A DNA stretch of 64,000 nucleotides from Adlercreutzia sp. ZJ176 (GCF_011038975.1 NZ_JAAKEC010000003.1:62001-126000), one strand, 5' to 3'; counted from the first letter of the stretch, positions 1 through 64,000 are shown. The notes: a model not told the origin generated them from the letters alone. Made by a program: numbers and translations.

Positions 1-281
1 GAGGTTGGCCTGCGCGGCCTGGTCGTGCGCGCCACGCGCCACGAGCTCGACGAGTTCGTCCGACTGCAACGCGTCGAGCCGCCGCGCGCAGGCGCGTGCG
101 ATGCGCGGAACGGAGTTGACGGTGGGATATTGGAAGAGGTTCTCGCCCTTGGCGAGGGACACGATCTCGGGAGTGCTCTTGCCTTGCAGCCGCAGCTCGG
201 CCACAAGCCTCATCTCCCTTAGGAGGAAATGCTCTCTACTGAGAGACCCCCCCCCATGACTGTTTCTTCGTTTAGCACCAC
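1..281 (-). CDS. BrxA-like (DUF1819) protein, 5' part only, frame broken at a G9 tract
   Basis: The gene reads leftward off the window. From base 246 down to base 1 the minus strand is open and encodes HFLLREMRLVAELRL, then ENLFQYP and ARRLDAL. This is the layout of DUF1819, the BrxA protein of BREX phage-defence loci. A start at GTG 281 (GGAG 7-8 nt upstream) or ATG 257 enters a run of nine G (247-255) and leaves it in the wrong frame, stopping at TAA 221-219. One extra G would join the start to the BrxA frame. The ATG at 213 directly follows GGGAG and overlaps that stop region, so reinitiation is possible. Whether the break is phase variation, a sequencing error or a pseudogene cannot be told here. 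The BrxA assignment is from pattern recognition; the rest of a BREX operon would lie outside the window. Confidence 0.55.
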
Positions 282-793
282 AGCACCACTCCGCACGTGT
301 TGAAGATGAGCATTCCTCACAATTATAGCGCACGAATCGGTTCCCCACCTAACAGCCTCCTGCTCAGTCTCGCCCGCGAAACCAACTCGCGTTCGCTCGA
401 TGCCCAAAGCAGCTTGACGGCGCAAGACGCCCCCTGCCCGCAGGCAGACTGACGCTACAGCCGAGAAGAAGCTGCGATTTGAACGTTTAGTTTTAGGTAG
501 CATAACCCGAGAAACGCGAATAATGTTGCGCAACAAATCGTGGCGCACGCAGGCACATCGCGCTGAATCAAGGGCTTGTTTCAGCGCTGTTCACGGCAAC
601 GATAAGCGCAAAGAGGGGTCCTGGCTTCGCAAAAGAACGCGTATGCTTGCTTGGCGACTTTGGCGCGAAGGTCGCCTTCGCCCCGCGCGCCTCTTTCGCC
701 CCGCGCGCTGCCTTCGCCTTGCGCGCCTCTTTCGCCCCGCGCGCCTCTTTCGCCCCGCGCGCCGGCTGCCTTCGCATCTTGCCCCTTCGCCGC
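282..793. other. Gene-free region with a GC-rich tandem repeat
   Basis: About 500 bases lie between the BrxA-like start and the 3' end of the DUF523 gene. The left part is plain sequence with no convincing ORF and presumably holds the promoter for the leftward gene. Bases 674-763 carry a degenerate repeat of about 20-24 nt (core ctctttcgccccgcgcg, four to five copies). Confidence 0.6.
674..763. repeat. Degenerate tandem repeat downstream of the DUF523-DUF5662 gene
   Basis: The core ctctttcgccccgcgcg recurs four to five times with variants such as gccttcgccttgcgcg. On the minus strand, in a frame other than that of the gene that has just ended, it reads as a basic repeat (EARGAK). It may be slippage-born intergenic DNA or the remains of a basic C-terminal tail. 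Confidence 0.6.
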
Positions 794-1831
794 TTAGAAG
801 CGCCCCTGGGCGCCGCTCGTGTAGCGGGCGCGCACGATGTCATCGCGGATGATGCGGAACGCCTCGTCCTCGCCGCGGTCGGCGAGCAGGTGCAGCATGT
901 ACTCGAGCAGGTTCGCCGTCTCGGGATGCATGGTGTAGCGGGCGCGTCCCTCCTCGTAGTACGCGAGCGCGCTCGCGTCGGTGTAGGCGTCGCCCTGGTA
1001 CACCTTGCAGGCGGCCACGCGGTCGCAGAACATCTCCACCACGTAGCGCGTGGGCATGGGCGCGCCCACGATGCGCCCGTCGCCCTTGCCGCGCACGTCG
1101 GTCCAGTACTCGTAGTGGTGGCGGTTGCGCCCCTTGTGGTGAAGCCACGCCTCGCAGAAGCCGCGCTCCTCGCGCTCGGCGGTGTTGGGGCTGCGCGTGC
1201 CCTGGTAATAGCGCATGCCCGTGCGAAACTCGGTGGGCGTGTACTTCGAGAGGTCGTGGAGGAGGCCCTGCTTGTAGAGCCCCACGCGGAAGCAGTGGCG
1301 CATGACCTGGATCTTGTGCGCGTTGATGGTGCGCAGGTGCCGGCGCGCCATGGAGAGGGTGCCGCGCGGCGGCTCATAGCGTTTTCCCAGATGGAGGGGG
1401 AGCTCCGCCTCGTCGATGACGAAGACGTTGCGGTCGCGCAGAAGCTTCGCGGTGACGCCGTAGCCGGGGCGCAGCGTGCCGGTGAACGTGCCGTCGTACA
1501 CCTGGCGGCTGCCGCACGAGGGGCTCTTCGCCTTGAGGACGGCCATGCGGCACCCCTCGCGCCGCATGAGCGCGAGCGTGGCCTCGGCGCCGCGCACGAA
1601 CGCGTCGGTGACGTCGGCGCCGTCGCGCGCCGTCACCTGCCAGCGCGCGCCCGCGTGCGTGATCTCGCTCGGCTCGCGCGGCGTGGGCAGGCCGCCCGCC
1701 ACCTCGGGGCAGACGGGGATCACCTCGACGTCATCGCGGTCGAGGAGGGCGAGGGCGGCCTCGCATGGCTTGGAGGCGCCGTCGTAGCGGCACGCCTGCC
1801 CCAGCAGACACGCGCTCACCGCCACCTTCAT
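794..1831 (-). CDS. DUF523-DUF5662 fusion protein
   Basis: The protein has 345 residues. Residues 1 to about 150 match DUF523: it opens MKVAVSACLLG with CRYDG just after, followed by CPEVAGGLPTPR and KSPSCG. The conserved cysteines could bind metal or a cluster; the DUF523 function is not established. The second half, from HKIQVMRHCFRVGLYKQGLLHDLSKYTP, is DUF5662, an HD-like module found in phage and bacterial proteins. The two domains usually occur as separate proteins, so the fusion is notable. The start was chosen at ATG 1831 because DUF523 proteins begin at MKV; a TTG 66 bases upstream is less likely. A GC-rich tandem repeat begins just past the stop. Function is unknown; a housekeeping or hydrolase role is only inferred. 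Confidence 0.75.
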   Translation of the reverse strand: MKVAVSACLLGQACRYDGASKPCEAALALLDRDDVEVIPVCPEVAGGLPTPREPSEITHAGARWQVTARDGADVTDAFVRGAEATLALMRREGCRMAVLKAKSPSCGSRQVYDGTFTGTLRPGYGVTAKLLRDRNVFVIDEAELPLHLGKRYEPPRGTLSMARRHLRTINAHKIQVMRHCFRVGLYKQGLLHDLSKYTPTEFRTGMRYYQGTRSPNTAEREERGFCEAWLHHKGRNRHHYEYWTDVRGKGDGRIVGAPMPTRYVVEMFCDRVAACKVYQGDAYTDASALAYYEEGRARYTMHPETANLLEYMLHLLADRGEDEAFRIIRDDIVRARYTSGAQGRF

Positions 1832-2098
1832 GCGCGGCTTGCACGGCCTGCGCGGCCCCCCGTGCGATGCCGCCTCCCGTGATGTCACCTGACGCAACCC
1901 TCCGCCTTCCGCTCATCCGAAGCCCTGTCGTACCGTGCCGATGGTAGCACAAAGCGGGGGCGTGCGCTCCAGGCGCACGCCCCCGCCCTTGCCAGCGAAG
2001 TCATCGAAGGGGGCCGCTCGCACCCGCGCTCAAGTCGTAAGCCGCGAGCCGCAAGCTGCAAGCGCGGGCCGCAGGCTGCGGGCCGAGCGCTCGACGCG

Positions 2099-2434
2099 TC
2101 AGGCCGAGAAGATGGCCACGTGCTTGCCCTGCGCCTCCTGCGCCAGGTCAGCGAGCGCGCCGATGGCAAGCGCACCTGCGGGGCAGCCCCTCACGCACAG
2201 CGGGTCGGGGTCGACGGCGTAGCAGGCAGCGCATTTGTCCAGCTCAGGCGCTACCAGATGGTACTGGCGCAGCTTGCCGTCAACCAGGTAGGGCTCGCGG
2301 CGCACCACGCGCATCCAATCCTCGTCGTACGGATAGCGGTGCGTCTCGCGGCAAGCCGCCTCGCAGCCGAAGCAGCCCAGGCAGTCGTCGAGGTTGACCA
2401 TCATGGCGATGTTGGATCCGGCAACGCTCTTCAT
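2099..2434 (-). CDS. Small ferredoxin-type subunit of the adjacent molybdoenzyme
   Basis: The protein has 111 residues and two [4Fe-4S] motifs: CLGCFGCEAACRE near residue 18, and CAACY followed by CVRGCPAG near residue 70. It presumably passes electrons to the molybdopterin subunit encoded just upstream. The stop codon of that gene and this start overlap by one base (TAATG), so the two are translationally coupled. It is shorter than the DmsB/NrfC type with four clusters and has no signal peptide, so it should act in the cytoplasm. Small two-cluster partners of this kind accompany some acetylene-hydratase-like and catechol-dehydroxylase-like enzymes. Confidence 0.8.
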   Translation of the reverse strand: MKSVAGSNIAMMVNLDDCLGCFGCEAACRETHRYPYDEDWMRVVRREPYLVDGKLRQYHLVAPELDKCAACYAVDPDPLCVRGCPAGALAIGALADLAQEAQGKHVAIFSA

Positions 2435-4614
2435 TACATATCACCTCTTCCGGCTTCGATCTTGCACAGCGACGAGCGCATCGGCGTAGCGCCGTATCCC
2501 GGCTCAGCGGGCGTGGAGGGCACGAGGATGTTGCCGTTGGCTTTGTCCCAACCGTAGCCCGGAAGCCCGAGCTCGGGGCACGCGTCACGCCACCCGGGAC
2601 GCGGAACCGCCACGACCCCCTTCTTCACCTCGCGGGACACCTGCGCCTTCGAGATGATCTTGCCACGCGGCGAAGTGATGGTGACCCACTCGCCGTCGGT
2701 GATGCCGTAGGTCTGCGCGTCCTCGGGATGAATGACCACGAACGGGTCGGGGTAGAACTTGCGCTGCGCAGGGACGTTCGTCCATGCCGAGTGGAAGAAC
2801 GAGTACACGCGATGCCCCGTTATCACCGTGAGCGGGTACTCCTCGGCGAGCTCGGGCTGACTGATGGGGCTCTCGAAGGGCTCCGTGTAGTCAGGCAGAG
2901 GGTCATAGCCGAACGCCGCCATCGTGGGGCAGAGGAACTCGATCTTACCCGAGGGCGTGGGGAACCCAGGCTGGCCGTCGGGGCGCAGCATGCCCAGCTC
3001 GTACTTCTTGTACACCTTCTCGCCCGCGCCGCCGCCAGGCTCGGTGGAGCGCACCGGCACGGCCTGGAACTCGTCCCACGTGAGGTCGAAGCCGTAGAAC
3101 TCGCGCAGGCGCCAGAGCACCATCTCCTTCTCGTCCTTCCACCACCAATGCTCGGGGTCGATGCGACGACCCCACTCCAGGAAGAACTTCCAGTCGTCCC
3201 AGCACTCGCCCGGCGCGGCCACGGCCTGGTCGAACGCAAGGATCACGTTGCCGTCGAGCTCCTCGTCGTACGTGCAGCGCTCAGACCAGTCGCAGCTCGG
3301 CAACACAATGTCGGCAAGCTGGGCCGTCGGCGAGAAGTAGAAGTCCTTCACCACCACCAGGTCGAGATTGGGGCTGGTCATGGCTTGGTACGTCAGGTTC
3401 GTGTTCTCGTAGCACAGAAGCGGGTCGTTCGCGATGGCAACGAACATCTTCACAGGACGCGGCTCGCCGGTGATGATGGCCTCGAACACCGCATGCGGAT
3501 CGTTCGAGCGGCCGAACGACTTGTAGAGCGGATGCTCCTCGCCGCCGAAGGTGAAGAGCTCCGGGCGACCGGGGTCCTTCATCGAGTCCCACAGCGTGAT
3601 CTTGTCATCGAGCATCACCGAGAACGACAGCGGCACGTTCACGCCGCCGGGCACGTCGATCCAGCCGAGCAAGCCCTGCAGGCAGGCGATGGCGCGGCCG
3701 TTCTGGATGGCGTTGGTGTGCATGCAGCCGGGCCCGAGCCCTACCATCATGCCCACGGGGCCCTCCTCGCCCATCAGGCACGCGGCCTCGCGGATGTCGT
3801 CGGCGTCGAGCTCGCACACCTCGGCAGCGCGCTCGCACGTCCAATCCTCCACACGCGCTGCCAGCTCGTCGAAGCCCTGCGTCCAGTTCTCCACCCACTC
3901 CTCGCTGTACCAGCCGTGCGCGATGACCTCGTGGATGAAGGCGAGCGCAAGCGCGCCGTCGGTGCCGGGACGAGGCTGCAGAGCCACGTCAGCGTGCTTG
4001 GACATGTCATGGAAGCGCGTGTCAATGACGATGAGGTTCGCACCGCGCTTCAGGTTCGCCAAGATGTGCTTCATGCCGCTTCGCTCCATGGCGGGGTTCT
4101 GCCCCCACAGCACGACGGTCTTCGACTGCGCGATGTCGCCGTCAGCTGGCGAGAAGATACCGAGCGAGATGGCGTTGGGCAGGATGTGGGGCATGAGGCA
4201 GACGTGCGTGGGCACGAGCGACCAGCCCTCCAAGCCCAGCGACGAGTTGAGGCGGCAGTGCCAATGGTTCGACGTGCGGCCCGTGCCCTGGCCGGTGACG
4301 ATGGCCTCGGGGCCGTACTCGGCGATGATGCGCTCGCACTCCTTCGCGATGACGTCGAGCGCCTCGTCCCAGGTGATGCGCTCCCACTCCCCGCTTCCGC
4401 GCTCGCCGACGCGGCGCATGGGGTACAGGATGCGCCCCTCGGTGTTGTTGTGCACCTCGCGCTGCGACATGCCCGCGCCGCACACCACGCCCTGCGACTT
4501 CGGATTGCCCGGATCACCCTCTACCTTGAGGATCTTGTCGCCTTCGGAGTACACGAAGACGCCGCAGCGGGCGTGGCAGGTGGTGCACTGGGTTCTGGTC
4601 TTCTTGATGGCCAT
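2434..4614 (-). CDS. Molybdopterin oxidoreductase (DMSO-reductase family), cytoplasmic
   Basis: The protein has 726 residues. The N-terminal iron-sulfur motif is CTTCHARCGVF with a fourth Cys in VVCGAG. It is followed by the bis-MGD fold (LWGQNPAMERSG, RPGTDGALALAF, and TPSGKIEFL near the C-terminal cofactor domain). No twin-arginine or Sec signal precedes MAIKK, so the enzyme is probably cytoplasmic. Length and N-terminus resemble the acetylene hydratase, pyrogallol transhydroxylase and catechol dehydroxylase branch; the substrate cannot be read from sequence. The start at ATG 4614 has GGAAGGGGGAAGC upstream; an ORF extension further upstream crosses the promoter region and was rejected. It forms an operon with the small ferredoxin and is divergent from a LysR regulator, suggesting substrate-inducible expression. 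Confidence 0.85.
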   Translation of the reverse strand: MAIKKTRTQCTTCHARCGVFVYSEGDKILKVEGDPGNPKSQGVVCGAGMSQREVHNNTEGRILYPMRRVGERGSGEWERITWDEALDVIAKECERIIAEYGPEAIVTGQGTGRTSNHWHCRLNSSLGLEGWSLVPTHVCLMPHILPNAISLGIFSPADGDIAQSKTVVLWGQNPAMERSGMKHILANLKRGANLIVIDTRFHDMSKHADVALQPRPGTDGALALAFIHEVIAHGWYSEEWVENWTQGFDELAARVEDWTCERAAEVCELDADDIREAACLMGEEGPVGMMVGLGPGCMHTNAIQNGRAIACLQGLLGWIDVPGGVNVPLSFSVMLDDKITLWDSMKDPGRPELFTFGGEEHPLYKSFGRSNDPHAVFEAIITGEPRPVKMFVAIANDPLLCYENTNLTYQAMTSPNLDLVVVKDFYFSPTAQLADIVLPSCDWSERCTYDEELDGNVILAFDQAVAAPGECWDDWKFFLEWGRRIDPEHWWWKDEKEMVLWRLREFYGFDLTWDEFQAVPVRSTEPGGGAGEKVYKKYELGMLRPDGQPGFPTPSGKIEFLCPTMAAFGYDPLPDYTEPFESPISQPELAEEYPLTVITGHRVYSFFHSAWTNVPAQRKFYPDPFVVIHPEDAQTYGITDGEWVTITSPRGKIISKAQVSREVKKGVVAVPRPGWRDACPELGLPGYGWDKANGNILVPSTPAEPGYGATPMRSSLCKIEAGRGDM

Positions 4615-4768
4615 GCTTCCCCCTTCCGCGTTGTGGACTACTCCCCCTATTATGGAGGGGCGCGAGGCGCAGGGCATAGAACCGAATGGTTGCCGCGCCC
4701 TGCAACAAACCGCTGCTGCGACGCATGGTAGAATGAGGTCATCAGGCACGTCGACCACGGGGGATCTC
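4615..4768. promoter_or_regulatory. Divergent promoter region between the molybdoenzyme and the LysR gene
   Basis: This 154-base region separates two divergent starts. On the + strand an extended -10 element (TGGTAGAAT, TAGAAT at 4729-4734) lies 35 bases before the LysR start. Imperfect dyads are present: CCCCT-N7-AGGGG near 4640-4656, and GCAGGGC paired with GCCCTGC around 4669-4702. These are plausible LysR contact sites, but no single best T-N11-A box stands out. Confidence 0.45.
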
Positions 4769-5740
4769 ATGCACATCGACGGATTCCGCTACTTCATCGC
4801 CCTGAGCCAGGCGGGGTCCTTCAACCGCGCCGCCGAGGAGCTGTTCATCTCGCAACAGGGACTCAACCGCGCCATAACCTCGCTTGAGAACGAGCTGGGA
4901 GCCAAGCTCGTCACACGGAGCCGCAAGGGCGCGCGCCTCACGCCACAAGGCGAGGCGTTCCTCGCGCACGCACGCGTGATCGTGAGCGAATACGATGCGC
5001 TGACCGCCGAGATCGGCGACAGCCTGCTTGACGAAGGCGAGGCCGCGAGCCCCCTGACGCTGGTCACCACATCGTACCTGTCTCAACTTGGACTTGCGCC
5101 CATCCGCGGGACGCAGCTGGCCAAGCGCGCCCAGACGCGCGAAATGCTGCTGAACCGCCTGCTCGAGCGCTTGGAAGCCGGCGCGTCTGACGAGCTGTAC
5201 CTCGTGGACCTGTTTCCCGACACCATGGCGAAGCTCGCACGCAGCGGCGCGCTCGCCTTCGAGCCTTTGTTCTCCAGCACGCTCGGCGTGATCTGCCACG
5301 AGAGCTTCCCCTTGCAGCCCCGCGGGCCCGTGCACCGCGCCGATTTGGCGAAGGTGCCCATGGCCTACAACTGCGACAGCGCCGTCGACCGGTTCGTGAG
5401 CCGCATGTTCGCCGACGCACCGCTGACCAACGTACGCCTGACCTCGACGAACGGCACCTCGCTCATCGAGTACGTGGGAACGGGCGAGGTGATGAGCCTG
5501 TTCGACTCCTACGCGTATCACGTCGGCATGCGCAGCAGCGAGTTTCGCGCGCTGCATCTGCGCTTCACGCCGCTCGCCCACGAGGAGGCCGTCACGCGCG
5601 TGGGGTTCCTCTACCGCACCGACGCGCCTCCCTCGCCGCGCGAGCGCCGCCTGATCCGCGAGGCGAAGCGGTGCTTCGAGGCGGAGAACGCCGACTACCT
5701 TCGAGACCGCCGCCTGACCTGCGTGAGCCCGCTGGGGTGA
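4769..5740 (+). CDS. LysR-family transcriptional regulator
   Basis: The protein has 323 residues. Residues 1-60 form the winged helix typical of LysR proteins (MHIDGFRYFIALSQAGSFNRAA, ISQQGLNRAITSLENELG, then LTPQGEAFLAHA). A periplasmic-binding-like effector domain follows from about residue 95, more divergent than usual. ATG 4769 was chosen because it begins exactly at the conserved domain start; the reading frame extends far upstream, antisense to the molybdoenzyme. Its divergent position next to that gene is the classic arrangement for a LysR activator responding to the substrate of the operon. The effector is unknown. Confidence 0.88.
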   Translation: MHIDGFRYFIALSQAGSFNRAAEELFISQQGLNRAITSLENELGAKLVTRSRKGARLTPQGEAFLAHARVIVSEYDALTAEIGDSLLDEGEAASPLTLVTTSYLSQLGLAPIRGTQLAKRAQTREMLLNRLLERLEAGASDELYLVDLFPDTMAKLARSGALAFEPLFSSTLGVICHESFPLQPRGPVHRADLAKVPMAYNCDSAVDRFVSRMFADAPLTNVRLTSTNGTSLIEYVGTGEVMSLFDSYAYHVGMRSSEFRALHLRFTPLAHEEAVTRVGFLYRTDAPPSPRERRLIREAKRCFEAENADYLRDRRLTCVSPLG

Positions 5741-5852
5741 CGTGCGAGCTGGCTGGCCGAGGCTCGACGCGAAACAGGCGAAACGCCCGACTGACGACAC
5801 ACGGATGCTCCAGAATGCGGCTTAGATGCGAGGTGGAGACGCGCTGGAAACG

Positions 5853-6374
5853 CTAGCGCGTTGGCGGCTTGGGAGCTGCGGGAGCTGCGAGAGCCGTTGG
5901 CGCTGCGGGAGCTGCGGGAGCCGTTGGCGCTGCAGCCTCGCCCTTGCCGTCGAGGATGGCGAGCGCCTCGAGGTAGCGCGCGCGGCGCTTCATGTCCACC
6001 GCGGTGAGGCGGCGCTTCAGGCGCTTGGGGTCGAGGTTGTGCTCGAGGTCGGCGCGCTTCACCTTGACGGCCACGGGGTTCTTCCGCACCCCGCGCACGT
6101 AGTCCAGATAGTCCACGCGCTCGTCATGCGTGAGCAGCTCGACCGCCGCGATCACGCTCTCGGGCATGCCTGCCGCGCGCAGGTCTTCGGCCGTGAAGCC
6201 GGAGTCCTCGAGCACGTCGTGCAGAAGCGCCACGCACGTCTCCTCTTCGGTGTCCATAGCCTCCGCCACGTGCAGCGGATGGTTGATGTAGGGCTCGCCC
6301 GCCTTGTCGAGCTGCCCCTCGTGCGCGCGCCGGGCAATCCCCGCCGCAGCCGCCGTCAATGCCGTGCTTATCAT
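5853..6374 (-). CDS. Small HD-domain hydrolase (RelA/SpoT HD-like)
   Basis: The protein has 173 residues. Residues 1-135 show the HD phosphohydrolase pattern of SpoT/MESH1-type enzymes: RRAHEGQLDKAGEPYINHPLHVAE, then LLHDVLEDSG with the metal-binding HD and ED, and RADLEHNLD as the distal ligand region. No synthetase domain is present. The last 30 residues are an Ala/Pro repeat (APAAP), produced by a degenerate tandem repeat at the 3' end of the gene. Such stand-alone HD proteins may degrade (p)ppGpp or other nucleotides; the substrate here is unproven. The gene is monocistronic, with the AT-rich start of the defence region upstream. Confidence 0.75.
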   Translation of the reverse strand: MISTALTAAAAGIARRAHEGQLDKAGEPYINHPLHVAEAMDTEEETCVALLHDVLEDSGFTAEDLRAAGMPESVIAAVELLTHDERVDYLDYVRGVRKNPVAVKVKRADLEHNLDPKRLKRRLTAVDMKRRARYLEALAILDGKGEAAAPTAPAAPAAPTALAAPAAPKPPTR

Positions 6375-6613
6375 AGACCGAGCTCCTTCCTGCCTTTTCC
6401 CTTGATGGTAGCACGATGAGGTTTTCTTGGTTTCCGTATTGAAATAAGAACATATGTTTTATATAATTGTGGTAACATCAATTTCGGTTGGAACAATCCT
6501 AACCTCACGGGACAGCCTCCTCTTCGAAAAGCGGTGATGTCCTATGTTGCTTCCCTTTTAATAGCATTTTCATACCTCAGTTATATTGAATCAGTATATT
6601 GGAGGAGCGTATA

Positions 6614-6883
6614 ATGCTATTCGTGTTCGATCCGAAGAAGAACGCCACCAACATCGAGAAGCACGGCATGAGCTTCCTTGAGGCACAAGCACTGTGGAAA
6701 GACGATGATGCGATCCGCTTACCGGCAAAGGATCGGGGCGAACCGCGCTATCTGGTCGTCGGCATGATCAGCGGCAAGCATTGGACCGCCATCGCAACCA
6801 ATCGGGGAGACGCCGTGAGGATCATATCCGTTCGTCGGTCACATGAAGAGGAGGTCAGGCTTTATGAGCGCCGTAAACGTTAA
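6614..6883 (+). CDS. brnT: BrnT-family toxin (ribonuclease)
   Basis: The protein has 89 residues. It has the BrnT pattern: FDPKKNATNIEKHGMSFLEA, then the turn near PRYLVVGM, and a C-terminal IISVRRSHEEEVRLYERR. BrnT proteins are RelE-like mRNA-cleaving toxins neutralised by BrnA. The start at ATG 6614 has GGAGG 8 nt upstream; a TTG at 6599 would overlap that ribosome-binding site and was rejected. The antitoxin gene begins inside the last codons of this one (20-base overlap). It sits at the left edge of the low-GC defence region, a common place for toxin-antitoxin genes. Confidence 0.85.
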   Translation: MLFVFDPKKNATNIEKHGMSFLEAQALWKDDDAIRLPAKDRGEPRYLVVGMISGKHWTAIATNRGDAVRIISVRRSHEEEVRLYERRKR

Positions 6884-7112
6884 CACTGCAAACTTAGAAG
6901 GACTCTTCGACGAGGGCGCGGACGTGCTCGACTACTTCGACACCGCAGCAATCGAGCACTTGAACTGCGAGGTGAAGCGCGTCAACGTCGACTTTCCGCA
7001 ATGGGTCGTCAACGAGCTTGACAAAGAGGCCGCGCGCATCGGCGTAGGTCGGCAAGCCATCATCAAGACGTGGATCGTAGAGCGCCTTGACTCCATGGGA
7101 AAGCCCGCCTAG
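6864..7112 (+). CDS. brnA: BrnA-family antitoxin
   Basis: The protein has 82 residues. An acidic N-terminal toxin-binding part (FDEGADVLDYFD) precedes a ribbon-helix-helix DNA-binding module (VKRVNVDFPQWVV, then EAARIGVGRQAIIKTWIVERL). This is the standard BrnA layout. ATG 6864 follows GGAGGTC and overlaps the end of brnT, so the two are co-translated. BrnA usually represses its own operon; a near-direct repeat (agttatattgaat / cagtatattgg) just upstream of brnT, about 6578-6603, could be the operator, but this is a weak guess. Confidence 0.85.
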   Translation: MSAVNVNTANLEGLFDEGADVLDYFDTAAIEHLNCEVKRVNVDFPQWVVNELDKEAARIGVGRQAIIKTWIVERLDSMGKPA

Positions 7113-7187
7113 CAAGCATGCAGGAGGCAAAACCGGAAAGCGAATGGAGTGGGCAATCGGCCAAGCAGAATAGCGCAAAGCCGACGT

Positions 7188-8918
7188 CTACGACTCAATT
7201 GCCCCAAGCGCTTTGCAGAGACGCTTCACAGGATTATTTCGCGCCAAAACGCCCAGTCGCTCCAATACATCTATGCAACCGTCATCACCCATGCTCGCCG
7301 CTATGCGCAGCTCATGTTTCGCGCGAGAGGAAGCCGTGTAGAAAGCGAGACCAGGCTCAGTTCCGTACTCTGTCTCCGGAGGAAGCCACAGACGCTCGTC
7401 GACATCAATGAGGATGACAGCCTGAGCTTCCATTCCTTTGAATTGTCTATGTGTGTATACCTTCACGCCAGTGTTTTTCCAGCGAAACGTCTTGCTCTTC
7501 CTGCTGAAGCAGCGATCAAAGCGAGACTTATCAATGGTCGAGCATGTCAAGACAACGATGTCTTCCAGTCCAGACCGTACCAACGCGTCTATCTGCTCAT
7601 CCACGAAAGACTCGAGGTTAGACACGTCAGTTGATACACGCATAAGAGGCGGTCTGCCCGTCTTCGTTCGACGCTCCTCACTCGGAACGAATTCCTCTCT
7701 GAGAGATCGCAACGAGCATCTGGCAATACTTTCAGTGTTGCGGCAGTTCACATAGAGGGTAAGCTTGCAGTCGGCTTCATTGATAAATTCCGGCATGTTC
7801 GTACCTTGGACGAACTGCCGCCTGTCGTAGAACATATAGAGCGTGGCGTCCTTACTTCTCACCACGTCGAGCAAGTAGCTTAAAAACCCCGCCTCTTCGA
7901 TGTCTTTGAGCCCAAAGTCTTGTCCTTCGTCTATGACAACGTGGTCGTAGACGAATCGCTCGGGATGATCGCTCAACATCTCGCTGAGGACATAGTAGTC
8001 CGGCACGGGCGTATCACAGAAACGACAGGCGAAGCTGGCGATAGTCCGCACCTCGATGCGCGGCACCTTTGCGCATCGGCGTTTAATGTCCTCCGCAATA
8101 AGCGCATTGAAGCACAGAAACAAGACCTTACCGCTCCGCGCTGCTTGCTTTGCGCGCTCTATGGCGATTAGCGTCTTGCCTGTACCGGCAGCACCGGCGA
8201 TTACCGCAATCTTCTGGTCCTGCAGAAATCCGAGCACACGCGCCTGCGAATCGAGCAGGCGCGCAAAGACGAACTCGCTGTAACCGTAATCCATCATGCC
8301 CGTTGGGACGATGTTGAAGGTTGGACAAAGAACCTTATCGAGAATCAACCCGACCTCTTCGTCAGACAGACGCGTGACGATGTCACCCTCGTCCCTGACC
8401 CTGAGGGAGAAAACCCTGTTGATAGGACGCTGCGGATCACCCAGATCAGACCGACTGAAAGTCAACCCTCTGCATGAGTTCATATCATAGCGAAGATCAT
8501 CAAGATCACATGACGACAGACTCGGAAACCACACGGCGTGAACGAACTTACATCGCTTCTTCAGATGACTCAAGCCCATCTCATCGAAGCGGTCAGATAG
8601 CATCCACTTGTTCTGCTCAGCCTGATAATATGGGCCCCGGTGCTTCATGGGCCTGCCGTCGGCGTACACCCACTCACCGCCATCGCATCTGACCCGACCT
8701 GCCTTCACCTCAATGACAAGAATCCCGAGCTTTCTGTGAAACACGACGAAGTCAGCCTCCGACTCCTCCACCTTGTTGTTTTTCACCCGCGACTGCTTAA
8801 GCGAGTGGATGACGAGATACTCGTCATCAAGACCCCTCGCGAGAGCCTCGTAGATCTCGCCCTCCCTGCTTCTCTCATCGAATTCACCGGGACCGAAGCT
8901 CGGTATCATGCGCGCCAT
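7188..8918 (-). CDS. NERD-nuclease / superfamily 1 helicase fusion
   Basis: The protein has 576 residues. The N-terminal 120 residues form a NERD-type nuclease (PD-(D/E)XK fold: ESEADFVVF, then GILVIEVKAG with the E-x-K pair). A UvrD-like helicase follows: Walker A GAAGTGKT near residue 241, VVIDEGQDFG near 331, and a C-terminal motif around TASSRAKHELRIA. It is the last gene of the four-gene minus-strand operon and starts 12 bases after the helicase gene stop. Start at ATG 8918, with GAGAAGGGC upstream; Met4 is an alternative. Such fusions recur in phage-defence loci. Role inferred: nucleic acid unwinding and cleavage. Confidence 0.8.
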   Translation of the reverse strand: MARMIPSFGPGEFDERSREGEIYEALARGLDDEYLVIHSLKQSRVKNNKVEESEADFVVFHRKLGILVIEVKAGRVRCDGGEWVYADGRPMKHRGPYYQAEQNKWMLSDRFDEMGLSHLKKRCKFVHAVWFPSLSSCDLDDLRYDMNSCRGLTFSRSDLGDPQRPINRVFSLRVRDEGDIVTRLSDEEVGLILDKVLCPTFNIVPTGMMDYGYSEFVFARLLDSQARVLGFLQDQKIAVIAGAAGTGKTLIAIERAKQAARSGKVLFLCFNALIAEDIKRRCAKVPRIEVRTIASFACRFCDTPVPDYYVLSEMLSDHPERFVYDHVVIDEGQDFGLKDIEEAGFLSYLLDVVRSKDATLYMFYDRRQFVQGTNMPEFINEADCKLTLYVNCRNTESIARCSLRSLREEFVPSEERRTKTGRPPLMRVSTDVSNLESFVDEQIDALVRSGLEDIVVLTCSTIDKSRFDRCFSRKSKTFRWKNTGVKVYTHRQFKGMEAQAVILIDVDERLWLPPETEYGTEPGLAFYTASSRAKHELRIAASMGDDGCIDVLERLGVLARNNPVKRLCKALGAIES

Positions 8919-8930
8919 GGCCAGCCCTTC

Positions 8931-11900
8931 TCACAAGCTCGTGATTATTTCTTCGGCAGTACACTCCCCCGCAATGAACACCTTCCACCCGCAGCCTTGG
9001 CTCCATCCTTCGCCGAGTTCCTCGTCGAAACTGCGCGCGTCGTCCTCACTGAGCACCATCACCGCAGCATCAGCCCACGCGAGAGAAGCAAAAGCGGACT
9101 TCCCAGAGCCATCGCCCACCTCAATGTCAACACCTGGCACCTCAGTCTCCCTATCACCGATCTCGCCGAGCTTCATTGCAAGCGAAGCCCACTTGTCACT
9201 CGAAGCCGGACGAATAGACCTCTCACAAGCCTCGCGGAAACTGCAGGACCCCCAGTCTGCTCCGCCCTCAATTACGCGAAGCGGCTCCCGCGCTTCCGCA
9301 GGAGTGCTGATCTCAACGCACGCACACCCCCGTTCAACGGCAGGAAGGATGCCCTCGATGAGCTCTTTAGCATATCGGCGGCGCAACGAGGCATGATGCG
9401 CTTGGTTGTAGTAGCTGCGCAGACAGTTATAGCACGACGTATCCTCGTCACAGCAGCTTTGCGACACTTTCCGCAAAGCTGCCTGGAGCGAGGAGATAAC
9501 AGCTTCCTTGTCCGTTAGCCTCTTCACCAGACCAGCGCCGCCGGGAACGTCATCGTACATAAGAATGTCGTAACTATCGGTCTTCAAGCTCATCTCAAGA
9601 AGCGCGCTCACATTGGTCCGCTCAATCTCAAGCGCCTCACAGACGCCTTCCAGCATCGCGTACATGAACGACAGCGCCTTGGGCTTCGCCCTCTCGACCG
9701 ACAAGGACAGCGCCGGTATGCGGATGCGCGCAACGTCAGTTTGGAACCGATGGCCAAGATAGGCGCGATCCAGCGAAGCGTTCTTGCAGTCGAAGCCGCG
9801 ACAGTCCTTGTGTTTTTCTTCCTTCTTGGGAACCCCGGAGAACGGATCGGCCACTTCCCCGTACCCGCATTCCTTGCAGAGGAAAAAGGATGAGCGGTTC
9901 ATCACAAGCAACACGTCATTTGAGGATGTCTCAACTGACAGCACCCCCTCGATAGCAAGAGTTAAGCCTTCCTCGTCGCTCCTCTTGATGTAGGTCACTT
10001 CACCCGCATAGGATCGCTTTGGCTTGAGAAGAGCATCTTTTTTCGTCTCGCTGGCTTTAAACCCAAACACCGGCTCATAGAAGTAGTTTTTCTTGCCCTT
10101 CTTCATCTCGGTACCACAATGCTGACACGTGTTCAAGGACCCAGCAGTCGGAGAAATGCTCACCTTCTCGCATTTTGGACACGTGCAGTAATACTGGCGC
10201 GGCAGCTTTGCTATCCCCCCTCTTGGCAAGGAGACATATTGCGACACATATTTCTTCTTGTCGACAACGATCTCCGAGCCAGGAGCATATTCAGATATGG
10301 CTATCTTCAGATCGCGACTAAGCTTGTCATCCTGACCCCTAGCTGGTCTGCCCTTATCGTAAACGACAAGGCCGACCACGTCGATGGGGAAACCGTACTT
10401 CGGAATAACACAGTATTCCGAAAGCGCGTTGATGACCTTCCGATCATGAAGAGAATCAATCTGCGACTTGAAACACGCCGCCAAGTTATAGTCCTTCTCG
10501 CGCGCCGCACGCTTCTGGGCAGCATCATATTCCTTGTCAAGCTGGAGGATTGAGGCCTCAAAATGTTGGAGCTTCTCGTCGTTGCCCTTCACCTCATCAA
10601 ACCACCTCAAATTGTGAAACGAAGCATACTCCCGCTCTGGAATTACTCTCTTGTCCAAATAGTCGACAAGCGCCGGAGGCTTCTCGCTAAGGTAGTGCTT
10701 AAACGCGTCAATGCCCCCGTCAAAGACCAAGCTGTGCACCGACTCGAAATAACCCGGATTCTCGCGAAAGAAGAACCCCAGGCACGCCGCCATCAAGTGG
10801 CGTACGATGATCTTCCGATTGAGAACATCGAAATAGGGTGGCTTTATGGCGCCTGATATCATCTTCTCTGGTGCAGCGAAGTAGGTATAGTCATGGGACA
10901 CTGCGCCGCAGTACGTCAGAACAAACGCTGAGCTGTCAGCCCTTCTCCCGGCACGTCCAGCGCGCTGAACATAGTTCGCGGGTGTCGGCGGAACATTGCG
11001 CAGAAACACTGTCTCCAAGCTGCCAATGTCAATGCCCATCTCAAAAGTCGTTGAGCAGCTGAGTACGTTGATGCGCTTGCTCTTGAAGTCGTTCTGGTAC
11101 CGCTTCGCCGTTTCCTTGTCGATCTGCGCGGTATGCTCCTGCACCACGAGCCGCTCAATGCGCTTCGTCTTGTACTGATTCCGGTAGTAGCTCTCCGCAA
11201 GCTCAACATCGGGATCAATGAGCTTCAAAGTGCCGTCGCACTTGTTCGCAACGCACACATCATGCAGGTTATGCGGGGTAATGCGCCCACATTTCGAACA
11301 CCGGTAGTAACTCATATTGCGATAGTTCTTCAAGACGTATTGTTTGGCCGCAATGCGGTAGCCATCGCTTTTTGCATCGCGAGTAAAGAGCCCACTTTCT
11401 ACCCCAAGATTAAATAGCATCTCAAGAATATTGCACGCCTCATCGGAGTTGCATCCGAATACCCGCTCAACATACCAAACGAGCAGGTTTTCCTTACCCT
11501 TGACGGGAAGGAAACTACGCACGCCCTTCACGGCCTTCGATCCTTTGAGCCTGACGGCGCTGAGTGCATCGCGATATGGCAGATGCTCCGCTCGCTCTTC
11601 AAATGAGAGGCCCGCCATGCTCGTATCGACGGAGAACGTTCTATAAACCGCTTGAAGAATCCTCGCCAAATCTTCTTTGGTGGTGAAGCCATACTGGCCA
11701 AAGACCTCTGAAACCGACTCGTCATCCACCTCATCGAGGATGGGAGACAGGTTGACCTCAAAGTGATACAAGCCGTTTCCCTCGCAGCTGTTCTGTCCGT
11801 CGATCTTCAGCAACTCAGACAGAATGGCTATCCACGCGTTTTTGAAAGGAGTGAGGCCGTTGTCGAAGAGGTTGTCGTTCTCTATGAGCGACTGAAGTGT

Positions 11901-14000
11901 CGCCTCAAGCTCCTCAACAGGCATCTCGCGATAGCCATTGTCTTCCAAGACTCGCCAGATAAGTCTCTTTCTTAGGATGCGAGAGTTATTCGCGTCGAAG
12001 TACATCGCGAAGTAGCTTGCCTGTGATCTACTGTCAGAGAACGCGAGAAACTGCTTCACCGCCTGGTTGTTATCCTCGGCTTTGTCTCTCTCGCTCTTTT
12101 TCAAGCTGAGCAAGAGCCTTCGCTTCTTCTTCGTAGACTCCGAGTGGTCCATCGATTCTAAGAGCATCTGAGCGAGAATGGCAGTTGACTCATCTTTGCC
12201 GAGGCTGAGATTCTTGACAACGCCCGCATTACGCGACCGACCACAGCACGGGCACATGCCAATGTTGTTGTGCCTCGTGGCACTCGCATCGTCTTTGCTT
12301 TGCCGGACACGATACGCGACGACCTCATCAGCTTCTGCGCATGTACACCACAATGCCGTAAGGCTATCGGCAGGACGAATTGCTCCACATCTTGAGCAAA
12401 TGACGTGCTTCTCAAGAGACTCGACGTCCACCTCCTGCTCCTCGACAGTCTTTTCTAGCAAGAAATAGTCGACCTTCATATTAGAGTTGTCGCCATAGTT
12501 CTCATAAATATCCACCTCATCGTTTTGAAGCAAATAGACAATCCCGCTGCCGTCTATCTGACACATCCTCCCGATGAGGTACGGCGCGCTGCAATAACGG
12601 CAGTTGCCAACCTCGAACGCCTTGTCTTCTTCAATCTGGTTTGTCTTGATGAGACTAAGCGAGGAGCGTTTGCCTAGGGACACGAAAGCCCCCGCCAAGG
12701 GCCTCGCGAAGGAGTGATACTTCAAGCTAAACAATTCGATCCCATTGCGCTGGGCGATGTTAATCAAGTCGATCAGAGCCGTTATCTGAGCCTCATTCAA
12801 GCTCGGCAGGCATTCGACGACCTCCTGTATGTTCCTGCTTCCCAGCCGCAAAGCATCGTAGACCCGGTAGACGCTCTCATCGCTCGACAGTAGATCATAC
12901 AGGATTCCCCTGAGGTCACGCTCTCCAACGGTGACGCCGAGCCGCAAACCAACATCGCGTATCGCCTCGCGATCGCGGCGCATTGAGATGTAATCATCAC
13001 CTGTGAGGACAAGGGGTGACTGGGGTGTCTTGAAGGGAACCCTCTCGGCAAAGATGATGTCATCTTCACTGAACCGAGAGGATGTGAGCTTGTCCGCGAA
13101 GCTCACGATGCCTTCTTCGCTCGTTCCTTTCTCGCCCAGTGTCGCGCTGCTGAGGATGAATCGTGGCTTCTTCTCGGCCATGGCCGTGAGACGACGCATG
13201 AGATAGGAGATTTCAATGCCAAGCGTGCCGTTATAGGAGTGAGCTTCGTCCAGAACAACGAACTTCCAGTTTGCTAAGCGCTCAGGAGAAAATATCGCAT
13301 AGTCGTTTGGCCTGATTAAGAGATATTCAAGCATCGAGAAGTTCGTGAACAAAAGATGAGGGGGATTGTTTCTTATCTCCTCGCGAGAGAGGATCTCGTT
13401 GGACGGCACCTCCGCGCCCATCCCCCTCTTGTATCTCTCACGATGGCTCTTGCTCGGCTTCTCCGGCGTGTCTCCCGTAAAGAAGCCAAAGGTGATTTGC
13501 GGAAAGGCTCGCACAATCTCGCGCACACGAGAAACCTGGTCGTTTACCAGGGCATTCATAGGATACAGGAACAAAGCACGAATACCCGTCTCCGTGTTTC
13601 CGCCCTCGATTTCACGCATCAGCTCATTGAGGATCGGATAGAGAAACGATTCTGTTTTGCCTGATCCCGTACCTGTCGTGATGATGGCATTTCGACCAGA
13701 GCATATACGGCGAACGCTTTTCTCTTGATGCGCGTAGAGAGGTCGGTCGAGATCCACTCCTTCGAGCGAGAGAAAAAGATCCGACACAATCCCCTCTTCG
13801 ATGAGTCCGCGCAGCGTCTTTCCCCTCTCAAAGGGCAAACCCAAGTCAAGAAACGGGCCCTTAAACAGATCTTCGCTTTCCAGCTGATCCTCAAAGAGCC
13901 TTTGGAGGCGCTCACTACCAAACTTGAATGAGGAGCGGATGTACTCCTTATAATGCTCGTTGATGTAGCGAGAGCGATCAATGGGGCTTCTCTTCTCCAT
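8931..14000 (-). CDS. Large DEAH helicase with DUF1998-type C-terminus (DruE/MrfA-like)
   Basis: The protein has 1689 residues. Superfamily 2 helicase motifs are Walker A TGTGSGKT (about 109-116), DEAH (251-254), SAT (285-287) and QRAGRAGRR (near 1012). Many zinc-binding Cys pairs lie between and after the helicase lobes (CRYCSAPY, CSRCGAIRP, CPCCGRS, CSKCGRIT, CPKCEK with CQHCG, CKECGYG). The C-terminal third carries DVPGGAGL and CYNCLRSYYNQAHH, the DUF1998 signature seen in MrfA and in DruE of Druantia. The size fits DruE. The start at ATG 14000 has AGGAG 7 nt upstream, 10 bases after the preceding gene. DISARM or Dpd helicases are alternatives. Codon use is AT-richer than in flanking genes. 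Confidence 0.8.
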   Translation of the reverse strand: MEKRSPIDRSRYINEHYKEYIRSSFKFGSERLQRLFEDQLESEDLFKGPFLDLGLPFERGKTLRGLIEEGIVSDLFLSLEGVDLDRPLYAHQEKSVRRICSGRNAIITTGTGSGKTESFLYPILNELMREIEGGNTETGIRALFLYPMNALVNDQVSRVREIVRAFPQITFGFFTGDTPEKPSKSHRERYKRGMGAEVPSNEILSREEIRNNPPHLLFTNFSMLEYLLIRPNDYAIFSPERLANWKFVVLDEAHSYNGTLGIEISYLMRRLTAMAEKKPRFILSSATLGEKGTSEEGIVSFADKLTSSRFSEDDIIFAERVPFKTPQSPLVLTGDDYISMRRDREAIRDVGLRLGVTVGERDLRGILYDLLSSDESVYRVYDALRLGSRNIQEVVECLPSLNEAQITALIDLINIAQRNGIELFSLKYHSFARPLAGAFVSLGKRSSLSLIKTNQIEEDKAFEVGNCRYCSAPYLIGRMCQIDGSGIVYLLQNDEVDIYENYGDNSNMKVDYFLLEKTVEEQEVDVESLEKHVICSRCGAIRPADSLTALWCTCAEADEVVAYRVRQSKDDASATRHNNIGMCPCCGRSRNAGVVKNLSLGKDESTAILAQMLLESMDHSESTKKKRRLLLSLKKSERDKAEDNNQAVKQFLAFSDSRSQASYFAMYFDANNSRILRKRLIWRVLEDNGYREMPVEELEATLQSLIENDNLFDNGLTPFKNAWIAILSELLKIDGQNSCEGNGLYHFEVNLSPILDEVDDESVSEVFGQYGFTTKEDLARILQAVYRTFSVDTSMAGLSFEERAEHLPYRDALSAVRLKGSKAVKGVRSFLPVKGKENLLVWYVERVFGCNSDEACNILEMLFNLGVESGLFTRDAKSDGYRIAAKQYVLKNYRNMSYYRCSKCGRITPHNLHDVCVANKCDGTLKLIDPDVELAESYYRNQYKTKRIERLVVQEHTAQIDKETAKRYQNDFKSKRINVLSCSTTFEMGIDIGSLETVFLRNVPPTPANYVQRAGRAGRRADSSAFVLTYCGAVSHDYTYFAAPEKMISGAIKPPYFDVLNRKIIVRHLMAACLGFFFRENPGYFESVHSLVFDGGIDAFKHYLSEKPPALVDYLDKRVIPEREYASFHNLRWFDEVKGNDEKLQHFEASILQLDKEYDAAQKRAAREKDYNLAACFKSQIDSLHDRKVINALSEYCVIPKYGFPIDVVGLVVYDKGRPARGQDDKLSRDLKIAISEYAPGSEIVVDKKKYVSQYVSLPRGGIAKLPRQYYCTCPKCEKVSISPTAGSLNTCQHCGTEMKKGKKNYFYEPVFGFKASETKKDALLKPKRSYAGEVTYIKRSDEEGLTLAIEGVLSVETSSNDVLLVMNRSSFFLCKECGYGEVADPFSGVPKKEEKHKDCRGFDCKNASLDRAYLGHRFQTDVARIRIPALSLSVERAKPKALSFMYAMLEGVCEALEIERTNVSALLEMSLKTDSYDILMYDDVPGGAGLVKRLTDKEAVISSLQAALRKVSQSCCDEDTSCYNCLRSYYNQAHHASLRRRYAKELIEGILPAVERGCACVEISTPAEAREPLRVIEGGADWGSCSFREACERSIRPASSDKWASLAMKLGEIGDRETEVPGVDIEVGDGSGKSAFASLAWADAAVMVLSEDDARSFDEELGEGWSQGCGWKVFIAGECTAEEIITSL

Positions 14001-14010
14001 GGCATATCTC

Positions 14011-15429
14011 CTAATGCTCGGCAGACGTAAAATAGGTAACGACAAACGCGCTCGGGTTCGTTAGCGAATCAAGAACGCCAGTTTCGTCTTTGTCGAGGAG
14101 CAGCCCGTCTCCATCCTTCGTGATAAAGAGCTTCGGGAGCCCATCAGACGCGCAGCCGCAGATCTCAATGTCCACGAGTCCGATGTTTAGCGGATTCTTC
14201 ATCCTTCCCTTTTGACGATAGATGTATCCTACGAATTTGTCGTTGTCGATCTGTCTTTCAAACATGACATAATCATGCTCAAGCAGCGTGCTCCGGGGAA
14301 CGAAATGGTCTCGCCGGTACTGCATGAAATGAGCTGTCTTCAGTCTGAATGCACGACCAGGAAGACCCTCCCAAGAAAAAAATATTCGGGTTACCTCGCA
14401 CATGGTTCTTTCCCTGCCGAGCATCAGCCCACGAGCCCGCTCGACAAATGAGAACGTATACCTCTCGAAAGGCATTACTCCAAGTATGTTGAGCTCCCCT
14501 TCGCTGTCGAGCCGATCGCTCCGATAGAACTCACGGCCCTCACTATCCTTGGCAACGAGAGCAACGTCGCCCTGACCCATATAGCGCCATCCGATACACA
14601 GCTTTCGATTGACGGCATCGAACGCAAAACCGACATCATCTGGCTTCATGCAGCTCTTGTTGCGAACGACGATCCGCCCAACCTGTCGGGAGCCTTTGAC
14701 GGGACGCAACACGACGAAGTCGTTACCGGTCTTATAGGAAAGCAAGCTGCCGATTTCAATCGCCTGATGAAACGAATGAGCTGATCGGCAGCTCAGCTGA
14801 TCGACTAGCCGTCCGCGACCGTCGACAACGTTGATGCCGTCATAGTTCGCATTGTATAATTCCAGCTTTCCCCGGTTAGCAACGTCACCGATCCAAATCT
14901 CCTTGGAGAAGCAGCGCCACGAGCGCTCGTCTATCCGATAGAGATCAAGATCGAGGGCGATCTTGTATGTATACCTTCTTCCACGACTCATAAAGTCGAC
15001 ACGCATCTCGCTGAACCCCTCCAAAGCAATTTCTGCACGAGAGGGAGCGCTGAACAAGGAACTCTTCATTACAACCGACACGAGCCCCTCGTCTTCCATG
15101 CTACCGCTTTGTTTTATACTCAATTCAGGGTCATATACAAACATCTCGGGCAGAAGCTTCTTTTTTGACGAGTCCGATAACTCGAACACGCACAAGTCAT
15201 GCACGCCGGGACTGAGATGTCCCATATCGATAATGTACTTCCTAAATCCTCGGCGCTTTACTACGGTATATTCAAAGTCGTCTAGGCGAAGCGACTTCCC
15301 CGAAATGTTGATCTCGAAGTTCTCGACAGCATCGTCTGACTCGAACACATAAAGGCTCACATCCGTGTAAACCGGTATATTGGCCCCTCCGGACGCCTCA
15401 ACCACACAGGAATCCGCAAGAACGCCCAT
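14011..15429 (-). CDS. Uncharacterised beta-rich protein of the defence operon
   Basis: The protein has 472 residues and is not recognised. The sequence alternates short hydrophobic strands with turns (NIPVYTDVSLYVFESDD, YKIALDLDLYRIDERSWRCFSK, GKLELYNANYDGINVV) and has few predicted long helices, so a multi-domain beta-sandwich or Ig-like protein is likely. It has no signal peptide, no membrane segment and no visible catalytic motif. It lies 14 bases after the TerB-like gene and 10 bases before the large helicase gene, on the same strand, so it is almost certainly co-transcribed. A target-recognition or scaffold role beside the helicase is inference from position only. Confidence 0.7.
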   Translation of the reverse strand: MGVLADSCVVEASGGANIPVYTDVSLYVFESDDAVENFEINISGKSLRLDDFEYTVVKRRGFRKYIIDMGHLSPGVHDLCVFELSDSSKKKLLPEMFVYDPELSIKQSGSMEDEGLVSVVMKSSLFSAPSRAEIALEGFSEMRVDFMSRGRRYTYKIALDLDLYRIDERSWRCFSKEIWIGDVANRGKLELYNANYDGINVVDGRGRLVDQLSCRSAHSFHQAIEIGSLLSYKTGNDFVVLRPVKGSRQVGRIVVRNKSCMKPDDVGFAFDAVNRKLCIGWRYMGQGDVALVAKDSEGREFYRSDRLDSEGELNILGVMPFERYTFSFVERARGLMLGRERTMCEVTRIFFSWEGLPGRAFRLKTAHFMQYRRDHFVPRSTLLEHDYVMFERQIDNDKFVGYIYRQKGRMKNPLNIGLVDIEICGCASDGLPKLFITKDGDGLLLDKDETGVLDSLTNPSAFVVTYFTSAEH

Positions 15430-15443
15430 TATCCCCGGCTTTG

Positions 15444-17192
15444 TTACTTTGACGAAGTGAACACTTCATCGCCAACTGTCAGCGCGTCGCCGATCTTCGC
15501 ATCATAAGTCGCCAAAGCGTAGCCATCGCATTGATAATACGGCTGCAGATCCTTCGTCTCGCCGCGATAGCACACGATGACAGTCCCATCATAATCGGTG
15601 TTGTTCTTCACCTCGTTTCCGTCAAGGTCAAAGACGAGCAGGGGTCTCCGAAGCTTGCATGCGCTATCGAACAGAACGTCCGCTTTTGCCGTAATACGAT
15701 AGCGAACGTTTCCCAGCGGATCGTCGAGGGGAAACTCGTCAATGATTAACCGATAGCCGCCGATAATCGATCTGATTTCCATCGGCACAGGTATAATGCG
15801 ATCATCACCCAGAAGAACACACGCCCCAAGATCCCGATAGTCATAGCAATCCCCGACAAGGTGCTCGGGCGGCGCAAGGTGAACTATGTTCTCCTTTAAT
15901 GTGAAACGCGGCTCCCATCGCGAGCTCCCTGCGAAACGCCCCTTAGCACGCGCTCGACGGGCGTTCTTCCCCGATATCGAAGACGCCCACCTCTCGTACC
16001 CATACCGAAAATAGGGATTATGGGGCCGAACATCGAACCCCCTCATATGACCGTCGATTATCCGAGCCACCATCACGCTCAGAGCTACGGCCTCATCAAG
16101 CGTATCCTCGTTGGCGATGACATCCTTGGTGGAGCGAACGAGCCTGTAGGTCCTCTTCGTAACCTCGACCTCTAGGTCATCCCCGCCATCAAGCAACTTC
16201 TCGTGCAGACCCTCGAAGGCGAACCGAAAATCCTCCTTTGGATCAGCAGAGAGCCTGCAGCCCAAATTCAAATCATAGATGTCGAAAACAAAATCAAAAA
16301 AGGCCGGAAGATAGTACTGCGGCACAATTGCGTTGCGCAAGGCAACGTTGATATACCGGCTCTCGCTGTATTCGCCCTGCTGCGTCTGAAAATGACTCAA
16401 GACGTCTCTGATGAGGCTCTCAACCTTGGCATCCGAGTAATTCTGATAAAGACTCGGATAGGCCTTCTCCACTCCTTCATAAAACGCAGAGTCATATTCG
16501 CAGAGACCGATGAGTACGAGAGATATAAAGACTATCTCCTTGTCCTTCACGATACCGGTAAACGACCTCAACGCAGAATTAAGCTGACGTTCGGCCTCAA
16601 GGTGCACCCTCTCGATCGAGCAATCGCCGTTCAGCGCATTGATGAGGTCAAGCCCTATGAGCTCTCCCCGTCGCACTTTTTTCTTGAGATGCTCAACTGC
16701 ATACCGGTATCTCACATACCTCAACCGCTTGGAGAGGACACTGAACAGCCCCCTTGCCTCATCAGGTGTGTAGACGCCGTCTTCCAAAACAGCGCTTACC
16801 TGCTCCTCGACGAAATCATATGCTTCAATGCCTTTGAGATCTCGACCGTCCTCAAGCCATGCGCGAAGCGCGTGCACCTCTTTTTCATTGACCACGCCAT
16901 CACAAAGTAATCCATCTACTATGCCAGCAAGCTTGAGAAGCCGAGGTTCGACATGGGACAAACTTTCGCAACTCGCGCACGCGAAAAACAGCTCTTCTTT
17001 CTCCTGCTCAGTGAGAAACCCATCCTCCAGAACCTCGTCCACAATCCTGACCAGCTCAACCTCACGCGGCTCGATTGCCACGTCACGATTTCTATCCGCC
17101 CACAAACGAAGCCGCGCGATCTCCTTTTCGTTGATCTCTCGATCCAAGTCGATGCCGTTGATTATTCCCTCAAGCTTTTCGACCTCGTACAT
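15444..17192 (-). CDS. TerB-like helical repeat protein, first gene of the defence operon
   Basis: The protein has 582 residues. The N-terminal 170 residues contain repeats of the TerB-like type: DREINEKEIARLRLWAD, DGFLTEQEKEELF, GIVDGLLCDGVVNEKEVHALRAW, EDGVYTPDEARGLF. These acidic helix-loop units recall those found in tellurite-resistance and BRCT-associated proteins. The central part is helical with no motif I know. The C-terminal 180 residues look beta-rich (VRYRITAKADVLFDS, YDGTVIVCYRGE), rather like the next protein. The start at ATG 17192 has a weak GGA upstream. About 147 AT-rich bases separate it from the DUF2779 gene, enough for its own promoter. Function unknown; a membrane- or metal-linked sensor is one possibility. 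Confidence 0.65.
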   Translation of the reverse strand: MYEVEKLEGIINGIDLDREINEKEIARLRLWADRNRDVAIEPREVELVRIVDEVLEDGFLTEQEKEELFFACASCESLSHVEPRLLKLAGIVDGLLCDGVVNEKEVHALRAWLEDGRDLKGIEAYDFVEEQVSAVLEDGVYTPDEARGLFSVLSKRLRYVRYRYAVEHLKKKVRRGELIGLDLINALNGDCSIERVHLEAERQLNSALRSFTGIVKDKEIVFISLVLIGLCEYDSAFYEGVEKAYPSLYQNYSDAKVESLIRDVLSHFQTQQGEYSESRYINVALRNAIVPQYYLPAFFDFVFDIYDLNLGCRLSADPKEDFRFAFEGLHEKLLDGGDDLEVEVTKRTYRLVRSTKDVIANEDTLDEAVALSVMVARIIDGHMRGFDVRPHNPYFRYGYERWASSISGKNARRARAKGRFAGSSRWEPRFTLKENIVHLAPPEHLVGDCYDYRDLGACVLLGDDRIIPVPMEIRSIIGGYRLIIDEFPLDDPLGNVRYRITAKADVLFDSACKLRRPLLVFDLDGNEVKNNTDYDGTVIVCYRGETKDLQPYYQCDGYALATYDAKIGDALTVGDEVFTSSK

Positions 17193-17339
17193 AATCCGAG
17201 TCCTAACCTAGATATGCAGCCAAGCAAACAGCCCTCCCCATTCATAATGAGTATCTATGTATTTTAAATGAACATTTTCACATAGCATTGCGCAACATAT
17301 TTTCGTAGCACGAAAGGATAGCCCCTTGGAGCTTTGTCG

Positions 17340-18875
17340 CTACGCGACGGCCTCTTGGAGCTTCTGCCAGATGCGCACCATGGCGAGCGTGTCGAGCTCG
17401 CAGTAGCGCAGGAGCGCCTCCCGGGTGCGGGCAGCCTCCTCAGGCGGCATGCGCACCAGGTCGGTGAACGCCGCCGACGCCTGCGCTCCGTTGTGCACGC
17501 CGTCGAGGGCGTGGTAGTCGAGCTCCGGGTCGTCCGGGAAGAGCGCTGGGAGCACGGACTTAATCGAGAACGAGCCGCCCTGCGCCGCCGCGTAGTACGC
17601 CCCGTTGCGGAAGGGGACCATGAGGTCACGCATGTTCTCGCGGATGGCGAGCAGGTGAGCGGCGAGGTCGGGGAACTGGCTGGCGAGGTCCTTGAGCACC
17701 ATGCGCTCGAAGCTCATGTTGTAGGCCACGGTGCGCGCGTCGCGCGGGATGGCGCGCACGAGCGCCTCGGCCACTGCGCGGCGCGGGTCGGTCCCCTCGC
17801 GCGCGAGGAACTCGCGATGCTCGAAGGCGCCCTCCGCGTCGCTCACGACGTGCAGCGAGAACTGCGTGGGGATCTGCTGGTAGGGGCGCACGCCGTCGAA
17901 GGGCGGCACGGCAGGCTGGTACGTCTCGAAGTCGAGGAAGTACAGCGGCGGCGTGAGCTCGGCGAGAAACCTGCGCACGAACGCCACGTCGACAAGCGGG
18001 CTCCTTCCCGTACGATGTGCCTCGATCTGGCGCTGCGGGATCGCCTTGAGGCGCAGGCCCGAGGCCGCCACGTCGTCGAACGTGATGAGCCCCTGGTCGA
18101 CGAGCTTGAACGCCTTGACGAGCCCGTAGCCGCCCAGGTCGAACACGCTCGGATGCGGCACGTAGCGCCAGCACCACCGCCGGTAGCCGCACGGGTAGGG
18201 ACTTGTGCAGTGCGGGCCGATGGAGCAGCAGCCACGTGCGCCGGGCTCCATGCCGAGCGCCTGGGAGAGCGCGCCCGCCTCCCCGGGCTCGGCGGGATCG
18301 TCCGCCACCTCCTTGAGGAAGGCCACGCGCTTTCCCACCTGATCCCGCAAGCCGAGCACCACCTCGGTGCAGTCCTCCACCGTGAAGAGTCCGTGCAGGT
18401 CAAGCTCTCCCTCACGCACGTAAGAGCTGTTCACGTGCATGAGACCAGCGCTCTTCACCGCGTACCCGCACCGGTCCAGCAGCCAGCACTGGTAGGCCAT
18501 GTCATGCAGGTAGATGTCGTGGAGGTGCGTGGAGGACTTCACCTCCACGAGGCGCACGCCATCAGGCTCGTTGAGCAGGATGTCCACCATGCACAGGTTG
18601 CCGTCGCTCTCGAAGGTGGCTTCGCAGATCACGGGCTCGCCCGCCTCCATGAGCTCGCGCGTGAGGCGCGCCATACCCGCGAAGTCGTGCGCGTCGAAGG
18701 GGATCTCCGTGAAGCGGCCGTAGTAGCCCATGGCGAGGTCGCCCACCTCGTTTCCCGTGGCGAGCACAGCTTGGTTCAACACCGTTTCGTCGAACTGCTC
18801 GGGCAGGTGCGCTTCCATCCAGAGCATCTTCGGGCACTGGACGCCGCGCGTGTAGCGGGACTTCGAGAGGTTCAT
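17340..18875 (-). CDS. DUF2779 protein (PD-(D/E)XK nuclease plus RNase H-like module)
   Basis: The protein has 511 residues. The N-terminal half shows a PD-(D/E)XK-like core (CEATFESDG, CMVDILL, VRLVEVKSS) with clustered cysteines (CPKMLW, CCSIGPHC, CGYRRWCW) that may hold an FeS cluster. The C-terminal half begins LYFLDFETYQPAVPPFDG, the DUF2779 signature, and looks like a DEDD/RNase H-fold exonuclease with later acidic residues (ELDTLAMVRIW). Its ATG overlaps the addA stop codon (ATGA, 18872-18875), so it is translated with addBA. This suggests an accessory nuclease in double-strand-break processing; that role is inferred from context only. Confidence 0.75.
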   Translation of the reverse strand: MNLSKSRYTRGVQCPKMLWMEAHLPEQFDETVLNQAVLATGNEVGDLAMGYYGRFTEIPFDAHDFAGMARLTRELMEAGEPVICEATFESDGNLCMVDILLNEPDGVRLVEVKSSTHLHDIYLHDMAYQCWLLDRCGYAVKSAGLMHVNSSYVREGELDLHGLFTVEDCTEVVLGLRDQVGKRVAFLKEVADDPAEPGEAGALSQALGMEPGARGCCSIGPHCTSPYPCGYRRWCWRYVPHPSVFDLGGYGLVKAFKLVDQGLITFDDVAASGLRLKAIPQRQIEAHRTGRSPLVDVAFVRRFLAELTPPLYFLDFETYQPAVPPFDGVRPYQQIPTQFSLHVVSDAEGAFEHREFLAREGTDPRRAVAEALVRAIPRDARTVAYNMSFERMVLKDLASQFPDLAAHLLAIRENMRDLMVPFRNGAYYAAAQGGSFSIKSVLPALFPDDPELDYHALDGVHNGAQASAAFTDLVRMPPEEAARTREALLRYCELDTLAMVRIWQKLQEAVA

Positions 18876-21800
18876 GCATGCTTCCTTATGACGTCTTCGA
18901 GTGCTTCGACGTCCGACGCGTCGAAGCGGTAGGCTGCCACCTGCGGCTGCGCAGGGTTGTATCCGCTGCGGTGCTCCACGCGCACGAAGCACGCCTCAAC
19001 CTCAGAGAGCCCTTCCTTGAGCAGGGCGTACGCGTAGCACTGGGCCTGCAGCTCGTGCTTCGCGCGCACGAACGCGTCCGTCTCGGCCGGCGAGCCGCCC
19101 GTCTTGTAGTCGACGACGAGCGCGCGCCCCGCATCGTCGAGCGCGAGCGCGTCGAGGGCGCCCTCGAGGTAGAGCGGAGGCGCGCCTGCGGGCCCGACCT
19201 CGACTATGAACGGGACCTCGGCGGCGATCTGAGCGCAGCTGCCGAACGCGCGCGCCACGTCGCTTCCCACCCAGAGGTCGAGCGCCTCGTCGAGGCGGCT
19301 TGTCTGGTCGGGGGTGAGGCCTGCGCGCTGCGCCTGCGCGCGCACGACTTCGGGCGCGGGCTTCTCGAGCACGCGCGGCGCCGGGCGAGCCGCCGCCTCG
19401 AGCACCATGCGCTGCGCGAGGCGGTGAAACGCCGTGCCGAGGGCCGTGGCGTCGTCGTCCTCCGCCGCGCAGGCGGCGACGTCCTGCGCGACAGGCGTGG
19501 CGGCGGATGCAGCCGACGCGGGATCGCCCTGCGCAGCAGGCGTGGTGGCGGACAGGGCAGGTGCGGCGGGCGCCTCCCCGAGCTGCGCGGCGCCGCCGAG
19601 CAGCTCCCAGGGCAGCGGGTCGTGCTCGAGCGAGGAGTAGGAGCGCACGTCCTCGCGCCCGAACGCATGGGACGCGGCAGAGGGCATGCGCGGCGCCGGG
19701 CGCTCGGGCACGCGGAAGACCGCGGACCTCGCGCCCTCCTCGCCTACAGAGGTGCCGTCGCCGACAGGCGCGACCGGCGTGCTTCCGGCAACACCCCCGT
19801 CCGCAGCGTCCCCGCCCGCAGGCGCATTCTTGCCGGCGGGAGCGTCCTCGCCCGCAGGTGCGCCTTCCCCACCAGGGGCTTCTCCTCCGTCAGGCGCGGT
19901 GAGATACTCGAGTGCCACGCGGGCGGGCGCGCTGCCCCCGTAGTCGACCATGCTGACCGACCTCTCGGACTCGACGTCCCACCCGAGCGCCGCGTGCAGG
20001 TCGCCGTAGATGCCCGCCTTCTCGTAGCCGTCCTGCGGCTTCGACCCGAACACGCCGCTCAGGAGCAGCGAGCGGCTCGCGCGCGTGAGCGCCACGTAGA
20101 GCAGCCGCTGCGCCTCGGCGAGCGACTGGGAGCGCGCGTAGGCGGAGAGCGCGGCGTAGAGCTCCCCGGGCGTGCGCGCCGCCGCGGCGTCCTCGCAGAG
20201 CGCGTCTTCGCGCTCGAAGCCGCGCAGCTTCGTGATGGCCTTCTCGCACTCCCCCGCGGCCGGCGCGCTTGCGGCGACGTAGGTGCGCTGCCCGACGTTC
20301 TCCACCACGAGCGACGAGCGCGACGCGACGCCCGACCCCAGCTCAGCGATGGCCACGTGCGGGAACTCGAGGCCCTTCGAGGCGTGCACCGTCATGATGC
20401 GCACGAAGTCCGACTCGACCGTGGCGAGCGCGCCGGGCGCCTCCTTCGCGCAGCGCAGGTGGTCGGCGTACGCGAGGCAGACCGACGATGCGCCCGAGCA
20501 CGCGTCCTCGAAGCCGCGCACCAGACTGAGCGCCTTGGCGAGGTTCCCCGCCGCGGCCAGGCCGGGCGCGCCCGCCTCCTCCAGGCGGTCGAGCAGGCCC
20601 GTCTCCGCGAAGAGCCGGCGCAGCGCCTCGGCGACGCCTCCCTTGCGCGCCCGCGCCGCGAACCGCCCGAGATGCTCGCGCGCCATCCCGAGCGCCTGCT
20701 CGTCGGCAGGCGCAAGGCCTGAAACCGCGCCCTCGTGCGCATCGGCGAAGCCGCGCGAAAGCGCGCGCGGGCACGCCTCCCCCGCCTCGTCGCGCGCGGT
20801 GGCGAGCGCGAGCAGCACGTCGTCGGTGAGGGCGAACAGCGGTGAGGTGAGCACGGAGAACAGCGCCGGCTCGTCGCCCCCGTTGACCGCGACGCGCAGC
20901 AGGCTGGCGACGAGCTGGGCCTCCTGCGAGGACGAGAACACCGACCCGCCCGCGATCACGCTCTCGAGGCCGGCGCGGCGCAGCTCGCGCGCGTACACGC
21001 CCGCGTTGCCCATGCTGCCGAGCAGAAGTGCCATGTCGCCTGCATGCGCCCCGCGCTCGCGCAGGCGCGCGAAGTGCTGCGCCACGTGGCGCGCCGCCAC
21101 GACGACCGCCTCGGCCTTCGAGACGCCCCGCGCCTTCGACGTCGAGCCCTTGTAGTGCACGAAGTCGAAGCTGATGCGCGGCTGGTCGGCGAAGACGGGG
21201 TCAGCTGCGGCGTTTACCGCCCCGCGCGGCTCGAGGTGCAGGAACTCGCGCCCGAACACGCGCTGCTGCGCGAACACCACGTCGACGAGCTTGAGCACGT
21301 CGGCGTGGCTGCGGAAGTTGTCCGGCAGCGACACGAACCGCACGTCCGGGCTCTTATGGCGCAGGCTGTCGCGATACGCGAAGAACACGTTCACGTCCGC
21401 CCCGCGGAAGCGGTAGATGCTCTGCTGGGCGTCGCCGACCGTGCACACGTTCGCGAGCCCCGGCGCGGCGAGCGCGCTGATGAGGGCGACCTGCAGCTTG
21501 TCGGTGTCCTGGAACTCGTCGACCATGATGAGCTTGAACTGGCGGCGGTAGCGCTCCGCGAGCGCCGGGCGCGTGACGAGCGCGCGGGCGCACTGCGCGA
21601 GCAGATCGGCGTTGTCGAGCCGCGACGGCCCCTTGAGCCGGGCGAACTCGTCGGATATCAGGCGGGCGAAGCCCACGAGGGCGCGCGCGGCCCGATACGC
21701 GCAGCACGCCTCGGCCTCCTCGCTCAGGCGCGCGTACTCGCTGCGGTAGCTCGCGAAGAAGCCGGCGTCGTCCTTCTTCGCGTGGAACTGGGGCGACGTG

Positions 21801-22621
21801 GGCGGGAACGCGTAGAACGCGCGGCGGAACGCCTCCGCGTCGAAGGCGGGGTCATCGAACGCCGCAGATGGCGCGTCTTCAAGCCACGCCTCGGCGCCTT
21901 CGAGGGCGCGCTCGAGCGCATCGAGCGCCTGCGATTCGGTCTTCGTCGGCTTCGCCCACGCCGCGGCGGTCGCGCGGAAGTCCTGCCCGAGCTCGTAGAG
22001 AGCGCGCATGAGGTCGGCGGGGCGCGCCTGCGGCCTTGCCAGGGCTATCCCGTCGAACCCCTCGGGCATGGCCTCCACGCGGCTCAGCACGCGCAGCGCC
22101 TGGCTCGTGGCGCTCGGGCCCCGCCCCTCGTCGGAAAGCGGCAGGCCGCTTGCCAGAAGATCGCGCACGAGCGGGTCGGACGACTCCCGCGCGCGGCGCA
22201 CCACCGCGTCGACCGCCTGCGTGCGCAGAAGCTCGGCGTCGGCTTCGGGCAGGACCTCGAACGCCGGGTCGAGCCCGAGCTCGAGCGCGTGCTCGCGCAG
22301 GATGCGCGCGGCCATGCCGTGGATGGTGGAGATCCACGCGCCGTCCACGGCGAGCGCCTGGTCGCGCAGACCCTCGCTCACGAGCAGCGCCTTGATGCGC
22401 CCTTTGAGCTCGCTCGCCGCCTTCTTGGTGAACGTGATGGCGAGCACCTGGTCGATCGAGTCGAGGTAAGGCGCGCGCCCCTGCGCCGGCGCGAGCGCAT
22501 GCACGACGCGCTGCGTGAGGGTGAAGGTCTTTCCCGAGCCGGCGCCCGCGGCCACCAGAAGCGGCGCGTCGAGCGTGGTCACGATCTCACGCTGGCCGGG
22601 CGTGCAGCGATCAAGGTTCAC
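18872..22621 (-). CDS. addA: AddA-like helicase-nuclease subunit
   Basis: The protein has 1249 residues. UvrD-type helicase motifs are Walker A AAGAGSGKT (24-32), IMVDEFQDTD, GDAQQSIYRFRGAD and, near the middle, YVALTRASRSLLLSG. The C-terminal nuclease motif is ALVVDYKTGGS near residue 1172. This order is that of AddA, which with AddB processes double-strand DNA ends for recombination and degrades foreign DNA. A long Ala/Gly/Pro-rich linker (about residues 890-1000) separates helicase and nuclease, with an irregular repeat (GEDAPAGKNAPAGGDA). The start is GTG 22621, in a 4-base GTGA overlap with the addB stop. Confidence 0.9.
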   Translation of the reverse strand: MNLDRCTPGQREIVTTLDAPLLVAAGAGSGKTFTLTQRVVHALAPAQGRAPYLDSIDQVLAITFTKKAASELKGRIKALLVSEGLRDQALAVDGAWISTIHGMAARILREHALELGLDPAFEVLPEADAELLRTQAVDAVVRRARESSDPLVRDLLASGLPLSDEGRGPSATSQALRVLSRVEAMPEGFDGIALARPQARPADLMRALYELGQDFRATAAAWAKPTKTESQALDALERALEGAEAWLEDAPSAAFDDPAFDAEAFRRAFYAFPPTSPQFHAKKDDAGFFASYRSEYARLSEEAEACCAYRAARALVGFARLISDEFARLKGPSRLDNADLLAQCARALVTRPALAERYRRQFKLIMVDEFQDTDKLQVALISALAAPGLANVCTVGDAQQSIYRFRGADVNVFFAYRDSLRHKSPDVRFVSLPDNFRSHADVLKLVDVVFAQQRVFGREFLHLEPRGAVNAAADPVFADQPRISFDFVHYKGSTSKARGVSKAEAVVVAARHVAQHFARLRERGAHAGDMALLLGSMGNAGVYARELRRAGLESVIAGGSVFSSSQEAQLVASLLRVAVNGGDEPALFSVLTSPLFALTDDVLLALATARDEAGEACPRALSRGFADAHEGAVSGLAPADEQALGMAREHLGRFAARARKGGVAEALRRLFAETGLLDRLEEAGAPGLAAAGNLAKALSLVRGFEDACSGASSVCLAYADHLRCAKEAPGALATVESDFVRIMTVHASKGLEFPHVAIAELGSGVASRSSLVVENVGQRTYVAASAPAAGECEKAITKLRGFEREDALCEDAAAARTPGELYAALSAYARSQSLAEAQRLLYVALTRASRSLLLSGVFGSKPQDGYEKAGIYGDLHAALGWDVESERSVSMVDYGGSAPARVALEYLTAPDGGEAPGGEGAPAGEDAPAGKNAPAGGDAADGGVAGSTPVAPVGDGTSVGEEGARSAVFRVPERPAPRMPSAASHAFGREDVRSYSSLEHDPLPWELLGGAAQLGEAPAAPALSATTPAAQGDPASAASAATPVAQDVAACAAEDDDATALGTAFHRLAQRMVLEAAARPAPRVLEKPAPEVVRAQAQRAGLTPDQTSRLDEALDLWVGSDVARAFGSCAQIAAEVPFIVEVGPAGAPPLYLEGALDALALDDAGRALVVDYKTGGSPAETDAFVRAKHELQAQCYAYALLKEGLSEVEACFVRVEHRSGYNPAQPQVAAYRFDASDVEALEDVIRKHA

Positions 22622-25545
22622 GAGAGCCTCCTCTCACAGGATGCGACGGGGCAGTACGCGCACGCCTCCTTGGAGGCGGGGTCGGCCTCGATGCGCCCCT
22701 CCATGAGCGCGCGCACGTGCGGGGCGATCTTCTCCTCCACCAGGTCGAGGAAGCGGGCGAAGCTCATGTGCACGCACGAGGAGTCCTTCCCGAACCCTCC
22801 CAGGTCAAGGGCTGCCTCGTCGAACGACCCCGCCGCGAACGCGCCGTCCGACCTCGCGCGGTAGCCGAGGTAGAGCGCGCCGGCGCACGCCAGGCCGTCG
22901 AAGCGCCCGCGCAGCGCCTGGGCGTAGACGAGCGCCTGCACCTTGCGCGGCAGCGCGAAGGCCGCCGGGTCGGCGTCGTCGGGAAAGCCCGCCGCGTGCC
23001 TCTCCGACGAGCCCTTGTAGTCGAGCACGAGGTAGCGGCCCGCCGCCGCGTCGACGTCGACGCGGTCAACCCGGCCGTTCAGGCGCGCGCCCGCGTAGTC
23101 GACGCCCTGGTCGGGCTTGATCTCGAGCTCATGGGCGCAAACCGCATAGGTCGGCGCGAAGCGCGCCTGCCGGCGCACGCTCTCGCGCAGAACCTCGCGC
23201 AGGCGCTCGACCGCAAGCGCCTCGGCCTCGGTGCGCGCAACGAGGCGCGAGGAGGCCGCGGGGTCCTGCGCGGGCTGCGCGGCGACCTGCGCGTCGAACA
23301 CCTCGTCGAACAGGGCGCTCGCCTCCTGCCAGCCCGCGGCGTCGGCCGGCACGCGCGCGCAGCCGCGCGCGGCGAGCGCGTCGTAGAACGCGGCGAGGAC
23401 CGCGTGCGCGAACGAGCCCGTCTCAAGCGCGCCGAACCCCTCGTCGAGCTCGTTCAGGCGGATGCGGCGCGTGACGAACCACTGGTACGGGCAGCCCAGG
23501 TACGCCTCGATGGCCGAGGGCGAGAGCACGGGCAGACGGCGCGTGCACTCGACGGCTGAGGGCAGGTGCTCGGCCAGGTCAAGCGTCGCGAGCACGCCGC
23601 GATGCGCAGGGGCAAGCTCGACCGCGCCCGCAGGCGCGGCGAACGCGCGCCCCATGCCGCGCGCAAGCACGTCCTCGCCGAAGCGGCACGCGGCACGCGC
23701 GAGAAAGCCCGGGAGCGTGGCGTTGCCCTCTTCGACCGGCTCGCCGCCGCCCCCGCGGGCGGCAGCAAGCGCCTCGACGTACTCGTCAAACGCGAAGGCG
23801 GGGTACGTCTCCTCCTGCGCCTCGTTGCGCAGCGGCAGCACGCAGGTGAAACGCCTGCGCGCCGCCGAGGAGGCCGCCGCGAACGCGCGGCGCTGACCGT
23901 CAAGCGGGTCAGGCGCACCTGGCAGGCCGAGCTTGCAGGCGAGCACATCGAGCGCGCCTGCGCCCGGCGCGGCGGGGAAGCTCGCGTCCGTCACGTCGGC
24001 GAGGATGACCGCGTCGGCGCTCTTCGGCGCGAGCGAGCCCGGCGTCGGCAGGCCCGTGAAGCGCACGGACGCGGGTTGGGCAAAGGACGGAGACACGGCC
24101 TGGACGGACTGCGGAGGCACGGCCTGCTGGCCGTCGCGCTGCCGCTGTTCGCCCGCACTTCCCGGCGCGGCGGTCGCGAGCGTCGAGAGGGGCACGCTCA
24201 GCGTGGGGGCCACGTCGCGCACCACGTCAGAGAACGCGTCCCCCGCAGCGAGGCTGCGCGCCGTCTCAAGCAGGCCTCGTAAGGCCGCCAACGCGCCGCG
24301 CTCCTCGGGGCGAGCAAGCGGCGAGCTTCCCCCCGCCTCCTTCGCAAGCGCCTCGATGGCGTCGAGCGCGCAGCGGGCCTCCTCGGAGCCGCCACACGCG
24401 AGCGCCTCGAAATGCGCGAAGGAAGGCGAGGCCGCGCGCAGGCGCTCCCGCGCGTCAGCGCAGGTGAGCAGGCGGTCTCTGCGCAGCTCCGCGTTGAGCC
24501 GCTGGGCCTCGAAGGCGCGCATGCCCGAGAACGCCCCGTAGGCGAAGTCGGTGGCCGCCGCGATCCAGCGCGCGTCGTCCTCGACCAGCGCGCGCGCGCT
24601 CGCCCAGGCGTGCCCGAGCGCCGTGGCGCCGAACGGGACGCGGCACTCAAGGCCGCATGCGATCCCCGCCTCCGCCAGGTGCGGCGAGAGCGCACGGTAG
24701 AGGTCGCGCGGGTCAGGCGCGCACACCACCACGTCGAGCACGCGGGGCGCCACAGCGTCACCCTCCTTCGCGCCGACGGTGGCGGCATCCGCTTCGCCTG
24801 GCAACGCGGCGACGGGGTCCGCGCCATCCTCCCCCGCTCCCCCGTCAGCTCTGCCTACGAGGCACATGATCTCGTCGAGCAGGGCCGCGGGCGTGGCCGT
24901 GGCACCGGCGGGGATGAGCAGCCCGGGCTCAACCCCCTCGTCGAGCGCGGGGATGGAAAACGGCGCACGCTCCTCGCGCTCCCATCCCAGCGCCGCCAGC
25001 AGCCGCTCCACGGCGGGAGCCATGTCGAGTCCGGGCGCGCACGTGATGCGATACGCCATGCCGGCCGCGCCCAACCCGTCGCCCAGCTCGCCGCCCAGCG
25101 CATCGCTCAGCACGCGCGCCGCCTGGCCCATCTCCACAAGCCCGCGCGCATCGAGCGCTGCCTGGTACGCGCGCACGAGGTCGAGCACGGCGCGCTCGTG
25201 CGGCGTGACGTCCTCGCCCGAAAACGTGCCGCGAAGCGCCTCGTCGAGCTCGTGCGTCCCTGCAGAGCGCCCGATGAACCGCGCGATCAGGCGCGCGGTG
25301 CCCAGCGTGCGCGCGAACGCGTCCTGCCGCGCGAGCGCGGCGCGCACCGCCACGAGCCGCTCCTGCGCGCTCACGATGCGGCGCGCATCGCCCCAGACCT
25401 CCCACAGGTCGGCGACGAACGCCTCAGGCGTGGTGAAAGTGGCTCCTAGAGAGCACGCATCCTCCGCGTGAGCGCACGACTTGCGCGCCGCCAGGGCGGC
25501 GTCAAAGCTGGGATGCAGGTAAACCCGCGCGCAAAGCTCTACCAC
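22618..25545 (-). CDS. addB: AddB-like nuclease subunit with FeS cluster
   Basis: The protein has about 975 residues. The N-terminal half is a degenerate helicase-like region without a clear Walker A, unlike many Firmicutes AddB proteins. The C-terminal nuclease has RVDRVDVD and LVLDYKGSS (near residue 841). Four cysteines suit the AddB iron-sulfur staple: GCPYQWF and the final CAYCPVASC. GTG 25545 is preferred because GGAGG lies 6-7 nt upstream; a TTG at 25563 has a poorer site. First gene of the addB-addA-DUF2779 operon. Acts with AddA on double-strand breaks. Confidence 0.85.
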   Translation of the reverse strand: MVELCARVYLHPSFDAALAARKSCAHAEDACSLGATFTTPEAFVADLWEVWGDARRIVSAQERLVAVRAALARQDAFARTLGTARLIARFIGRSAGTHELDEALRGTFSGEDVTPHERAVLDLVRAYQAALDARGLVEMGQAARVLSDALGGELGDGLGAAGMAYRITCAPGLDMAPAVERLLAALGWEREERAPFSIPALDEGVEPGLLIPAGATATPAALLDEIMCLVGRADGGAGEDGADPVAALPGEADAATVGAKEGDAVAPRVLDVVVCAPDPRDLYRALSPHLAEAGIACGLECRVPFGATALGHAWASARALVEDDARWIAAATDFAYGAFSGMRAFEAQRLNAELRRDRLLTCADARERLRAASPSFAHFEALACGGSEEARCALDAIEALAKEAGGSSPLARPEERGALAALRGLLETARSLAAGDAFSDVVRDVAPTLSVPLSTLATAAPGSAGEQRQRDGQQAVPPQSVQAVSPSFAQPASVRFTGLPTPGSLAPKSADAVILADVTDASFPAAPGAGALDVLACKLGLPGAPDPLDGQRRAFAAASSAARRRFTCVLPLRNEAQEETYPAFAFDEYVEALAAARGGGGEPVEEGNATLPGFLARAACRFGEDVLARGMGRAFAAPAGAVELAPAHRGVLATLDLAEHLPSAVECTRRLPVLSPSAIEAYLGCPYQWFVTRRIRLNELDEGFGALETGSFAHAVLAAFYDALAARGCARVPADAAGWQEASALFDEVFDAQVAAQPAQDPAASSRLVARTEAEALAVERLREVLRESVRRQARFAPTYAVCAHELEIKPDQGVDYAGARLNGRVDRVDVDAAAGRYLVLDYKGSSERHAAGFPDDADPAAFALPRKVQALVYAQALRGRFDGLACAGALYLGYRARSDGAFAAGSFDEAALDLGGFGKDSSCVHMSFARFLDLVEEKIAPHVRALMEGRIEADPASKEACAYCPVASCERRLS

Positions 25546-25687
25546 GAAGCCCTCCTCACTCAACGATCACGCCTCGCCATTATAGTGGTTTGCCGGCGCG
25601 GCGCCGCCCGACGCGCGCTGACGGCGACCCGTCATCCAACTCGCACACCCGCGCCCGCGCCTGGCGCGGCGCCGCCCGGCATGGCGC

Positions 25688-26683
25688 TCAGTACGCCCCG
25701 CTGATCTCCTGGCGCATGCGACGAACGCCCGTCCTCGCCTCGTGCAGCTGCCGCTTGTAGCGCCAGCTGCCGTCCTCCACCGCCTGGCCGAGCAGGTCGG
25801 CCGCCATGCGGTACCACGAGAGCGCCACGTCGAAGCCGTGCGCGCATCCGCGGCCGAGCTCGTGGCAGCGCGCCAGGCGCAGCGCCGCCGCGCCTGCCTG
25901 CGCGAGCGCCAGATCTCCCTTGTGCGCGGACACGTCGAACGCGCGGCGGTAGAACCGGTAGGCGCGCGGCAGGTCAACCGCGCAGCCGCGGCCTTCGACC
26001 AGCAGGTCCCCGAGGGCGCAGCACGCCTCGGCGTGCCCGCGCAGCGCCGCCTGCATAAGCCACGCGAACGCGCGCTCCTCCGGCGCGGCGCAGGCCGCGT
26101 GGCGGGCGCGCTGCTCGAGCAGCCCCTTCCAGCGCGCGGCGTCACGCAGATCGCCCAAGTACAGCAGGCCGAGCTTCGCGCACGCCTCCACGTTGCCGCG
26201 CTGCGCCGCGTGCAGGTACAGGATCTCCGCCGCGCGGAAGCACTCCGTGCGCAAGGCCTCAGCCGCGGCGCCCTCGTACCCGCGGGCCTCGCCGCAGTAG
26301 CGTTCGGCCAGCTCAAGCGCACGCCAGCCGCCGCGGTCAGCGTCGCAGGGGTACACGCCCACGTACGCGCGCCCCAGATACGCGCCCGTCCGCTCGTCGA
26401 AGGCGGGCTCGGTCACCCAGATGCGCGGGAGGCGCTCGGACGCCTCGGCGCCCTTGCGGTCCACCTCAAACACCGGCGTGCTCGCGCGGCGGGCACGCCA
26501 CGCCTTCGTGCGCAAGGCGCGCGGCGTGAAGCTCGCCTCCGCACCGCCGTTGGCGCGTCGCGCGCTCGGCGAGCCGAACACCGCCGCCGAGAGGCGCTCG
26601 GAGGCGCTCAAGTGGCTCGCGCGGCGGGCGCGGTAGGGCTGCACCGCATAGGGTGCCAGCGTGCAGGCAGCAGCGTTAGTCAT
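25688..26683 (-). CDS. SEL1-repeat (TPR-like) protein
   Basis: The protein has 331 residues. Residues from about 165 onward carry SEL1-type repeats: ILYLHAAQRGNVEACAKLGLLYL, AFAWLMQAALRGHAEACCALGDLLVEG, YRFYRRAFD and VALSWYRMAADLLG. These alpha-alpha repeats mediate protein-protein contacts. The first 150 residues are unrecognised and basic. No signal peptide is visible. The start overlaps the end of the HIRAN gene by 8 bases, so the two are co-translated. Context with HIRAN, WYL, recQ and addBA suggests a link to DNA damage; the molecular role is unknown. Confidence 0.75.
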   Translation of the reverse strand: MTNAAACTLAPYAVQPYRARRASHLSASERLSAAVFGSPSARRANGGAEASFTPRALRTKAWRARRASTPVFEVDRKGAEASERLPRIWVTEPAFDERTGAYLGRAYVGVYPCDADRGGWRALELAERYCGEARGYEGAAAEALRTECFRAAEILYLHAAQRGNVEACAKLGLLYLGDLRDAARWKGLLEQRARHAACAAPEERAFAWLMQAALRGHAEACCALGDLLVEGRGCAVDLPRAYRFYRRAFDVSAHKGDLALAQAGAAALRLARCHELGRGCAHGFDVALSWYRMAADLLGQAVEDGSWRYKRQLHEARTGVRRMRQEISGAY

Positions 26684-27020
26684 CGAGATACACCCCTATC
26701 TCCACGCGCGTCCAGCTCTCGACCTGGCTTGCGCCCTCGAACACGCCGAACACGTGCTTCCCGCCGTCCATCAGGCGCGCCACCACCTCGTTGCACTCGC
26801 ACGAGACGTACCCGATGCGGTTGCGCGCGCCGTCGAGCACGCGCACCGCCCACTCGTCGTAGAGGTTGTCGCGGTCGCGCTCGAAGGCGAGGCGCGTTCC
26901 CGCCTGCAAGCCGCCCACCAGGTCCCTCACGCCCGCCACGTGGCGTGTTCCTGCCACCGTCGTGCCTTTGACCAGGCATAGGGCGCGCGCGGTGCGCGCG
27001 GGTGCGAGAGTGGTGACCAT
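26676..27020 (-). CDS. HIRAN-domain protein
   Basis: The protein has 114 residues and is essentially a single HIRAN module: VKGTTVAGTRHVAG, GTRLAFERDRDNLYDEWAVRVLD, IGYVSCECNEVVARLMDGG. HIRAN domains bind 3' single-stranded DNA ends in SNF2 helicases such as HLTF; stand-alone bacterial forms are poorly studied. The start at ATG 27020 has GGAAAGGAAGC upstream; longer frames run into the divergent promoter. First gene of a two-gene operon with the SEL1 protein and divergent from a WYL regulator across a 12-bp dyad. Confidence 0.8.
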   Translation of the reverse strand: MVTTLAPARTARALCLVKGTTVAGTRHVAGVRDLVGGLQAGTRLAFERDRDNLYDEWAVRVLDGARNRIGYVSCECNEVVARLMDGGKHVFGVFEGASQVESWTRVEIGVYLDD

Positions 27021-27076
27021 GGCTGCTTCCTTTCCGCTGCGTTTTCGACGAGGACATGATATGATGCGAGCGTGAG

Positions 27077-27106
27077 CTTGCGTGTACCACCTGAGGTACA
27101 CGCAAG
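27077..27106. promoter_or_regulatory. Perfect 12-bp inverted repeat, candidate operator
   Basis: Arms cttgcgtgtacc (27077-27088) and ggtacacgcaag (27095-27106) are exact reverse complements with a 6-base centre. The dyad lies between the divergent HIRAN (27020) and WYL (27131) starts, only 24 bases before the latter, and is ideally placed for autorepression by the WYL protein and control of the HIRAN-SEL1 operon. Confidence 0.7.
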
Positions 27107-27130
27107 GCAGAAGATGAGAAAGGTCGCGCC

Positions 27131-28285
27131 ATGCCGAGAAAGCCGTCCGCGAGAAGCGCCGCCCCCACGTCGTCGAGAAAGCCGTCCCCGGGAAGCGCGG
27201 GCGCGTCCGCACCGCGTGCCGCCGCGTCCGCCCCGCCGCGCCCCGCCGAGCCGCAGAAGCTCAAGCTGCTCCACCTCGCGCGCATGTTCTTCCAGGAAAC
27301 CGACGAGGACCACGGACTCACCATGCCGCAGATCCTCGAGTACCTGCAGGAGCGCGGCATCACCGCCGAGCGCAAGGCGATCTACCGCGACGTCGACGCG
27401 CTGCGCTCCTTCGGCCTCGACATCGTGACCCTGCCGCGTCGGCCCGTCGAGTACGCGCTGGCCACGCGCCGTTTCTCGAAGGCCGAGCTCTTGCTCGTGG
27501 CCGACGCCGTGCAGTCGTCCCGCTTCCTCACCAAGACGCAGGCGGCCTCGCTCATGCGCTCCATCAAGGCGCTCGCCTCGAAGTACGACGCCAAGGCGCT
27601 CTCCTCTCACGTGCACGTCGAAGGGCGCGTCAGGACGCAGAACGCGAGCGTCTTTCGCAACGTCGACGTGATCCAGGAGGCGCTGCGCACCCGCCGCAAG
27701 ATCACCTTCCACTACGTCAAGTACGACGTGCACGCGAAGGAGCAGCTCCAGCACGGCGGCGACGCGTACGTTGAGACGCCCGTCGCGCTCATCTACAGCA
27801 ACGACTTCTACTACCTGGTGGTGCACAACGAGAAGCACGCCGGATTCGCGCACTACCGCGTCGACCGCATGCGCTCGCTGATCTGCCTTGATGAGCGCGC
27901 CGTGAGCAACGAGGCCACGCGCGCCTTCGACGCAGGCGAGTACCTGAGCTGCGCGTTCGGCATGTACCACGGCAAGCGCCAGCCGATGACGCTGCTCGTG
28001 CACGAGCGGGCCGTAAGCGGCGTCATCGACCGCTTCGGCAAGGGCGTCGCCATCACGCCCGCCCGCGACGTAGGCGGGGGCGAGGGCGCGTGGGCACGCG
28101 TGAGCACGCCGGTCATGCAGAGCCCGGCGCTGTTCGGGTGGCTCGCGCAGTTCGGGGGCCTCGTGCGCGTGGAGGGGCCGCGCGAGCTGGCCCGCGCCTA
28201 CGCGGCGCACCTCGAGGAGGCCCTCGCGGCGTACCGCGACCCCACGCAGCCCGAGCCGGCCCCGGACGCCGAGCCCGACCGCTAG
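27131..28285 (+). CDS. WYL-domain transcriptional regulator
   Basis: The protein has 384 residues. After a 40-residue Ala/Pro/Ser-rich basic leader, residues 40-110 form a DeoR-like winged helix (GLTMPQILEYLQERGI, AERKAIYRDVDALRSFG). The WYL domain occupies the middle (RRKITFHYVKYD, PVALIYSNDFYYLVVHN, HYRVDRMRSL), and a WCX-like C-terminal extension follows. WYL proteins sense nucleic acids or nucleotides and often control DNA-damage or phage-defence genes. It probably binds the dyad 24 bases upstream. The gene end overlaps the recQ end convergently by four bases. Confidence 0.88.
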   Translation: MPRKPSARSAAPTSSRKPSPGSAGASAPRAAASAPPRPAEPQKLKLLHLARMFFQETDEDHGLTMPQILEYLQERGITAERKAIYRDVDALRSFGLDIVTLPRRPVEYALATRRFSKAELLLVADAVQSSRFLTKTQAASLMRSIKALASKYDAKALSSHVHVEGRVRTQNASVFRNVDVIQEALRTRRKITFHYVKYDVHAKEQLQHGGDAYVETPVALIYSNDFYYLVVHNEKHAGFAHYRVDRMRSLICLDERAVSNEATRAFDAGEYLSCAFGMYHGKRQPMTLLVHERAVSGVIDRFGKGVAITPARDVGGGEGAWARVSTPVMQSPALFGWLAQFGGLVRVEGPRELARAYAAHLEEALAAYRDPTQPEPAPDAEPDR

Positions 28286-30462
28286 CCCTCCTTCTCGAAG
28301 GCCCTGATCTCGGCGAGGAAGTCCTCGCCGTAGCGCTTGAGCTTGGCGAGGCCCACGCCCGACACCTCGAGGAGCTCCTCGTCGGTCGCAGGGCGCTTGG
28401 CGCACATATCGCGCAGGGTGGCGTCGGAGAACACCACGTAGGGCGGCTTGCCCATGGCGTCGGCCAGGCTCTTGCGCAGCGCCCGCAGACGCTCGAAGAG
28501 CTCGTCGTCGCCGAAGGACCCCGCGCCGAAGACGCGCCCGGCGCCCGTGCCGAAAGACGTGCCGAAGGCCGCGCCCGAACCGGCGCCTGCCGACCTCTCG
28601 CGCGCGCGGCGCCTGCGGTCGGCAGGTCGCAGCGCCTTCTTCATGGTGAGCGAGAAGTCGTCGCGCGCGGCCGCGCGCCCACGCGGCCCCAGCCCCACCG
28701 TGGGGTAGGTGCCCTCCGTGATGACGAGGTACTCGCCCGCGGCCAGAAGCTCGATGACCTCCTTGACGAGCGCCGCCGAGGCGTCGAGCGCGCCGTACGT
28801 GCGCGCGCCGTCGAGGCCCAGGCTGCGAATGCGCTTGGTGTCTGCGCCGCGCAGCACGTCGACCACCATGCCCTTGCCGAACCGCCCGCGCAGCTCGTGC
28901 ACGCAGCGCATGACGGCGCGCGCCTCGTACGTGACGTCGACGGCTTCGAAGTCGCCGTCGCAGTTCGAGCAGTTGCCGCAGAAACGGCTCGCGACGGCAG
29001 CCGGATTGCCCGCAGCCGCCTCGCTTGCAGCCGCCTCGCCCGCTAGCGCCAGCTCGCTCGCCTCCCCTTCGCCGCCCGCCTCGGCGGGCTCCTTCTCCCC
29101 GAAGTAGCGCAGGATGTACTCACGCAGGCAGGAGGTGGTGTAGCAGTAGCCCACCATCACCTCGAGCATGCGGCGGCGCGTGGCGCGCACGGCCTCGGCC
29201 TCCTCGGGCGTGAGCTCGTCGTTTCCCGACTCCTGGTCGATGAAGAAGCGGCACGTGGACACGTCGCCGTCGCTCCAGAGCAGCAGGCAGCGCGCGGGCT
29301 CGCCGTCGCGCCCGGCGCGGCCGGCCTCCTGGTAGTACGCCTCAATGGAGCCGGGCATGTTGTGGTGGATGACGTAGCGCACGTTCGACTTGTCGATGCC
29401 CATGCCGAACGCGTTGGTGGCCACCATCACGGCCGCGTCGTCGGTGATGAACGCGCGCTGGTTGGCCTCGCGCTCGGCGGCGGGAAGCCCCGCGTGGTAG
29501 CGCACGGCCGCCACGCCTGCCCCCACGAGCGCGTCGCACACGCGCTCGGTGTCCTTGCGCGTGGAGCAGTACACGATGCCCGCGTCGGCCGGGTTCGCCA
29601 GCGCATGCGCCGCGATGCGCGCGAGCTTGCGCTTGGGCTCGAGCCGCTCCACGCCGAAGAAGAGGTTCGGGCGGTCGAACCCCGTGACCAGGACGAGCGG
29701 GTCACGCAGGCCGAGCAGGCGCACGATGTCGGCGCGCACGCGGTCGGTCGCCGTGGCGGTGAGCGCCGCCACGGCGGGGCGCATGGGCAGGCTCTCGATG
29801 AACGCGCCGATGGCCAGGTACGACGGGCGGAAGTCCTGCCCCCACTGGGACACGCAGTGCGCCTCGTCAACCGCCAGAAGCGGGATGGCGGCGCTCGCGG
29901 CGAACGCGCGGAAACGCGGGTCGGACAGCCGCTCGGGCGCCACGTACATGACGTCGTAGGCGCCCTCGAGCGCGCGGCGCATGACAGTGGACTGCTGCGC
30001 GGGCGTGAGCGTGGAGTTGAGGTACGCGCCGCGCACCCCCGCGTCGAGCAGCGAGCGCACCTGGTCGCCCATGAGCGACACAAGCGGGCTGATGACGAGC
30101 GTGACGCCCTCCATCACCACCCCCGGCACCTGGTAGCACACCGACTTGCCCGCGCCCGTGGGCATCACGCCGAGCACGTCGCGCCCCGCGAGCACCGCCT
30201 CCACGAGCGCGCGCTGCCCCGGCCGGAACTCCGCGTAGCCGAAATGGTCCCGCAGCGCCTGCTCAGCCGCCCGCACGCCAGACGCTTCGTCATGCATGCT
30301 CGCCGCGCCGCTGCGCATGTTCGCAGCGCCGCCGCGCGTGCTCGCCCCGCCGCTGCGCACGCTCGCCGCACCGCCGCGCGTGCCTTCCCCCCGCTCCTGC
30401 GCACGACGATCAATCCCCTCATCGGTCAGGGCATGCCCGCCAGCAAGCTCACGCTCAACCAT
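28282..30462 (-). CDS. recQ: ATP-dependent DNA helicase RecQ
   Basis: The protein has 726 residues. Walker A is PTGAGKS near residue 102 and the DEAH box lies in LLAVDEAHCVSQWGQDFRPSY. The helicase C-lobe contains MGIDKSNVRYVIHHNMP and YYQEAGRAGRDGEPARCLLL. The RecQ zinc domain is CRFF, CYTTSCLREYILRYFGE and CGNCSNC, with an Ala-rich insert before the last pair. The C-terminal HRDC domain is LFERLRALRKSLADAMG to LLEVSGVG. The first 55 residues before the conserved start (LRDHFGYAEFRPGQR) hold an imperfect RGGAAS/RSGAAS repeat, so an internal start is possible, but GAGAGGGGAG favours ATG 30462. RecQ unwinds DNA for recombination repair. Confidence 0.93.
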   Translation of the reverse strand: MVERELAGGHALTDEGIDRRAQERGEGTRGGAASVRSGGASTRGGAANMRSGAASMHDEASGVRAAEQALRDHFGYAEFRPGQRALVEAVLAGRDVLGVMPTGAGKSVCYQVPGVVMEGVTLVISPLVSLMGDQVRSLLDAGVRGAYLNSTLTPAQQSTVMRRALEGAYDVMYVAPERLSDPRFRAFAASAAIPLLAVDEAHCVSQWGQDFRPSYLAIGAFIESLPMRPAVAALTATATDRVRADIVRLLGLRDPLVLVTGFDRPNLFFGVERLEPKRKLARIAAHALANPADAGIVYCSTRKDTERVCDALVGAGVAAVRYHAGLPAAEREANQRAFITDDAAVMVATNAFGMGIDKSNVRYVIHHNMPGSIEAYYQEAGRAGRDGEPARCLLLWSDGDVSTCRFFIDQESGNDELTPEEAEAVRATRRRMLEVMVGYCYTTSCLREYILRYFGEKEPAEAGGEGEASELALAGEAAASEAAAGNPAAVASRFCGNCSNCDGDFEAVDVTYEARAVMRCVHELRGRFGKGMVVDVLRGADTKRIRSLGLDGARTYGALDASAALVKEVIELLAAGEYLVITEGTYPTVGLGPRGRAAARDDFSLTMKKALRPADRRRRARERSAGAGSGAAFGTSFGTGAGRVFGAGSFGDDELFERLRALRKSLADAMGKPPYVVFSDATLRDMCAKRPATDEELLEVSGVGLAKLKRYGEDFLAEIRAFEKEG

Positions 30463-30885
30463 CCGCGCTCCCCTCTCAGATTTTCTTGGCAGGTCTTCTC
30501 CTGCTCTATTCTACTACCGAGGCGGGCCTCGCCCGCGCACGCGCCGCATCACTTCGCGCAAGCTCTTCCCGCTGCTGGCCCAAGCTCTCCCCGTTGCCGG
30601 CTCAGGGTCCCGCCGCTGGCTCAGGGTCCCGCTGCCGGCCCGCTTTCCGCTGCCAGCCCAGGGTCCCGCTGCCAGTTCGTTTCCTGCTGCCGGCCCGTTC
30701 CCCGCTGCCGGCCCGCTTTCCGCTGCTGGCTCAGGGCCCCGCCCTTGGCGCCCTCTTCTGCGAAGATCATGCCGAAGGCCATGCCCATGGGCATGAAGGC
30801 GGCAAAGCCGACTATAGTGTTTGGCAATCGGCTGCGCATGGCAACGTGCTCTCAAGAAACGCATTCTCAAGAAAGGGCGAGCTCG
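30463..30885. repeat. Gene-free region with degenerate Gly/Ala-coding-like repeats and a 16-bp palindrome
   Basis: Bases 30590-30750 are a degenerate repeat built from gctgccggcccg, gctcagggtcccg and gctttccgctgc blocks. A perfect palindrome catgcccatgggcatg lies at 30780-30795. A possible -10 (TATAGT, 30813-30818) precedes the aldo/keto reductase. A minus-strand frame here (ending 30839) contains a short hydrophobic stretch but lacks a ribosome-binding site, so no gene is called. Confidence 0.5.
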
Positions 30886-32073
30886 GTGCAATTCAGAACT
30901 GACCAGAAGGGAAGCAAGGAGCTCTCGGCTTTGGGGTTTGGGTGCATGCGGCTTCCCACCGCCGGCGGGCGCATAGACGTCGACGCCGCCGAGAAGCTCA
31001 TCGTCTCCGCGGTGCAACGCGGCGTCAACTACCTCGACACCGCTTACATCTACAACGGCAGCGAGGCCACGCTGGGCGAGATCTTCGCCCGCAATCCCGG
31101 CCTTCGCGACAAGGTCAACGTCGCCACCAAGCTGCCGATTTCCCGATGCCAGGCGCAGGAGGACTTCGACAAGTACCTCTCGCGCTCCCTCGAACGGCTC
31201 AAAGCCGACCACGTGGACTACTACCTGGTCCACAACGTGACGAGCGCAGGCGCTTGGGAGCGCCTGGAAGAACTCGGCATCGAAGAGTGGGTTTCTCGCC
31301 AGAAGGAGGCGGGGCGCATCGGCCAGATCGGGTTCTCGTACCATGGGCCCGAGGCGGACTTCCCCGTGCTGCTCGACTCCTATGACTGGGACTTTTGCCA
31401 GATTCAGTACAACTACCTGAACGAGCACTACCAGGCTGGAACGGCCGGGCTTGAAGCTGCGGCGAAGCGGGGTGTTCCCGTCGTCGTCATGGAGCCGCTG
31501 CTCGGCGGCAAGCTTGCAGGCGAGCTTCCGCGCGCGGCGAAAGCCGTTCTCGAGCGTGCGGGGATCAGCGCCGATCCCGTCCGCCTGGCCCTGCGTTGGG
31601 TGTGGAACCACCCGGAGGTCACCCTGGTTCTCTCGGGCATGAACACGATGGAGCAGCTCGACCAGAACATAGAGACAGCCGACGGCGCTTCGCCCTGCTC
31701 TCTTGCGGCGGAGGAGGTTCGCGCGATCGAGATGGCGCGCGAGTCCATAGCCAAGAGCTACCGGGTGCCCTGCACGGGCTGCGGGTACTGCCTGCCTTGC
31801 CCCAAGGGCGTGAACATCCCCATGTGCTTCGCCGCCTACAACGCGTCTTTCGCCCATGGCTGGTACCAGGGCATGCAGCAGTACATCACCGCATCGGGCG
31901 CCATGGAAGGCAAGGCGCGTTTCGCGGGCGACTGCGTGCAGTGCGGGGCATGCCTGCAGAAATGCCCCCAGCATATCGACATACCCCAGGAGCTCTTCCG
32001 CGTGAAGCGAAGGCTTCAAATCCCCGGGCTTCCGGCCATCGTTCGCATGGGCACGCGCGTGATAACGCGCTAG
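30886..32073 (+). CDS. Aldo/keto reductase with C-terminal [4Fe-4S] ferredoxin motifs
   Basis: The protein has 395 residues. Residues 1-290 form the aldo/keto reductase barrel: LGFGCMRLPT, YLDTAYIYNGSEATLG (catalytic Asp/Tyr region), DKVNVATKLP, VDYYLVHN (catalytic His region) and LSGMNTMEQL. The C-terminal 100 residues carry CTGCGYCLPCPKGVNIP and CVQCGACLQKCPQHIDIP, two cluster motifs common in AKR proteins of anaerobes. The start is GTG 30886 with AAGGGCGAG upstream; the frame is open far upstream, antisense to recQ. It likely reduces a carbonyl or related substrate with ferredoxin or NAD(P)H; the substrate is unknown. Confidence 0.85.
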   Translation: MQFRTDQKGSKELSALGFGCMRLPTAGGRIDVDAAEKLIVSAVQRGVNYLDTAYIYNGSEATLGEIFARNPGLRDKVNVATKLPISRCQAQEDFDKYLSRSLERLKADHVDYYLVHNVTSAGAWERLEELGIEEWVSRQKEAGRIGQIGFSYHGPEADFPVLLDSYDWDFCQIQYNYLNEHYQAGTAGLEAAAKRGVPVVVMEPLLGGKLAGELPRAAKAVLERAGISADPVRLALRWVWNHPEVTLVLSGMNTMEQLDQNIETADGASPCSLAAEEVRAIEMARESIAKSYRVPCTGCGYCLPCPKGVNIPMCFAAYNASFAHGWYQGMQQYITASGAMEGKARFAGDCVQCGACLQKCPQHIDIPQELFRVKRRLQIPGLPAIVRMGTRVITR

Positions 32074-32212
32074 GCTGGTTGACTGCCCTTTCTGGTTCAT
32101 AGGATATGCTACTAATTTAGTAGTATTTGTGGTGAGCGCAAAAGTTAACCAATGGTGAGTTTTCCCGATCGCCCAGCTGGTAGACTGGCCGAAAAAGCGA
32201 GAAAGGCTCATC

Positions 32213-32662
32213 ATGACGAAGAAGAACGACGAGAAGCCCGGCAAGAAGAGCGCCGACGAGACGGCGGAGAAGGGCGCTGGCAAGGGCAAGAAGGGCGCGA
32301 AGCCCGGCAAGAAGAGCGCCGACGAGACGGTGGAGAAGAAAGCGAAGCCACAGAAGGCCGCAAAGGAGAAGAGCGGGGCGCTTGACAGCAAAGGTGTGGA
32401 GAAGGGCGCGAGCAAGGGCAAGAAGGGCGCCGGCAAAGACGCGAAGAGCACCGGCAAGGGAAAGAAAGATGCTGGCAAGAGCACAAAGGACACCAGCAGG
32501 GGCAAGAAGAGCGCGAAAACATCCGGCAAGGGCGGCAAAGGAGCAAAGAAAGGCGGCAAAGAGAAGGCAGCGCTCAGCGCGTGCCCCTGCTGCTCGAAGC
32601 ACTGCCCACTTGCGAAGCCTCGCTGCTCGAAGGGCCGACGCCTCGTGGCGAAGATCGCATGA
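32213..32662 (+). CDS. Lysine-rich, histone-H1-like basic protein with a cysteine tail
   Basis: The protein has 149 residues. About two thirds of it is built from Lys, Gly, Ala and Ser in loose repeats (KPGKKSADET appears twice, KGKKGA several times), resembling the disordered tail of bacterial H1-like or HU-like DNA-binding proteins. The last 28 residues differ: CPCCSKHCPLAKPRC, a five-cysteine cluster with His that could bind zinc or iron. The start at ATG 32213 follows GAGAAAGG. No globular domain is visible. A role in nucleoid or RNA binding is inferred from charge alone. Confidence 0.65.
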   Translation: MTKKNDEKPGKKSADETAEKGAGKGKKGAKPGKKSADETVEKKAKPQKAAKEKSGALDSKGVEKGASKGKKGAGKDAKSTGKGKKDAGKSTKDTSRGKKSAKTSGKGGKGAKKGGKEKAALSACPCCSKHCPLAKPRCSKGRRLVAKIA

Positions 32663-32767
32663 GGTTTGCCGACAACGCTGCTTTTGCAGACGCCCATCAC
32701 CGACAACGAAGATTTTGCAGACGTCCATCACCGACAACGCCGGTTTTGCAGCCACCTTTTGGAAAAC

Positions 32768-32880
32768 CTGGATGGAAAAGGGCCGTTGTCGGTGGTTTGA
32801 AGGGCTAAAGTGGATGGAAAAGCCGCGTTATCGGCGATTATGCTTGTGCAAACCACCGACAACGGCCCTTTTCCATCCAG
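32768..32880. repeat. Perfect 32-bp inverted repeat with nested copy
   Basis: Left arm 32768-32799 and right arm 32849-32880 are exact reverse complements; the core is ggatggaaaagggccgttg. The 49-base spacer contains a diverged third copy (tggatggaaaagccgcgttatcgg). The ccgacaacg end of the arm also recurs in the tandem units just upstream. Confidence 0.85.
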
Positions 32881-33095
32881 AATCTCCCACCCTCAGCCTT
32901 CCGCTCCCCGACTTCCCGCTCCCCGACCTTCCGACCCTCTGACTCCCCATTCGCCTTAAAGGGAAGGAGCTCAGCTGGACTGCGCCCACATACTTGGACG
33001 GCCCGAATGGCGCCGAAGGTGGAGAGAGCACGCGAAGCTGGAAACCGAGTTGCGGACGAGAGGTTGAGAAGGCAGGGGTGAGCCCCATCCCGGAA

Positions 33096-33129
33096 GCCTC
33101 CCGTTTCTCGTGCCCGAGAAGCGGGAGGC
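33096..33129. terminator. 15-bp hairpin (one G:T), possible terminator or RNA element
   Basis: gcctcccgtttctcg and cgagaagcgggaggc flank the loop tgcc. No T-run follows on either strand, so a classical terminator is uncertain. It lies about 100 bases beyond the 3' end of the minus-strand membrane-protein gene and could end its transcript. Confidence 0.45.
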
Positions 33130-33230
33130 AGCTCAGACGCGGGGGACGGCCCGCTTGGCTTACGACTGGCCTGCTGCGCAGCCAGTGGATGACGACTGAT
33201 GCCCTAATCGAGACGAACGGACTGCCTGGC

Positions 33231-34475
33231 TTACGGCTGGCCTGCTGCGCCCTCGCCGGGAGCCTTGTGGGGCCTCGACTGCGCACCCGCCGAAGCTGAC
33301 GATGAGGCCGCCACGTTCGCCGAGCTTGAGGCGCTGCTCGAAGCCGAGGAGCTCGCGCTCGACGAAGGCTTCTGACCCTCGCCATCGGCGGAACCCGCTG
33401 ACGAGGAGCCTGCTGATGAGCTCGCCGAGCTCGAGGCGCTGCTTGACGCCGAGGACTCCTGGGCCGAAGAGCTCGAACTCGCGCTTGACGAGGACACCTT
33501 CGCGCCTTCGCCATCCTGCGCAGCGTCCTTCTTGCTGCTGGCATCAGAGGAAGCCGCCGACTGAGCCTGCGAAGGCGACCACGGGGGATGCGGCTTGGCA
33601 CCGAGGCCCTCGCCGCCCGTCACGAGCATCACCACGCCCGCGGTCACGAGCACCGCCGCGAGCGAGGAGGCCACGGCGACGGCGAGGATGCGGCGGCGCT
33701 TGCGGTTCTCGCGCTCGATGCGCGCCCTGACCACCGTGGCCGCGGGCGTCACCTGCGCCTCGTCGCTCGTGACGTTCAGCGGGCCGAGCACGTCGGTCTT
33801 GCTGGGAGAGACGCCCTGCGTGGTGCCCGCCGAAGAGGCCGCTTCCGCACTCTTCGCCTGCCGCCCGCCTTCCGCGTCCATACGCGCACCCGTGAGCTCG
33901 CCTTCCGCGCCTGCGTCGGTGCCTGTGCCTGCGCCGACATCCGCACCGGTCACGTTCGCCTTTGCGTTCGCGCCTCTGTTTTCCGCATGCGCTGTCGCAC
34001 TTGCGCCGGAGCCTACGCCCATCACACCTGTTTCTTCGTTCGCACGCTCCGCCGCGCCTGCATCCTCATTTGCGCGTGCCGTCGCTTTCGCGTTCGCGCC
34101 CGCGCCTTCCGCACGCTCCGCCGCGCCTGCATCCTCATCCGCTCGTGCCGTCGCCTTCGCGTCCGTTTCCACGCCTGCGTCTAATCCCACGCTCGCCGCA
34201 GCTGACGTCATGCCTGGCATCACGCCGACCGCCGCGGGGATCTCCTTGATCTTCTCCGCCGAGGCCGCGAGGAACTTCTTGTAGACCTGCGACGACACGG
34301 CCGACACCACCGAGCCCACCGCCACGCCGATGACCGATCCTGCGATGCCAATCTGCGACGAAAGCAGCATGGAGGTCACCGCCGCCAACGCACCGGCTCC
34401 CACTTGCGCAAACGACAGGTCGTCGAACAGCGCCCTCAGCGCCCGCGCCCTCTCGCCCCTGTTCGCGTCCGCCAT
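33231..34475 (-). CDS. Low-complexity membrane protein
   Basis: The protein has 414 residues. Residues 25-65 hold a Gly/Ala/Val-rich hydrophobic stretch (QIGIAGSVIGVAVGSVVSAV) followed by VYKKFL. The centre (about 95-225) is an Ala/Gly/Asp/Glu-rich imperfect repeat (KATARADEDAGAAERA, twice). Around residue 265 a basic patch RENRKRRRILAV leads into a single membrane segment (VAVASSLAAVLVTAGVVMLVTGG). The last 120 residues are almost pure Ser/Ala (SSSASSSASSS), as in wall-spanning stalks. No enzymatic domain is visible. It may be a surface or envelope stalk; function unknown. Confidence 0.6.
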   Translation of the reverse strand: MADANRGERARALRALFDDLSFAQVGAGALAAVTSMLLSSQIGIAGSVIGVAVGSVVSAVSSQVYKKFLAASAEKIKEIPAAVGVMPGMTSAAASVGLDAGVETDAKATARADEDAGAAERAEGAGANAKATARANEDAGAAERANEETGVMGVGSGASATAHAENRGANAKANVTGADVGAGTGTDAGAEGELTGARMDAEGGRQAKSAEAASSAGTTQGVSPSKTDVLGPLNVTSDEAQVTPAATVVRARIERENRKRRRILAVAVASSLAAVLVTAGVVMLVTGGEGLGAKPHPPWSPSQAQSAASSDASSKKDAAQDGEGAKVSSSSASSSSSAQESSASSSASSSASSSAGSSSAGSADGEGQKPSSSASSSASSSASSSANVAASSSASAGAQSRPHKAPGEGAAGQP

Positions 34476-35056
34476 GCGCTCACCCCTTCCGCTCGCTTCG
34501 CACCGCCGATTCCAACCGATCGGCCGTCAGCTGCTCATAACTCCAGTTGCGCGCATGTCAGCCATCCGCAGCCTGCATGCCAACTTGCATGCCAACAACC
34601 TGCGCGCATCAGCCACCTACTGCCAGCCACCCGAGGCTCGCACGCCAGCCACTTGGCCATCCAGCCGCCCAGCAGCCCGCAACCTGCATGCCAGCCGTCC
34701 GCAGCCCGCACGCTTGCAGCCCAGCTGCCAGCCGCCTGCAGCCTGCATGCCAGCTGCCAGCTAGCTGGCCGACGCGCCTTCATACCCTCCATTGTCCATG
34801 CCGCGCGCGCCACACGCGCAACCGACACCAAAACGTCACCACCCCCACACCCGCGCTCCACGTTTCCCGCGGCGGGCTACGGGACGGCCCCGCGTTCTCA
34901 ACAGGGCGGTACAGAGGGTTCTCGCGCCGCGCGGCGCACCCTAGAGTGGGGCGTGTCATTCAGTGCACGCGTCGGGCAGCGGGCCGGGAGCAGGCGACGG
35001 GCGGCCCTCGCGCCCGCGCCCGACGCTCGACGCGTACGAAGAGAAAGGTGGCACCC
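34476..35056. repeat. Gene-free region with degenerate CAGCC/CTGCATGCCA repeats
   Basis: Bases 34530-34770 consist of loosely repeated units (gcatgccag, ccgcagcc, cagccgcc). The remainder, 34771-35056, is unique sequence and presumably contains the promoter of the AmaP-Asp23 operon. No ORF with a ribosome-binding site was seen. Confidence 0.5.
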
Positions 35057-35650
35057 ATGCGAAAGATCACCCGCGCGGCCATGATCGTGTTTGCGCTGGC
35101 TACCTGCGTAGGCACGGGATTGCTCGCGACGCTGTGGTTCTCCTGGGACCCGCTGCTCCCCTTCGCCATCTGGCTCGCCCGCATGGGCTGGTTCGACGCG
35201 GCGCTGCTGGTGCTCCTGTCCGTCACGGCCCTCGGCGTGGCGGCGATGCTCGTGGCGGCCATCGCCGCGCCGGGCCGAGGCGCGCAGCTGAGCCTCGAGC
35301 AGGAGGGCGGGCACGTGGCGATCACGAAGGAGGCCATCAGTTCCACCGCCACGCGCACCATCGAGAGCCACCGCGGCATGACCTGCAAGAGCACGCGCGT
35401 GGACATCCGCGGGCGCCGCAACCCGCGCATCCGCATCCGCGCGAAGGTCGACCCCTCCTCCAACGTGGGCCTGACCACGCTCGGAACCGCGATGCAACGT
35501 GAGGTAGCCGAGAGCGTGGGCGCGCTGGCGGGCTACCCCGTCGAGAGCGTCGACATCACCTTCACTAGCACGTCCGGCGCCTCGATGGCCGCGCGCGACG
35601 CCCATGCCGCGCCCCATCCCGCGCGCATGACGACCCTGACCACCGCCTAG
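35057..35650 (+). CDS. amaP: AmaP-like alkaline-shock membrane anchor protein
   Basis: The protein has 197 residues. Two N-terminal membrane segments (AAMIVFALATCVGTGLLATLWF and AALLVLLSVTALGVAAMLVAAIA) are followed by a cytoplasmic domain with ISSTATRTIESHRGM and STRVDIRGRRNPRIRIRAKVDPSSN, the pattern of AmaP proteins that anchor Asp23 to the membrane. ATG 35057 has AAGGTGG upstream. First gene of a tight operon with a DUF2273 protein and Asp23, which supports the call. Confidence 0.8.
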   Translation: MRKITRAAMIVFALATCVGTGLLATLWFSWDPLLPFAIWLARMGWFDAALLVLLSVTALGVAAMLVAAIAAPGRGAQLSLEQEGGHVAITKEAISSTATRTIESHRGMTCKSTRVDIRGRRNPRIRIRAKVDPSSNVGLTTLGTAMQREVAESVGALAGYPVESVDITFTSTSGASMAARDAHAAPHPARMTTLTTA

Positions 35651-35660
35651 GAGGTGAACC

Positions 35661-36239
35661 ATGTCCAGCACCAACGTGAAAGTGAAGATGCGCCCCTCCG
35701 CCGAGCGTGAGCGGAGCACCGGCGCGAAGCCCTACGTGACGAAGGCGGGCGAGGTGTGGCGCGCGACGCCGACCTCGTGCGACCTCGGGCCCGGCAACTC
35801 CTCGGCCCAGGACTTCGACGCGGGCGACCCCTGCGACGGCGAGCCCGGCGAAGCTGACGAGCCTACGGCCCGCGCCGGCCGCGGCAGCCCCGCATCGCGG
35901 ACAGCGTCCTCCCCCGCAGCCGACGGACGCGCGGCCCGCGCGCAACACGGCTCCGCGCCGCCCGGAGGCTCCGCGCGCGACGTGCTCGAGGACGTGCGCG
36001 CCGCCGCCAAGCCGTTCCTGAGCAGGCACGAGCACGCCGTGGCCTACGGCCTCGTCGGCCTGGCGGCGGCGCTCCTCATCATCGGGATCGGGCTTCTGCC
36101 CACGCTGCTCATCGCGCTGTTCGCCGCCGTCGGCTTCGCCATCGGACGCTACCGCGACGGCGACGCGGGCATGCGCAGCGCAGTACGCGGCATCGCCGCC
36201 TCTCTCGGAAAGAAACCACAGGAAAGGAACTCCCTATGA
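35661..36239 (+). CDS. DUF2273-like small membrane protein with a long leader
   Basis: The protein has 192 residues. The first 110 residues are charged, Ala/Gly/Pro-rich and probably disordered. Residues 125-165 form a hairpin of hydrophobic segments (YGLVGLAAALLIIGIGLLPTLL, ALFAAVGFAIGRYRDGD) ending in the GRYRDGD turn typical of DUF2273. This family is encoded next to Asp23 proteins. The stop overlaps the asp23 start (ATGA, 36236-36239). The leader is unusually long for the family. Confidence 0.75.
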   Translation: MSSTNVKVKMRPSAERERSTGAKPYVTKAGEVWRATPTSCDLGPGNSSAQDFDAGDPCDGEPGEADEPTARAGRGSPASRTASSPAADGRAARAQHGSAPPGGSARDVLEDVRAAAKPFLSRHEHAVAYGLVGLAAALLIIGIGLLPTLLIALFAAVGFAIGRYRDGDAGMRSAVRGIAASLGKKPQERNSL

Positions 36240-36997
36240 CCGACACCTTCACCACCCGCGACAAGCACGACAAGCACGCCGCCGGCAGCGGCGGCTCCGG
36301 CAGCCCCACCAGCGGCGGCCACGGCAGCCACGGCGGCCCCGCCGGCAGCGGCCCCACCAGCGGCCATGGCAGCCACGGCGGCCACGGCGGCACCGGCCCC
36401 ACCGGCAACGGCGCTGGCGCTACCAGCACCGACCCCACCGGCGGCAACTCCGCCACCACCCCCGCCGGGGGCAAGGCCGAGGACGGCACCACGCTGCACG
36501 TCACCTCGCCCGCAACCGCCGCCGACAAGATCTCCGACGCCGTGACCTCGCTCACCTCCGACGCGGACGGCCCCACGGCGCGCGAGCCGAAGTACACCCT
36601 CACCATCGACGAGGGCGTGGTCGAGAAGATCTCGTCGCTGGCCGCCCAGAAGGTCGACGGCATCGTCGACATGAAGGGCAGCGTGTTCTCCATGATCCAG
36701 GAGGGCCTCGGCGGCAGCGCCGACAAGAAGGGCGTCGACGCCGACGTCGACGACGGCACGGCCACCGTCGAGCTCTCGATCATCCTGGAGTACGGCAGGT
36801 CGGCCATCGAGGTGTTCGACGCCATCAAGGAGACGGTCGTGAGCCAGGTGCACGACATGACCGGCCTCGAGGTGGTCGAGCTCATCGTGAACGTGGTGGA
36901 CGTGGCCGACAAGGCCGCGTGGGATGCCGAGCACGCGCCCGCCGACGACGAGAAGAAGCCCGACCGCCGCTCCCACGTGACGCTCGCGCAGGACTAG
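36236..36997 (+). CDS. Asp23/Gls24-family envelope stress protein
   Basis: The protein has 253 residues. Residues about 118-225 hold the Asp23 domain: YTLTIDEGVVEKISSLAAQKVDGIVDM, then VELSIILEYGRSAIEVFDAIKETV and GLEVVELIVNVVDV. Asp23 proteins form a layer under the membrane and respond to envelope or alkaline stress. The first 100 residues are an unusual Gly/Ser/His/Thr-rich repeat (GGHGSHGG units) that might bind metal or polymer. Start ATG 36236 overlaps the upstream stop, so it is translationally coupled. Confidence 0.88.
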   Translation: MTDTFTTRDKHDKHAAGSGGSGSPTSGGHGSHGGPAGSGPTSGHGSHGGHGGTGPTGNGAGATSTDPTGGNSATTPAGGKAEDGTTLHVTSPATAADKISDAVTSLTSDADGPTAREPKYTLTIDEGVVEKISSLAAQKVDGIVDMKGSVFSMIQEGLGGSADKKGVDADVDDGTATVELSIILEYGRSAIEVFDAIKETVVSQVHDMTGLEVVELIVNVVDVADKAAWDAEHAPADDEKKPDRRSHVTLAQD

Positions 36998-37183
36998 CCC
37001 GAGCGGAGCCGGAGGCAACCCCGCCGAACCAGGCCAAGCCAAACCAAGCCTCGGCAAGCCCAGCCGAACCAAAACAGGCTCAGTCGAACCAAGCCGAACC
37101 GAGCCGAGCCGCGCTCCACCTGGCGCGCCGAATCCAGCAGAATCCAGCAGAATCCAACTGAACCCGACCGAAAGGAAGCCCAC
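36998..37183. repeat. Degenerate repeat between asp23 and the coiled-coil gene
   Basis: aaccaagccgaacc-type units, about 7-15 bases long, run through most of this stretch, ending in two exact copies of aatccagcag. No ORF is supported. The last bases (cgaaaggaagcccac) hold the ribosome-binding site of the next gene. Confidence 0.5.
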
Positions 37184-37564
37184 ATGACCTCGCTCATCGA
37201 CAACATCAAGGACACCGCGCATGCCGCCAAGGTGGCGGCGCAAGACGCCGCGCACGACGCGAAGAACGCCGTGGAGGACATGGCGCACGACGCGAAGAAC
37301 GCGGCAAAGGACGCGAAAGCCGAAGCCGAGCTGAAGCGCACCGAGCACGAGCAGCACAAGGAGATCGCCCGCGAGGCGCGCGAGGAGGAGCGCGAGGCGA
37401 AGCATGCCGAACGCGAGGCCGAGCGCGACTTGAAGCACGCGCAGCGCGAGGCGAAGCGCGAGATCAAGCAGGAAGCGCGCGACGCGCGTGACGAGATCGA
37501 CCAACTCGACGAGATCGAGAAAGTCACGGCCTGCAGCATGAGGGACGACTCGCTCGTCCTGTAG
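37184..37564 (+). CDS. Charged coiled-coil / LEA-like protein
   Basis: The protein has 126 residues and is almost entirely helical and charged, with 11-residue-like repeats early (AHDAKNAVEDMAHDAKNAAKDAK) and Arg/Glu-rich heptads later (AREAREEEREAKHAEREAERD). It has no membrane segment or Cys cluster. ATG 37184 has GAAAGGAAG upstream. It resembles late-embryogenesis-abundant and apolipophorin-like stress proteins in composition. The position after Asp23 suggests a stress role, but this is inference. Confidence 0.65.
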   Translation: MTSLIDNIKDTAHAAKVAAQDAAHDAKNAVEDMAHDAKNAAKDAKAEAELKRTEHEQHKEIAREAREEEREAKHAEREAERDLKHAQREAKREIKQEARDARDEIDQLDEIEKVTACSMRDDSLVL

Positions 37565-37730
37565 GCCAAACGCGCGGGACGACGGGACAACGGGGGCGGA
37601 GCCCTTTCCCGCACGCCTTTTCCGCACGAAGAGGGACGCGTCAGTCCCCTCACGTGAGATGAAGCACGTCGGCCTCATCGCAGCTCATACGGGCAAAAGG
37701 TTCCGTCCCCGTTGTCCCGCGCACACCCGA

Positions 37731-37761
37731 GAGGGGCCGGAGGCACTGCCTCCGGCCCCTC
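37731..37761. terminator. Strong hairpin between convergent genes
   Basis: gaggggccggaggca and tgcctccggcccctc are perfect 15-base arms around a single C. The hairpin lies between the + strand coiled-coil gene and the minus-strand MFS gene and could end both transcripts. No T-run is present, so Rho-independent termination is not certain. Confidence 0.6.
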
Positions 37762-37800
37762 TGCGCGCACGCGCACGGCAAAAACGCTCGGAGCTCAAGC

Positions 37801-38991
37801 CTACTTGAACTTGCAGAGCGCGACGCACGCCGTGCCCGCAAGGCCTATGACGCACATGACGATGCCGAGCGTCATCCACTGGTCCATGTTGGCGCCGAGG
37901 ATGAGCGGCGCCACGAAGGTGCCGAGGAACTGGCCGAGGCTCTGGATGAGCATGAGAAATCCCATGCCGATCGACATGAGCTCCGGCTTGCCCAGAACCT
38001 GGCCAAACGACGTCAACGCCATGACCGGAACGCCGAGGCCCAAAAGGCCCATGATGACGGCGCCGACCCACAGCGCGGGACCCGTACCCGTGAGCAGCAG
38101 AAACGCGCTCGGGCCCATGGCGAGCATGCCGATGATATAAAGCGGCTTGCAACGCCCTATCTTGTCGGACAGGGTGCCGAACAACGGGGACGAGATGACG
38201 GCCAGAAGCATCGGAAGCGTGCTCAAAAAGCCCGAGAGCGAGGCGTCCATGCCCTGGCTCTGCATCCAGGTCGGCGAGAAGCCGAGCATGGCGAGGAGCA
38301 CGAGGTTGAAGAGCAGAAACGCCAGGAAGAACAGAAGCGTGTTGGGCTTGAGGAGCTCGGCGTAGCTCACCTTCTCCGCTGCCGCCTGCTCCTGCTGGGC
38401 CTCGGCCCCGTCAGCATCGTCGGCGAACCTCACGACAAAGGCGACGAGGACGGCGAAGATAGCGGCGAAGACCGCGTAGACCATCCACACGCCCACGAAG
38501 CCCAAAGTCGCCGAGACGGTCGGCGTCACGATGCCTCCGACCACGGAGCCCAGGCACACCCACAGCGCCCAGATGCCCGTCGCGGAGCCGATCTTGTCAG
38601 GAGCAACGTACTTCTGCACCGCAAGCGGGCCGCAGATGGTCACGAGGATGAACGCGACGCCCTCGATCGCGCGCGAGACGATGAGCATCGTGCCGTCGGT
38701 CGCGAAGACGCCGACGAGCGAGCCGACCAGCAGGATCCCGCCGGCGGCGAGCAGCAGCGCCTTGGGCCCGAACTTCTTGGCCAGCGCGCCCGTGGGGATT
38801 GCCAGGATGATGCCGACGAACGTGAAGATGGACATCAACCACGACGCGCTCCCGGCGTCCATGTTGAACTGCTCCATGAGGCCCGTCATGATGACAGGCA
38901 CCTTGTACTGCGACGAAGCCACCGCCGTGCCGAAGAGCAGCAGGACGACGGCAATGAGCGCCCAGTTGCGATACTTTCTTACAACGCCCAT
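37801..38991 (-). CDS. MFS transporter of the molybdoenzyme operon
   Basis: The protein has 396 residues and about 12 membrane segments. The cytoplasmic loop between segments 2 and 3 is GALAKKFGPKAL, and the matching loop in the second half is GTLSDKIGRCKPL, as in the major facilitator superfamily. A charged central loop (DDADGAEAQQEQAAAEK) separates the halves. It is the last gene of the minus-strand set with the VOC protein, FeS protein and molybdoenzyme, so it probably imports the substrate or exports the product. Substrate unknown. Confidence 0.85.
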   Translation of the reverse strand: MGVVRKYRNWALIAVVLLLFGTAVASSQYKVPVIMTGLMEQFNMDAGSASWLMSIFTFVGIILAIPTGALAKKFGPKALLLAAGGILLVGSLVGVFATDGTMLIVSRAIEGVAFILVTICGPLAVQKYVAPDKIGSATGIWALWVCLGSVVGGIVTPTVSATLGFVGVWMVYAVFAAIFAVLVAFVVRFADDADGAEAQQEQAAAEKVSYAELLKPNTLLFFLAFLLFNLVLLAMLGFSPTWMQSQGMDASLSGFLSTLPMLLAVISSPLFGTLSDKIGRCKPLYIIGMLAMGPSAFLLLTGTGPALWVGAVIMGLLGLGVPVMALTSFGQVLGKPELMSIGMGFLMLIQSLGQFLGTFVAPLILGANMDQWMTLGIVMCVIGLAGTACVALCKFK

Positions 38992-39031
38992 GAATACCCC
39001 TCCTTATTCAGTTTTGAAGCTGCTTTGGTTG

Positions 39032-39083
39032 CTTGGTAGCGCTATTCGGTAGCGCCATTTGGTAGCGCTGTTCGGTAGCGTCA
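39032..39083. repeat. Four 13-bp tandem repeats
   Basis: Four units of the form ttcggtagcgcta (39032, 39045, 39058, 39071), each differing at one to three positions. The last unit overlaps the stop codon of the VOC gene. They lie between it and the MFS gene. Confidence 0.8.
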
Positions 39084-39554
39084 GGGCAGCGGCGCTATGT
39101 TGTCCTGGAGCACTTCGAAGCGCTCGCCCCCCGGCCCGCGGAAGAACATGATGCGCAGCTGCGTGCCGGCAGCGCCGTGCTTCACGAACAGGTCGGCGTC
39201 CTCCTCGGCGAGCGGCCGGTCGAACTCCAAGGGCGGGTCAAGCGGCCCGGCCTCCACGGCGATGCCCTTTCCCTCAAGGTGCGCGACGAACGCGTCCAGG
39301 TCGTCCACGCGCAAGGCGATGTGGTTGCTGTCCTGGGCAGCCGCATCGCAGCTCGCCTTGTCCTCCGCTTCGAGCAGCTCGAACGCCATGCCGAGCCCCT
39401 TGACCCAGGCCATCTTGAGCGGCTTGTCGCCCTCCATGGCATCCGCCCTGAACAGCAGGCGACAGCCGAGGACATCCTCGTAGAACGCGAGCGACTCCTC
39501 TATGTCGCGACAGTAGATCCCCGCATGCTGAAACTCAAGCTTCACGTCTGACAC
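39081..39554 (-). CDS. VOC (glyoxalase-fold) protein
   Basis: The protein has 157 residues with two beta-alpha-beta-beta-beta modules. Probable metal ligands are His in LEFQHAGIYC (about residue 10), Glu in FELLEAED (about 60), His in NHIALRVDD (about 78) and Glu in ERFEVLQ (near the end). The fold includes glyoxalase I, ring-cleaving dioxygenases and epimerases or racemases. As it lies in an anaerobic reductive operon, an isomerase or epimerase acting on the same substrate is more likely than a dioxygenase. Terminal position is just before the MFS gene. Confidence 0.8.
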   Translation of the reverse strand: MSDVKLEFQHAGIYCRDIEESLAFYEDVLGCRLLFRADAMEGDKPLKMAWVKGLGMAFELLEAEDKASCDAAAQDSNHIALRVDDLDAFVAHLEGKGIAVEAGPLDPPLEFDRPLAEEDADLFVKHGAAGTQLRIMFFRGPGGERFEVLQDNIAPLP

Positions 39555-39620
39555 CCCCTCGCTTCTCTGGCGGGGGCGCGGCCCCGGTGCAGCCGCGCCC
39601 CCGCCGAACTCACTCTGCGT

Positions 39621-40364
39621 CTAGCCCTGGTCGCTCGCGGTTCTGGCCATGACCTCGGCCACCGTGGCGTTCTTCATGCACAGCTCGGTCTGGGCGATGA
39701 CGTCGCCGTCGAAGTCGGTCAGGTTCTTGTAGTCCGAGTACACGTCACCGGCGGCGTTGCGCGGCTTCGTGAGCTTGATGGCCTTCTCGACGTCGTAGGG
39801 AATGAGCTGCTCCTTGGGAGGCTTCGCCTTCGCGAACCAGTTGGGAGCCGTCGTCTCGGGAGACGGCATGGTCTCGATCTGGCGGCAGTCGCCGTACTTC
39901 TCGATGAGCTCGTCAACGGGCCCGAAGTCGAGCGCGCGCATCGGGCAGCTCGCCACGCACTCGGGCAGCTTGCCCTTCTCGAGGCGGTCGATGCACATGG
40001 TGCACTTGCTCATCTTGGTGCCGGGCTCGTCGCTCGCGAACTTCGGGGCGCCGTACGGGCACGCGTTGAAGCAGTTGCGGTCGCCCTCGCACAAGTCGCG
40101 ATCAACCAGCACCGCTCCGTACTTCTCCTCCTTGATGATGGCGGAGTGCTCGCATGCGGAGACGCACACCGGGTTGTCGCAGTGCCCGCAGTTGAACGCG
40201 AGCATGCCGATGGAGACGTTGGGGAACGCGCCGGTCTCCCACATATAGACGCTCATCCACTTCTCAGGCCCCGGCCCGATGTCGTTCCAGTCCTTGCAGG
40301 CAACTGAGCACGCCTTGCAGCCGTAGCAACGGCCCTGGTCGAAGAAGAATCCATACTGAGTCAT
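39621..40364 (-). CDS. DmsB-like four-cluster ferredoxin subunit
   Basis: The protein has 247 residues and four cysteine groups typical of DmsB/NrfC proteins: CYGCKACSVACKDW; CGHCDNPVCVSACEH; CEGDRNCFNACPYG; CTMCIDRLEKG with CVASCPMRAL. It should carry electrons to the molybdopterin subunit, whose stop overlaps this start (ATGA, 40361-40364). No Tat signal. No NrfD/DmsC membrane anchor is encoded nearby, so the electron donor is probably a soluble flavoprotein or ferredoxin. Confidence 0.88.
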   Translation of the reverse strand: MTQYGFFFDQGRCYGCKACSVACKDWNDIGPGPEKWMSVYMWETGAFPNVSIGMLAFNCGHCDNPVCVSACEHSAIIKEEKYGAVLVDRDLCEGDRNCFNACPYGAPKFASDEPGTKMSKCTMCIDRLEKGKLPECVASCPMRALDFGPVDELIEKYGDCRQIETMPSPETTAPNWFAKAKPPKEQLIPYDVEKAIKLTKPRNAAGDVYSDYKNLTDFDGDVIAQTELCMKNATVAEVMARTASDQG

Positions 40365-42868
40365 CGCTCATCACCCACTTTCCTGACCTCAACAAGGCCC
40401 GCCGTCAGCAGCGCTCCCACGATGTGGGGAAGATGCGCGTCGCCGATGAGGAGGTTGCAGTTGCCCGCCGTGTCAATGCCGTAGCGCATCGTCTTCGACT
40501 TCCTCGTATGGTCGAACTTCGACCACTCGCCATGGCCGATGGAGACCGTGCCGGGAAGCAGCTTCGACGAGACGTACGCGGTGATCTCGATCTCGCCGAA
40601 CTGGTTGTAGACCAGCACGCGGTCGCCCGACTTGATGCCGCGATCTGCCGCGTCCGCGGGAGACATCCTGATCATGTGCTCGTAGCAGTCGCCCTTGAGC
40701 CACGGGTTCTGGTCGTTGGCGGAGTGCTGGCGATACGAGGACACCGGGGTCACCATCGAGAGCGGGAAGAACTCCGTCCACGGATGGTAGTAGCTGTCGT
40801 TCGCCGTGGTGTCCTGGTAGGTCGGCTGCCAGCGCGGATACGAGTCGTAGTGCCCGCCGTAGCGCGTCTTCGTGAGGTCGGTCTCCTTGACGTAAGTGCT
40901 GTCGAACTCGATCTTCCCCGAAGGCGTCTTGAACGGGGACCTGCCGTACTCGACGGTGTTCTTGAAGGGATAGAACCACTCGCCCGGCTCGCCAGGGACG
41001 CGCACGATGGGCATCTTCTGGAACTCTTCCCAGGTGGGCGGCTCGTAGTCATAGTACGCGAGATAGCCGTACTCGTCCTTCGCCCACTCCTCGTACGCGG
41101 GCTTGTAGATGCGATCGATGACCTGCTCGTCCCAGTCGCGCCAGTCCGTGACGTCGAGCATCTTCGGGTTGAACTTGTCGGCGAAGCCGAGCCTGCGCGC
41201 GAGCTCCATCCAGACCCAGTCCTTCGAGCGAACCTCCCCGGGAGGGTTCACGCCCTTGCCGGCGAACAGGAAGTAGTTGCTCATGCCGGAAGGAGCGCCC
41301 CAGAACCGGTTGATCCCGAAGAAGTGCATGTCGGTGGACTCGAACTGGATGACCGGCGAGGGCAGCACGATGTCGAGGAACTCGATGGACGGCTGGTCGT
41401 GGAAGTACTGCCAGCCCCAGGAGAACTCCAGGTCAGCGAAGCCGGCCATGCGCTTGCTCACGTGGTGCTGGTTGTTGATGTAGTTGTTGGGCACGATGGC
41501 CATCTTGATGTGGGGCAGCGGGTTGCCCGGCGGGCAGCCGATGCGCCTGCGGAACTCCTCCTCGGTGATCTCGCCGGCAGCATAGAGCTTCTGGCAGTGC
41601 ATGACCTCGGTGACCTTGTTGTTGTTGTTGGTGATCGGGTTCTCGACGTCCCCGAGGATCTGGCCGGTCTGGGGAACCGGCGCGAAGATGCGCGGCTGCG
41701 TGACGAGCAGAGCGCCGCCGCCCTCGCACCCGCCGGCGATGGAGAGGTTCCCCGTCATGGCCTGGAGCAACATCGCCACGGCAGCGGCGTAGTCGCCCAG
41801 GTTGCGCTTGGAGACGCTGTACATCTGGTGCAGGTGCACCGGCTTCATGCTGGCGTAGTACCGCGCGAACTCCGTGATGGTCTCGGCGGGAATGCCCGTG
41901 ATGGGCTCGGCCCACTCAGGGTCGTGGACGACGCCGTCGACTTCGCCGACGACGTACTTGCGCCACTCCTCGAAGCCCTCCGGCTCAACCCACTTCTCCA
42001 CGTACTCGTGGTCGTAGAGGTCCTCGGTGTAGAGGACGTAGGCGACCGCGAGGCCGAAGGCCGTGTCGGTGCCCGGCCTGATGGGGATCCACTGGGCGTT
42101 CAGGCACTCGGCGCTCACGTTGTAGACGGGGTCGATGAGGATGAACTTGCAGCCGCGCTCCTGGGCGAGCTTCATGTAGTAGGGCACGTGGCCGAACCAG
42201 CTCACCATCGGGTCGAAGCCCCAGAGGACGACGAGCTTGGAGTTGAGCAGGTCGGGGGCCTCGAAGCCCGGATAGGCGTCGCTCGTGCCCTTGATGAGGC
42301 AGTCCGTGAGGCGCACGCCGAGGTGGAAGTCCTCCGCCGCCGCGCCGCCCGAGGTCGAGTGGTCGCCCCAGCCGGTGATCGTGCCCTTCATGTACGAGGC
42401 GAACGGGAAGTCAGAGCTCTCGAACGCAACGTAGTAGCAGTAGTAGAGCCAGGGGCGGTCGGGGTTCTCCTCGGCCATCTTCCTCATCTTGTCGGCGATG
42501 GTGTCAAGCGCCTCGTCCCACGAGATGCGCTCGAAGTGGCCCTTCCCCGAGCCCTTCTCGCCCACGCGCTTCATGGGGTACAGCAGGCGGTTCTCGGAGT
42601 ACAGCTCTTGGCGCCACGCATGGCCCATCGGGCAGGCGCGCGCCTGGATCATGCCAGTCTGGATGGCGTTCTCGTCGTCATCCTCGCGCGCGACGCCCGG
42701 GTTGACCGAGTCGTCCGGCTCGATGGAGACGACCTTCCCATCCTTGATACCGCACTTGATCAAGCACGTTGCGTCCCAGCACCCATTGTTGTGGCACGTC
42801 GTGTAGAAGTACTCGACCCCTTCATGTCGCGAGCTGAGCTCTTCAACAATCGACTCTCTGGACATCAT
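40361..42868 (-). CDS. Molybdopterin oxidoreductase (DMSO-reductase family), substrate unknown
   Basis: The protein has 835 residues. The N-terminal cluster region is TTCHNNGCWDATCLIKCG with a distal ACPMGH. Later landmarks are YPMKRVGEKGSGKGHFERISWDEALD, LVVLWGFDPM, RPGTDTAFGLAVAYVL, and TPSGKIEFD with VYNQFGEIEITAYVS in the C-terminal cofactor domain. It has no Tat or Sec leader, so it is cytoplasmic. It belongs with the large family of such enzymes in Eggerthellales, several of which remove hydroxyl groups from catechols or reduce plant and host compounds. Start at ATG 42868 or the adjacent ATG 42865; GAGAGAGGGGGC lies upstream. Divergent from the Fic-like regulator. Confidence 0.87.
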   Translation of the reverse strand: MMSRESIVEELSSRHEGVEYFYTTCHNNGCWDATCLIKCGIKDGKVVSIEPDDSVNPGVAREDDDENAIQTGMIQARACPMGHAWRQELYSENRLLYPMKRVGEKGSGKGHFERISWDEALDTIADKMRKMAEENPDRPWLYYCYYVAFESSDFPFASYMKGTITGWGDHSTSGGAAAEDFHLGVRLTDCLIKGTSDAYPGFEAPDLLNSKLVVLWGFDPMVSWFGHVPYYMKLAQERGCKFILIDPVYNVSAECLNAQWIPIRPGTDTAFGLAVAYVLYTEDLYDHEYVEKWVEPEGFEEWRKYVVGEVDGVVHDPEWAEPITGIPAETITEFARYYASMKPVHLHQMYSVSKRNLGDYAAAVAMLLQAMTGNLSIAGGCEGGGALLVTQPRIFAPVPQTGQILGDVENPITNNNNKVTEVMHCQKLYAAGEITEEEFRRRIGCPPGNPLPHIKMAIVPNNYINNQHHVSKRMAGFADLEFSWGWQYFHDQPSIEFLDIVLPSPVIQFESTDMHFFGINRFWGAPSGMSNYFLFAGKGVNPPGEVRSKDWVWMELARRLGFADKFNPKMLDVTDWRDWDEQVIDRIYKPAYEEWAKDEYGYLAYYDYEPPTWEEFQKMPIVRVPGEPGEWFYPFKNTVEYGRSPFKTPSGKIEFDSTYVKETDLTKTRYGGHYDSYPRWQPTYQDTTANDSYYHPWTEFFPLSMVTPVSSYRQHSANDQNPWLKGDCYEHMIRMSPADAADRGIKSGDRVLVYNQFGEIEITAYVSSKLLPGTVSIGHGEWSKFDHTRKSKTMRYGIDTAGNCNLLIGDAHLPHIVGALLTAGLVEVRKVGDER

Positions 42869-43130
42869 GCCCCCTCTCTCGCTATGCAGTTGTCAGATGC
42901 GCGCTTTTGTCGACAAATCACGCTAGGCTTATTATTGGAAGGCAGGCGGCGAGCGGCAAGCTTGTTTCAGTTTCTGGACGACCCCGAAACCTGGGGCTTC
43001 CGCGAAATCGCCGTTCCCCGCCGATATTGAAATCTCCTCGCTTTTATCGGCTCAAAGCCTTATAACATAGATGGTTTGTGCATGTGATTGTCTCGTTGCG
43101 GAGATAATCACGGGGGAGAGGCGCAGCAAC

Positions 43131-44351
43131 ATGACATACCTTGACACGTATCACTACTCCGCGTCGACGCAGGCCGCTTTCTACAAGGCGGAGTCGGAGA
43201 TCATTCGGCTTGACAGCAGGCTCGCGCGCAACGAGCTCGCCCAGTACATAAAGGAAGCCCTGCTCGCAATCGACGCCGTCTTCGCGATGCGCATCTCGCG
43301 GGACGCCGAGATCCCGATCGTCCCCCTCCTCGCCGCGTTCCAGCTGTCAAAGCGCAAGGGCGGCAGGAACAACCTGAGGAGATGCTACTGGAGCGCCTGC
43401 ATCGGCTTCCAGCCGTCCGACGAGGAGCTCGAGCTCGCGGTGGAGGCGCTGCATTACATGCAGACCATCGAGTGGATATCGGACAACATACGCGCCGACA
43501 CCACCGTGACCATCGAGACGGTCCTGCGGCTGCACGAGTACCTCATGAGCGGCTTCGAGAACGACGGGTACTTCCGGGGGTTCAGGAGCGAGCATCTGCC
43601 GAACATGAGGGGGGCGGACCCCTCGACCATCCCCTCCGCGATCAACGACCTGTGCAGCTTCATGAACAAGGAGGTGTTCTCCCCCTTGGGGCAGGCGTCG
43701 GCGATCAACCACAGCTTCGAGCGCATCGTCCCGTTCGACACCATGACGAACCTCTGCGGCCTCGTCCTCGCCTTCTCCGCGCTGTTCAAACGCGGCCTCT
43801 TCCTCAACGGGTTCATGGCGCCGATCTGCTGGGGCGCGTCGGCCAACCGGGAGGACCGGACGAAGATGCGCATCTCCTCCCGCGACGAGACCACGAGCGA
43901 GACATACGAGTCCTACCGCGAGGACTGGGCCATGTTCAACGCGCGCAACACCTACTACTCGGTGCACATAACGGAGTCGTTCCTCGATGCGACAGAGCTC
44001 CTGCATTCCGCCTGGAAGTCAAGCAGCCTGCGCATCCCGTCGAACTCGGCCATCGAGAAGCTCATCAACGTGATACTGGGGGCGCCGCAGCTCTCCATCA
44101 AGCATGCCGCCAGCATAATCGGAAAGAGCTACGGGGCGACGAGCGAGGCGATACACCAGCTGACGGTCGCGGGGATCACCCGGGAGGTCGCGCTCGACAA
44201 CCGGGAGCGCGTCTTCGTCTGCGACCAGGCATCGGATCTGATCAACAGCTTCGTCGAGCACCTCACCGACATCTGCCAGCACTCCGAGCTCAACCCCGTG
44301 CAGATGACGCCCTTGGCGTGGAAGCTCACGGAGGACAAGCTGATGTCCTAG
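43131..44351 (+). CDS. Fic-fold protein with destroyed active site plus C-terminal winged helix; probable regulator
   Basis: The protein has 406 residues. The middle contains a Fic-like region: TIETVLRLHEYLM, then INHSFERIVPFDTMTNLCGLVLAFSA. In active Fic enzymes the last segment reads FERIHPFxDGNGRxGRLL; here the catalytic His is Val and DGNGR is replaced by DTMTN, so AMP transfer should be impossible. The C-terminal 90 residues look like a winged helix (HAASIIGKSYGATSEAIHQLTVAGITREV). ATG 43131 has GGGGGAGAGG upstream; a further-upstream ATG (43071) lacks this. Divergent placement from the molybdoenzyme operon supports a transcriptional role, which is inference. Confidence 0.7.
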   Translation: MTYLDTYHYSASTQAAFYKAESEIIRLDSRLARNELAQYIKEALLAIDAVFAMRISRDAEIPIVPLLAAFQLSKRKGGRNNLRRCYWSACIGFQPSDEELELAVEALHYMQTIEWISDNIRADTTVTIETVLRLHEYLMSGFENDGYFRGFRSEHLPNMRGADPSTIPSAINDLCSFMNKEVFSPLGQASAINHSFERIVPFDTMTNLCGLVLAFSALFKRGLFLNGFMAPICWGASANREDRTKMRISSRDETTSETYESYREDWAMFNARNTYYSVHITESFLDATELLHSAWKSSSLRIPSNSAIEKLINVILGAPQLSIKHAASIIGKSYGATSEAIHQLTVAGITREVALDNRERVFVCDQASDLINSFVEHLTDICQHSELNPVQMTPLAWKLTEDKLMS

Positions 44352-44548
44352 GCGCGCGCGGGCGGGCGGGCTCGCGCGAGCGGGTGCGGGGCCAGCGAAC
44401 CGCCCGGATGCGCGCGTCACGTGGCCCGCGCGAGCCTGAAGGGGCAGGCTGCCCTGCGGCAAGCGCAAAGAGAAGGCGGCTGTCGGGATGCCGGCGGCCG
44501 CCTTCCTGCGAAGATCACGATATCCGAGCGACGCGCGGCTTGCAAACC

Positions 44549-44782
44549 TTACTTCGCGGAGTCAGCCGTGACGTCGCTGTGGAAGTTGGAGTATCCCCCA
44601 ACTGCATTGGACTTGAACCGGCCGGCGGTCTTGTTGTAGAACACCTGGGCCCTCATGAGGTCCTTCTTCGTGATCCCGAACTCGGCCATAGCCTCGTCTT
44701 CGGTCTTGCCAGCATCCATGAGGGCATTCAGCGCATCAGCCTTCGCGGGTGATTCGAGCGCCATGAATTCGTCGCGAGTCAT
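44549..44782 (-). CDS. Small hypothetical protein
   Basis: The protein has 77 residues and is not recognised. It starts MTRDEFMALESPAKADALNAL, continues EDEAMAEFGITKKDLM, which resembles a helix-turn-helix tip, and ends with NAVGGYSNFHSDV. Start ATG 44782 has a strong GGAGGAGC upstream. The upstream side contains the promoter and then a 38-bp tandem repeat array; the neighbour there (MarR) is divergent. A DNA-binding role is possible but unsupported beyond the short motif. Confidence 0.6.
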   Translation of the reverse strand: MTRDEFMALESPAKADALNALMDAGKTEDEAMAEFGITKKDLMRAQVFYNKTAGRFKSNAVGGYSNFHSDVTADSAK

Positions 44783-44930
44783 ACAAGCTCCTCCTTGTCT
44801 GAGTGGTCTGACAAAGCTCGACGCTATTGTACGGACAGCCCCCTGCCTTCGCCAATATATGCCCGTATCGAAGAGCGCCCGAAGCATATCCGCGCCCGCA
44901 CATGCCCGTATCTTGCGTTTTCCGCAATGT

Positions 44931-45066
44931 GCGCGCCCCTCCGAGCCGCACGCGCCGGCCGCGCCCATGCGCGCCCCTCCGAGCCGCACGCGCCGGCCGC
45001 GCCCATGCGCGCCCCTCCGAGCCGCACGCGCCGGCCGCGCCCATGCGCGCTCCTCCGAGCCGCACG
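44931..45066. repeat. 38-bp tandem repeat, 3.6 copies
   Basis: Units start at 44931, 44969, 45007 and 45045. The first three are identical; the fourth has one C-to-T change and is cut short. Unit core: cctccgagccgcacgcgc. The unit is GC-rich and non-coding on both strands as far as can be judged. There are no spacers of varied sequence, so this is not a CRISPR array. Confidence 0.9.
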
Positions 45067-45093
45067 ACGCTACCTGAGCCACCCTAAAAGCAC

Positions 45094-45134
45094 TTGACAA
45101 AGTCAAATGATCATTCAATAATTGACTTTGTCAA
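45094..45134 (+). promoter_or_regulatory. marR promoter with two dyad operators
   Basis: TTGACAAAGTCAA (45094-45106) and TTGACTTTGTCAA (45122-45134) are exact reverse complements of each other, and each is a TTGAC-N3-GTCAA dyad; centres are 28 bases apart. The first box supplies a -35 (TTGACA, 45094-45099), and AATAAT at 45117-45122 is a -10 with 17-base spacing. Binding to either box would block RNA polymerase, as expected for MarR autorepression. Confidence 0.8.
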
Positions 45135-45155
45135 ATAAGAAAGGAGGGTAGTCGC

Positions 45156-45608
45156 ATGGATCACGGGTCATTTGCTTTCTATGTCGCAATGCTCCGGAAG
45201 AGCTTCGTATCGTATTGCACCGAGAGAATTCCCGATCTGGGTGTGACGTATGTTCAGTTGTTCGTCTTGATCTACATCAGCAAGAGAAGCAGCTGTTCTT
45301 CAAAGGAAATTGCGGAATACCTCAGATTAGACGCAGGGCAGTTGAATCGCATTCTGACGAAGCTCATAGCAAAAGACCTCGTTACCCAAAGGAAGAGCAG
45401 CACCGACAGAAGATTCAACGTTCTGAGCTTGACGAAGAACGGCGAGAGAACGGTCGAGGAAAGCCATGGCCTTTTTCATTCATGGGATGATCAGGTGTTA
45501 TCCGACATGGATGATGACAGCCGCCAGGAACTGACAGATCTGATGAAAAAGCTGGTTCTCAAATCCAATGAAAACATGGGAGGAAGACGAGATGGGCAAA
45601 CTGAATGA
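45156..45608 (+). CDS. MarR-family transcriptional regulator
   Basis: The protein has 150 residues. The winged-helix core is VTYVQLFVLIYISKRSSCSSKEIAEYL, DAGQLNRILTKLIAKDLVTQRKSSTDRR and VLSLTKNGERTVEE, the MarR layout. Start ATG 45156 follows AGGAGGG. Two TTGAC-N3-GTCAA boxes overlap its promoter, so it very likely represses itself and the gene downstream, which begins before this one ends. Inducer unknown. The A+T-rich codon use differs from many neighbours, hinting at transfer. Confidence 0.9.
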   Translation: MDHGSFAFYVAMLRKSFVSYCTERIPDLGVTYVQLFVLIYISKRSSCSSKEIAEYLRLDAGQLNRILTKLIAKDLVTQRKSSTDRRFNVLSLTKNGERTVEESHGLFHSWDDQVLSDMDDDSRQELTDLMKKLVLKSNENMGGRRDGQTE

Positions 45609-46143
45609 CTTCATGGATCTGCTGACAGGAAGCTTCGACAATGCCGAGCAGTCCAAGAGGATGAGGCAAGTCAACGCGGACTTCCCTTACGCAGAGCACG
45701 TCAACACGATCTGCAATGGCAAGATCACGGACTTGCCGAGGGACTTCGAAGGATTCTTCATGGTTGAGGAGAGCTATTACACGGCGAACGGGAACACGCA
45801 TCTCTCGCCTCACTTGTTCTTGTTCACGGAAGAAGAGGGCGGAATAAAGCTGACTTCTTACGAGCTGCCAGATGGATACGACAAGAAGACGTTCACGTAC
45901 AAAGACCTCAAGCCCGTCAGCTATCATGACTTGAAGCCGTCCGAGAAATTCACCCCTGCGCTGTTCGTCGAGAGAGACGGCGTCTGGGAAGGCGGGAGCA
46001 CGAGCATGTTCTCCCCGGTGCTCAAATTCACCTTGCATGAGCAGTTCTCAAGAGAATGCCTCGAGGTCAGCGAGAGCATGGAAGTCAGAGGGAGGAAGAC
46101 CTTCGGATACGATGAGCCCATCCTCTACAGGAGGGTCGTTTAG
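45592..46143 (+). CDS. Hypothetical protein with weak CpcT/CpeT-like pattern, MarR-controlled
   Basis: The protein has 183 residues. The N-terminus LNDFMDLLTGSFDNAEQS and the later GFFMVEESYYTANG, HLFLFTEEEGGIKLTSYELPDGYD recall the CpcT/CpeT chromophore lyase-like fold, but the match is by eye and weak. It is probably a small beta-barrel ligand-binding protein. Start ATG 45592 lies inside the marR end (17-base overlap), with GGGAGGAAG upstream. It is the likely regulatory target of MarR. No signal peptide. Confidence 0.6.
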   Translation: MGKLNDFMDLLTGSFDNAEQSKRMRQVNADFPYAEHVNTICNGKITDLPRDFEGFFMVEESYYTANGNTHLSPHLFLFTEEEGGIKLTSYELPDGYDKKTFTYKDLKPVSYHDLKPSEKFTPALFVERDGVWEGGSTSMFSPVLKFTLHEQFSRECLEVSESMEVRGRKTFGYDEPILYRRVV

Positions 46144-46329
46144 CAGGCAAGCTCGTTGTCTGGCTTCTGCCTGCCAAGCCCCACGCGGCGTTTCTTTATG
46201 AGGCTTGTTATCCTCGCATTCGCATGGCGTTTCTGCTCGCGCTGCGCGTTGCGGGTTGCGCGTTGCGAGCAGGAAACGGGAAATGGAGTGGCAGCGTCTC
46301 TGACGTCGCCACTCCATACTTGAGCTGCG

Positions 46330-46581
46330 TCAGACGGAGCGCTTGGTGAGGGCGTTCATGATGGCGATGAGCACGACCGAGCCCAAAAGCGCCACGAAGA
46401 ACGACCAGAAGTTCAGGCCCGTGAAGCCCTCGGCGCCGATGAAGCTCATGATGAACCCGCCTATGAGCGCGCCGATGATGCCCGTGATGATGTTCTTCAC
46501 CAAGCCGCCCTCGCGGCCCATGAGGGCGCCGCCCGCCCATCCTGCCAATCCGCCGATGATAACCCAAACGATGATGCTCAT
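46330..46581 (-). CDS. GlsB/YeaQ/YmgE-family stress membrane protein
   Basis: The protein has 83 residues and three hydrophobic segments with small residues: IIVWVIIGGLAGWAGGALMG, NIITGIIGALIGGFIMSFIG and NFWSFFVALLGSVVLIAIMNAL. This is the transglycosylase-associated (GlsB) family, small membrane proteins induced by envelope stress, often in genomes that also carry Asp23/Gls24. Start ATG 46581 follows GAAAGGAGC. Monocistronic. Confidence 0.88.
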   Translation of the reverse strand: MSIIVWVIIGGLAGWAGGALMGREGGLVKNIITGIIGALIGGFIMSFIGAEGFTGLNFWSFFVALLGSVVLIAIMNALTKRSV

Positions 46582-46919
46582 GAGGTTGCTCCTTTCGCGT
46601 TGCCGACGAGGAACAGCTTAGCGACCCCCGGCGGCGCGCCCGCGCCAAACTCCCTGCTCGTCGCCGCGTCGTTGGCAGGCTGTTGGCTTGCCGCGAGGTG
46701 CCGTGCTTGGCAGGCTGCCGGCTTGTTGCGAGCGCAGCAAGACGCCAGCTGACGGCAAAGCACAAACGCTCATTTACGCTTCTGCTATCCTGATGTAATA
46801 CACAAACAATAGTTCGTTTAATGGGTAGTGATGCGAACTTTTGTGCTATAATTACGAAATAAGCTCCCTGCTTTGTTGAGAATATCATTAGCATATGTTA
46901 ATGTTTTTAGGGGATTCCC
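46582..46919. other. Gene-free region upstream of GlsB and HicA-like genes
   Basis: Bases 46660-46750 contain a degenerate repeat (caggctgttggcttg, caggctgccggcttg). The rest, 46750-46919, is AT-rich and should hold the promoter of the hicA-like gene. No gene seen. Confidence 0.5.
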
Positions 46920-47093
46920 ATGACCAAGCGACGCGACATCGTGAGGGCGCTCGTCGAGGGCGGCTACGTCAGCGACGGAGGGACGAACCACGAGCACTTC
47001 GTCAAAGGGACGAAGGTGGTCATGGTTCCCCGCCATCGGGAGATACCCGACGAAACGGCGAAGCGCATCTTGCGCCAAGCGGGCTTGAGATGA
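46920..47093 (+). CDS. HicA-like mRNA interferase toxin
   Basis: The protein has 57 residues: it starts MTKRRDIVRALVEGGYV, then GGTNHEHFVKGTKVVMVPRH, then EIPDETAKRILRQAGLR. This is the HicA double-stranded RNA-binding-like fold with the catalytic His in NHEHF and the PRH turn. HicA cleaves mRNA and is blocked by HicB. The gene is short but typical of the family. No clear Shine-Dalgarno is seen (aggggattccc precedes the ATG). The next gene starts 28 bases on and is the presumed antitoxin. Confidence 0.75.
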   Translation: MTKRRDIVRALVEGGYVSDGGTNHEHFVKGTKVVMVPRHREIPDETAKRILRQAGLR

Positions 47094-47121
47094 AAACCTC
47101 CGCGTGTGACCAGGAGCTGCC

Positions 47122-47565
47122 ATGATCTACCTCAACGAGTTCGAGTTCTACGAAGCCGAGGACATGATATGCGCCGTCCCCTTCGGTCGTGACGGGGCAA
47201 CGTGCGGCAGCAGCCTTGACGAAGCTGTCTTCATGGCGACGGATTGGCTGCGAGGCGAGATCGAGTACGCGCTCATGCGCGGAGAGACCCCTCGAAGCGG
47301 GACCTTCGGACATGCACCCGAGCATGGCGGCATCGTCATAGCCGTCTCGGTTGACTGCGACCTCGCCCGCGTCGACGCTGTGAGCGCCGCCGACGCGGCG
47401 CGCCTGCTGGGCGTGAGCACCGCGCGGGTATCGCAGATGTGCGAAAACGGGCAGCTGACCTCGTGGAAGGAAGGAGCCCGCAGGCGCGTGCTGCGCGCTT
47501 CCGTTGAGGCGCGCCTGGAAGAGCGCCCCAAAGCCGGGAGGCCGCGCAAAAGCGCCCTCGGCTGA
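47122..47565 (+). CDS. HicB-like antitoxin with helix-turn-helix
   Basis: The protein has 147 residues. The N-terminal 75 residues suit a degenerate RNase-H-like HicB domain (YEAEDMICAVPFGRDGATCGSSLDEAVFMATDWL). The C-terminal half is a MerR/excisionase-like helix-turn-helix (VSAADAARLLGVSTARVSQMCENGQLTSWKEG). HicB proteins neutralise HicA and repress their operon. Start ATG 47122 has CAGGAGC upstream. Pairing with the 57-residue HicA-like toxin supports the call. Confidence 0.72.
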   Translation: MIYLNEFEFYEAEDMICAVPFGRDGATCGSSLDEAVFMATDWLRGEIEYALMRGETPRSGTFGHAPEHGGIVIAVSVDCDLARVDAVSAADAARLLGVSTARVSQMCENGQLTSWKEGARRRVLRASVEARLEERPKAGRPRKSALG

Positions 47566-47659
47566 GCGGGAGCAGCGCGCATCGACGCCGCGAACGCTGC
47601 CGCACACCGCCTTGCGCCGTGCCGAACTGCGCGCACTTACACCGTGACGAGCCGCGCAC

Positions 47660-48343
47660 TTACGTGACCGAGCGGCAGACGAGGGGACGGGGCACGCCCA
47701 TGTGCATGAGCAGAAGGTTCGCCTGCAGCTCAAGCGACTCGCGGTCGCGCTCGGCAAGGACGAGGCGGTCGGTCGAGTACGCGCGGCGGTCAAGCAGGAC
47801 GCCCGTGGGCATGACGTCGATTACGTCGGCGCCCATGAAGTCGAGCGTCGTCCACAGCGAGGCGAAGGCGTAGCGCGCCTGCGAGGAGCCGGCCGCGCCG
47901 CTGTAGGTGACGGGCTTGCCGCGCATGACCGACGTGCCGTCGGCATAGACCGGGCGCGAAAGCCAGTCGAGCAGGTTCTTCAGCACGCCGGGCAGGCCGT
48001 GGTTGTACTCGGGCGTGACGATCCACAGGCCGTCGGCCGCCTCCACCGCGTCGCGGACGCGCTGCACCGGCTCGGGCACGGGGACCTCGACGTCCTGGTT
48101 CATATGAGGCAAATCGGCGTACTCGAGGAACGACACGCGCACGCACCCGCGCAGCACCGCGGCGGCGCGCTCGGCGAGCTGGCGGTTGAGCGAGCGCGCT
48201 CGCAGCGACCCGACGACCATGAGCACCGACTTCTCGGCAGCGCAAGCGGCAGCGCCCCTCGTCTCCGCGTCCACGGCAGCGCCTCTCACCTCGGCGCCGC
48301 CGCCGGCGCCGCCCTTCCCCATCTCGACAGCTTTGCTCTCCAT
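47660..48343 (-). CDS. NADPH-dependent FMN reductase family protein
   Basis: The protein has 227 residues. The flavodoxin-like core starts near residue 38: VLMVVGSLRARSLNRQLAERA (flavin phosphate loop), then LWIVTPEYNHGLPGVLKNLLDWLSRP and KPVTYSGAAGSSQ. This is the signature of NADPH-dependent FMN or chromate/azo-type reductases. The first 37 residues are a low-complexity Gly/Ala-rich extension not usual in the family. Start ATG 48343 follows GAAAGGACG; a start at Met8 is also possible. Likely cytosolic quinone or flavin reductase. Confidence 0.85.
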   Translation of the reverse strand: MESKAVEMGKGGAGGGAEVRGAAVDAETRGAAACAAEKSVLMVVGSLRARSLNRQLAERAAAVLRGCVRVSFLEYADLPHMNQDVEVPVPEPVQRVRDAVEAADGLWIVTPEYNHGLPGVLKNLLDWLSRPVYADGTSVMRGKPVTYSGAAGSSQARYAFASLWTTLDFMGADVIDVMPTGVLLDRRAYSTDRLVLAERDRESLELQANLLLMHMGVPRPLVCRSVT

Positions 48344-48497
48344 AGAAGCGTCCTTTCACGCGTCATCATGCTCCCTCCCATGATAGGGCTGCGCGCGCTT
48401 CCATTACACTTCTGTAATGCGCGCGTTAGGAGCGCACAAGGCGCATGCCCCATGCTGGAAGCAGTTGTCCTGCGAGGAAACGAAGGAAGGTATGCAC

Positions 48498-49177
<680 letters not shown>

Positions 49178-49181
<4 letters not shown>

Positions 49182-52100
49182 GCGTCATGTCGAACTTCAC
49201 GCTGCGCTCGCTGGCGAAGAACCGCGTGCGCACGGGCGTGACCATCGCGGGCGTGGCGCTGGCCGCAGCGCTCCTCACCGCCGTGCTCACGAGCGTGACC
49301 AGCCTGAACGCTTACCTGTACAACTGCGAGGTGGCCGACAACGGCATCTGGACGGCCAGCGCCTGGACCGAGGGCGAAGACGAGATCGCCCACGCCCGCG
49401 CCGACGCGCGCACGTCTGACCTGGCGGTCATGCGCGACGTGGGCTTCGTCGACCCCGGCGAGGCGCGAGCGCGCTACGGCGCGTACCTGCCGTTCGTGAG
49501 CACGGAGGGCGACCTTGCGCGCATCTGCGCCGTCAAGCCCGCGGAGGGACGCGCGGCGGAGGGGCCGGGCGAGGTGATGCTGCCCAGCTCGTGGAAGGGC
49601 GTATCCGCGTTCGGAGCCGAGTCGATCGGCGTGGGCTCGACGCTCGAGGTCGAGCTGGGGCAGCGCGAGCTCGTGGCGGCCGGAGCGGATGCGGGCGATG
49701 AGCCCAGCGCGCTCGCCGGGCACGACCGCACGCGCTCCGGCGAGACGCCCATCGAGGGCACGGGATACGAGCCCTACGAGGCGGGCGACCGCCTGGACTC
49801 GGGAGACGCCTACCGCGATCCGCAGTCTGACGGCGGCGGCTTCGGCGAAGAGCTCGTCGAGCTCAAGCCGTACGCGTTCACCGTGGTGGGCTTCTACGAC
49901 ACGCGCAACATCGCCAGCTCGACGGGCGTGGGGTACGCCGCGCTCACGACGGGCTGGGGCGCGGGCGGCGCGGGAGCGACAGGCGCGGCCAAGGTGTACG
50001 TGGCGACCGCGGGACTTCGCACCGTCGACGAGATCAACGAGGCCATGAAGAGCTCGTTTGACTCCACGGGCATCGCGCACCACGACGCGCTGCTGCGCTA
50101 TGCGGGCATCACGAGCGACCGCGCCTTCTGGAACACGTTCTTCCAGCTGGCGGGCGTGCTCGCCTGCGTCATCGCGGCGGCGTGCGTGTCGCTCATCTAC
50201 AACGCGTTCGCCATCAGCGTGGCCGAGCGCACGCGCCAGTTCGGGCTCCTGTCCTCCATCGGCGCGTCGAAGCGGCAGATCAGGCGCGCCATCGCGTTCG
50301 AGGCCGCCGTCATCACCGCGGCGGGCGTCCCGCTCGGCCTGCTCGTCGGCATCGGCGGCACCGCCGCGGTGCTCGGGATCCTCGGGCCGTCGCTCGAGAG
50401 CATCATCGGAGAGCGCGAGGACGTCGTCTTCGGCGTGGCCGTTGACCCGGCGATGGTCTGCCTGGCCGCCGTCCTCACGCTCATCACCGTGATGGTGAGC
50501 GCGTGGCTGCCCGCGCGCCGCGCCGGAAACGCAAGCGCCATCGACGCCATACGCCGGACGCGCGACGTGCGCGACGTGCGCCCCGTGCGAGAGCGCGCCG
50601 GAAGGGCGGGCGCGGCAGATGCGGCGACCGATGACGTCTGGAAGCCGCGCGGGTTCGGCATCCACCGGCTGTTCGGCGTGCCGGGCCAGATCGCCTGGGC
50701 GAACCGCAAGCGCGGGCGCGCCCGGGGCCGCGCCGCCAGCGTGTCGCTCGCGCTCGCCATCGTGCTGCTCATGACGGCTGGCTCGCTCAGCACCACGCTC
50801 GACGTGATGACCGGCGCCGCCAGTGCCTCCTCCGAGACCTGCGACATCACCGTCAGCACCTTCCGAAGCTACTCGCCAGGCTCAGACGGCGAAGGCACGA
50901 GCGCGAGCGACGGCGGGTCAGGCGCGGCCGGCGATAGCGCCGAAGATGCGGCCGGCGCCAGCGCGGCCGGCGCTTCGAACCCCTTCGAAACCTATGCCGC
51001 GCTCTACGCGAAGCTCTCGAGCGTCGAAGGCGTGCAGCCGCTCGGCTGGCAGATGGTGGCCTCGATACCCGCCCTCATGCCCGCCGACATGGTCGGCTCA
51101 AGCATGGTCGATGACGGCAGCGGCCCCTCCCGCAGCTCGTCCCCCGTCGTCCGCCAGCCCGACGGAACCTACTTCGGCTACGTCAACCTGTGCTTCCTCG
51201 ACGACGAGGCGTTCGCCGCCTACGCACGCAGCGTCGGCGCGAACCCCGATGCGCTCTCCGGCGACGTGATGCGCGGCATCGCGCTTTCCACCGGCTATTC
51301 GAACAACGGGAAGGCGTACGTGCAACGCGAGATGCTCAAGGCGCCCGGCACGATGAGCTGCATTACCGACACGACGTTCGAGGGGGCTCCCATCGGGGGC
51401 TTCGCCTACAGCGGTGGGAGCGCGGGCTCTGGCGGCAGCGCGGATGCGCGCGAGGCCGCCTTCTCCGCCTTCATGCCCTCCGACATGCCCTCCGACAACG
51501 CCGCAGCTGACGAGGAGCCTGAGGGCCAGCCGCTCTCCGCGCTCGACCTGACGTACCTGCCCGTCGAGGTGGTCGCCGTCACCAGCCAAGCGCCCGACGG
51601 GATAAGCTCCGACGTCCCCACCGTCATCCTGCCCTCAAGCGCCGCCGGCACGCTCGCCGAGGCCACGAGCAGCGCCGCCTGGTCCCCCCTGTCGTCAGTC
51701 CAGCTGATCGCGCGCTTCAACGCCGATGAGCACGTCATCGCCGCCGCTGACCTCGAAGCCGCCGGCAGGGAGTTCTTCGACCTCGACCCCGAGGGCTCCA
51801 GCGCACACGGGGGCGCGTACCTCTACGTGGGCGACAACGCGGCCACCCAGGAGGGCTACGAGACGCTCGTCGTCGTGGTGAACGTGTTCTCGCTGCTGTT
51901 CACGGGCATCCTCATGCTGATCGCCATGAGCAACGTGTTCAACACGGTGACCAACGGGCTCGCCCTGCGCCGCCGCGAGTTCGCCGTGATGCGCTCAGTG
52001 GGGATGGGCAGCCGCGCGTTTCGGCGCATGATCGCCTGCGAATGCGCCGGATACGCCGTGCGCGGCCTCGTCCCCGGCGTCATCGTCGCGGCTATCGTGT

Positions 52101-52282
52101 CGTTTCTGCTGTTCGACGCGATGGCGAAGTCGGTCGAGGGGGTTGCGTTCGCGCTGCCGTGGGGGCATATCGCGCTCGCCTGCGCGCTCACGCTGCTCGT
52201 CATGGCGGCCAGCGTCGCCTACGGGCTGCGCCGCTGCCGGACCGACAACGTGGTGGAGGCACTGCGCATGGACATGGCCTGA
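49178..52282 (+). CDS. FtsX/MacB-like ABC transporter permease
   Basis: The protein has 1034 residues. It contains two permease units. Membrane segments are near residues 22-42 (VTIAGVALAAALLTAVL), 325-345 (LAGVLACVIAAACVSLIY), 370-395, 425-445 and 520-535, and a final set at about 900-1025 (VFSLLFTGILMLIAMSN, LVPGVIVAAIVSFLLF, HIALACALTLLVMAASVAYG). The FtsX pattern FGLLSSIGASKRQIRRAI and its second copy FAVMRSVGMGSRAFRRM are clear. Two large extracellular domains lie between. The exported substrate is unknown. Confidence 0.88.
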
Positions 52283-52297
52283 GAGGCCTGAGGGAAG

Positions 52298-52328
52298 GGG
52301 CCGCCCCGCTTTCGGGGCGGGGCGGCCC
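52298..52328 (+). terminator. GC-rich hairpin after the ABC permease gene
   Basis: gggccgccccgc and gcggggcggccc form a 12-base perfect stem around a 7-base loop (52310-52316), 16 bases beyond the permease stop. No T-run follows. Probable transcription end. Confidence 0.6.
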
Positions 52329-52334
52329 GCCGAG

Positions 52335-52392
52335 GAGCGCCGAGATGGGCGGGCGGACCGCCGCTGAGCGCCGAGATGAGCAGGCGGACCGC
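52335..52392. repeat. 27-bp direct repeat pair
   Basis: gagcgccgagatg-type units at 52335-52361 and 52366-52392 match at 25 of 27 positions. They lie between the ABC operon terminator and the NSS transporter promoter. Confidence 0.8.
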
Positions 52393-52507
52393 AAGCTGAG
52401 CTTTCCCTGCCCGCAGCCGGGTTGATCGGGTAGAATGAGCCCTTGCAATTTCGTCCAAGACGCGGGGGCTTCCGCCGCGCGTCCCGAGGCAGAAGAAGGA
52501 ACGGCTC

Positions 52508-54067
52508 ATGGCAGGCAAGACGATGACCGCCGACGCGCAGGGTTCGCGCATGTCGGCTCCGAGCGCCGCAGCGCCCGCGGCACCCGCTGCGGCCGCGGAC
52601 AACAGCCCCGAGGCGCCCGCTGACGGCAGCCCCTCAGCCGCCGGCACCCCCGCCGGGGCCAGCGGCAACAGCCCCGAGGCGCCGCGCGAGCACTTCGCCT
52701 CACGCCTCGGCTTCATCCTCATCAGCGCGGGCTGCGCCATCGGCCTGGGCAACGTCTGGCGCTTCCCCTACATCACCGGCGAGTACGGCGGCGCGGCGTT
52801 CATCCTGCTCTACCTCGTGTTTCTCGTGATCCTCGGCCTGCCCGTCATGGTGATGGAGTTCGCCGTGGGCCGCGGCAGCCAGAAGACCTCGGCGCTCGCC
52901 TTCGACACGCTGCAGCCCTCGCGGCGCTGGCACTGGTTCTCGTGGTGGGGGTACGTCGGCTGCATGCTGCTCATGATGTTCTACACCACGGTGTGCGGCT
53001 GGATGCTCGCCTACGTGGCGAAGATGGCCACCGGCACCTTCACGGGGCTCGATGCCGCGGGCGTCGGCGACGTGTTCTCCTCCATGCTCGCAAGCCCCGT
53101 CGAGCTCGTAGGCTGGATGCTCGCCGTGATCGTGATCGGTCTCACCGTGTGCAGCTTCGGCCTGCAGAAGGGCGTCGAGCGCATCACGAAGGTTATGATG
53201 CTCGCGCTGCTCGGCGTGATGGCGCTGCTCGTAGTGCGCAGCGTCACGCTGCCCGGCGCGGCCGAGGGCCTCGCGTTCTACCTGATCCCCGACTTCGGGC
53301 GCATGTTCTCCGGCGGCCTGGCCGGCTTCGGCGAGGTGCTGTACGCCGCCATGGGGCAGGCGTTCTTCACGCTGTCGCTCGGCATCTCGGCCATGGAGGT
53401 GTTCGGCAGCCGCATCGGGCCCGAGCGCTCGCTCACCGGCGAGGCCATCCGCATCTGCACGCTCGACACGGCCGTGGCCATCGTGGCGGGCCTCATCATC
53501 TTCCCCGCCTGCTTCGCCTTCGCCGTAGCCCCTGACCAGGGGCCTGCGCTCGTGTTCGTCACGCTTCCGAACGTGTTCAACCAGATGCCGCTCGGGCAGC
53601 TGTGGGGCGCGCTGTTCTTCGTGTTCATGAGCTTCGCGGCGCTCTCCACCATCATCGCGGTGTTCGAGAACCTCATCTCGTTTTCCATGGAGAAGTGGGG
53701 GCTCACGCGCAGGCAGGCGCTCGCGCGCACGGCGGCGCTGGTCACCGTGCTGTCGCTCCCCTGCGCGCTCGGGTTCAACGTGCTCTCGGGCGTGACGGTA
53801 CCGGGCATCGGCGACATCCAGTCCGTCGAGGACTTCATCGTGTCGAACAACCTGCTGCCGCTCGGCAGCCTGCTCTACGTGCTGTTCTGCCTGAGTCGCG
53901 GCGGCTGGGGCTGGGAGCGCTTCCTCGCCGAGGCCGACAAGGGCGCCGGCGCCCGCTTCCCGCGCTGGACGCGCGGCTGGCTCACCTTCGGGCTGCCGGC
54001 GCTCATTGCGATCATCTTCGTCATGGGCTACGTGCCGAAGATCGCGCTCTGGTTGGGAATGGCCTAA
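52508..54067 (+). CDS. Sodium-dependent (NSS family) transporter
   Basis: The protein has 519 residues. After a 60-residue Ala/Pro/Ser-rich leader, the neurotransmitter:sodium symporter signature appears: LISAGCAIGLGNVWRFPYITGEYGG. About 11-12 membrane segments follow, with LSLGISAMEVFGSR and FMSFAALSTIIAVFENLIS in the later core helices. NSS proteins in bacteria import amino acids or amines with Na+. The substrate is not predictable here. Start ATG 52508 follows AGAAGGAAC. The leader is low-complexity with a repeated NSPEAP. Confidence 0.9.
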   Translation: MAGKTMTADAQGSRMSAPSAAAPAAPAAAADNSPEAPADGSPSAAGTPAGASGNSPEAPREHFASRLGFILISAGCAIGLGNVWRFPYITGEYGGAAFILLYLVFLVILGLPVMVMEFAVGRGSQKTSALAFDTLQPSRRWHWFSWWGYVGCMLLMMFYTTVCGWMLAYVAKMATGTFTGLDAAGVGDVFSSMLASPVELVGWMLAVIVIGLTVCSFGLQKGVERITKVMMLALLGVMALLVVRSVTLPGAAEGLAFYLIPDFGRMFSGGLAGFGEVLYAAMGQAFFTLSLGISAMEVFGSRIGPERSLTGEAIRICTLDTAVAIVAGLIIFPACFAFAVAPDQGPALVFVTLPNVFNQMPLGQLWGALFFVFMSFAALSTIIAVFENLISFSMEKWGLTRRQALARTAALVTVLSLPCALGFNVLSGVTVPGIGDIQSVEDFIVSNNLLPLGSLLYVLFCLSRGGWGWERFLAEADKGAGARFPRWTRGWLTFGLPALIAIIFVMGYVPKIALWLGMA

Positions 54068-54813
54068 GGGCACGCAAGGCGCGGATCCTGCCGTAGAGCA
54101 TGCCGTCGCAGAGCCACTTGGGCAACCTAGCGTAAGGGCACGCGAGGCTGTGACATCCTTCGTGTCCTGAGCGGAGCGCCCGCAGGGCGCGAAATTGGGA
54201 AGGCCGGTAGCTCAGACGGACGTCTCTCCCCCCGCGTCATCCTGAGCGGAGCGCCGCACCCCGCCTCCCTCTCGTGTCATCCTGAGCGGAGCGCCGCAGG
54301 CGCGGAGTCGAAGGATCTGGTCGCGAGCAAGTTGCACATGCGAGCGCACCGTGCCCGGGGCCGGATCCTTCGACTCGCTTCGCTCGCTCAGGATGGCACG
54401 GGATGGGCGCCTGACGCGGGCGCTTCGCTCAGGATGGCACGAAGGAGGCGCTGAAAGATGAAGCCTCGCGCTCTGATCGTGGAGATTTGGGGGCTTTCGG
54501 CACGTTTTTTCTCTTATCGCCCCTTGCGACGGGCTCATCCGTCATACTAATCGGCTGCTTCACGCGAAATTCTTTCTCGTTTCTCTTCACGCTCAGGCGG
54601 TCATGTGGAAACCGCCCTCGCTTGCAGATTTCAGAAAGCGGCTCGAGTAAAGCAAAGAGCACCCCACGGGGATGGGTGCGACGGCACCGCGCAGACGCGG
54701 GCCGGAAGAGAAACGACGCAATCACCAAGCCTGCGAGCACGCGAGGCGGCGCTGTGCCGCGCGCGCTGCATGCCTTGGCACGTGCGTCATGAGAGAGAAG
54801 GAGCAACTCCCCC
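54068..54813. other. Gene-free region with REP-like repeats and a long leader for the DEAD-box gene
   Basis: Bases 54154-54440 hold dispersed copies of a REP-like sequence (catcctgagcggagcgcc and its reverse form). Bases 54450-54813 contain a T-run (gttttttctctt) and an AT-richer stretch and probably form a long 5' leader of the helicase gene, as is common for cold-inducible RNA helicases. No ORF with a ribosome-binding site was found. Confidence 0.5.
54154..54440. repeat. REP-like palindromic repeat cluster
   Basis: Direct copies of gtcatcctgagcggagcgcc occur at 54237 and 54276, with a shorter variant near 54166. Inverted copies ending gctcaggatggcac occur near 54363-54399 and 54417-54440. 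Units also contain gtcgaaggatc and its complement, so paired copies can fold into long hairpins. Similar sequences are common between genes in gut actinobacteria. Confidence 0.75.
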
Positions 54814-57333
54814 ATGACTGAACCTATCGAGAAGGATCTGACCAGCGAGGCCGCCGAGGCCGCAGCCGATTCGGCTGCCGAGGTTGCTGAGTCCGCCGCC
54901 GCGATTGAGGTCGCGGCCGAAGCTGACGAACCGGCTGCCGAGACTGCGGCCGAGCCGGCTACCGGCGTCGCGACCGAAGCAGATCCCGAAATCGCGGTCG
55001 AATCGGCGATAGAAGCTGAATCCAACTCCGAAGCCATTGTCAGCCTCAGCGACGACACCGACGTCGCCGACGCTGACGTCACCAACCCCGACGACTCCGC
55101 CGAAGCTGACGCCGACTCCGAGGACGAGGCGGACCTCGACGACCTCGATCCCGAGGAGGCCGCGGCCGAGACTGAGGAGGCCGACGTCGACGTCGCGGTC
55201 ACCTTCGCCGACCTGGGCCTGTCCGAGGACGCCCTGCGCGCCGTGGAGAAGCTCGGCTACGAGAACCCCACACCGGTGCAGGAGCAGGCAATCCCCGTGG
55301 TCCTCGAGGGCCGCGACCTCATCGCCGCCGCCTCCACGGGCACGGGCAAGACGGCCGCCTTCCTGCTGCCGCTCCTGAGCAACCTCTCCCGCGCCGGCCG
55401 CGGCAAGCGCGCCCCGCGCGTGCTGGTGGTCACGCCCACGCGCGAGCTCGCGCAGCAGATCGCGTTCACCTGCATCAAGGTGGCGCGCGCCACCGGGCAC
55501 TTCGCCACCACCGTCTACGGCGGCACGCCCTACGCCCCGCAGATCCGCGAGATCAAGGGCGGCACCGACGTGCTCATCGCCACGCCCGGGCGCCTGTGCG
55601 ACCTCATGGAGCGCGGCGTGGTCGATCTCACGCAGATCAGCGCGCTCGTGCTCGACGAGGCCGACCGCATGCTTGACATGGGCTTTCTGCCCGACGTCAC
55701 CACCATCGTGGAGGCGCTGCCGAAGCAGCGCCAGACGCTTCTGTTCTCCGCCACCATCGACCAGTCCATCGAGAAGAACCTCGGCTCGCTTCTGCACGAT
55801 CCGGTGATGGTGCAGATCGCGCATCGCGGTGAGACGGCGGCCACCGTCGACCAGTTCATCATGCCGGTCCCCTACAAGGAGAAGCAGGCGCTGCTCGAGG
55901 CGGTGCTGCACGAGAAGGGCCACGAGCGCGTCATCGTGTTCGCGCGCACCAAGACCCGCTGCGAGGAGTGCGCCCAGGCGCTCATCGACGCCGGCTTCAC
56001 CGCCGAGTCCATCCACTCCGACAAGAAGCAGGGGCAGCGCCGCCGCGCGCTCGACGCGTTCCGCAAGGGCCGCACCGACATCCTCGTGGCGACCGACGTG
56101 CTCGCGCGCGGCATCGACGTGGTCGGCGTCGACCACGTGATCAACCTGGACCTGCCTGACATGCCCGAGGACTACGTGCACCGCATCGGCCGCACGGGCC
56201 GCGCGGGCGAGTCGGGCTACGCCATCTCGTTCGTGAGCGCCAACTCGCGCCGCATCCTGCGCGAGATCGAGGACCTGATCGGGCGCGACATCCCCGTGAT
56301 GCCGATGGAGACCTACGAGTTGGACCTCTCCATCCTCGAGAAGGGGAAGAAGAAGCGCAAGCCGAAACGCGCCGAGGGCGAGCGCAAGGGCTACAAGGGC
56401 GAGCTCGACTGGCAGCGCGAGCGCGCCCGCGAGGAGCGCGAGGAGCGCCGCGAGCGCCGCATGCTCGAGGAGAAGGGCATCATCCCCCGCGAGGACCGCA
56501 GGCGCGATGAGCGCGGAGACAGCCGCCACGGCGAGCGCTTCGAGCGCGGGGAGCGCCGCGACGGGAGGCGCTTCGAGCACGACGACCGCCAGCATGGCGA
56601 GAAGCGCGGCGGGTTCGGCGGACGCGACGAGCGTCGTGACGGCGAGCGACGCTTCGACCGCAAGGACGACCGCCATGGTGAGCGCAGCTTCGACCGCGAC
56701 GACCGCAAGGGCGGCTTCAAGGGCCGCGACGACCGCGGCGAGAAGCGCGGCGGGTTCGGCGAGCGCAAGAGCGGGTTCGGCCGGAAGGGCGATCGCCGCG
56801 ACGGAGAGCGCCGCTTCGACCGTGACGACCGCAGGCGCGATGACCGTCGCGGCGGGTTCGGCAAGAAGCGCGAAGACGAGCGCGGCGGACGTCGCTTCGA
56901 CCGCGATGACCGCAAGGGAGGCTTCAAGGGCCGCGACGACCGTCAGCATGACGACCGCGGGCGTGGTGGGTTCGCTGGCAAGAAGCGCGATGACCGCCGC
57001 GATGGCGAGCGCCGCTTCGACCGCAAGGACGACCACCGCGGAGAGCGTCGCTTCGACCGTGACGACCGCAAGGGCGGCAAGGGCGGCTTCAAGGGCCGCG
57101 ACGACCGCCATGGCGGAGAGCGTCGCCTCGACGACCGCGGGCGCGGCGGGCGCGACTTCGACAAGAAGCCCCGTCGCTTCGCCAGCCGCGACGGACAAGG
57201 CTACCAGGGCGCCAAGAAGCACGACGCAGCCAAGGGCAAGCCGAAGCGCAGCACGGGCGCACCCGCAAACCCCAACGGCATCCGCGCGTTCGGCGAGCGC
57301 AAGCTTCGTGAGAAGTACACGCGGATCAAGTAG
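54814..57333 (+). CDS. DEAD-box RNA helicase with RG/D-rich C-terminal tail
   Basis: The protein has 839 residues. A 130-residue acidic Ala/Glu leader is followed by the DEAD-box core: Q-motif GYENPTPVQEQAIP, Walker A ASTGTGKTA, VLDEADRMLDMGF, SATID, and VHRIGRTGRAGESG near residue 465. The last 280 residues are a repetitive basic/acidic tail (RRFDRDDRKGGFKGRDD units), an RGG-like RNA-binding region. The type is RhlE/CsdA-like, acting in ribosome assembly or mRNA decay, often in cold. Start ATG 54814; AAGGAG lies 11-12 bases upstream, a rather long spacing. Confidence 0.92.
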   Translation: MTEPIEKDLTSEAAEAAADSAAEVAESAAAIEVAAEADEPAAETAAEPATGVATEADPEIAVESAIEAESNSEAIVSLSDDTDVADADVTNPDDSAEADADSEDEADLDDLDPEEAAAETEEADVDVAVTFADLGLSEDALRAVEKLGYENPTPVQEQAIPVVLEGRDLIAAASTGTGKTAAFLLPLLSNLSRAGRGKRAPRVLVVTPTRELAQQIAFTCIKVARATGHFATTVYGGTPYAPQIREIKGGTDVLIATPGRLCDLMERGVVDLTQISALVLDEADRMLDMGFLPDVTTIVEALPKQRQTLLFSATIDQSIEKNLGSLLHDPVMVQIAHRGETAATVDQFIMPVPYKEKQALLEAVLHEKGHERVIVFARTKTRCEECAQALIDAGFTAESIHSDKKQGQRRRALDAFRKGRTDILVATDVLARGIDVVGVDHVINLDLPDMPEDYVHRIGRTGRAGESGYAISFVSANSRRILREIEDLIGRDIPVMPMETYELDLSILEKGKKKRKPKRAEGERKGYKGELDWQRERAREEREERRERRMLEEKGIIPREDRRRDERGDSRHGERFERGERRDGRRFEHDDRQHGEKRGGFGGRDERRDGERRFDRKDDRHGERSFDRDDRKGGFKGRDDRGEKRGGFGERKSGFGRKGDRRDGERRFDRDDRRRDDRRGGFGKKREDERGGRRFDRDDRKGGFKGRDDRQHDDRGRGGFAGKKRDDRRDGERRFDRKDDHRGERRFDRDDRKGGKGGFKGRDDRHGGERRLDDRGRGGRDFDKKPRRFASRDGQGYQGAKKHDAAKGKPKRSTGAPANPNGIRAFGERKLREKYTRIK

Positions 57334-57376
57334 CGCTCGTCACGCGAACTGGTAAAGCGAACGCGCCAACCAGCGC

Positions 57377-57607
57377 TCAAGCCATGCGAAGAAAAGGGAA
57401 GGAGCCCCGCGGGGCTCCTTCTTGTCTCATCTGATCGCGCCAGCTGCGCTTGGCTCTTGCGCGGTTGTACTTCACGTCGCCTTGCGCGCCGTGCCCGCAA
57501 GCGAACCCGTTGTAACGCGGCTTCCTCGCCAACGTGGCCTCCTCGGCCGACTGCCGCCACACCACGTTCGAGCTGCCGCGCGCACCCGCGCGTCGCTTCT
57601 TCGACAT
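57377..57607 (-). CDS. Small conserved basic protein whose 3' end is encoded by a terminator hairpin
   Basis: The protein has 76 residues and begins MSKKRRAGARGSSNVVWRQS, continues ARKPRYNGFACGHG, DVKYNRARAKRSWRDQ and ends GAPRGSFPF plus four residues. I recall similar small proteins in related genomes but know no function. Basic, probably RNA- or ribosome-associated. Start ATG 57607 follows a strong GGAGGTGGGG. The codons for EGAPRGSF form the 24-base palindrome 57398-57421 that also ends the convergent helicase transcript. Confidence 0.7.
   Translation of the reverse strand: MSKKRRAGARGSSNVVWRQSAEEATLARKPRYNGFACGHGAQGDVKYNRARAKRSWRDQMRQEGAPRGSFPFLRMA
57398..57424. terminator. Bidirectional terminator hairpin inside a coding sequence
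   Basis: gaaggagccccgcggggctccttc (57398-57421) is a perfect palindrome. On the + strand ttcttgtc follows; on the minus strand ttccctttt follows. It lies 64 bases past the DEAD-box gene stop and overlaps the last codons of the minus-strand small protein. Confidence 0.75.
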
Positions 57608-57847
57608 GCACCCCACCTCCTTCAACTATCCGGGGACATCAGCGCGATCATATCACATGCAGCCCCCTTCGGCTATCGCACCCTGATTCAGATTCAAGGA
57701 ATAACAAGCAATCATTAGGTTATGGCAATGAACAAGCGATTGCCCGGTTAAAAATGATTGGGCAGTTGACATACGTTTTGGGGAAAACAGCTGCTATAAC
57801 CAGCATCTTCTATGATTATATCTAGCATCTGCTTGTTTAATCTTTAT

Positions 57848-57863
57848 ACTAGCATTGTCTAGT
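57848..57863 (+). promoter_or_regulatory. Dyad upstream of the TetR gene, candidate operator
   Basis: actag-N6-ctagt, extended imperfectly to tatactag and ctagttata, lies 41 bases before the TetR start. The overlapping TATACT (57845-57850) could be a -10. Suits autorepression by TetR. The wider region 57620-57903 is AT-rich and gene-free. Confidence 0.5.
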
Positions 57864-57903
57864 TATAGTAAGTTTTGCGAAACGTAACGGAAGGAACATC
57901 CCC

Positions 57904-58524
57904 ATGCCGAGACCAGCAGGACCTGCGCGCGACACGCGCAACGACATCCTCAACGCCGCCATGGATCTCTTCGCAACGCGGGGGTTCGCCGCCACCACCG
58001 TGAAGGACATCGCAACGCGCGTCGGCATCAAGGACGCGTCGCTCTACAACCACTTCAAGAGCAAGCGCGCCATCTTCGACGCCATCATCGAACGCGAGCT
58101 CGCACGCCTCCAGACGCTCCTCGACCAGGACAGCGCGTCCCGCGAAACGACTAACGACCCCGATCTCTCTTACACACGAAGCGAAGATGACCTCGAGGCC
58201 TTCGTCTTCAGTAGCTACCGCGCCTTCTTCGAAAAAGCCGGGCTCATCTGCCTGCGCAAGATGCTCACCGTCAACCAGTTCGAGGACCCTCGCGCAGGCG
58301 AGCTCTACCAAGCCGTATTCATCGAGCAGCCCCTGCGCCAGCAGACTGCGCTCTTCGACTGCATGGTGTCCCGAGGGCTCTTCGCGCAATGCAACACGCG
58401 CCTCGCCGCCTACGAACTCCACGGCGCCGCGTTTGTCCTCCTCAGCCAGAACCTCTCGTGGGCCGAGGCCATGCCGCGCCTGAGAGCGCTCCTGCGCGCC
58501 TTCGAGCGAGCACATCGTGCCTGA
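57904..58524 (+). CDS. TetR-family transcriptional regulator
   Basis: The protein has 206 residues. The N-terminal helix-turn-helix is DILNAAMDLFATRGFAATTVKDIATRVGIKDASLYNHFKSK, the TetR signature. The C-terminal ligand domain is helical and unremarkable. Start ATG 57904 has CGGAAGGAAC upstream. A tatactag-type dyad lies 41 bases upstream. No divergent or downstream partner is obvious; the next gene on the same strand is an XRE regulator 265 bases on, beyond a parS site. Confidence 0.9.
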   Translation: MPRPAGPARDTRNDILNAAMDLFATRGFAATTVKDIATRVGIKDASLYNHFKSKRAIFDAIIERELARLQTLLDQDSASRETTNDPDLSYTRSEDDLEAFVFSSYRAFFEKAGLICLRKMLTVNQFEDPRAGELYQAVFIEQPLRQQTALFDCMVSRGLFAQCNTRLAAYELHGAAFVLLSQNLSWAEAMPRLRALLRAFERAHRA

Positions 58525-58631
58525 CGCAGCGGTGCCCTGCAAACCGCGCACGCAATCTATCGCAACCGTTTGGACAAAGCCCGCAGCTCCTATCAAAAAC
58601 AAATCCGCTCATACATTCGCCTTTTCATCCA

Positions 58632-58655
58632 CGAATGTTTCACGTGAAACATTCG
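58632..58655. other. parS-type centromere site (ParB binding)
   Basis: The 24-base perfect palindrome cgaatgtttcacgtgaaacattcg contains TGTTTCACGTGAAACA (58636-58651), identical to the parS consensus recognised by chromosomal ParB proteins. It lies in the intergenic space between the TetR and XRE genes. parS sites usually cluster near the replication origin, so this window may lie in the origin-proximal part of the chromosome. Confidence 0.85.
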
Positions 58656-58789
58656 TTCGCGCAAGGTAGCGGCAACGGTCCACAGGCTGCAGCAGACTGC
58701 ATACGTCATCTGGTGCGCAACAGCGCGTTGCTTTACGCAAGCTGCGTATCATGGTTGAATGTGAGGGCATTCTCATGAAAGGAGCCCCC

Positions 58790-59263
58790 ATGGCTATCGG
58801 AAACGCCATCGCAACGCATCGCAAGGCACGCGGACTCACCCAGGAGGAGCTGGCGCGCAAGCTCTACGTCACGCGGCAGGCCGTCTCGCGCTGGGAGAAC
58901 GACGAGACGACACCCGGCATCGACATGTGCAAGCTCATCGCGGTCACGCTCGACGTGCCGCTCATGCACCTCGTGGAGGCGCCGGAGAGCGTCGACGGGT
59001 ACTGCCAGAGCTGCGGCATGGGATTCTTCGGCAATCCCGAGACGCACGGAACCAACGCCGACGGAAGCACGTCGGACGAGTACTGCACGTGGTGCTACCA
59101 AAGCGGCGAGTTCCAAGGCGACGAGTCGATGGACGACCTCATCGAGCGCTGCGCGCCCTACATGATGGAGTCCACCCACGTCAGCCACGAGGAAGCCGTC
59201 TCCATCATGGGAGCCATCCTCCCCCACCTCAAGCGCTGGCAAGAGGAGGGCACCTCCGCCTAG
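58790..59263 (+). CDS. XRE-family regulator with C-terminal zinc ribbon
   Basis: The protein has 157 residues. Residues 3-60 form a Cro/CI helix-turn-helix (AIATHRKARGLTQEELARKLYVTRQAVSRWENDETTP). A putative zinc ribbon follows: YCQSCGMGFF, GTNADGSTSDEYCTWCYQSG, the PF12674-type pattern with two CxxC pairs. This combination is seen in small bacterial regulators. Start ATG 58790 follows AAAGGAGCC; ATG 58775 would overlap that site. A strong terminator lies about 310 bases downstream. Confidence 0.85.
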   Translation: MAIGNAIATHRKARGLTQEELARKLYVTRQAVSRWENDETTPGIDMCKLIAVTLDVPLMHLVEAPESVDGYCQSCGMGFFGNPETHGTNADGSTSDEYCTWCYQSGEFQGDESMDDLIERCAPYMMESTHVSHEEAVSIMGAILPHLKRWQEEGTSA

Positions 59264-59282
59264 TCGCGCCAACACGCACAGC

Positions 59283-59324
59283 CTGCAATCTGCAATCTGC
59301 AATCTGCAATCTGCAATCTGCAAT
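59283..59324. repeat. Six tandem copies of a 7-bp repeat
   Basis: ctgcaat repeated six times without change. The array lies 20 bases after the XRE gene stop. Slippage-prone; no coding role seen. Confidence 0.95.
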
Positions 59325-59353
59325 TCGCATCCGCTTTGCAAAACGCATTCAGC

Positions 59354-59379
59354 GAAGCGTGTTTCGCGAAACACGCTTC
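59354..59379. promoter_or_regulatory. 26-bp perfect palindrome with parS-like core
   Basis: gaagcgtgtttcgcgaaacacgcttc is a perfect palindrome; its core TGTTTCGCGAAACA differs from parS only by replacing the central ACGT with GC plus a two-base shortening. A second gtttcgcgaaac lies at 59538-59549, and gtttcgca half-sites lie between. It may bind a ParB-like or XRE-like protein. Confidence 0.6.
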
Positions 59380-59574
59380 TCGTATTGCGACTCATGGGGT
59401 GTGAGTTGTGATGCACGAGTTGCAACCCACCGTTCTGCTTTGCAGATTGCGCTCTACGAATCACGTTGAGCGAAGCGTATTTGATGCAAAGTCGTGTTTC
59501 GCAGGTTGTGTTTCGCAGGTTGCGTTTCGCAAAATGTGTTTCGCGAAACGTAACCGCTAAAACTGCCCTGTTTA

Positions 59575-59614
59575 CGGCACCCGCCTGCTTCTCAGCTGGC
59601 GGGTGCCGCTTTTT
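59575..59614 (+). terminator. Rho-independent terminator
   Basis: cggcacccgcc (59575-59585) pairs with ggcgggtgccg (59598-59608), a perfect 11-base stem, followed by cttttt. A classic terminator for the + strand XRE gene, although it lies 310 bases past its stop. Confidence 0.88.
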
Positions 59615-59718
59615 CCGAACATAAGAGATCCAAGGATCAAAAGGAGTGAGCGAGGGCGGCGGGGAGAAATGGACGATAACGTAAGAACGGCAGCGCATCA
59701 GAAGGATCGAACGCACGA

Positions 59719-59796
59719 GAAGAAAAGCGTATGGGAAGCAGAAGAGTTCTAAACGAAAAAGAAGAAAAGCGCATGGAAGCAGAAGAGTTCTAACCG
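59719..59796. repeat. Direct repeat of about 36 bases, two copies
   Basis: gaagaaaagcgtatgggaag and gaagaaaagcgcatggaag begin copies at 59719 and 59761; both continue cagaagagttctaa. They differ by one substitution and one indel in the shared part. Confidence 0.85.
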
Positions 59797-59845
59797 AAGG
59801 AGAGTCAAAGACGAGCCAAGAGGCTGAAAGAACTTGCACGCAATT

Positions 59846-59894
59846 TGTCATATATAGTTGACATGATTCTCAGAATGTCATATATTTCCGACAT
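59846..59894 (+). promoter_or_regulatory. Promoter with two TGTC-N10-GACA dyads
   Basis: TGTCATATATAGTTGACA (59846-59863) and TGTCATATATTTCCGACA (59876-59893) share a tgtcatatat half and are spaced 30 bases start to start, about three helical turns. TTGACA (59858-59863) and TATATT (59881-59886) form a -35/-10 pair with 17-base spacing, both inside the dyads. Likely repressor-controlled promoter of the downstream XRE-membrane protein pair, 342 bases away. Confidence 0.65.
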
Positions 59895-59994
59895 CGACTT
59901 GTGAACGACAGCGAAACGCCGCGCAAACGGCCGCTGTCCTACCGCAAGCCGAAACCCAGCGTCAACGACACAGACGTTACCGCGGGCTTGAGCA

Positions 59995-60150
59995 CGGCGC
60001 CACGGAGCGGACACCACCGCGAGCCGAGGACTGACGCTACCAGAGGCGGACACCACCGCTAGCCGAGGATTGACGCCACCGGAGGCGAACACCACCGCGA
60101 GCCGAGGATTGCCGCCGCCGGAGGCGGACGTCACCGCGAGCTGGAACTTG
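59995..60150. repeat. Four 39-bp tandem repeats
   Basis: Units of form caccaccgcgagccgaggat recur with register 60012, 60051, 60090 and 60129, exactly 39 bases apart, with increasing divergence at both ends. They lie between the dyad promoter and the XRE gene, hence probably within its 5' leader. On the minus strand they read as a 13-residue repeat (NPRLAVV core), most likely by chance. Confidence 0.8.
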
Positions 60151-60235
60151 ACGAGATGCAACAACGCTTTTGCTCCGTCCTGCCAAGCTCCACGCAAGCA
60201 GGAATCCGCTCGCGCGATGCGCAGGAAGGAACTAC

Positions 60236-60460
60236 ATGGAGGGAACCAAGAACGCACGCCTCAAGGAGGCGCGACGCGCGGCGGGGCTCTCGCAGGCCCA
60301 GCTGGCCGCCGCCGTGGGCGTCACGCGGCAGACCGTCTGCCTCATCGAGTCGGGCAGCTACAACCCCACGCTCAACCTGTGCGTGCACATCTGCAAGACG
60401 CTCGGCAAGACGCTCGACGAGCTCTTCTGGGAAGAGCCTGCCCCTCCCCCGCAAACCTGA
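60236..60460 (+). CDS. Small XRE-family regulator
   Basis: The protein has 74 residues. It is a single Cro/CI helix-turn-helix: LKEARRAAGLSQAQLAAAVGVTRQTVCLIESGSYNPTLNLC. Start ATG 60236 follows AGGAAGGA. Such short regulators commonly precede a membrane protein gene, as here (78 bases gap), and repress both. It may bind the TGTC-N10-GACA dyads upstream; this is inferred. Confidence 0.88.
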   Translation: MEGTKNARLKEARRAAGLSQAQLAAAVGVTRQTVCLIESGSYNPTLNLCVHICKTLGKTLDELFWEEPAPPPQT

Positions 60461-60537
60461 GCGCCCGCAAAGACCACCAACGCAAGCGCACAAGCGCATC
60501 CCGATCCCATCGCTTCGCACTTCACGAAAGGAACCCC

Positions 60538-61071
60538 ATGAACACCCTCAAGCGCCTCTTCACCCCCTCGCCCAAAGACGAGCGCGTATCCGCGCAACTC
60601 GGCCCCATCTACAAAGCCGGCTTCTACGTGCTCGCGTTCGGCATCCTCTTCGACGTCTTCACGCGCTACAACTACCTGGCGCAGACCGACGCCGACGGCA
60701 CCCCGCTCGCGACGAGCTCCCTCGAGCTCGCCTTCCTGATAGCCGCCTGCACCCTCGTCGCTCTCCTCATGGCGAGGCGCGGCATCTACAGCGACTCGCT
60801 GCGCTACCTGGAGGCGAGAAGCTTCCTCGACACGGGCGCCATCGCCCCCACCCTCGGCATCACCGCGCTCATCTGCATCGCCGCCGTGGGCGGGCGCCTC
60901 TACAACGAGGTGGCCCTCTTCGGCTGGGGCGAAGTCACCTGGGCGGGAGACATCGCCATGTTCATCTTCATGTTCGGCATGTTCGGCACGCTGTTCCTGG
61001 CGGCGCAGTACTTCACCTGGCGCAGCTACCGCGCGCGCGAGGACCGTCTCGCCCAGCAGGAAGAGGAGTAA
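60538..61071 (+). CDS. Four-segment membrane protein paired with an XRE regulator
   Basis: The protein has 177 residues. Four hydrophobic segments: AGFYVLAFGILFDVF (about 30), LELAFLIAACTLVALLMA (about 65), IAPTLGITALICIAAVGG (about 105) and DIAMFIFMFGMFGTLFLAA (about 140), then a charged end. The family is unnamed to me; similar proteins follow small XRE regulators in many gut bacteria. Start ATG 60538 follows GAAAGGAACC. Function unknown. Confidence 0.75.
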   Translation: MNTLKRLFTPSPKDERVSAQLGPIYKAGFYVLAFGILFDVFTRYNYLAQTDADGTPLATSSLELAFLIAACTLVALLMARRGIYSDSLRYLEARSFLDTGAIAPTLGITALICIAAVGGRLYNEVALFGWGEVTWAGDIAMFIFMFGMFGTLFLAAQYFTWRSYRAREDRLAQQEEE

Positions 61072-61105
61072 CCCGCAAGCCCGCCGCGAAGCAGATCCCA
61101 CAACA

Positions 61106-61134
61106 CCGCGGGCCCGCGCCAGGCGGGCCCGCGG
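61106..61134 (+). terminator. 12-bp stem hairpin, first copy
   Basis: ccgcgggcccgc (61106-61117) and gcgggcccgcgg (61123-61134) around a 5-base loop, 35 bases after the membrane protein stop. Nearly identical to a second copy 127 bases downstream. Confidence 0.65.
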
Positions 61135-61232
61135 ACTCCGAAAGGTAGAGGGGAGTCGGAGGGAAGGGGGACGGCGGGCGCTTCGCAAACCGCAAGCGCA
61201 ATCGCGAATCGTCCCTCAAGCGCCCCACAACA

Positions 61233-61261
61233 CCGCGGGCCCGCACCAGGCGGGCCCGCGG
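61233..61261 (-). terminator. 12-bp stem hairpin, second copy
   Basis: The same stem as the preceding hairpin (loop accag), 18 bases past the stop of the minus-strand NrfD-like gene. The flanks cccacaacac and gactcc are also shared, so the two hairpins are a duplicated segment serving convergent genes. Confidence 0.65.
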
Positions 61262-61279
61262 ACTCCAAGGCGGAGAGCG

Positions 61280-62146
61280 CTACAAGAACGCCACCGGCAG
61301 CGCCGCCATGATCACGAGCAGGCGCAGCAGGAAGCCGCCCACCAGCACGCCGGCCTCGCCGATCACGCTCACCACGAGGGAGGTCATCGACGTCTCCACC
61401 TTCTTGGTGATGAACACCGGATAGCCCTCGATCATGAACGGGGCCACCAGGCCCAGAAGCACCAGCCCGCCCCAGAACGCCGGCGCGTACTGGCCCGTCA
61501 CGAGCGAGGCCACCGACGCCGCGCCCTCGAGGCTGCCCGAGCTCACGATGACGAGCATGGTGAACAGCACCACCAGCTCGATCGCCGACAGGATGACGTG
61601 CGTCTTCTTCACGAGCCACATGTGCTCGAAGCGCGTGCGGTCAACGAGCAGCCCCACCATGCTCGTCGCCGCCAGGCCCGCCGACAGCGCCGAGACCACG
61701 AACAGGATGGGCAGGATGGCGTTGTTCCACAGCGGGAAGGTCTGCACCACGCCCAGCAAAAAGCCCGTGTAGGCGGCCACGGCAAACGCGAACACGATGC
61801 CCACCCACGTGAGCCAGCTCGGCACGCGGCGATGCATGAGCTCGAGCACCGCCTCCGCCAGCGCCACCGGCATGAACACGCAGATGAAGTACACGCCGAG
61901 CGTCATGACCGAGCCCGGATTCATGACCAGGAAGAAGAACCGCAGCGGGTTGTGCAGGCCGGCCTCGGCGTCGATCATGAGCATGATCAGGCCGATGCCC
62001 AAAAAGATCGGCGCGATCAGGCGGCCCGCCACACGCATCTTCACGCTGTCAGGGTACTTCTTCTCGACGAACGCCGCCGTCAGAAACGCGCCCGCCGACG
62101 CTCCGGCCAGGAAGAGATACCATGCGATCAAAGGTCCCCATACCAT
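61280..62146 (-). CDS. NrfD/PsrC-like membrane subunit
   Basis: The protein has 288 residues with eight or nine membrane segments (WYLFLAGASAGAFLTAAF, IAPIFLGIGLIMLMID, GVYFICVFMPVALAEAVL, WVGIVFAFAVAAYTGFLLG, etc.). The N-terminal pattern, ending in AGASAGAF, is that of NrfD/PsrC proteins, which exchange electrons with menaquinone. ATG 62146 has GAGGTGA upstream; a GTG at 62155 overlaps the FeS gene stop but lacks a site. Third gene of a PsrABC-type operon. Confidence 0.88.
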   Translation of the reverse strand: MVWGPLIAWYLFLAGASAGAFLTAAFVEKKYPDSVKMRVAGRLIAPIFLGIGLIMLMIDAEAGLHNPLRFFFLVMNPGSVMTLGVYFICVFMPVALAEAVLELMHRRVPSWLTWVGIVFAFAVAAYTGFLLGVVQTFPLWNNAILPILFVVSALSAGLAATSMVGLLVDRTRFEHMWLVKKTHVILSAIELVVLFTMLVIVSSGSLEGAASVASLVTGQYAPAFWGGLVLLGLVAPFMIEGYPVFITKKVETSMTSLVVSVIGEAGVLVGGFLLRLLVIMAALPVAFL

Positions 62147-62151
62147 CGTAA

Positions 62152-62688
62152 TCACCTCACGTAGAAAATCTTGGAGTCGGTCAGGTTGCCCGCGATGGGC
62201 CGTGCGTTCAGGCTCACGATCTCGCGGCTGATGTCGCTTCCGGGATCATCCAAGTCGCCGAACGTGCGAGCGCCCGAGATGCAGGTGCCCACGCACGACG
62301 GAGGGTTGCCCACGTCCTCGCCGTCCCAGCAGAAGCGGCACTTCTCGATGACGCCCGTCGCCTCGATCTGGACGCGCGCGCCGTAGGGGCACGCCGCCAT
62401 GCAGTACTTGCAGCCGATGCAGCGGCTCTCGTCGACGAGCACCACGCCGGAGTCGGTGGTGTAGGTGGCCTTCGTGGGGCACACGCTCTGGCACGGCGCG
62501 TCGACGCAGTGCATGCATTGCGTCGGCACCACCTCGGCGTACACGCTGGGGTATTCGCCCTGCTCGAGGGTGTGGAACTTGATGAACGTCTCCTCGGGCT
62601 CGAGGTGGTTCCGCATCTGGCACGCCAGGCGGCAGGCGAAGCACCCCACGCACTTCTTGGTGTTGATGAGCATTCCGTAGCGAGTCAT
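62152..62688 (-). CDS. Four-cluster ferredoxin subunit (PsrB/NrfC-like)
   Basis: The protein has 178 residues with four [4Fe-4S] motifs: CVGCFACRLACQ, CMHCVDAPCQSVCP, CIGCKYCMAACPYG, and CRFCWDG with CVGTCISGA. It links the molybdopterin subunit to the NrfD-like membrane protein. No signal peptide, as usual for this subunit. The start is one base after the large-subunit stop, with GGAGGCG upstream. Confidence 0.9.
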   Translation of the reverse strand: MTRYGMLINTKKCVGCFACRLACQMRNHLEPEETFIKFHTLEQGEYPSVYAEVVPTQCMHCVDAPCQSVCPTKATYTTDSGVVLVDESRCIGCKYCMAACPYGARVQIEATGVIEKCRFCWDGEDVGNPPSCVGTCISGARTFGDLDDPGSDISREIVSLNARPIAGNLTDSKIFYVR

Positions 62689-62689
62689 G

Positions 62690-64000
62690 TTACGCCTCCA
62701 CCTTCTTCACCGTCACGGCCACTTCCTGGCTCATGGCCGAGCCCACGCCGGGCTCCATGCGGAAGGGGACGAAGTCCATGTGGTTGATGCCTAAGCCGCG
62801 CGCATGCGTCTGGTACGGCGACGTGATGCCGTAATGCGTCGGGAGGAACAGCACGCCCGGCTTCACGCGCTGGGTCACGTGCACGCGCACCTTGCCCGCA
62901 TGCTCGCTCGACGCCACCTCGACCAGGTCGCCGTCGGCGATGCCGCGCGCGGCCGCGTCGGACGCCGCCATCCACAGGCGCTCCAGGTCGTAGTCGCGCG
63001 AGACCGCGTTGAGCGCGGGGATGTTCATGGTCATGGTGTGCGAGTGGATGCCCTGCTTGCCGCCGATCAGGTACAGCTCGCCTTCCTTCGCCTCCACCAG
63101 GCGCGGCGCGAAGCCGATCACCGCGCTGCGGCCCGCCTCGGCCGCCTTGTCGCTCTTGAACTCGAACTTCCCCGACGGGGTCTTGAACTTCGGCACGCCG
63201 TAGGTGAAGTGCGGGTCGGCGAGCTCCACCACGCCCTTCTCGCAGACCTCCTCGAGCGTCACGCCCACGCTCTCGAGCTGCGCCGAGGCCAGCTCCTCCA
63301 GCGTGAAGTCGAAGTACTCGCCCACGCCGCACGCGCGCGCCAGCCCGGTGAAGATCTCATCGCACGAGCGCGTCTCAGGATGCACGCGCTCGAGCGCCGG
63401 CGTGCGCATGCCCACGTAGTGCTTCTTGCCGCCGATGAAGTCCGGCAGCTCCATGCGCTCCAGGTACGTGCACTCGGGCAGCACGTAGTCGGAGAGCACC
63501 GCCGTCTCGCTCATCTGCACGTCGATGGTCACCACCAGCTCGGCCTTGTCCAGGCCCTCGCGCCACACCTTCGGCTGCGCGTAGCCCTGCGCCGCGTTGG
63601 AGTTGTAGAAGAAGAACGCCTTCATGTCCCCGTCGAGCGCCGCCTGCAGGGCCGCCAGGTTGCTGCCCATGCCCGAGGGCACCAGCGGAAATGCCGCGTC
63701 GCCCACGCGCTTCTTCGCGGGCTTCGGCACGGAGGGGAACTTTTGCGCGTCGAGGCTGCCGGGCTTCGGCGAGGAGGTGATGAGCGCGCCGCCCTTCTGC
63801 CCCCAGCTGCCCAGAAGCGCGTTCACGGCCGTCACGCCGCGCGCCGTGTCGAACGAGTTCGCGTACGAGCAGCCGAACGCCGCGCGCCACGAGGGCTCGA
63901 TCGCCGCCGCCGGGGCGGCCTTCGCCAAGGCGCGCGCCAGCTCGGTGATGGTGTCGGCCGGAACCTCGCAGACGCCCTCGGCCCACTTGGGCGTGCACGA
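62690..64000 (-). CDS. Molybdopterin oxidoreductase large subunit (PsrA/PhsA/TtrA-like), C-terminal part
   Basis: The 436 residues seen are in frame to the window edge; the N-terminus with the FeS and possible Tat region lies outside. The visible part has VLPECTYLERMELPDF, TPSGKFEF and LPTHYGITSPYQTHARGLG, as in polysulfide, thiosulfate or tetrathionate reductase large subunits. With the FeS and NrfD-like subunits it forms a membrane-anchored reductase accepting electrons from menaquinol. The exact sulfur (or other) substrate cannot be fixed from the C-terminus. Confidence 0.85.
   Translation of the reverse strand, partial: SCTPKWAEGVCEVPADTITELARALAKAAPAAAIEPSWRAAFGCSYANSFDTARGVTAVNALLGSWGQKGGALITSSPKPGSLDAQKFPSVPKPAKKRVGDAAFPLVPSGMGSNLAALQAALDGDMKAFFFYNSNAAQGYAQPKVWREGLDKAELVVTIDVQMSETAVLSDYVLPECTYLERMELPDFIGGKKHYVGMRTPALERVHPETRSCDEIFTGLARACGVGEYFDFTLEELASAQLESVGVTLEEVCEKGVVELADPHFTYGVPKFKTPSGKFEFKSDKAAEAGRSAVIGFAPRLVEAKEGELYLIGGKQGIHSHTMTMNIPALNAVSRDYDLERLWMAASDAAARGIADGDLVEVASSEHAGKVRVHVTQRVKPGVLFLPTHYGITSPYQTHARGLGINHMDFVPFRMEPGVGSAMSQEVAVTVKKVEA

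Follow-up and report, generated by a model that had tools for sequence, protein, structure and literature searches.

A candidate three-component anti-phage operon of Adlercreutzia sp. ZJ176 with a Druantia III-B-like core and a NERD nuclease-helicase partner

In the Druantia system of Escherichia coli, DruH contains Ig-like domains and is likely to be the sensor, and DruE loads on 3' single-stranded DNA (PMC13192584). The mycobacterial type III system has a DruH of 1132 aa and a DruE of 1667 aa with the key residues K119, A292 and A1016, and the DruH-DruE pair of M. smegmatis is activated by a phage minor tail protein (PMC13316683). Bell et al. described a "Druantia III-like" branch whose DruE proteins are usually devoid of a nuclease (PMC12458937). 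Several Druantia and ARMADA helicases have been noted to carry degenerate C-terminal Vsr domains, for which no role had been assigned.

Here we analyse an operon located in a 64,000-nucleotide stretch of Adlercreutzia sp. ZJ176 DNA (the window). We interpret it, with a probability of roughly 0.6, as an anti-phage system acquired by lateral transfer, with a core like that of Druantia III-B and three components: a sensor, a DruE-like helicase and a NERD nuclease-helicase docked on the C-terminal domain (CTD) of the DruE-like protein. The features of the locus are as follows.

15444..17192, minus strand: P0004, open reading frame of 582 aa
16728..17183, minus strand: N-terminal helical repeat region, P0004 residues 4-155, from phrog_3989
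15430..15470, minus strand: junction with a reading-frame change (-1) between the halves, from three-frame translation and alignment; relatives are uninterrupted
14011..15429, minus strand: P0003, open reading frame of 472 aa
8931..14000, minus strand: P0002, DruE-like YprA-family SF2 helicase, 1689 aa from the ATG, from PADLOC and Pfam
9420..9665, minus strand: MrfA zinc-binding domain (MZB, formerly DUF1998) of P0002, from PF09369
8931..9368, minus strand: CTD of P0002, degenerate Vsr/PD-(D/E)XK-like, proposed docking domain, from alignment, AlphaFold model, VIA-align and a CTD profile survey
7188..8918, minus strand: P0001, NERD nuclease-SF1 helicase, 576 aa, from PF08378 and PADLOC RTasNERD-Hel
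8568..8864, minus strand: NERD nuclease domain of P0001, from Pfam and alignment, with D56, E70 and K72 invariant
7122..17316, no strand assigned: inserted cassette, from blastn of the same-genus G226 and G356 regions against the window

The intergenic gaps in the order P0004/P0003/P0002/P0001 are 14, 10 and 12 bases, and the inserted cassette contains no other long non-overlapping genes. The G+C content of the four open reading frames is 0.51-0.54 compared with 0.648 for the 64-kb window; an earlier, sequence-only reading of this DNA had pointed out a G+C lower than that of the flanks. That reading also described four same-strand genes with gaps of 10-14 bases; the frames and their spacing stand, whereas the number of genes is revised to three, since the first two frames are two halves of one protein. 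By sequence comparison the conserved unit is thus three genes, for a large helical/Ig-like protein, a DruE-like helicase and a NERD-SF1 helicase. P0003 and P0004 have no Pfam matches and no significant PADLOC or NCBIfam ones. Among the PADLOC results for the four operon proteins, generic helicase-core matches are also present.

As a large SF2 helicase of the YprA family with an MZB/DUF1998 domain, P0002 has what characterizes DruE in Druantia of any type. Its DEAD, Helicase_C and MZB domains are above the Pfam cut-offs (PF09369, 39 bits), and the SF2 motifs are invariant in the alignment with its relatives. The DEAH box and zinc pairs previously taken as DruE/MrfA landmarks are all present (DEAH D251, many zinc pairs), together with Walker A K115 and the motif CYNCLRSYYNQ. 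The PADLOC DruE profiles span 335-582 bits, with DruE1 (582) and DruE3 (518) at the upper end and DruE4 (335) the weakest; by profile, P0002 is not a DruE of types I-IV. In a tree of 46 helicases, a quick LG run that carries a long-branch warning, the helicases of the window, of Clostridia and of Coriobacteriia with the large protein U fall on one side of a branch with an SH-aLRT of 99, and the references of Druantia I, III and IV on the other, as sister groups; P0002 groups with the Druantia references and not with ARMADA. The motif spacing in the P0002 clade fits K119-A292-A1016 of M. smegmatis, not type I. Going by its architecture and motif spacing, this clade can probably be equated with the "Druantia III-B" branch of the literature, or else lies next to it. 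The suggestion of a new subtype or a new system therefore needs to be narrowed: the partners are indeed unlike those of the catalogued subtypes, whereas the core is of a known kind, probably Druantia III-B or close to it, to which an effector gene has been added.

The likeness to Druantia III-B and the actinobacterial type III systems (PMC12458937; MSMEG_1253-1254, PMC13316683), as judged from their descriptions, lies in a large protein of ~1100 aa encoded directly upstream of a DruE of ~1600-1700 aa without a nuclease domain; the window differs from them by its third gene, the NERD-SF1 helicase, and by the CTD on DruE. Druantia III-A (E. coli DruH-DruE, PMC13192584) also has an Ig-domain sensor-like protein upstream of a YprA-family helicase, whereas PLD nuclease domains form the C-terminus of the E. 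coli DruE, and no Pfam PLD match follows the MZB motif of P0002. The accessory proteins of the catalogued types are not found: P0001, P0003 and P0004 have no profile match to DruA-D of type I, there are no matches to DruM, DruF and DruG of type II or to DruL and DruF of type IV, and neither P0003 and P0004 nor their relatives match the DruH profile, on which the E. coli DruH control scores 2539 bits. The earlier view of a Druantia-like DruE with unmatched partners is thus borne out for DruA-D, M, F, G, H and L in PADLOC, for P0003 and P0004 as well as for their relatives.

The large protein is encoded by a single open reading frame, directly upstream of a DruE-like helicase, in Butyrivibrio (L088, 1069 aa), and likewise in Lachnospiraceae (L091, 931 aa) and Acetatifactor (L094, 1071 aa); each of these frames matches both P0004 and P0003. 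In the Butyrivibrio protein, residues 1-584 are covered by the whole of P0004 (37.6% identity, 1e-133); the P0003 alignment takes in residues 592-1053 (3.5e-57). Upstream of its ATG, the P0003 frame encodes VTKPGIMG where the relatives have MVKPGIFG, and the two halves are therefore one -1 frame step apart. The P0004 stop is 14 nt ahead of the P0003 ATG, whose ribosome-binding site is weak compared with those of the other operon genes. On these alignments, P0004 and P0003 are the N- and C-terminal halves of one protein that in Clostridia is an open reading frame of ~930-1070 aa. Possible origins of the split are a mutation, frameshifting, translation as two subunits or an assembly error, and this particular copy of the operon may be inactive owing to it.

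The first ~155 residues of P0004 match phrog_3989, a phage protein family of unknown function (E=3.8e-27), and contain four xDGxxxxxE repeats spotted by eye. A "TerB-like" label had been proposed for this protein; no Pfam TerB match was found at E <= 1, phrog_3989 being matched instead, and the name was dropped for want of profile support in Pfam. The model of the Butyrivibrio large protein (pLDDT 78.6, pTM 0.43) consists of helices as far as residue ~430 and then of a row of beta-sandwiches that match Ig/FnIII arrays in Foldseek and VIA-align (best VIA Z ~9.7), a structure search that is mainly a test of the beta half. In this model P0004 would correspond to the helical region plus the first beta domains, and P0003 to tandem Ig/FnIII-like beta-sandwiches. 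The "beta-rich protein" of the sequence-only reading is consistent with this as far as its beta content goes, and not as a separate gene product, as it is the C-terminal half of one protein.

No close relatives of P0003 or P0004 were found among plasmids or viral contigs; for P0004, a search across 398 same-class genomes likewise returned only the genome of the window itself. Direct homology between P0003/P0004 and the Coriobacteriia large protein U was not detected with single sequences, and their relationship is drawn from profile comparisons via intermediates only. The window and Clostridia large proteins are linked to those of loci L101/L103 (1e-8) and L123 (3e-6), U is linked to L123 (7e-8), and three large proteins of Actinomycetes (L175-177) are linked to L123 (7.6e-23) and to U (1.8e-8). 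On the strength of these profiles, we treat the large proteins upstream of the DruE clade as one putative fast-evolving family, for which PADLOC has no model. Homology to E. coli DruH is not claimed, the links being insignificant (for U, 0.0023 over 95 columns); by likeness to DruH, the large protein can be regarded as sensor-like.

P0001 is a NERD helicase, as had been proposed: PF08378 matches with 39 bits, above the Pfam cut-off, PADLOC RTasNERD-Hel with 134 bits, and the D..ExK motif (D56, E70, K72) is invariant in the NERD alignment. It is 43-51% identical to five full-length NERD-helicase partners from Coriobacteriia. In DruE-like proteins beside a close NERD helicase, the MZB cysteine motif is followed by ~140-180 residues (156 in the window), compared with 22-31 residues in five Coriobacteriia relatives without a NERD helicase. 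The additional residues in P0002 are modelled as an alpha/beta domain (AlphaFold, pLDDT 80.6). For this CTD, VIA-align ranks Vsr-like PD-(D/E)XK nucleases highest (Z <= 5.8); Foldseek gives no match at E <= 0.001, and no conserved acidic catalytic motif is found in the domain. Its Vsr-like nature is proposed with moderate confidence from the VIA-align scores (Z <= 5.8), the motif pattern and the literature.

A search of the window's class with P0002 identified full-length relatives at ~29-33% identity with a sporadic distribution. In the Coriobacteriia loci that were read out, a protein of ~1000-1150 aa (U) precedes each helicase where the contig and the open reading frames allow, and in six loci a NERD helicase follows DruE (five full-length, and a sixth, L041, that runs off its contig). 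The order large protein, DruE-like helicase, NERD helicase is also found in Clostridia, Mycoplasmatota and one Anaerolineales genome, which answers positively the question, raised together with the sequence-only reading, of whether the genes co-occur across genomes. Butyrivibrio sp. NC2002 (L088) and Slackia equolifaciens DSM 24851 (L089) have the three-gene operon in intact form.

Scanning 84,980 genomes with a NERD-helicase alignment identified 80 loci. Among the 79 that were scored, the CTD is present on the gene directly upstream in 25/25 loci with a close NERD helicase and in 2/54 with a distant one, where close and distant mean a profile E below or above 1e-120, a cut chosen after the scores had been seen, and the distant group is heterogeneous. 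Fisher values for these counts are not probabilities, because the cut is post hoc and the loci share ancestry. With the DruE clade left out, the CTD is still found in 11/11 loci with a close NERD helicase: 9/9 DrmB proteins from DrmAB-NERD loci end in it (2e-10 to 1e-23), and 2/2 NERD-linked Druantia IV-like DruE proteins (L086, L106) contain it, all of them outside the 18 tails from which the CTD profile was built; the system type was recognised by PADLOC for representative loci. The DrmB profile cross-matches DruE, probably through shared C-terminal domains, and upstream genes were accordingly assigned from the representative loci and from open-reading-frame lengths. Among the Coriobacteriia relatives found through DruE rather than NERD, six (seven including the window) have both the CTD and the NERD helicase, and five have neither. 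In the sister pairs L041/L051 and L046/L052, a difference in one feature goes with a difference in the other; within the DruE clade there are three phylogenetically independent pairs, all in the same direction and too few for significance. Exceptions are L123 from Anaerolineales and two plasmid DrmAB loci, which have distant NERD helicases and no CTD. Outside the scored loci, the CTD profile matches 2/1197 open reading frames, both DruE-like proteins on viral contigs that are followed by an SF1 helicase in an ARMADA II-like arrangement. The CTD travels with the close NERD-helicase subfamily, though the link is not strict.

Comparison with other systems extends this pattern. Druantia IV (DruL-DruE4, PADLOC) shares the same NERD helicase and the CTD on DruE in the two loci above, and differs in that its DruE belongs to another clade and DruL takes the place of the large protein. 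In DISARM-like systems, this NERD helicase is found directly after a CTD-ending DrmB in nine loci, whereas the helicase and the MZB module are on two proteins (DrmA, DrmB), not on one as in the window, and no large Ig-like protein was identified in these DrmA-DrmB loci. TALON (PMC12458937) also combines a YprA-like helicase and a NERD nuclease (PF08378) in an operon; the four window proteins include no TPR-CSD or TBP gene product by Pfam, and the window CTD is Vsr-like, whereas that of TALON is RNase H. In ARMADA type II (PMC12458937), a YprA helicase bearing Vsr-like domains at its C-terminus precedes an SF1 (GajB-like) helicase, and a weak CTD match occurs in the ARMADA II-like loci L058/L059 and L071/L072. 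ARMADA II may employ a remote counterpart of the CTD/NERD-helicase pair. A BrxHII-like helicase and a PglX-like methylase are further requirements of ARMADA, and the window operon has neither. A search mainly of open-access papers on NERD with Druantia or DISARM yielded TALON and one review, and not the pairing of the CTD with a NERD helicase. The effector-docking pattern common to DISARM and Druantia IV had no place in the sequence-only reading.

The operon is horizontally acquired. In G226, a genome of the same genus, the flanks up to 7121 and from 17317 are ~170 bp apart, and 7122-17316 (~10.2 kb) is therefore an insertion; G356, also of this genus, has the site without the operon and without the BrnT/BrnA region. 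The toxin-antitoxin pair noted beside the operon is real (BrnT/BrnA, 6599-7112), and it is ruled out as a component of the system, since DNA of this region is present in G226 without the operon. The BrxA-like gene mentioned as a neighbour is equally real (PF08849, 124.5 bits, window 1-246, minus strand), though it belongs to a BREX locus 7 kb from the operon. The window DruE-like helicase groups with Lachnospiraceae (support 100), whereas the NERD helicase of the window is placed among Coriobacteriia (99), in one clade with that of the actinobacterial DrmAB-linked locus L083. This conflict between the two trees indicates that the NERD gene was swapped independently of the core.

Several other explanations of the locus were considered. 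The locus could be a decayed operon whose sensor gene was knocked out by a frameshift, with its remaining genes as passengers; we hold this as a minority possibility, suggested by the end-to-end alignment of the halves with one frame in relatives, the -1 step and the weak ribosome-binding site of P0003. The remaining open reading frames are nevertheless full length relative to their homologues with no second lesion seen, the start of P0003 14 nt past the stop could allow coupled translation into two subunits, and a sequencing error is also possible. A complete canonical type I Druantia with diverged accessory genes is very improbable: although DruE1 is the best PADLOC match of P0002 with its 582 bits, the authentic type I DruE of L006 reaches 1569 bits on that profile, the tree separates the two, and the operon has no DruA-D homologue.

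YprA-family helicases include DNA-repair enzymes (PMC12458937), and the operon might accordingly serve DNA repair, or restriction of plasmids and transposons, rather than phage defence. This seems unlikely, as P0002 is unlike the repair-type YprA/MrfA in length and profile and stands with the Druantia references in the tree, close homologues of its NERD helicase occur in DrmAB and Druantia IV operons, and the distribution is sporadic, with insertion at a site near BREX. The linkage of the CTD to the NERD helicase could in turn have its cause in common ancestry and persisting gene order instead of physical docking, given that several of the loci are related and that the distant comparison group is mixed. 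We consider this rather doubtful, though less so than a repair or restriction role, in view of the CTD on different scaffolds (DrmB, DruE4), always just before a close NERD helicase, the sister pairs in which both features change at once, and the exchange of the NERD gene independently of DruE.

In the three-component defence system that we favour, the Ig/FnIII-like array of the large protein would be an infection sensor of a phage protein. The DruE-like SF2 helicase, which lacks an active nuclease, would load on phage DNA containing single strands; the NERD-SF1 helicase, docked on the degenerate Vsr-like CTD of the DruE-like protein, would cut and unwind the DNA. We infer the sensing, DNA loading and anti-phage activity from published Druantia work, and the docking by the CTD and DNA cleavage by the NERD protein from genomics only. 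In its general form, the proposal is a portable effector cassette: a dead Vsr-like tail and a NERD nuclease-SF1 helicase would dock as a pair, fitted in the course of evolution to at least three YprA-family scaffolds (III-B-like DruE, DISARM-like DrmB and DruE4 of Druantia IV), and the tail would predict systems that use an external nuclease. We give this generalization an even chance of being correct.

The CTD pattern offers a testable role for the degenerate Vsr-like tails, namely the recruitment of a separate nuclease-helicase, and it points to effectors that can be exchanged between DISARM-like and Druantia systems. Such a pattern would help in naming systems missed by the current catalogues, and in locating the cutting activity where a Druantia-like helicase has no nuclease.

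A second segment absent from G226, a genome of the same genus that lacks the operon at this site, lies at the same locus as the operon insertion (window 2011-5904), and carries a molybdopterin oxidoreductase gene whose closest paralogue within the genome is 73% identical. The insertion site looks like a hotspot. The insertion is adjoined by the following genes:

17340-18992, DUF2779 gene
18872-22621, large ORF
22618-25563, large ORF

One of the two large ORFs encodes a UvrD-like helicase and the other is its neighbour; together they look like AddA and AddB, the AddAB naming being inferred. BrxA, BrxB, BrxC, PglX and PglZ make up a BREX locus that occupies L192, a 19.9-kb segment upstream of the window, together with window 1-246 (-). 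Its PglX is split into an 855-aa and a 322-aa piece. Two genes, of 237 and 548 aa, separate these pieces, possibly as a switching or inactivating arrangement. Within the insertion, the N-terminus of the large sensor-like defence protein (window 16728-17183) is shared with the uncharacterised phage family phrog_3989, which may reflect either origin or mimicry.

The L108-L111 arrangement is another recurrent NERD-helicase operon, in which the NERD helicase is followed by a gene of ~316-336 aa and, where complete, by a helicase of ~540-552 aa; in L108 (10001-17303) the latter helicase matches DpdF profiles, and the gene after it matches type I restriction enzyme profiles. A Leisingera plasmid (L166, 13160-14890) has a DUF4338 (DruA-like) gene and a 2094-aa DruE immediately followed by a distant NERD helicase; the Vsr-like tail domain is absent from this locus. 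L054-L057 represent a divergent clade of YprA-family helicases in Coriobacteriia, and a HerA-like gene precedes the helicase in L054 and L055.

In L112, L121 and L122, other MZB-type or helicase proteins (1196-1211 or 662 aa) precede a NERD helicase. These proteins gave marginal matches in the tail-domain profile survey (E 4e-4 to 0.01), and are possibly a fourth scaffold for this proposed docking domain, in addition to the III-B-like DruE, DISARM-like DrmB and Druantia IV DruE4.
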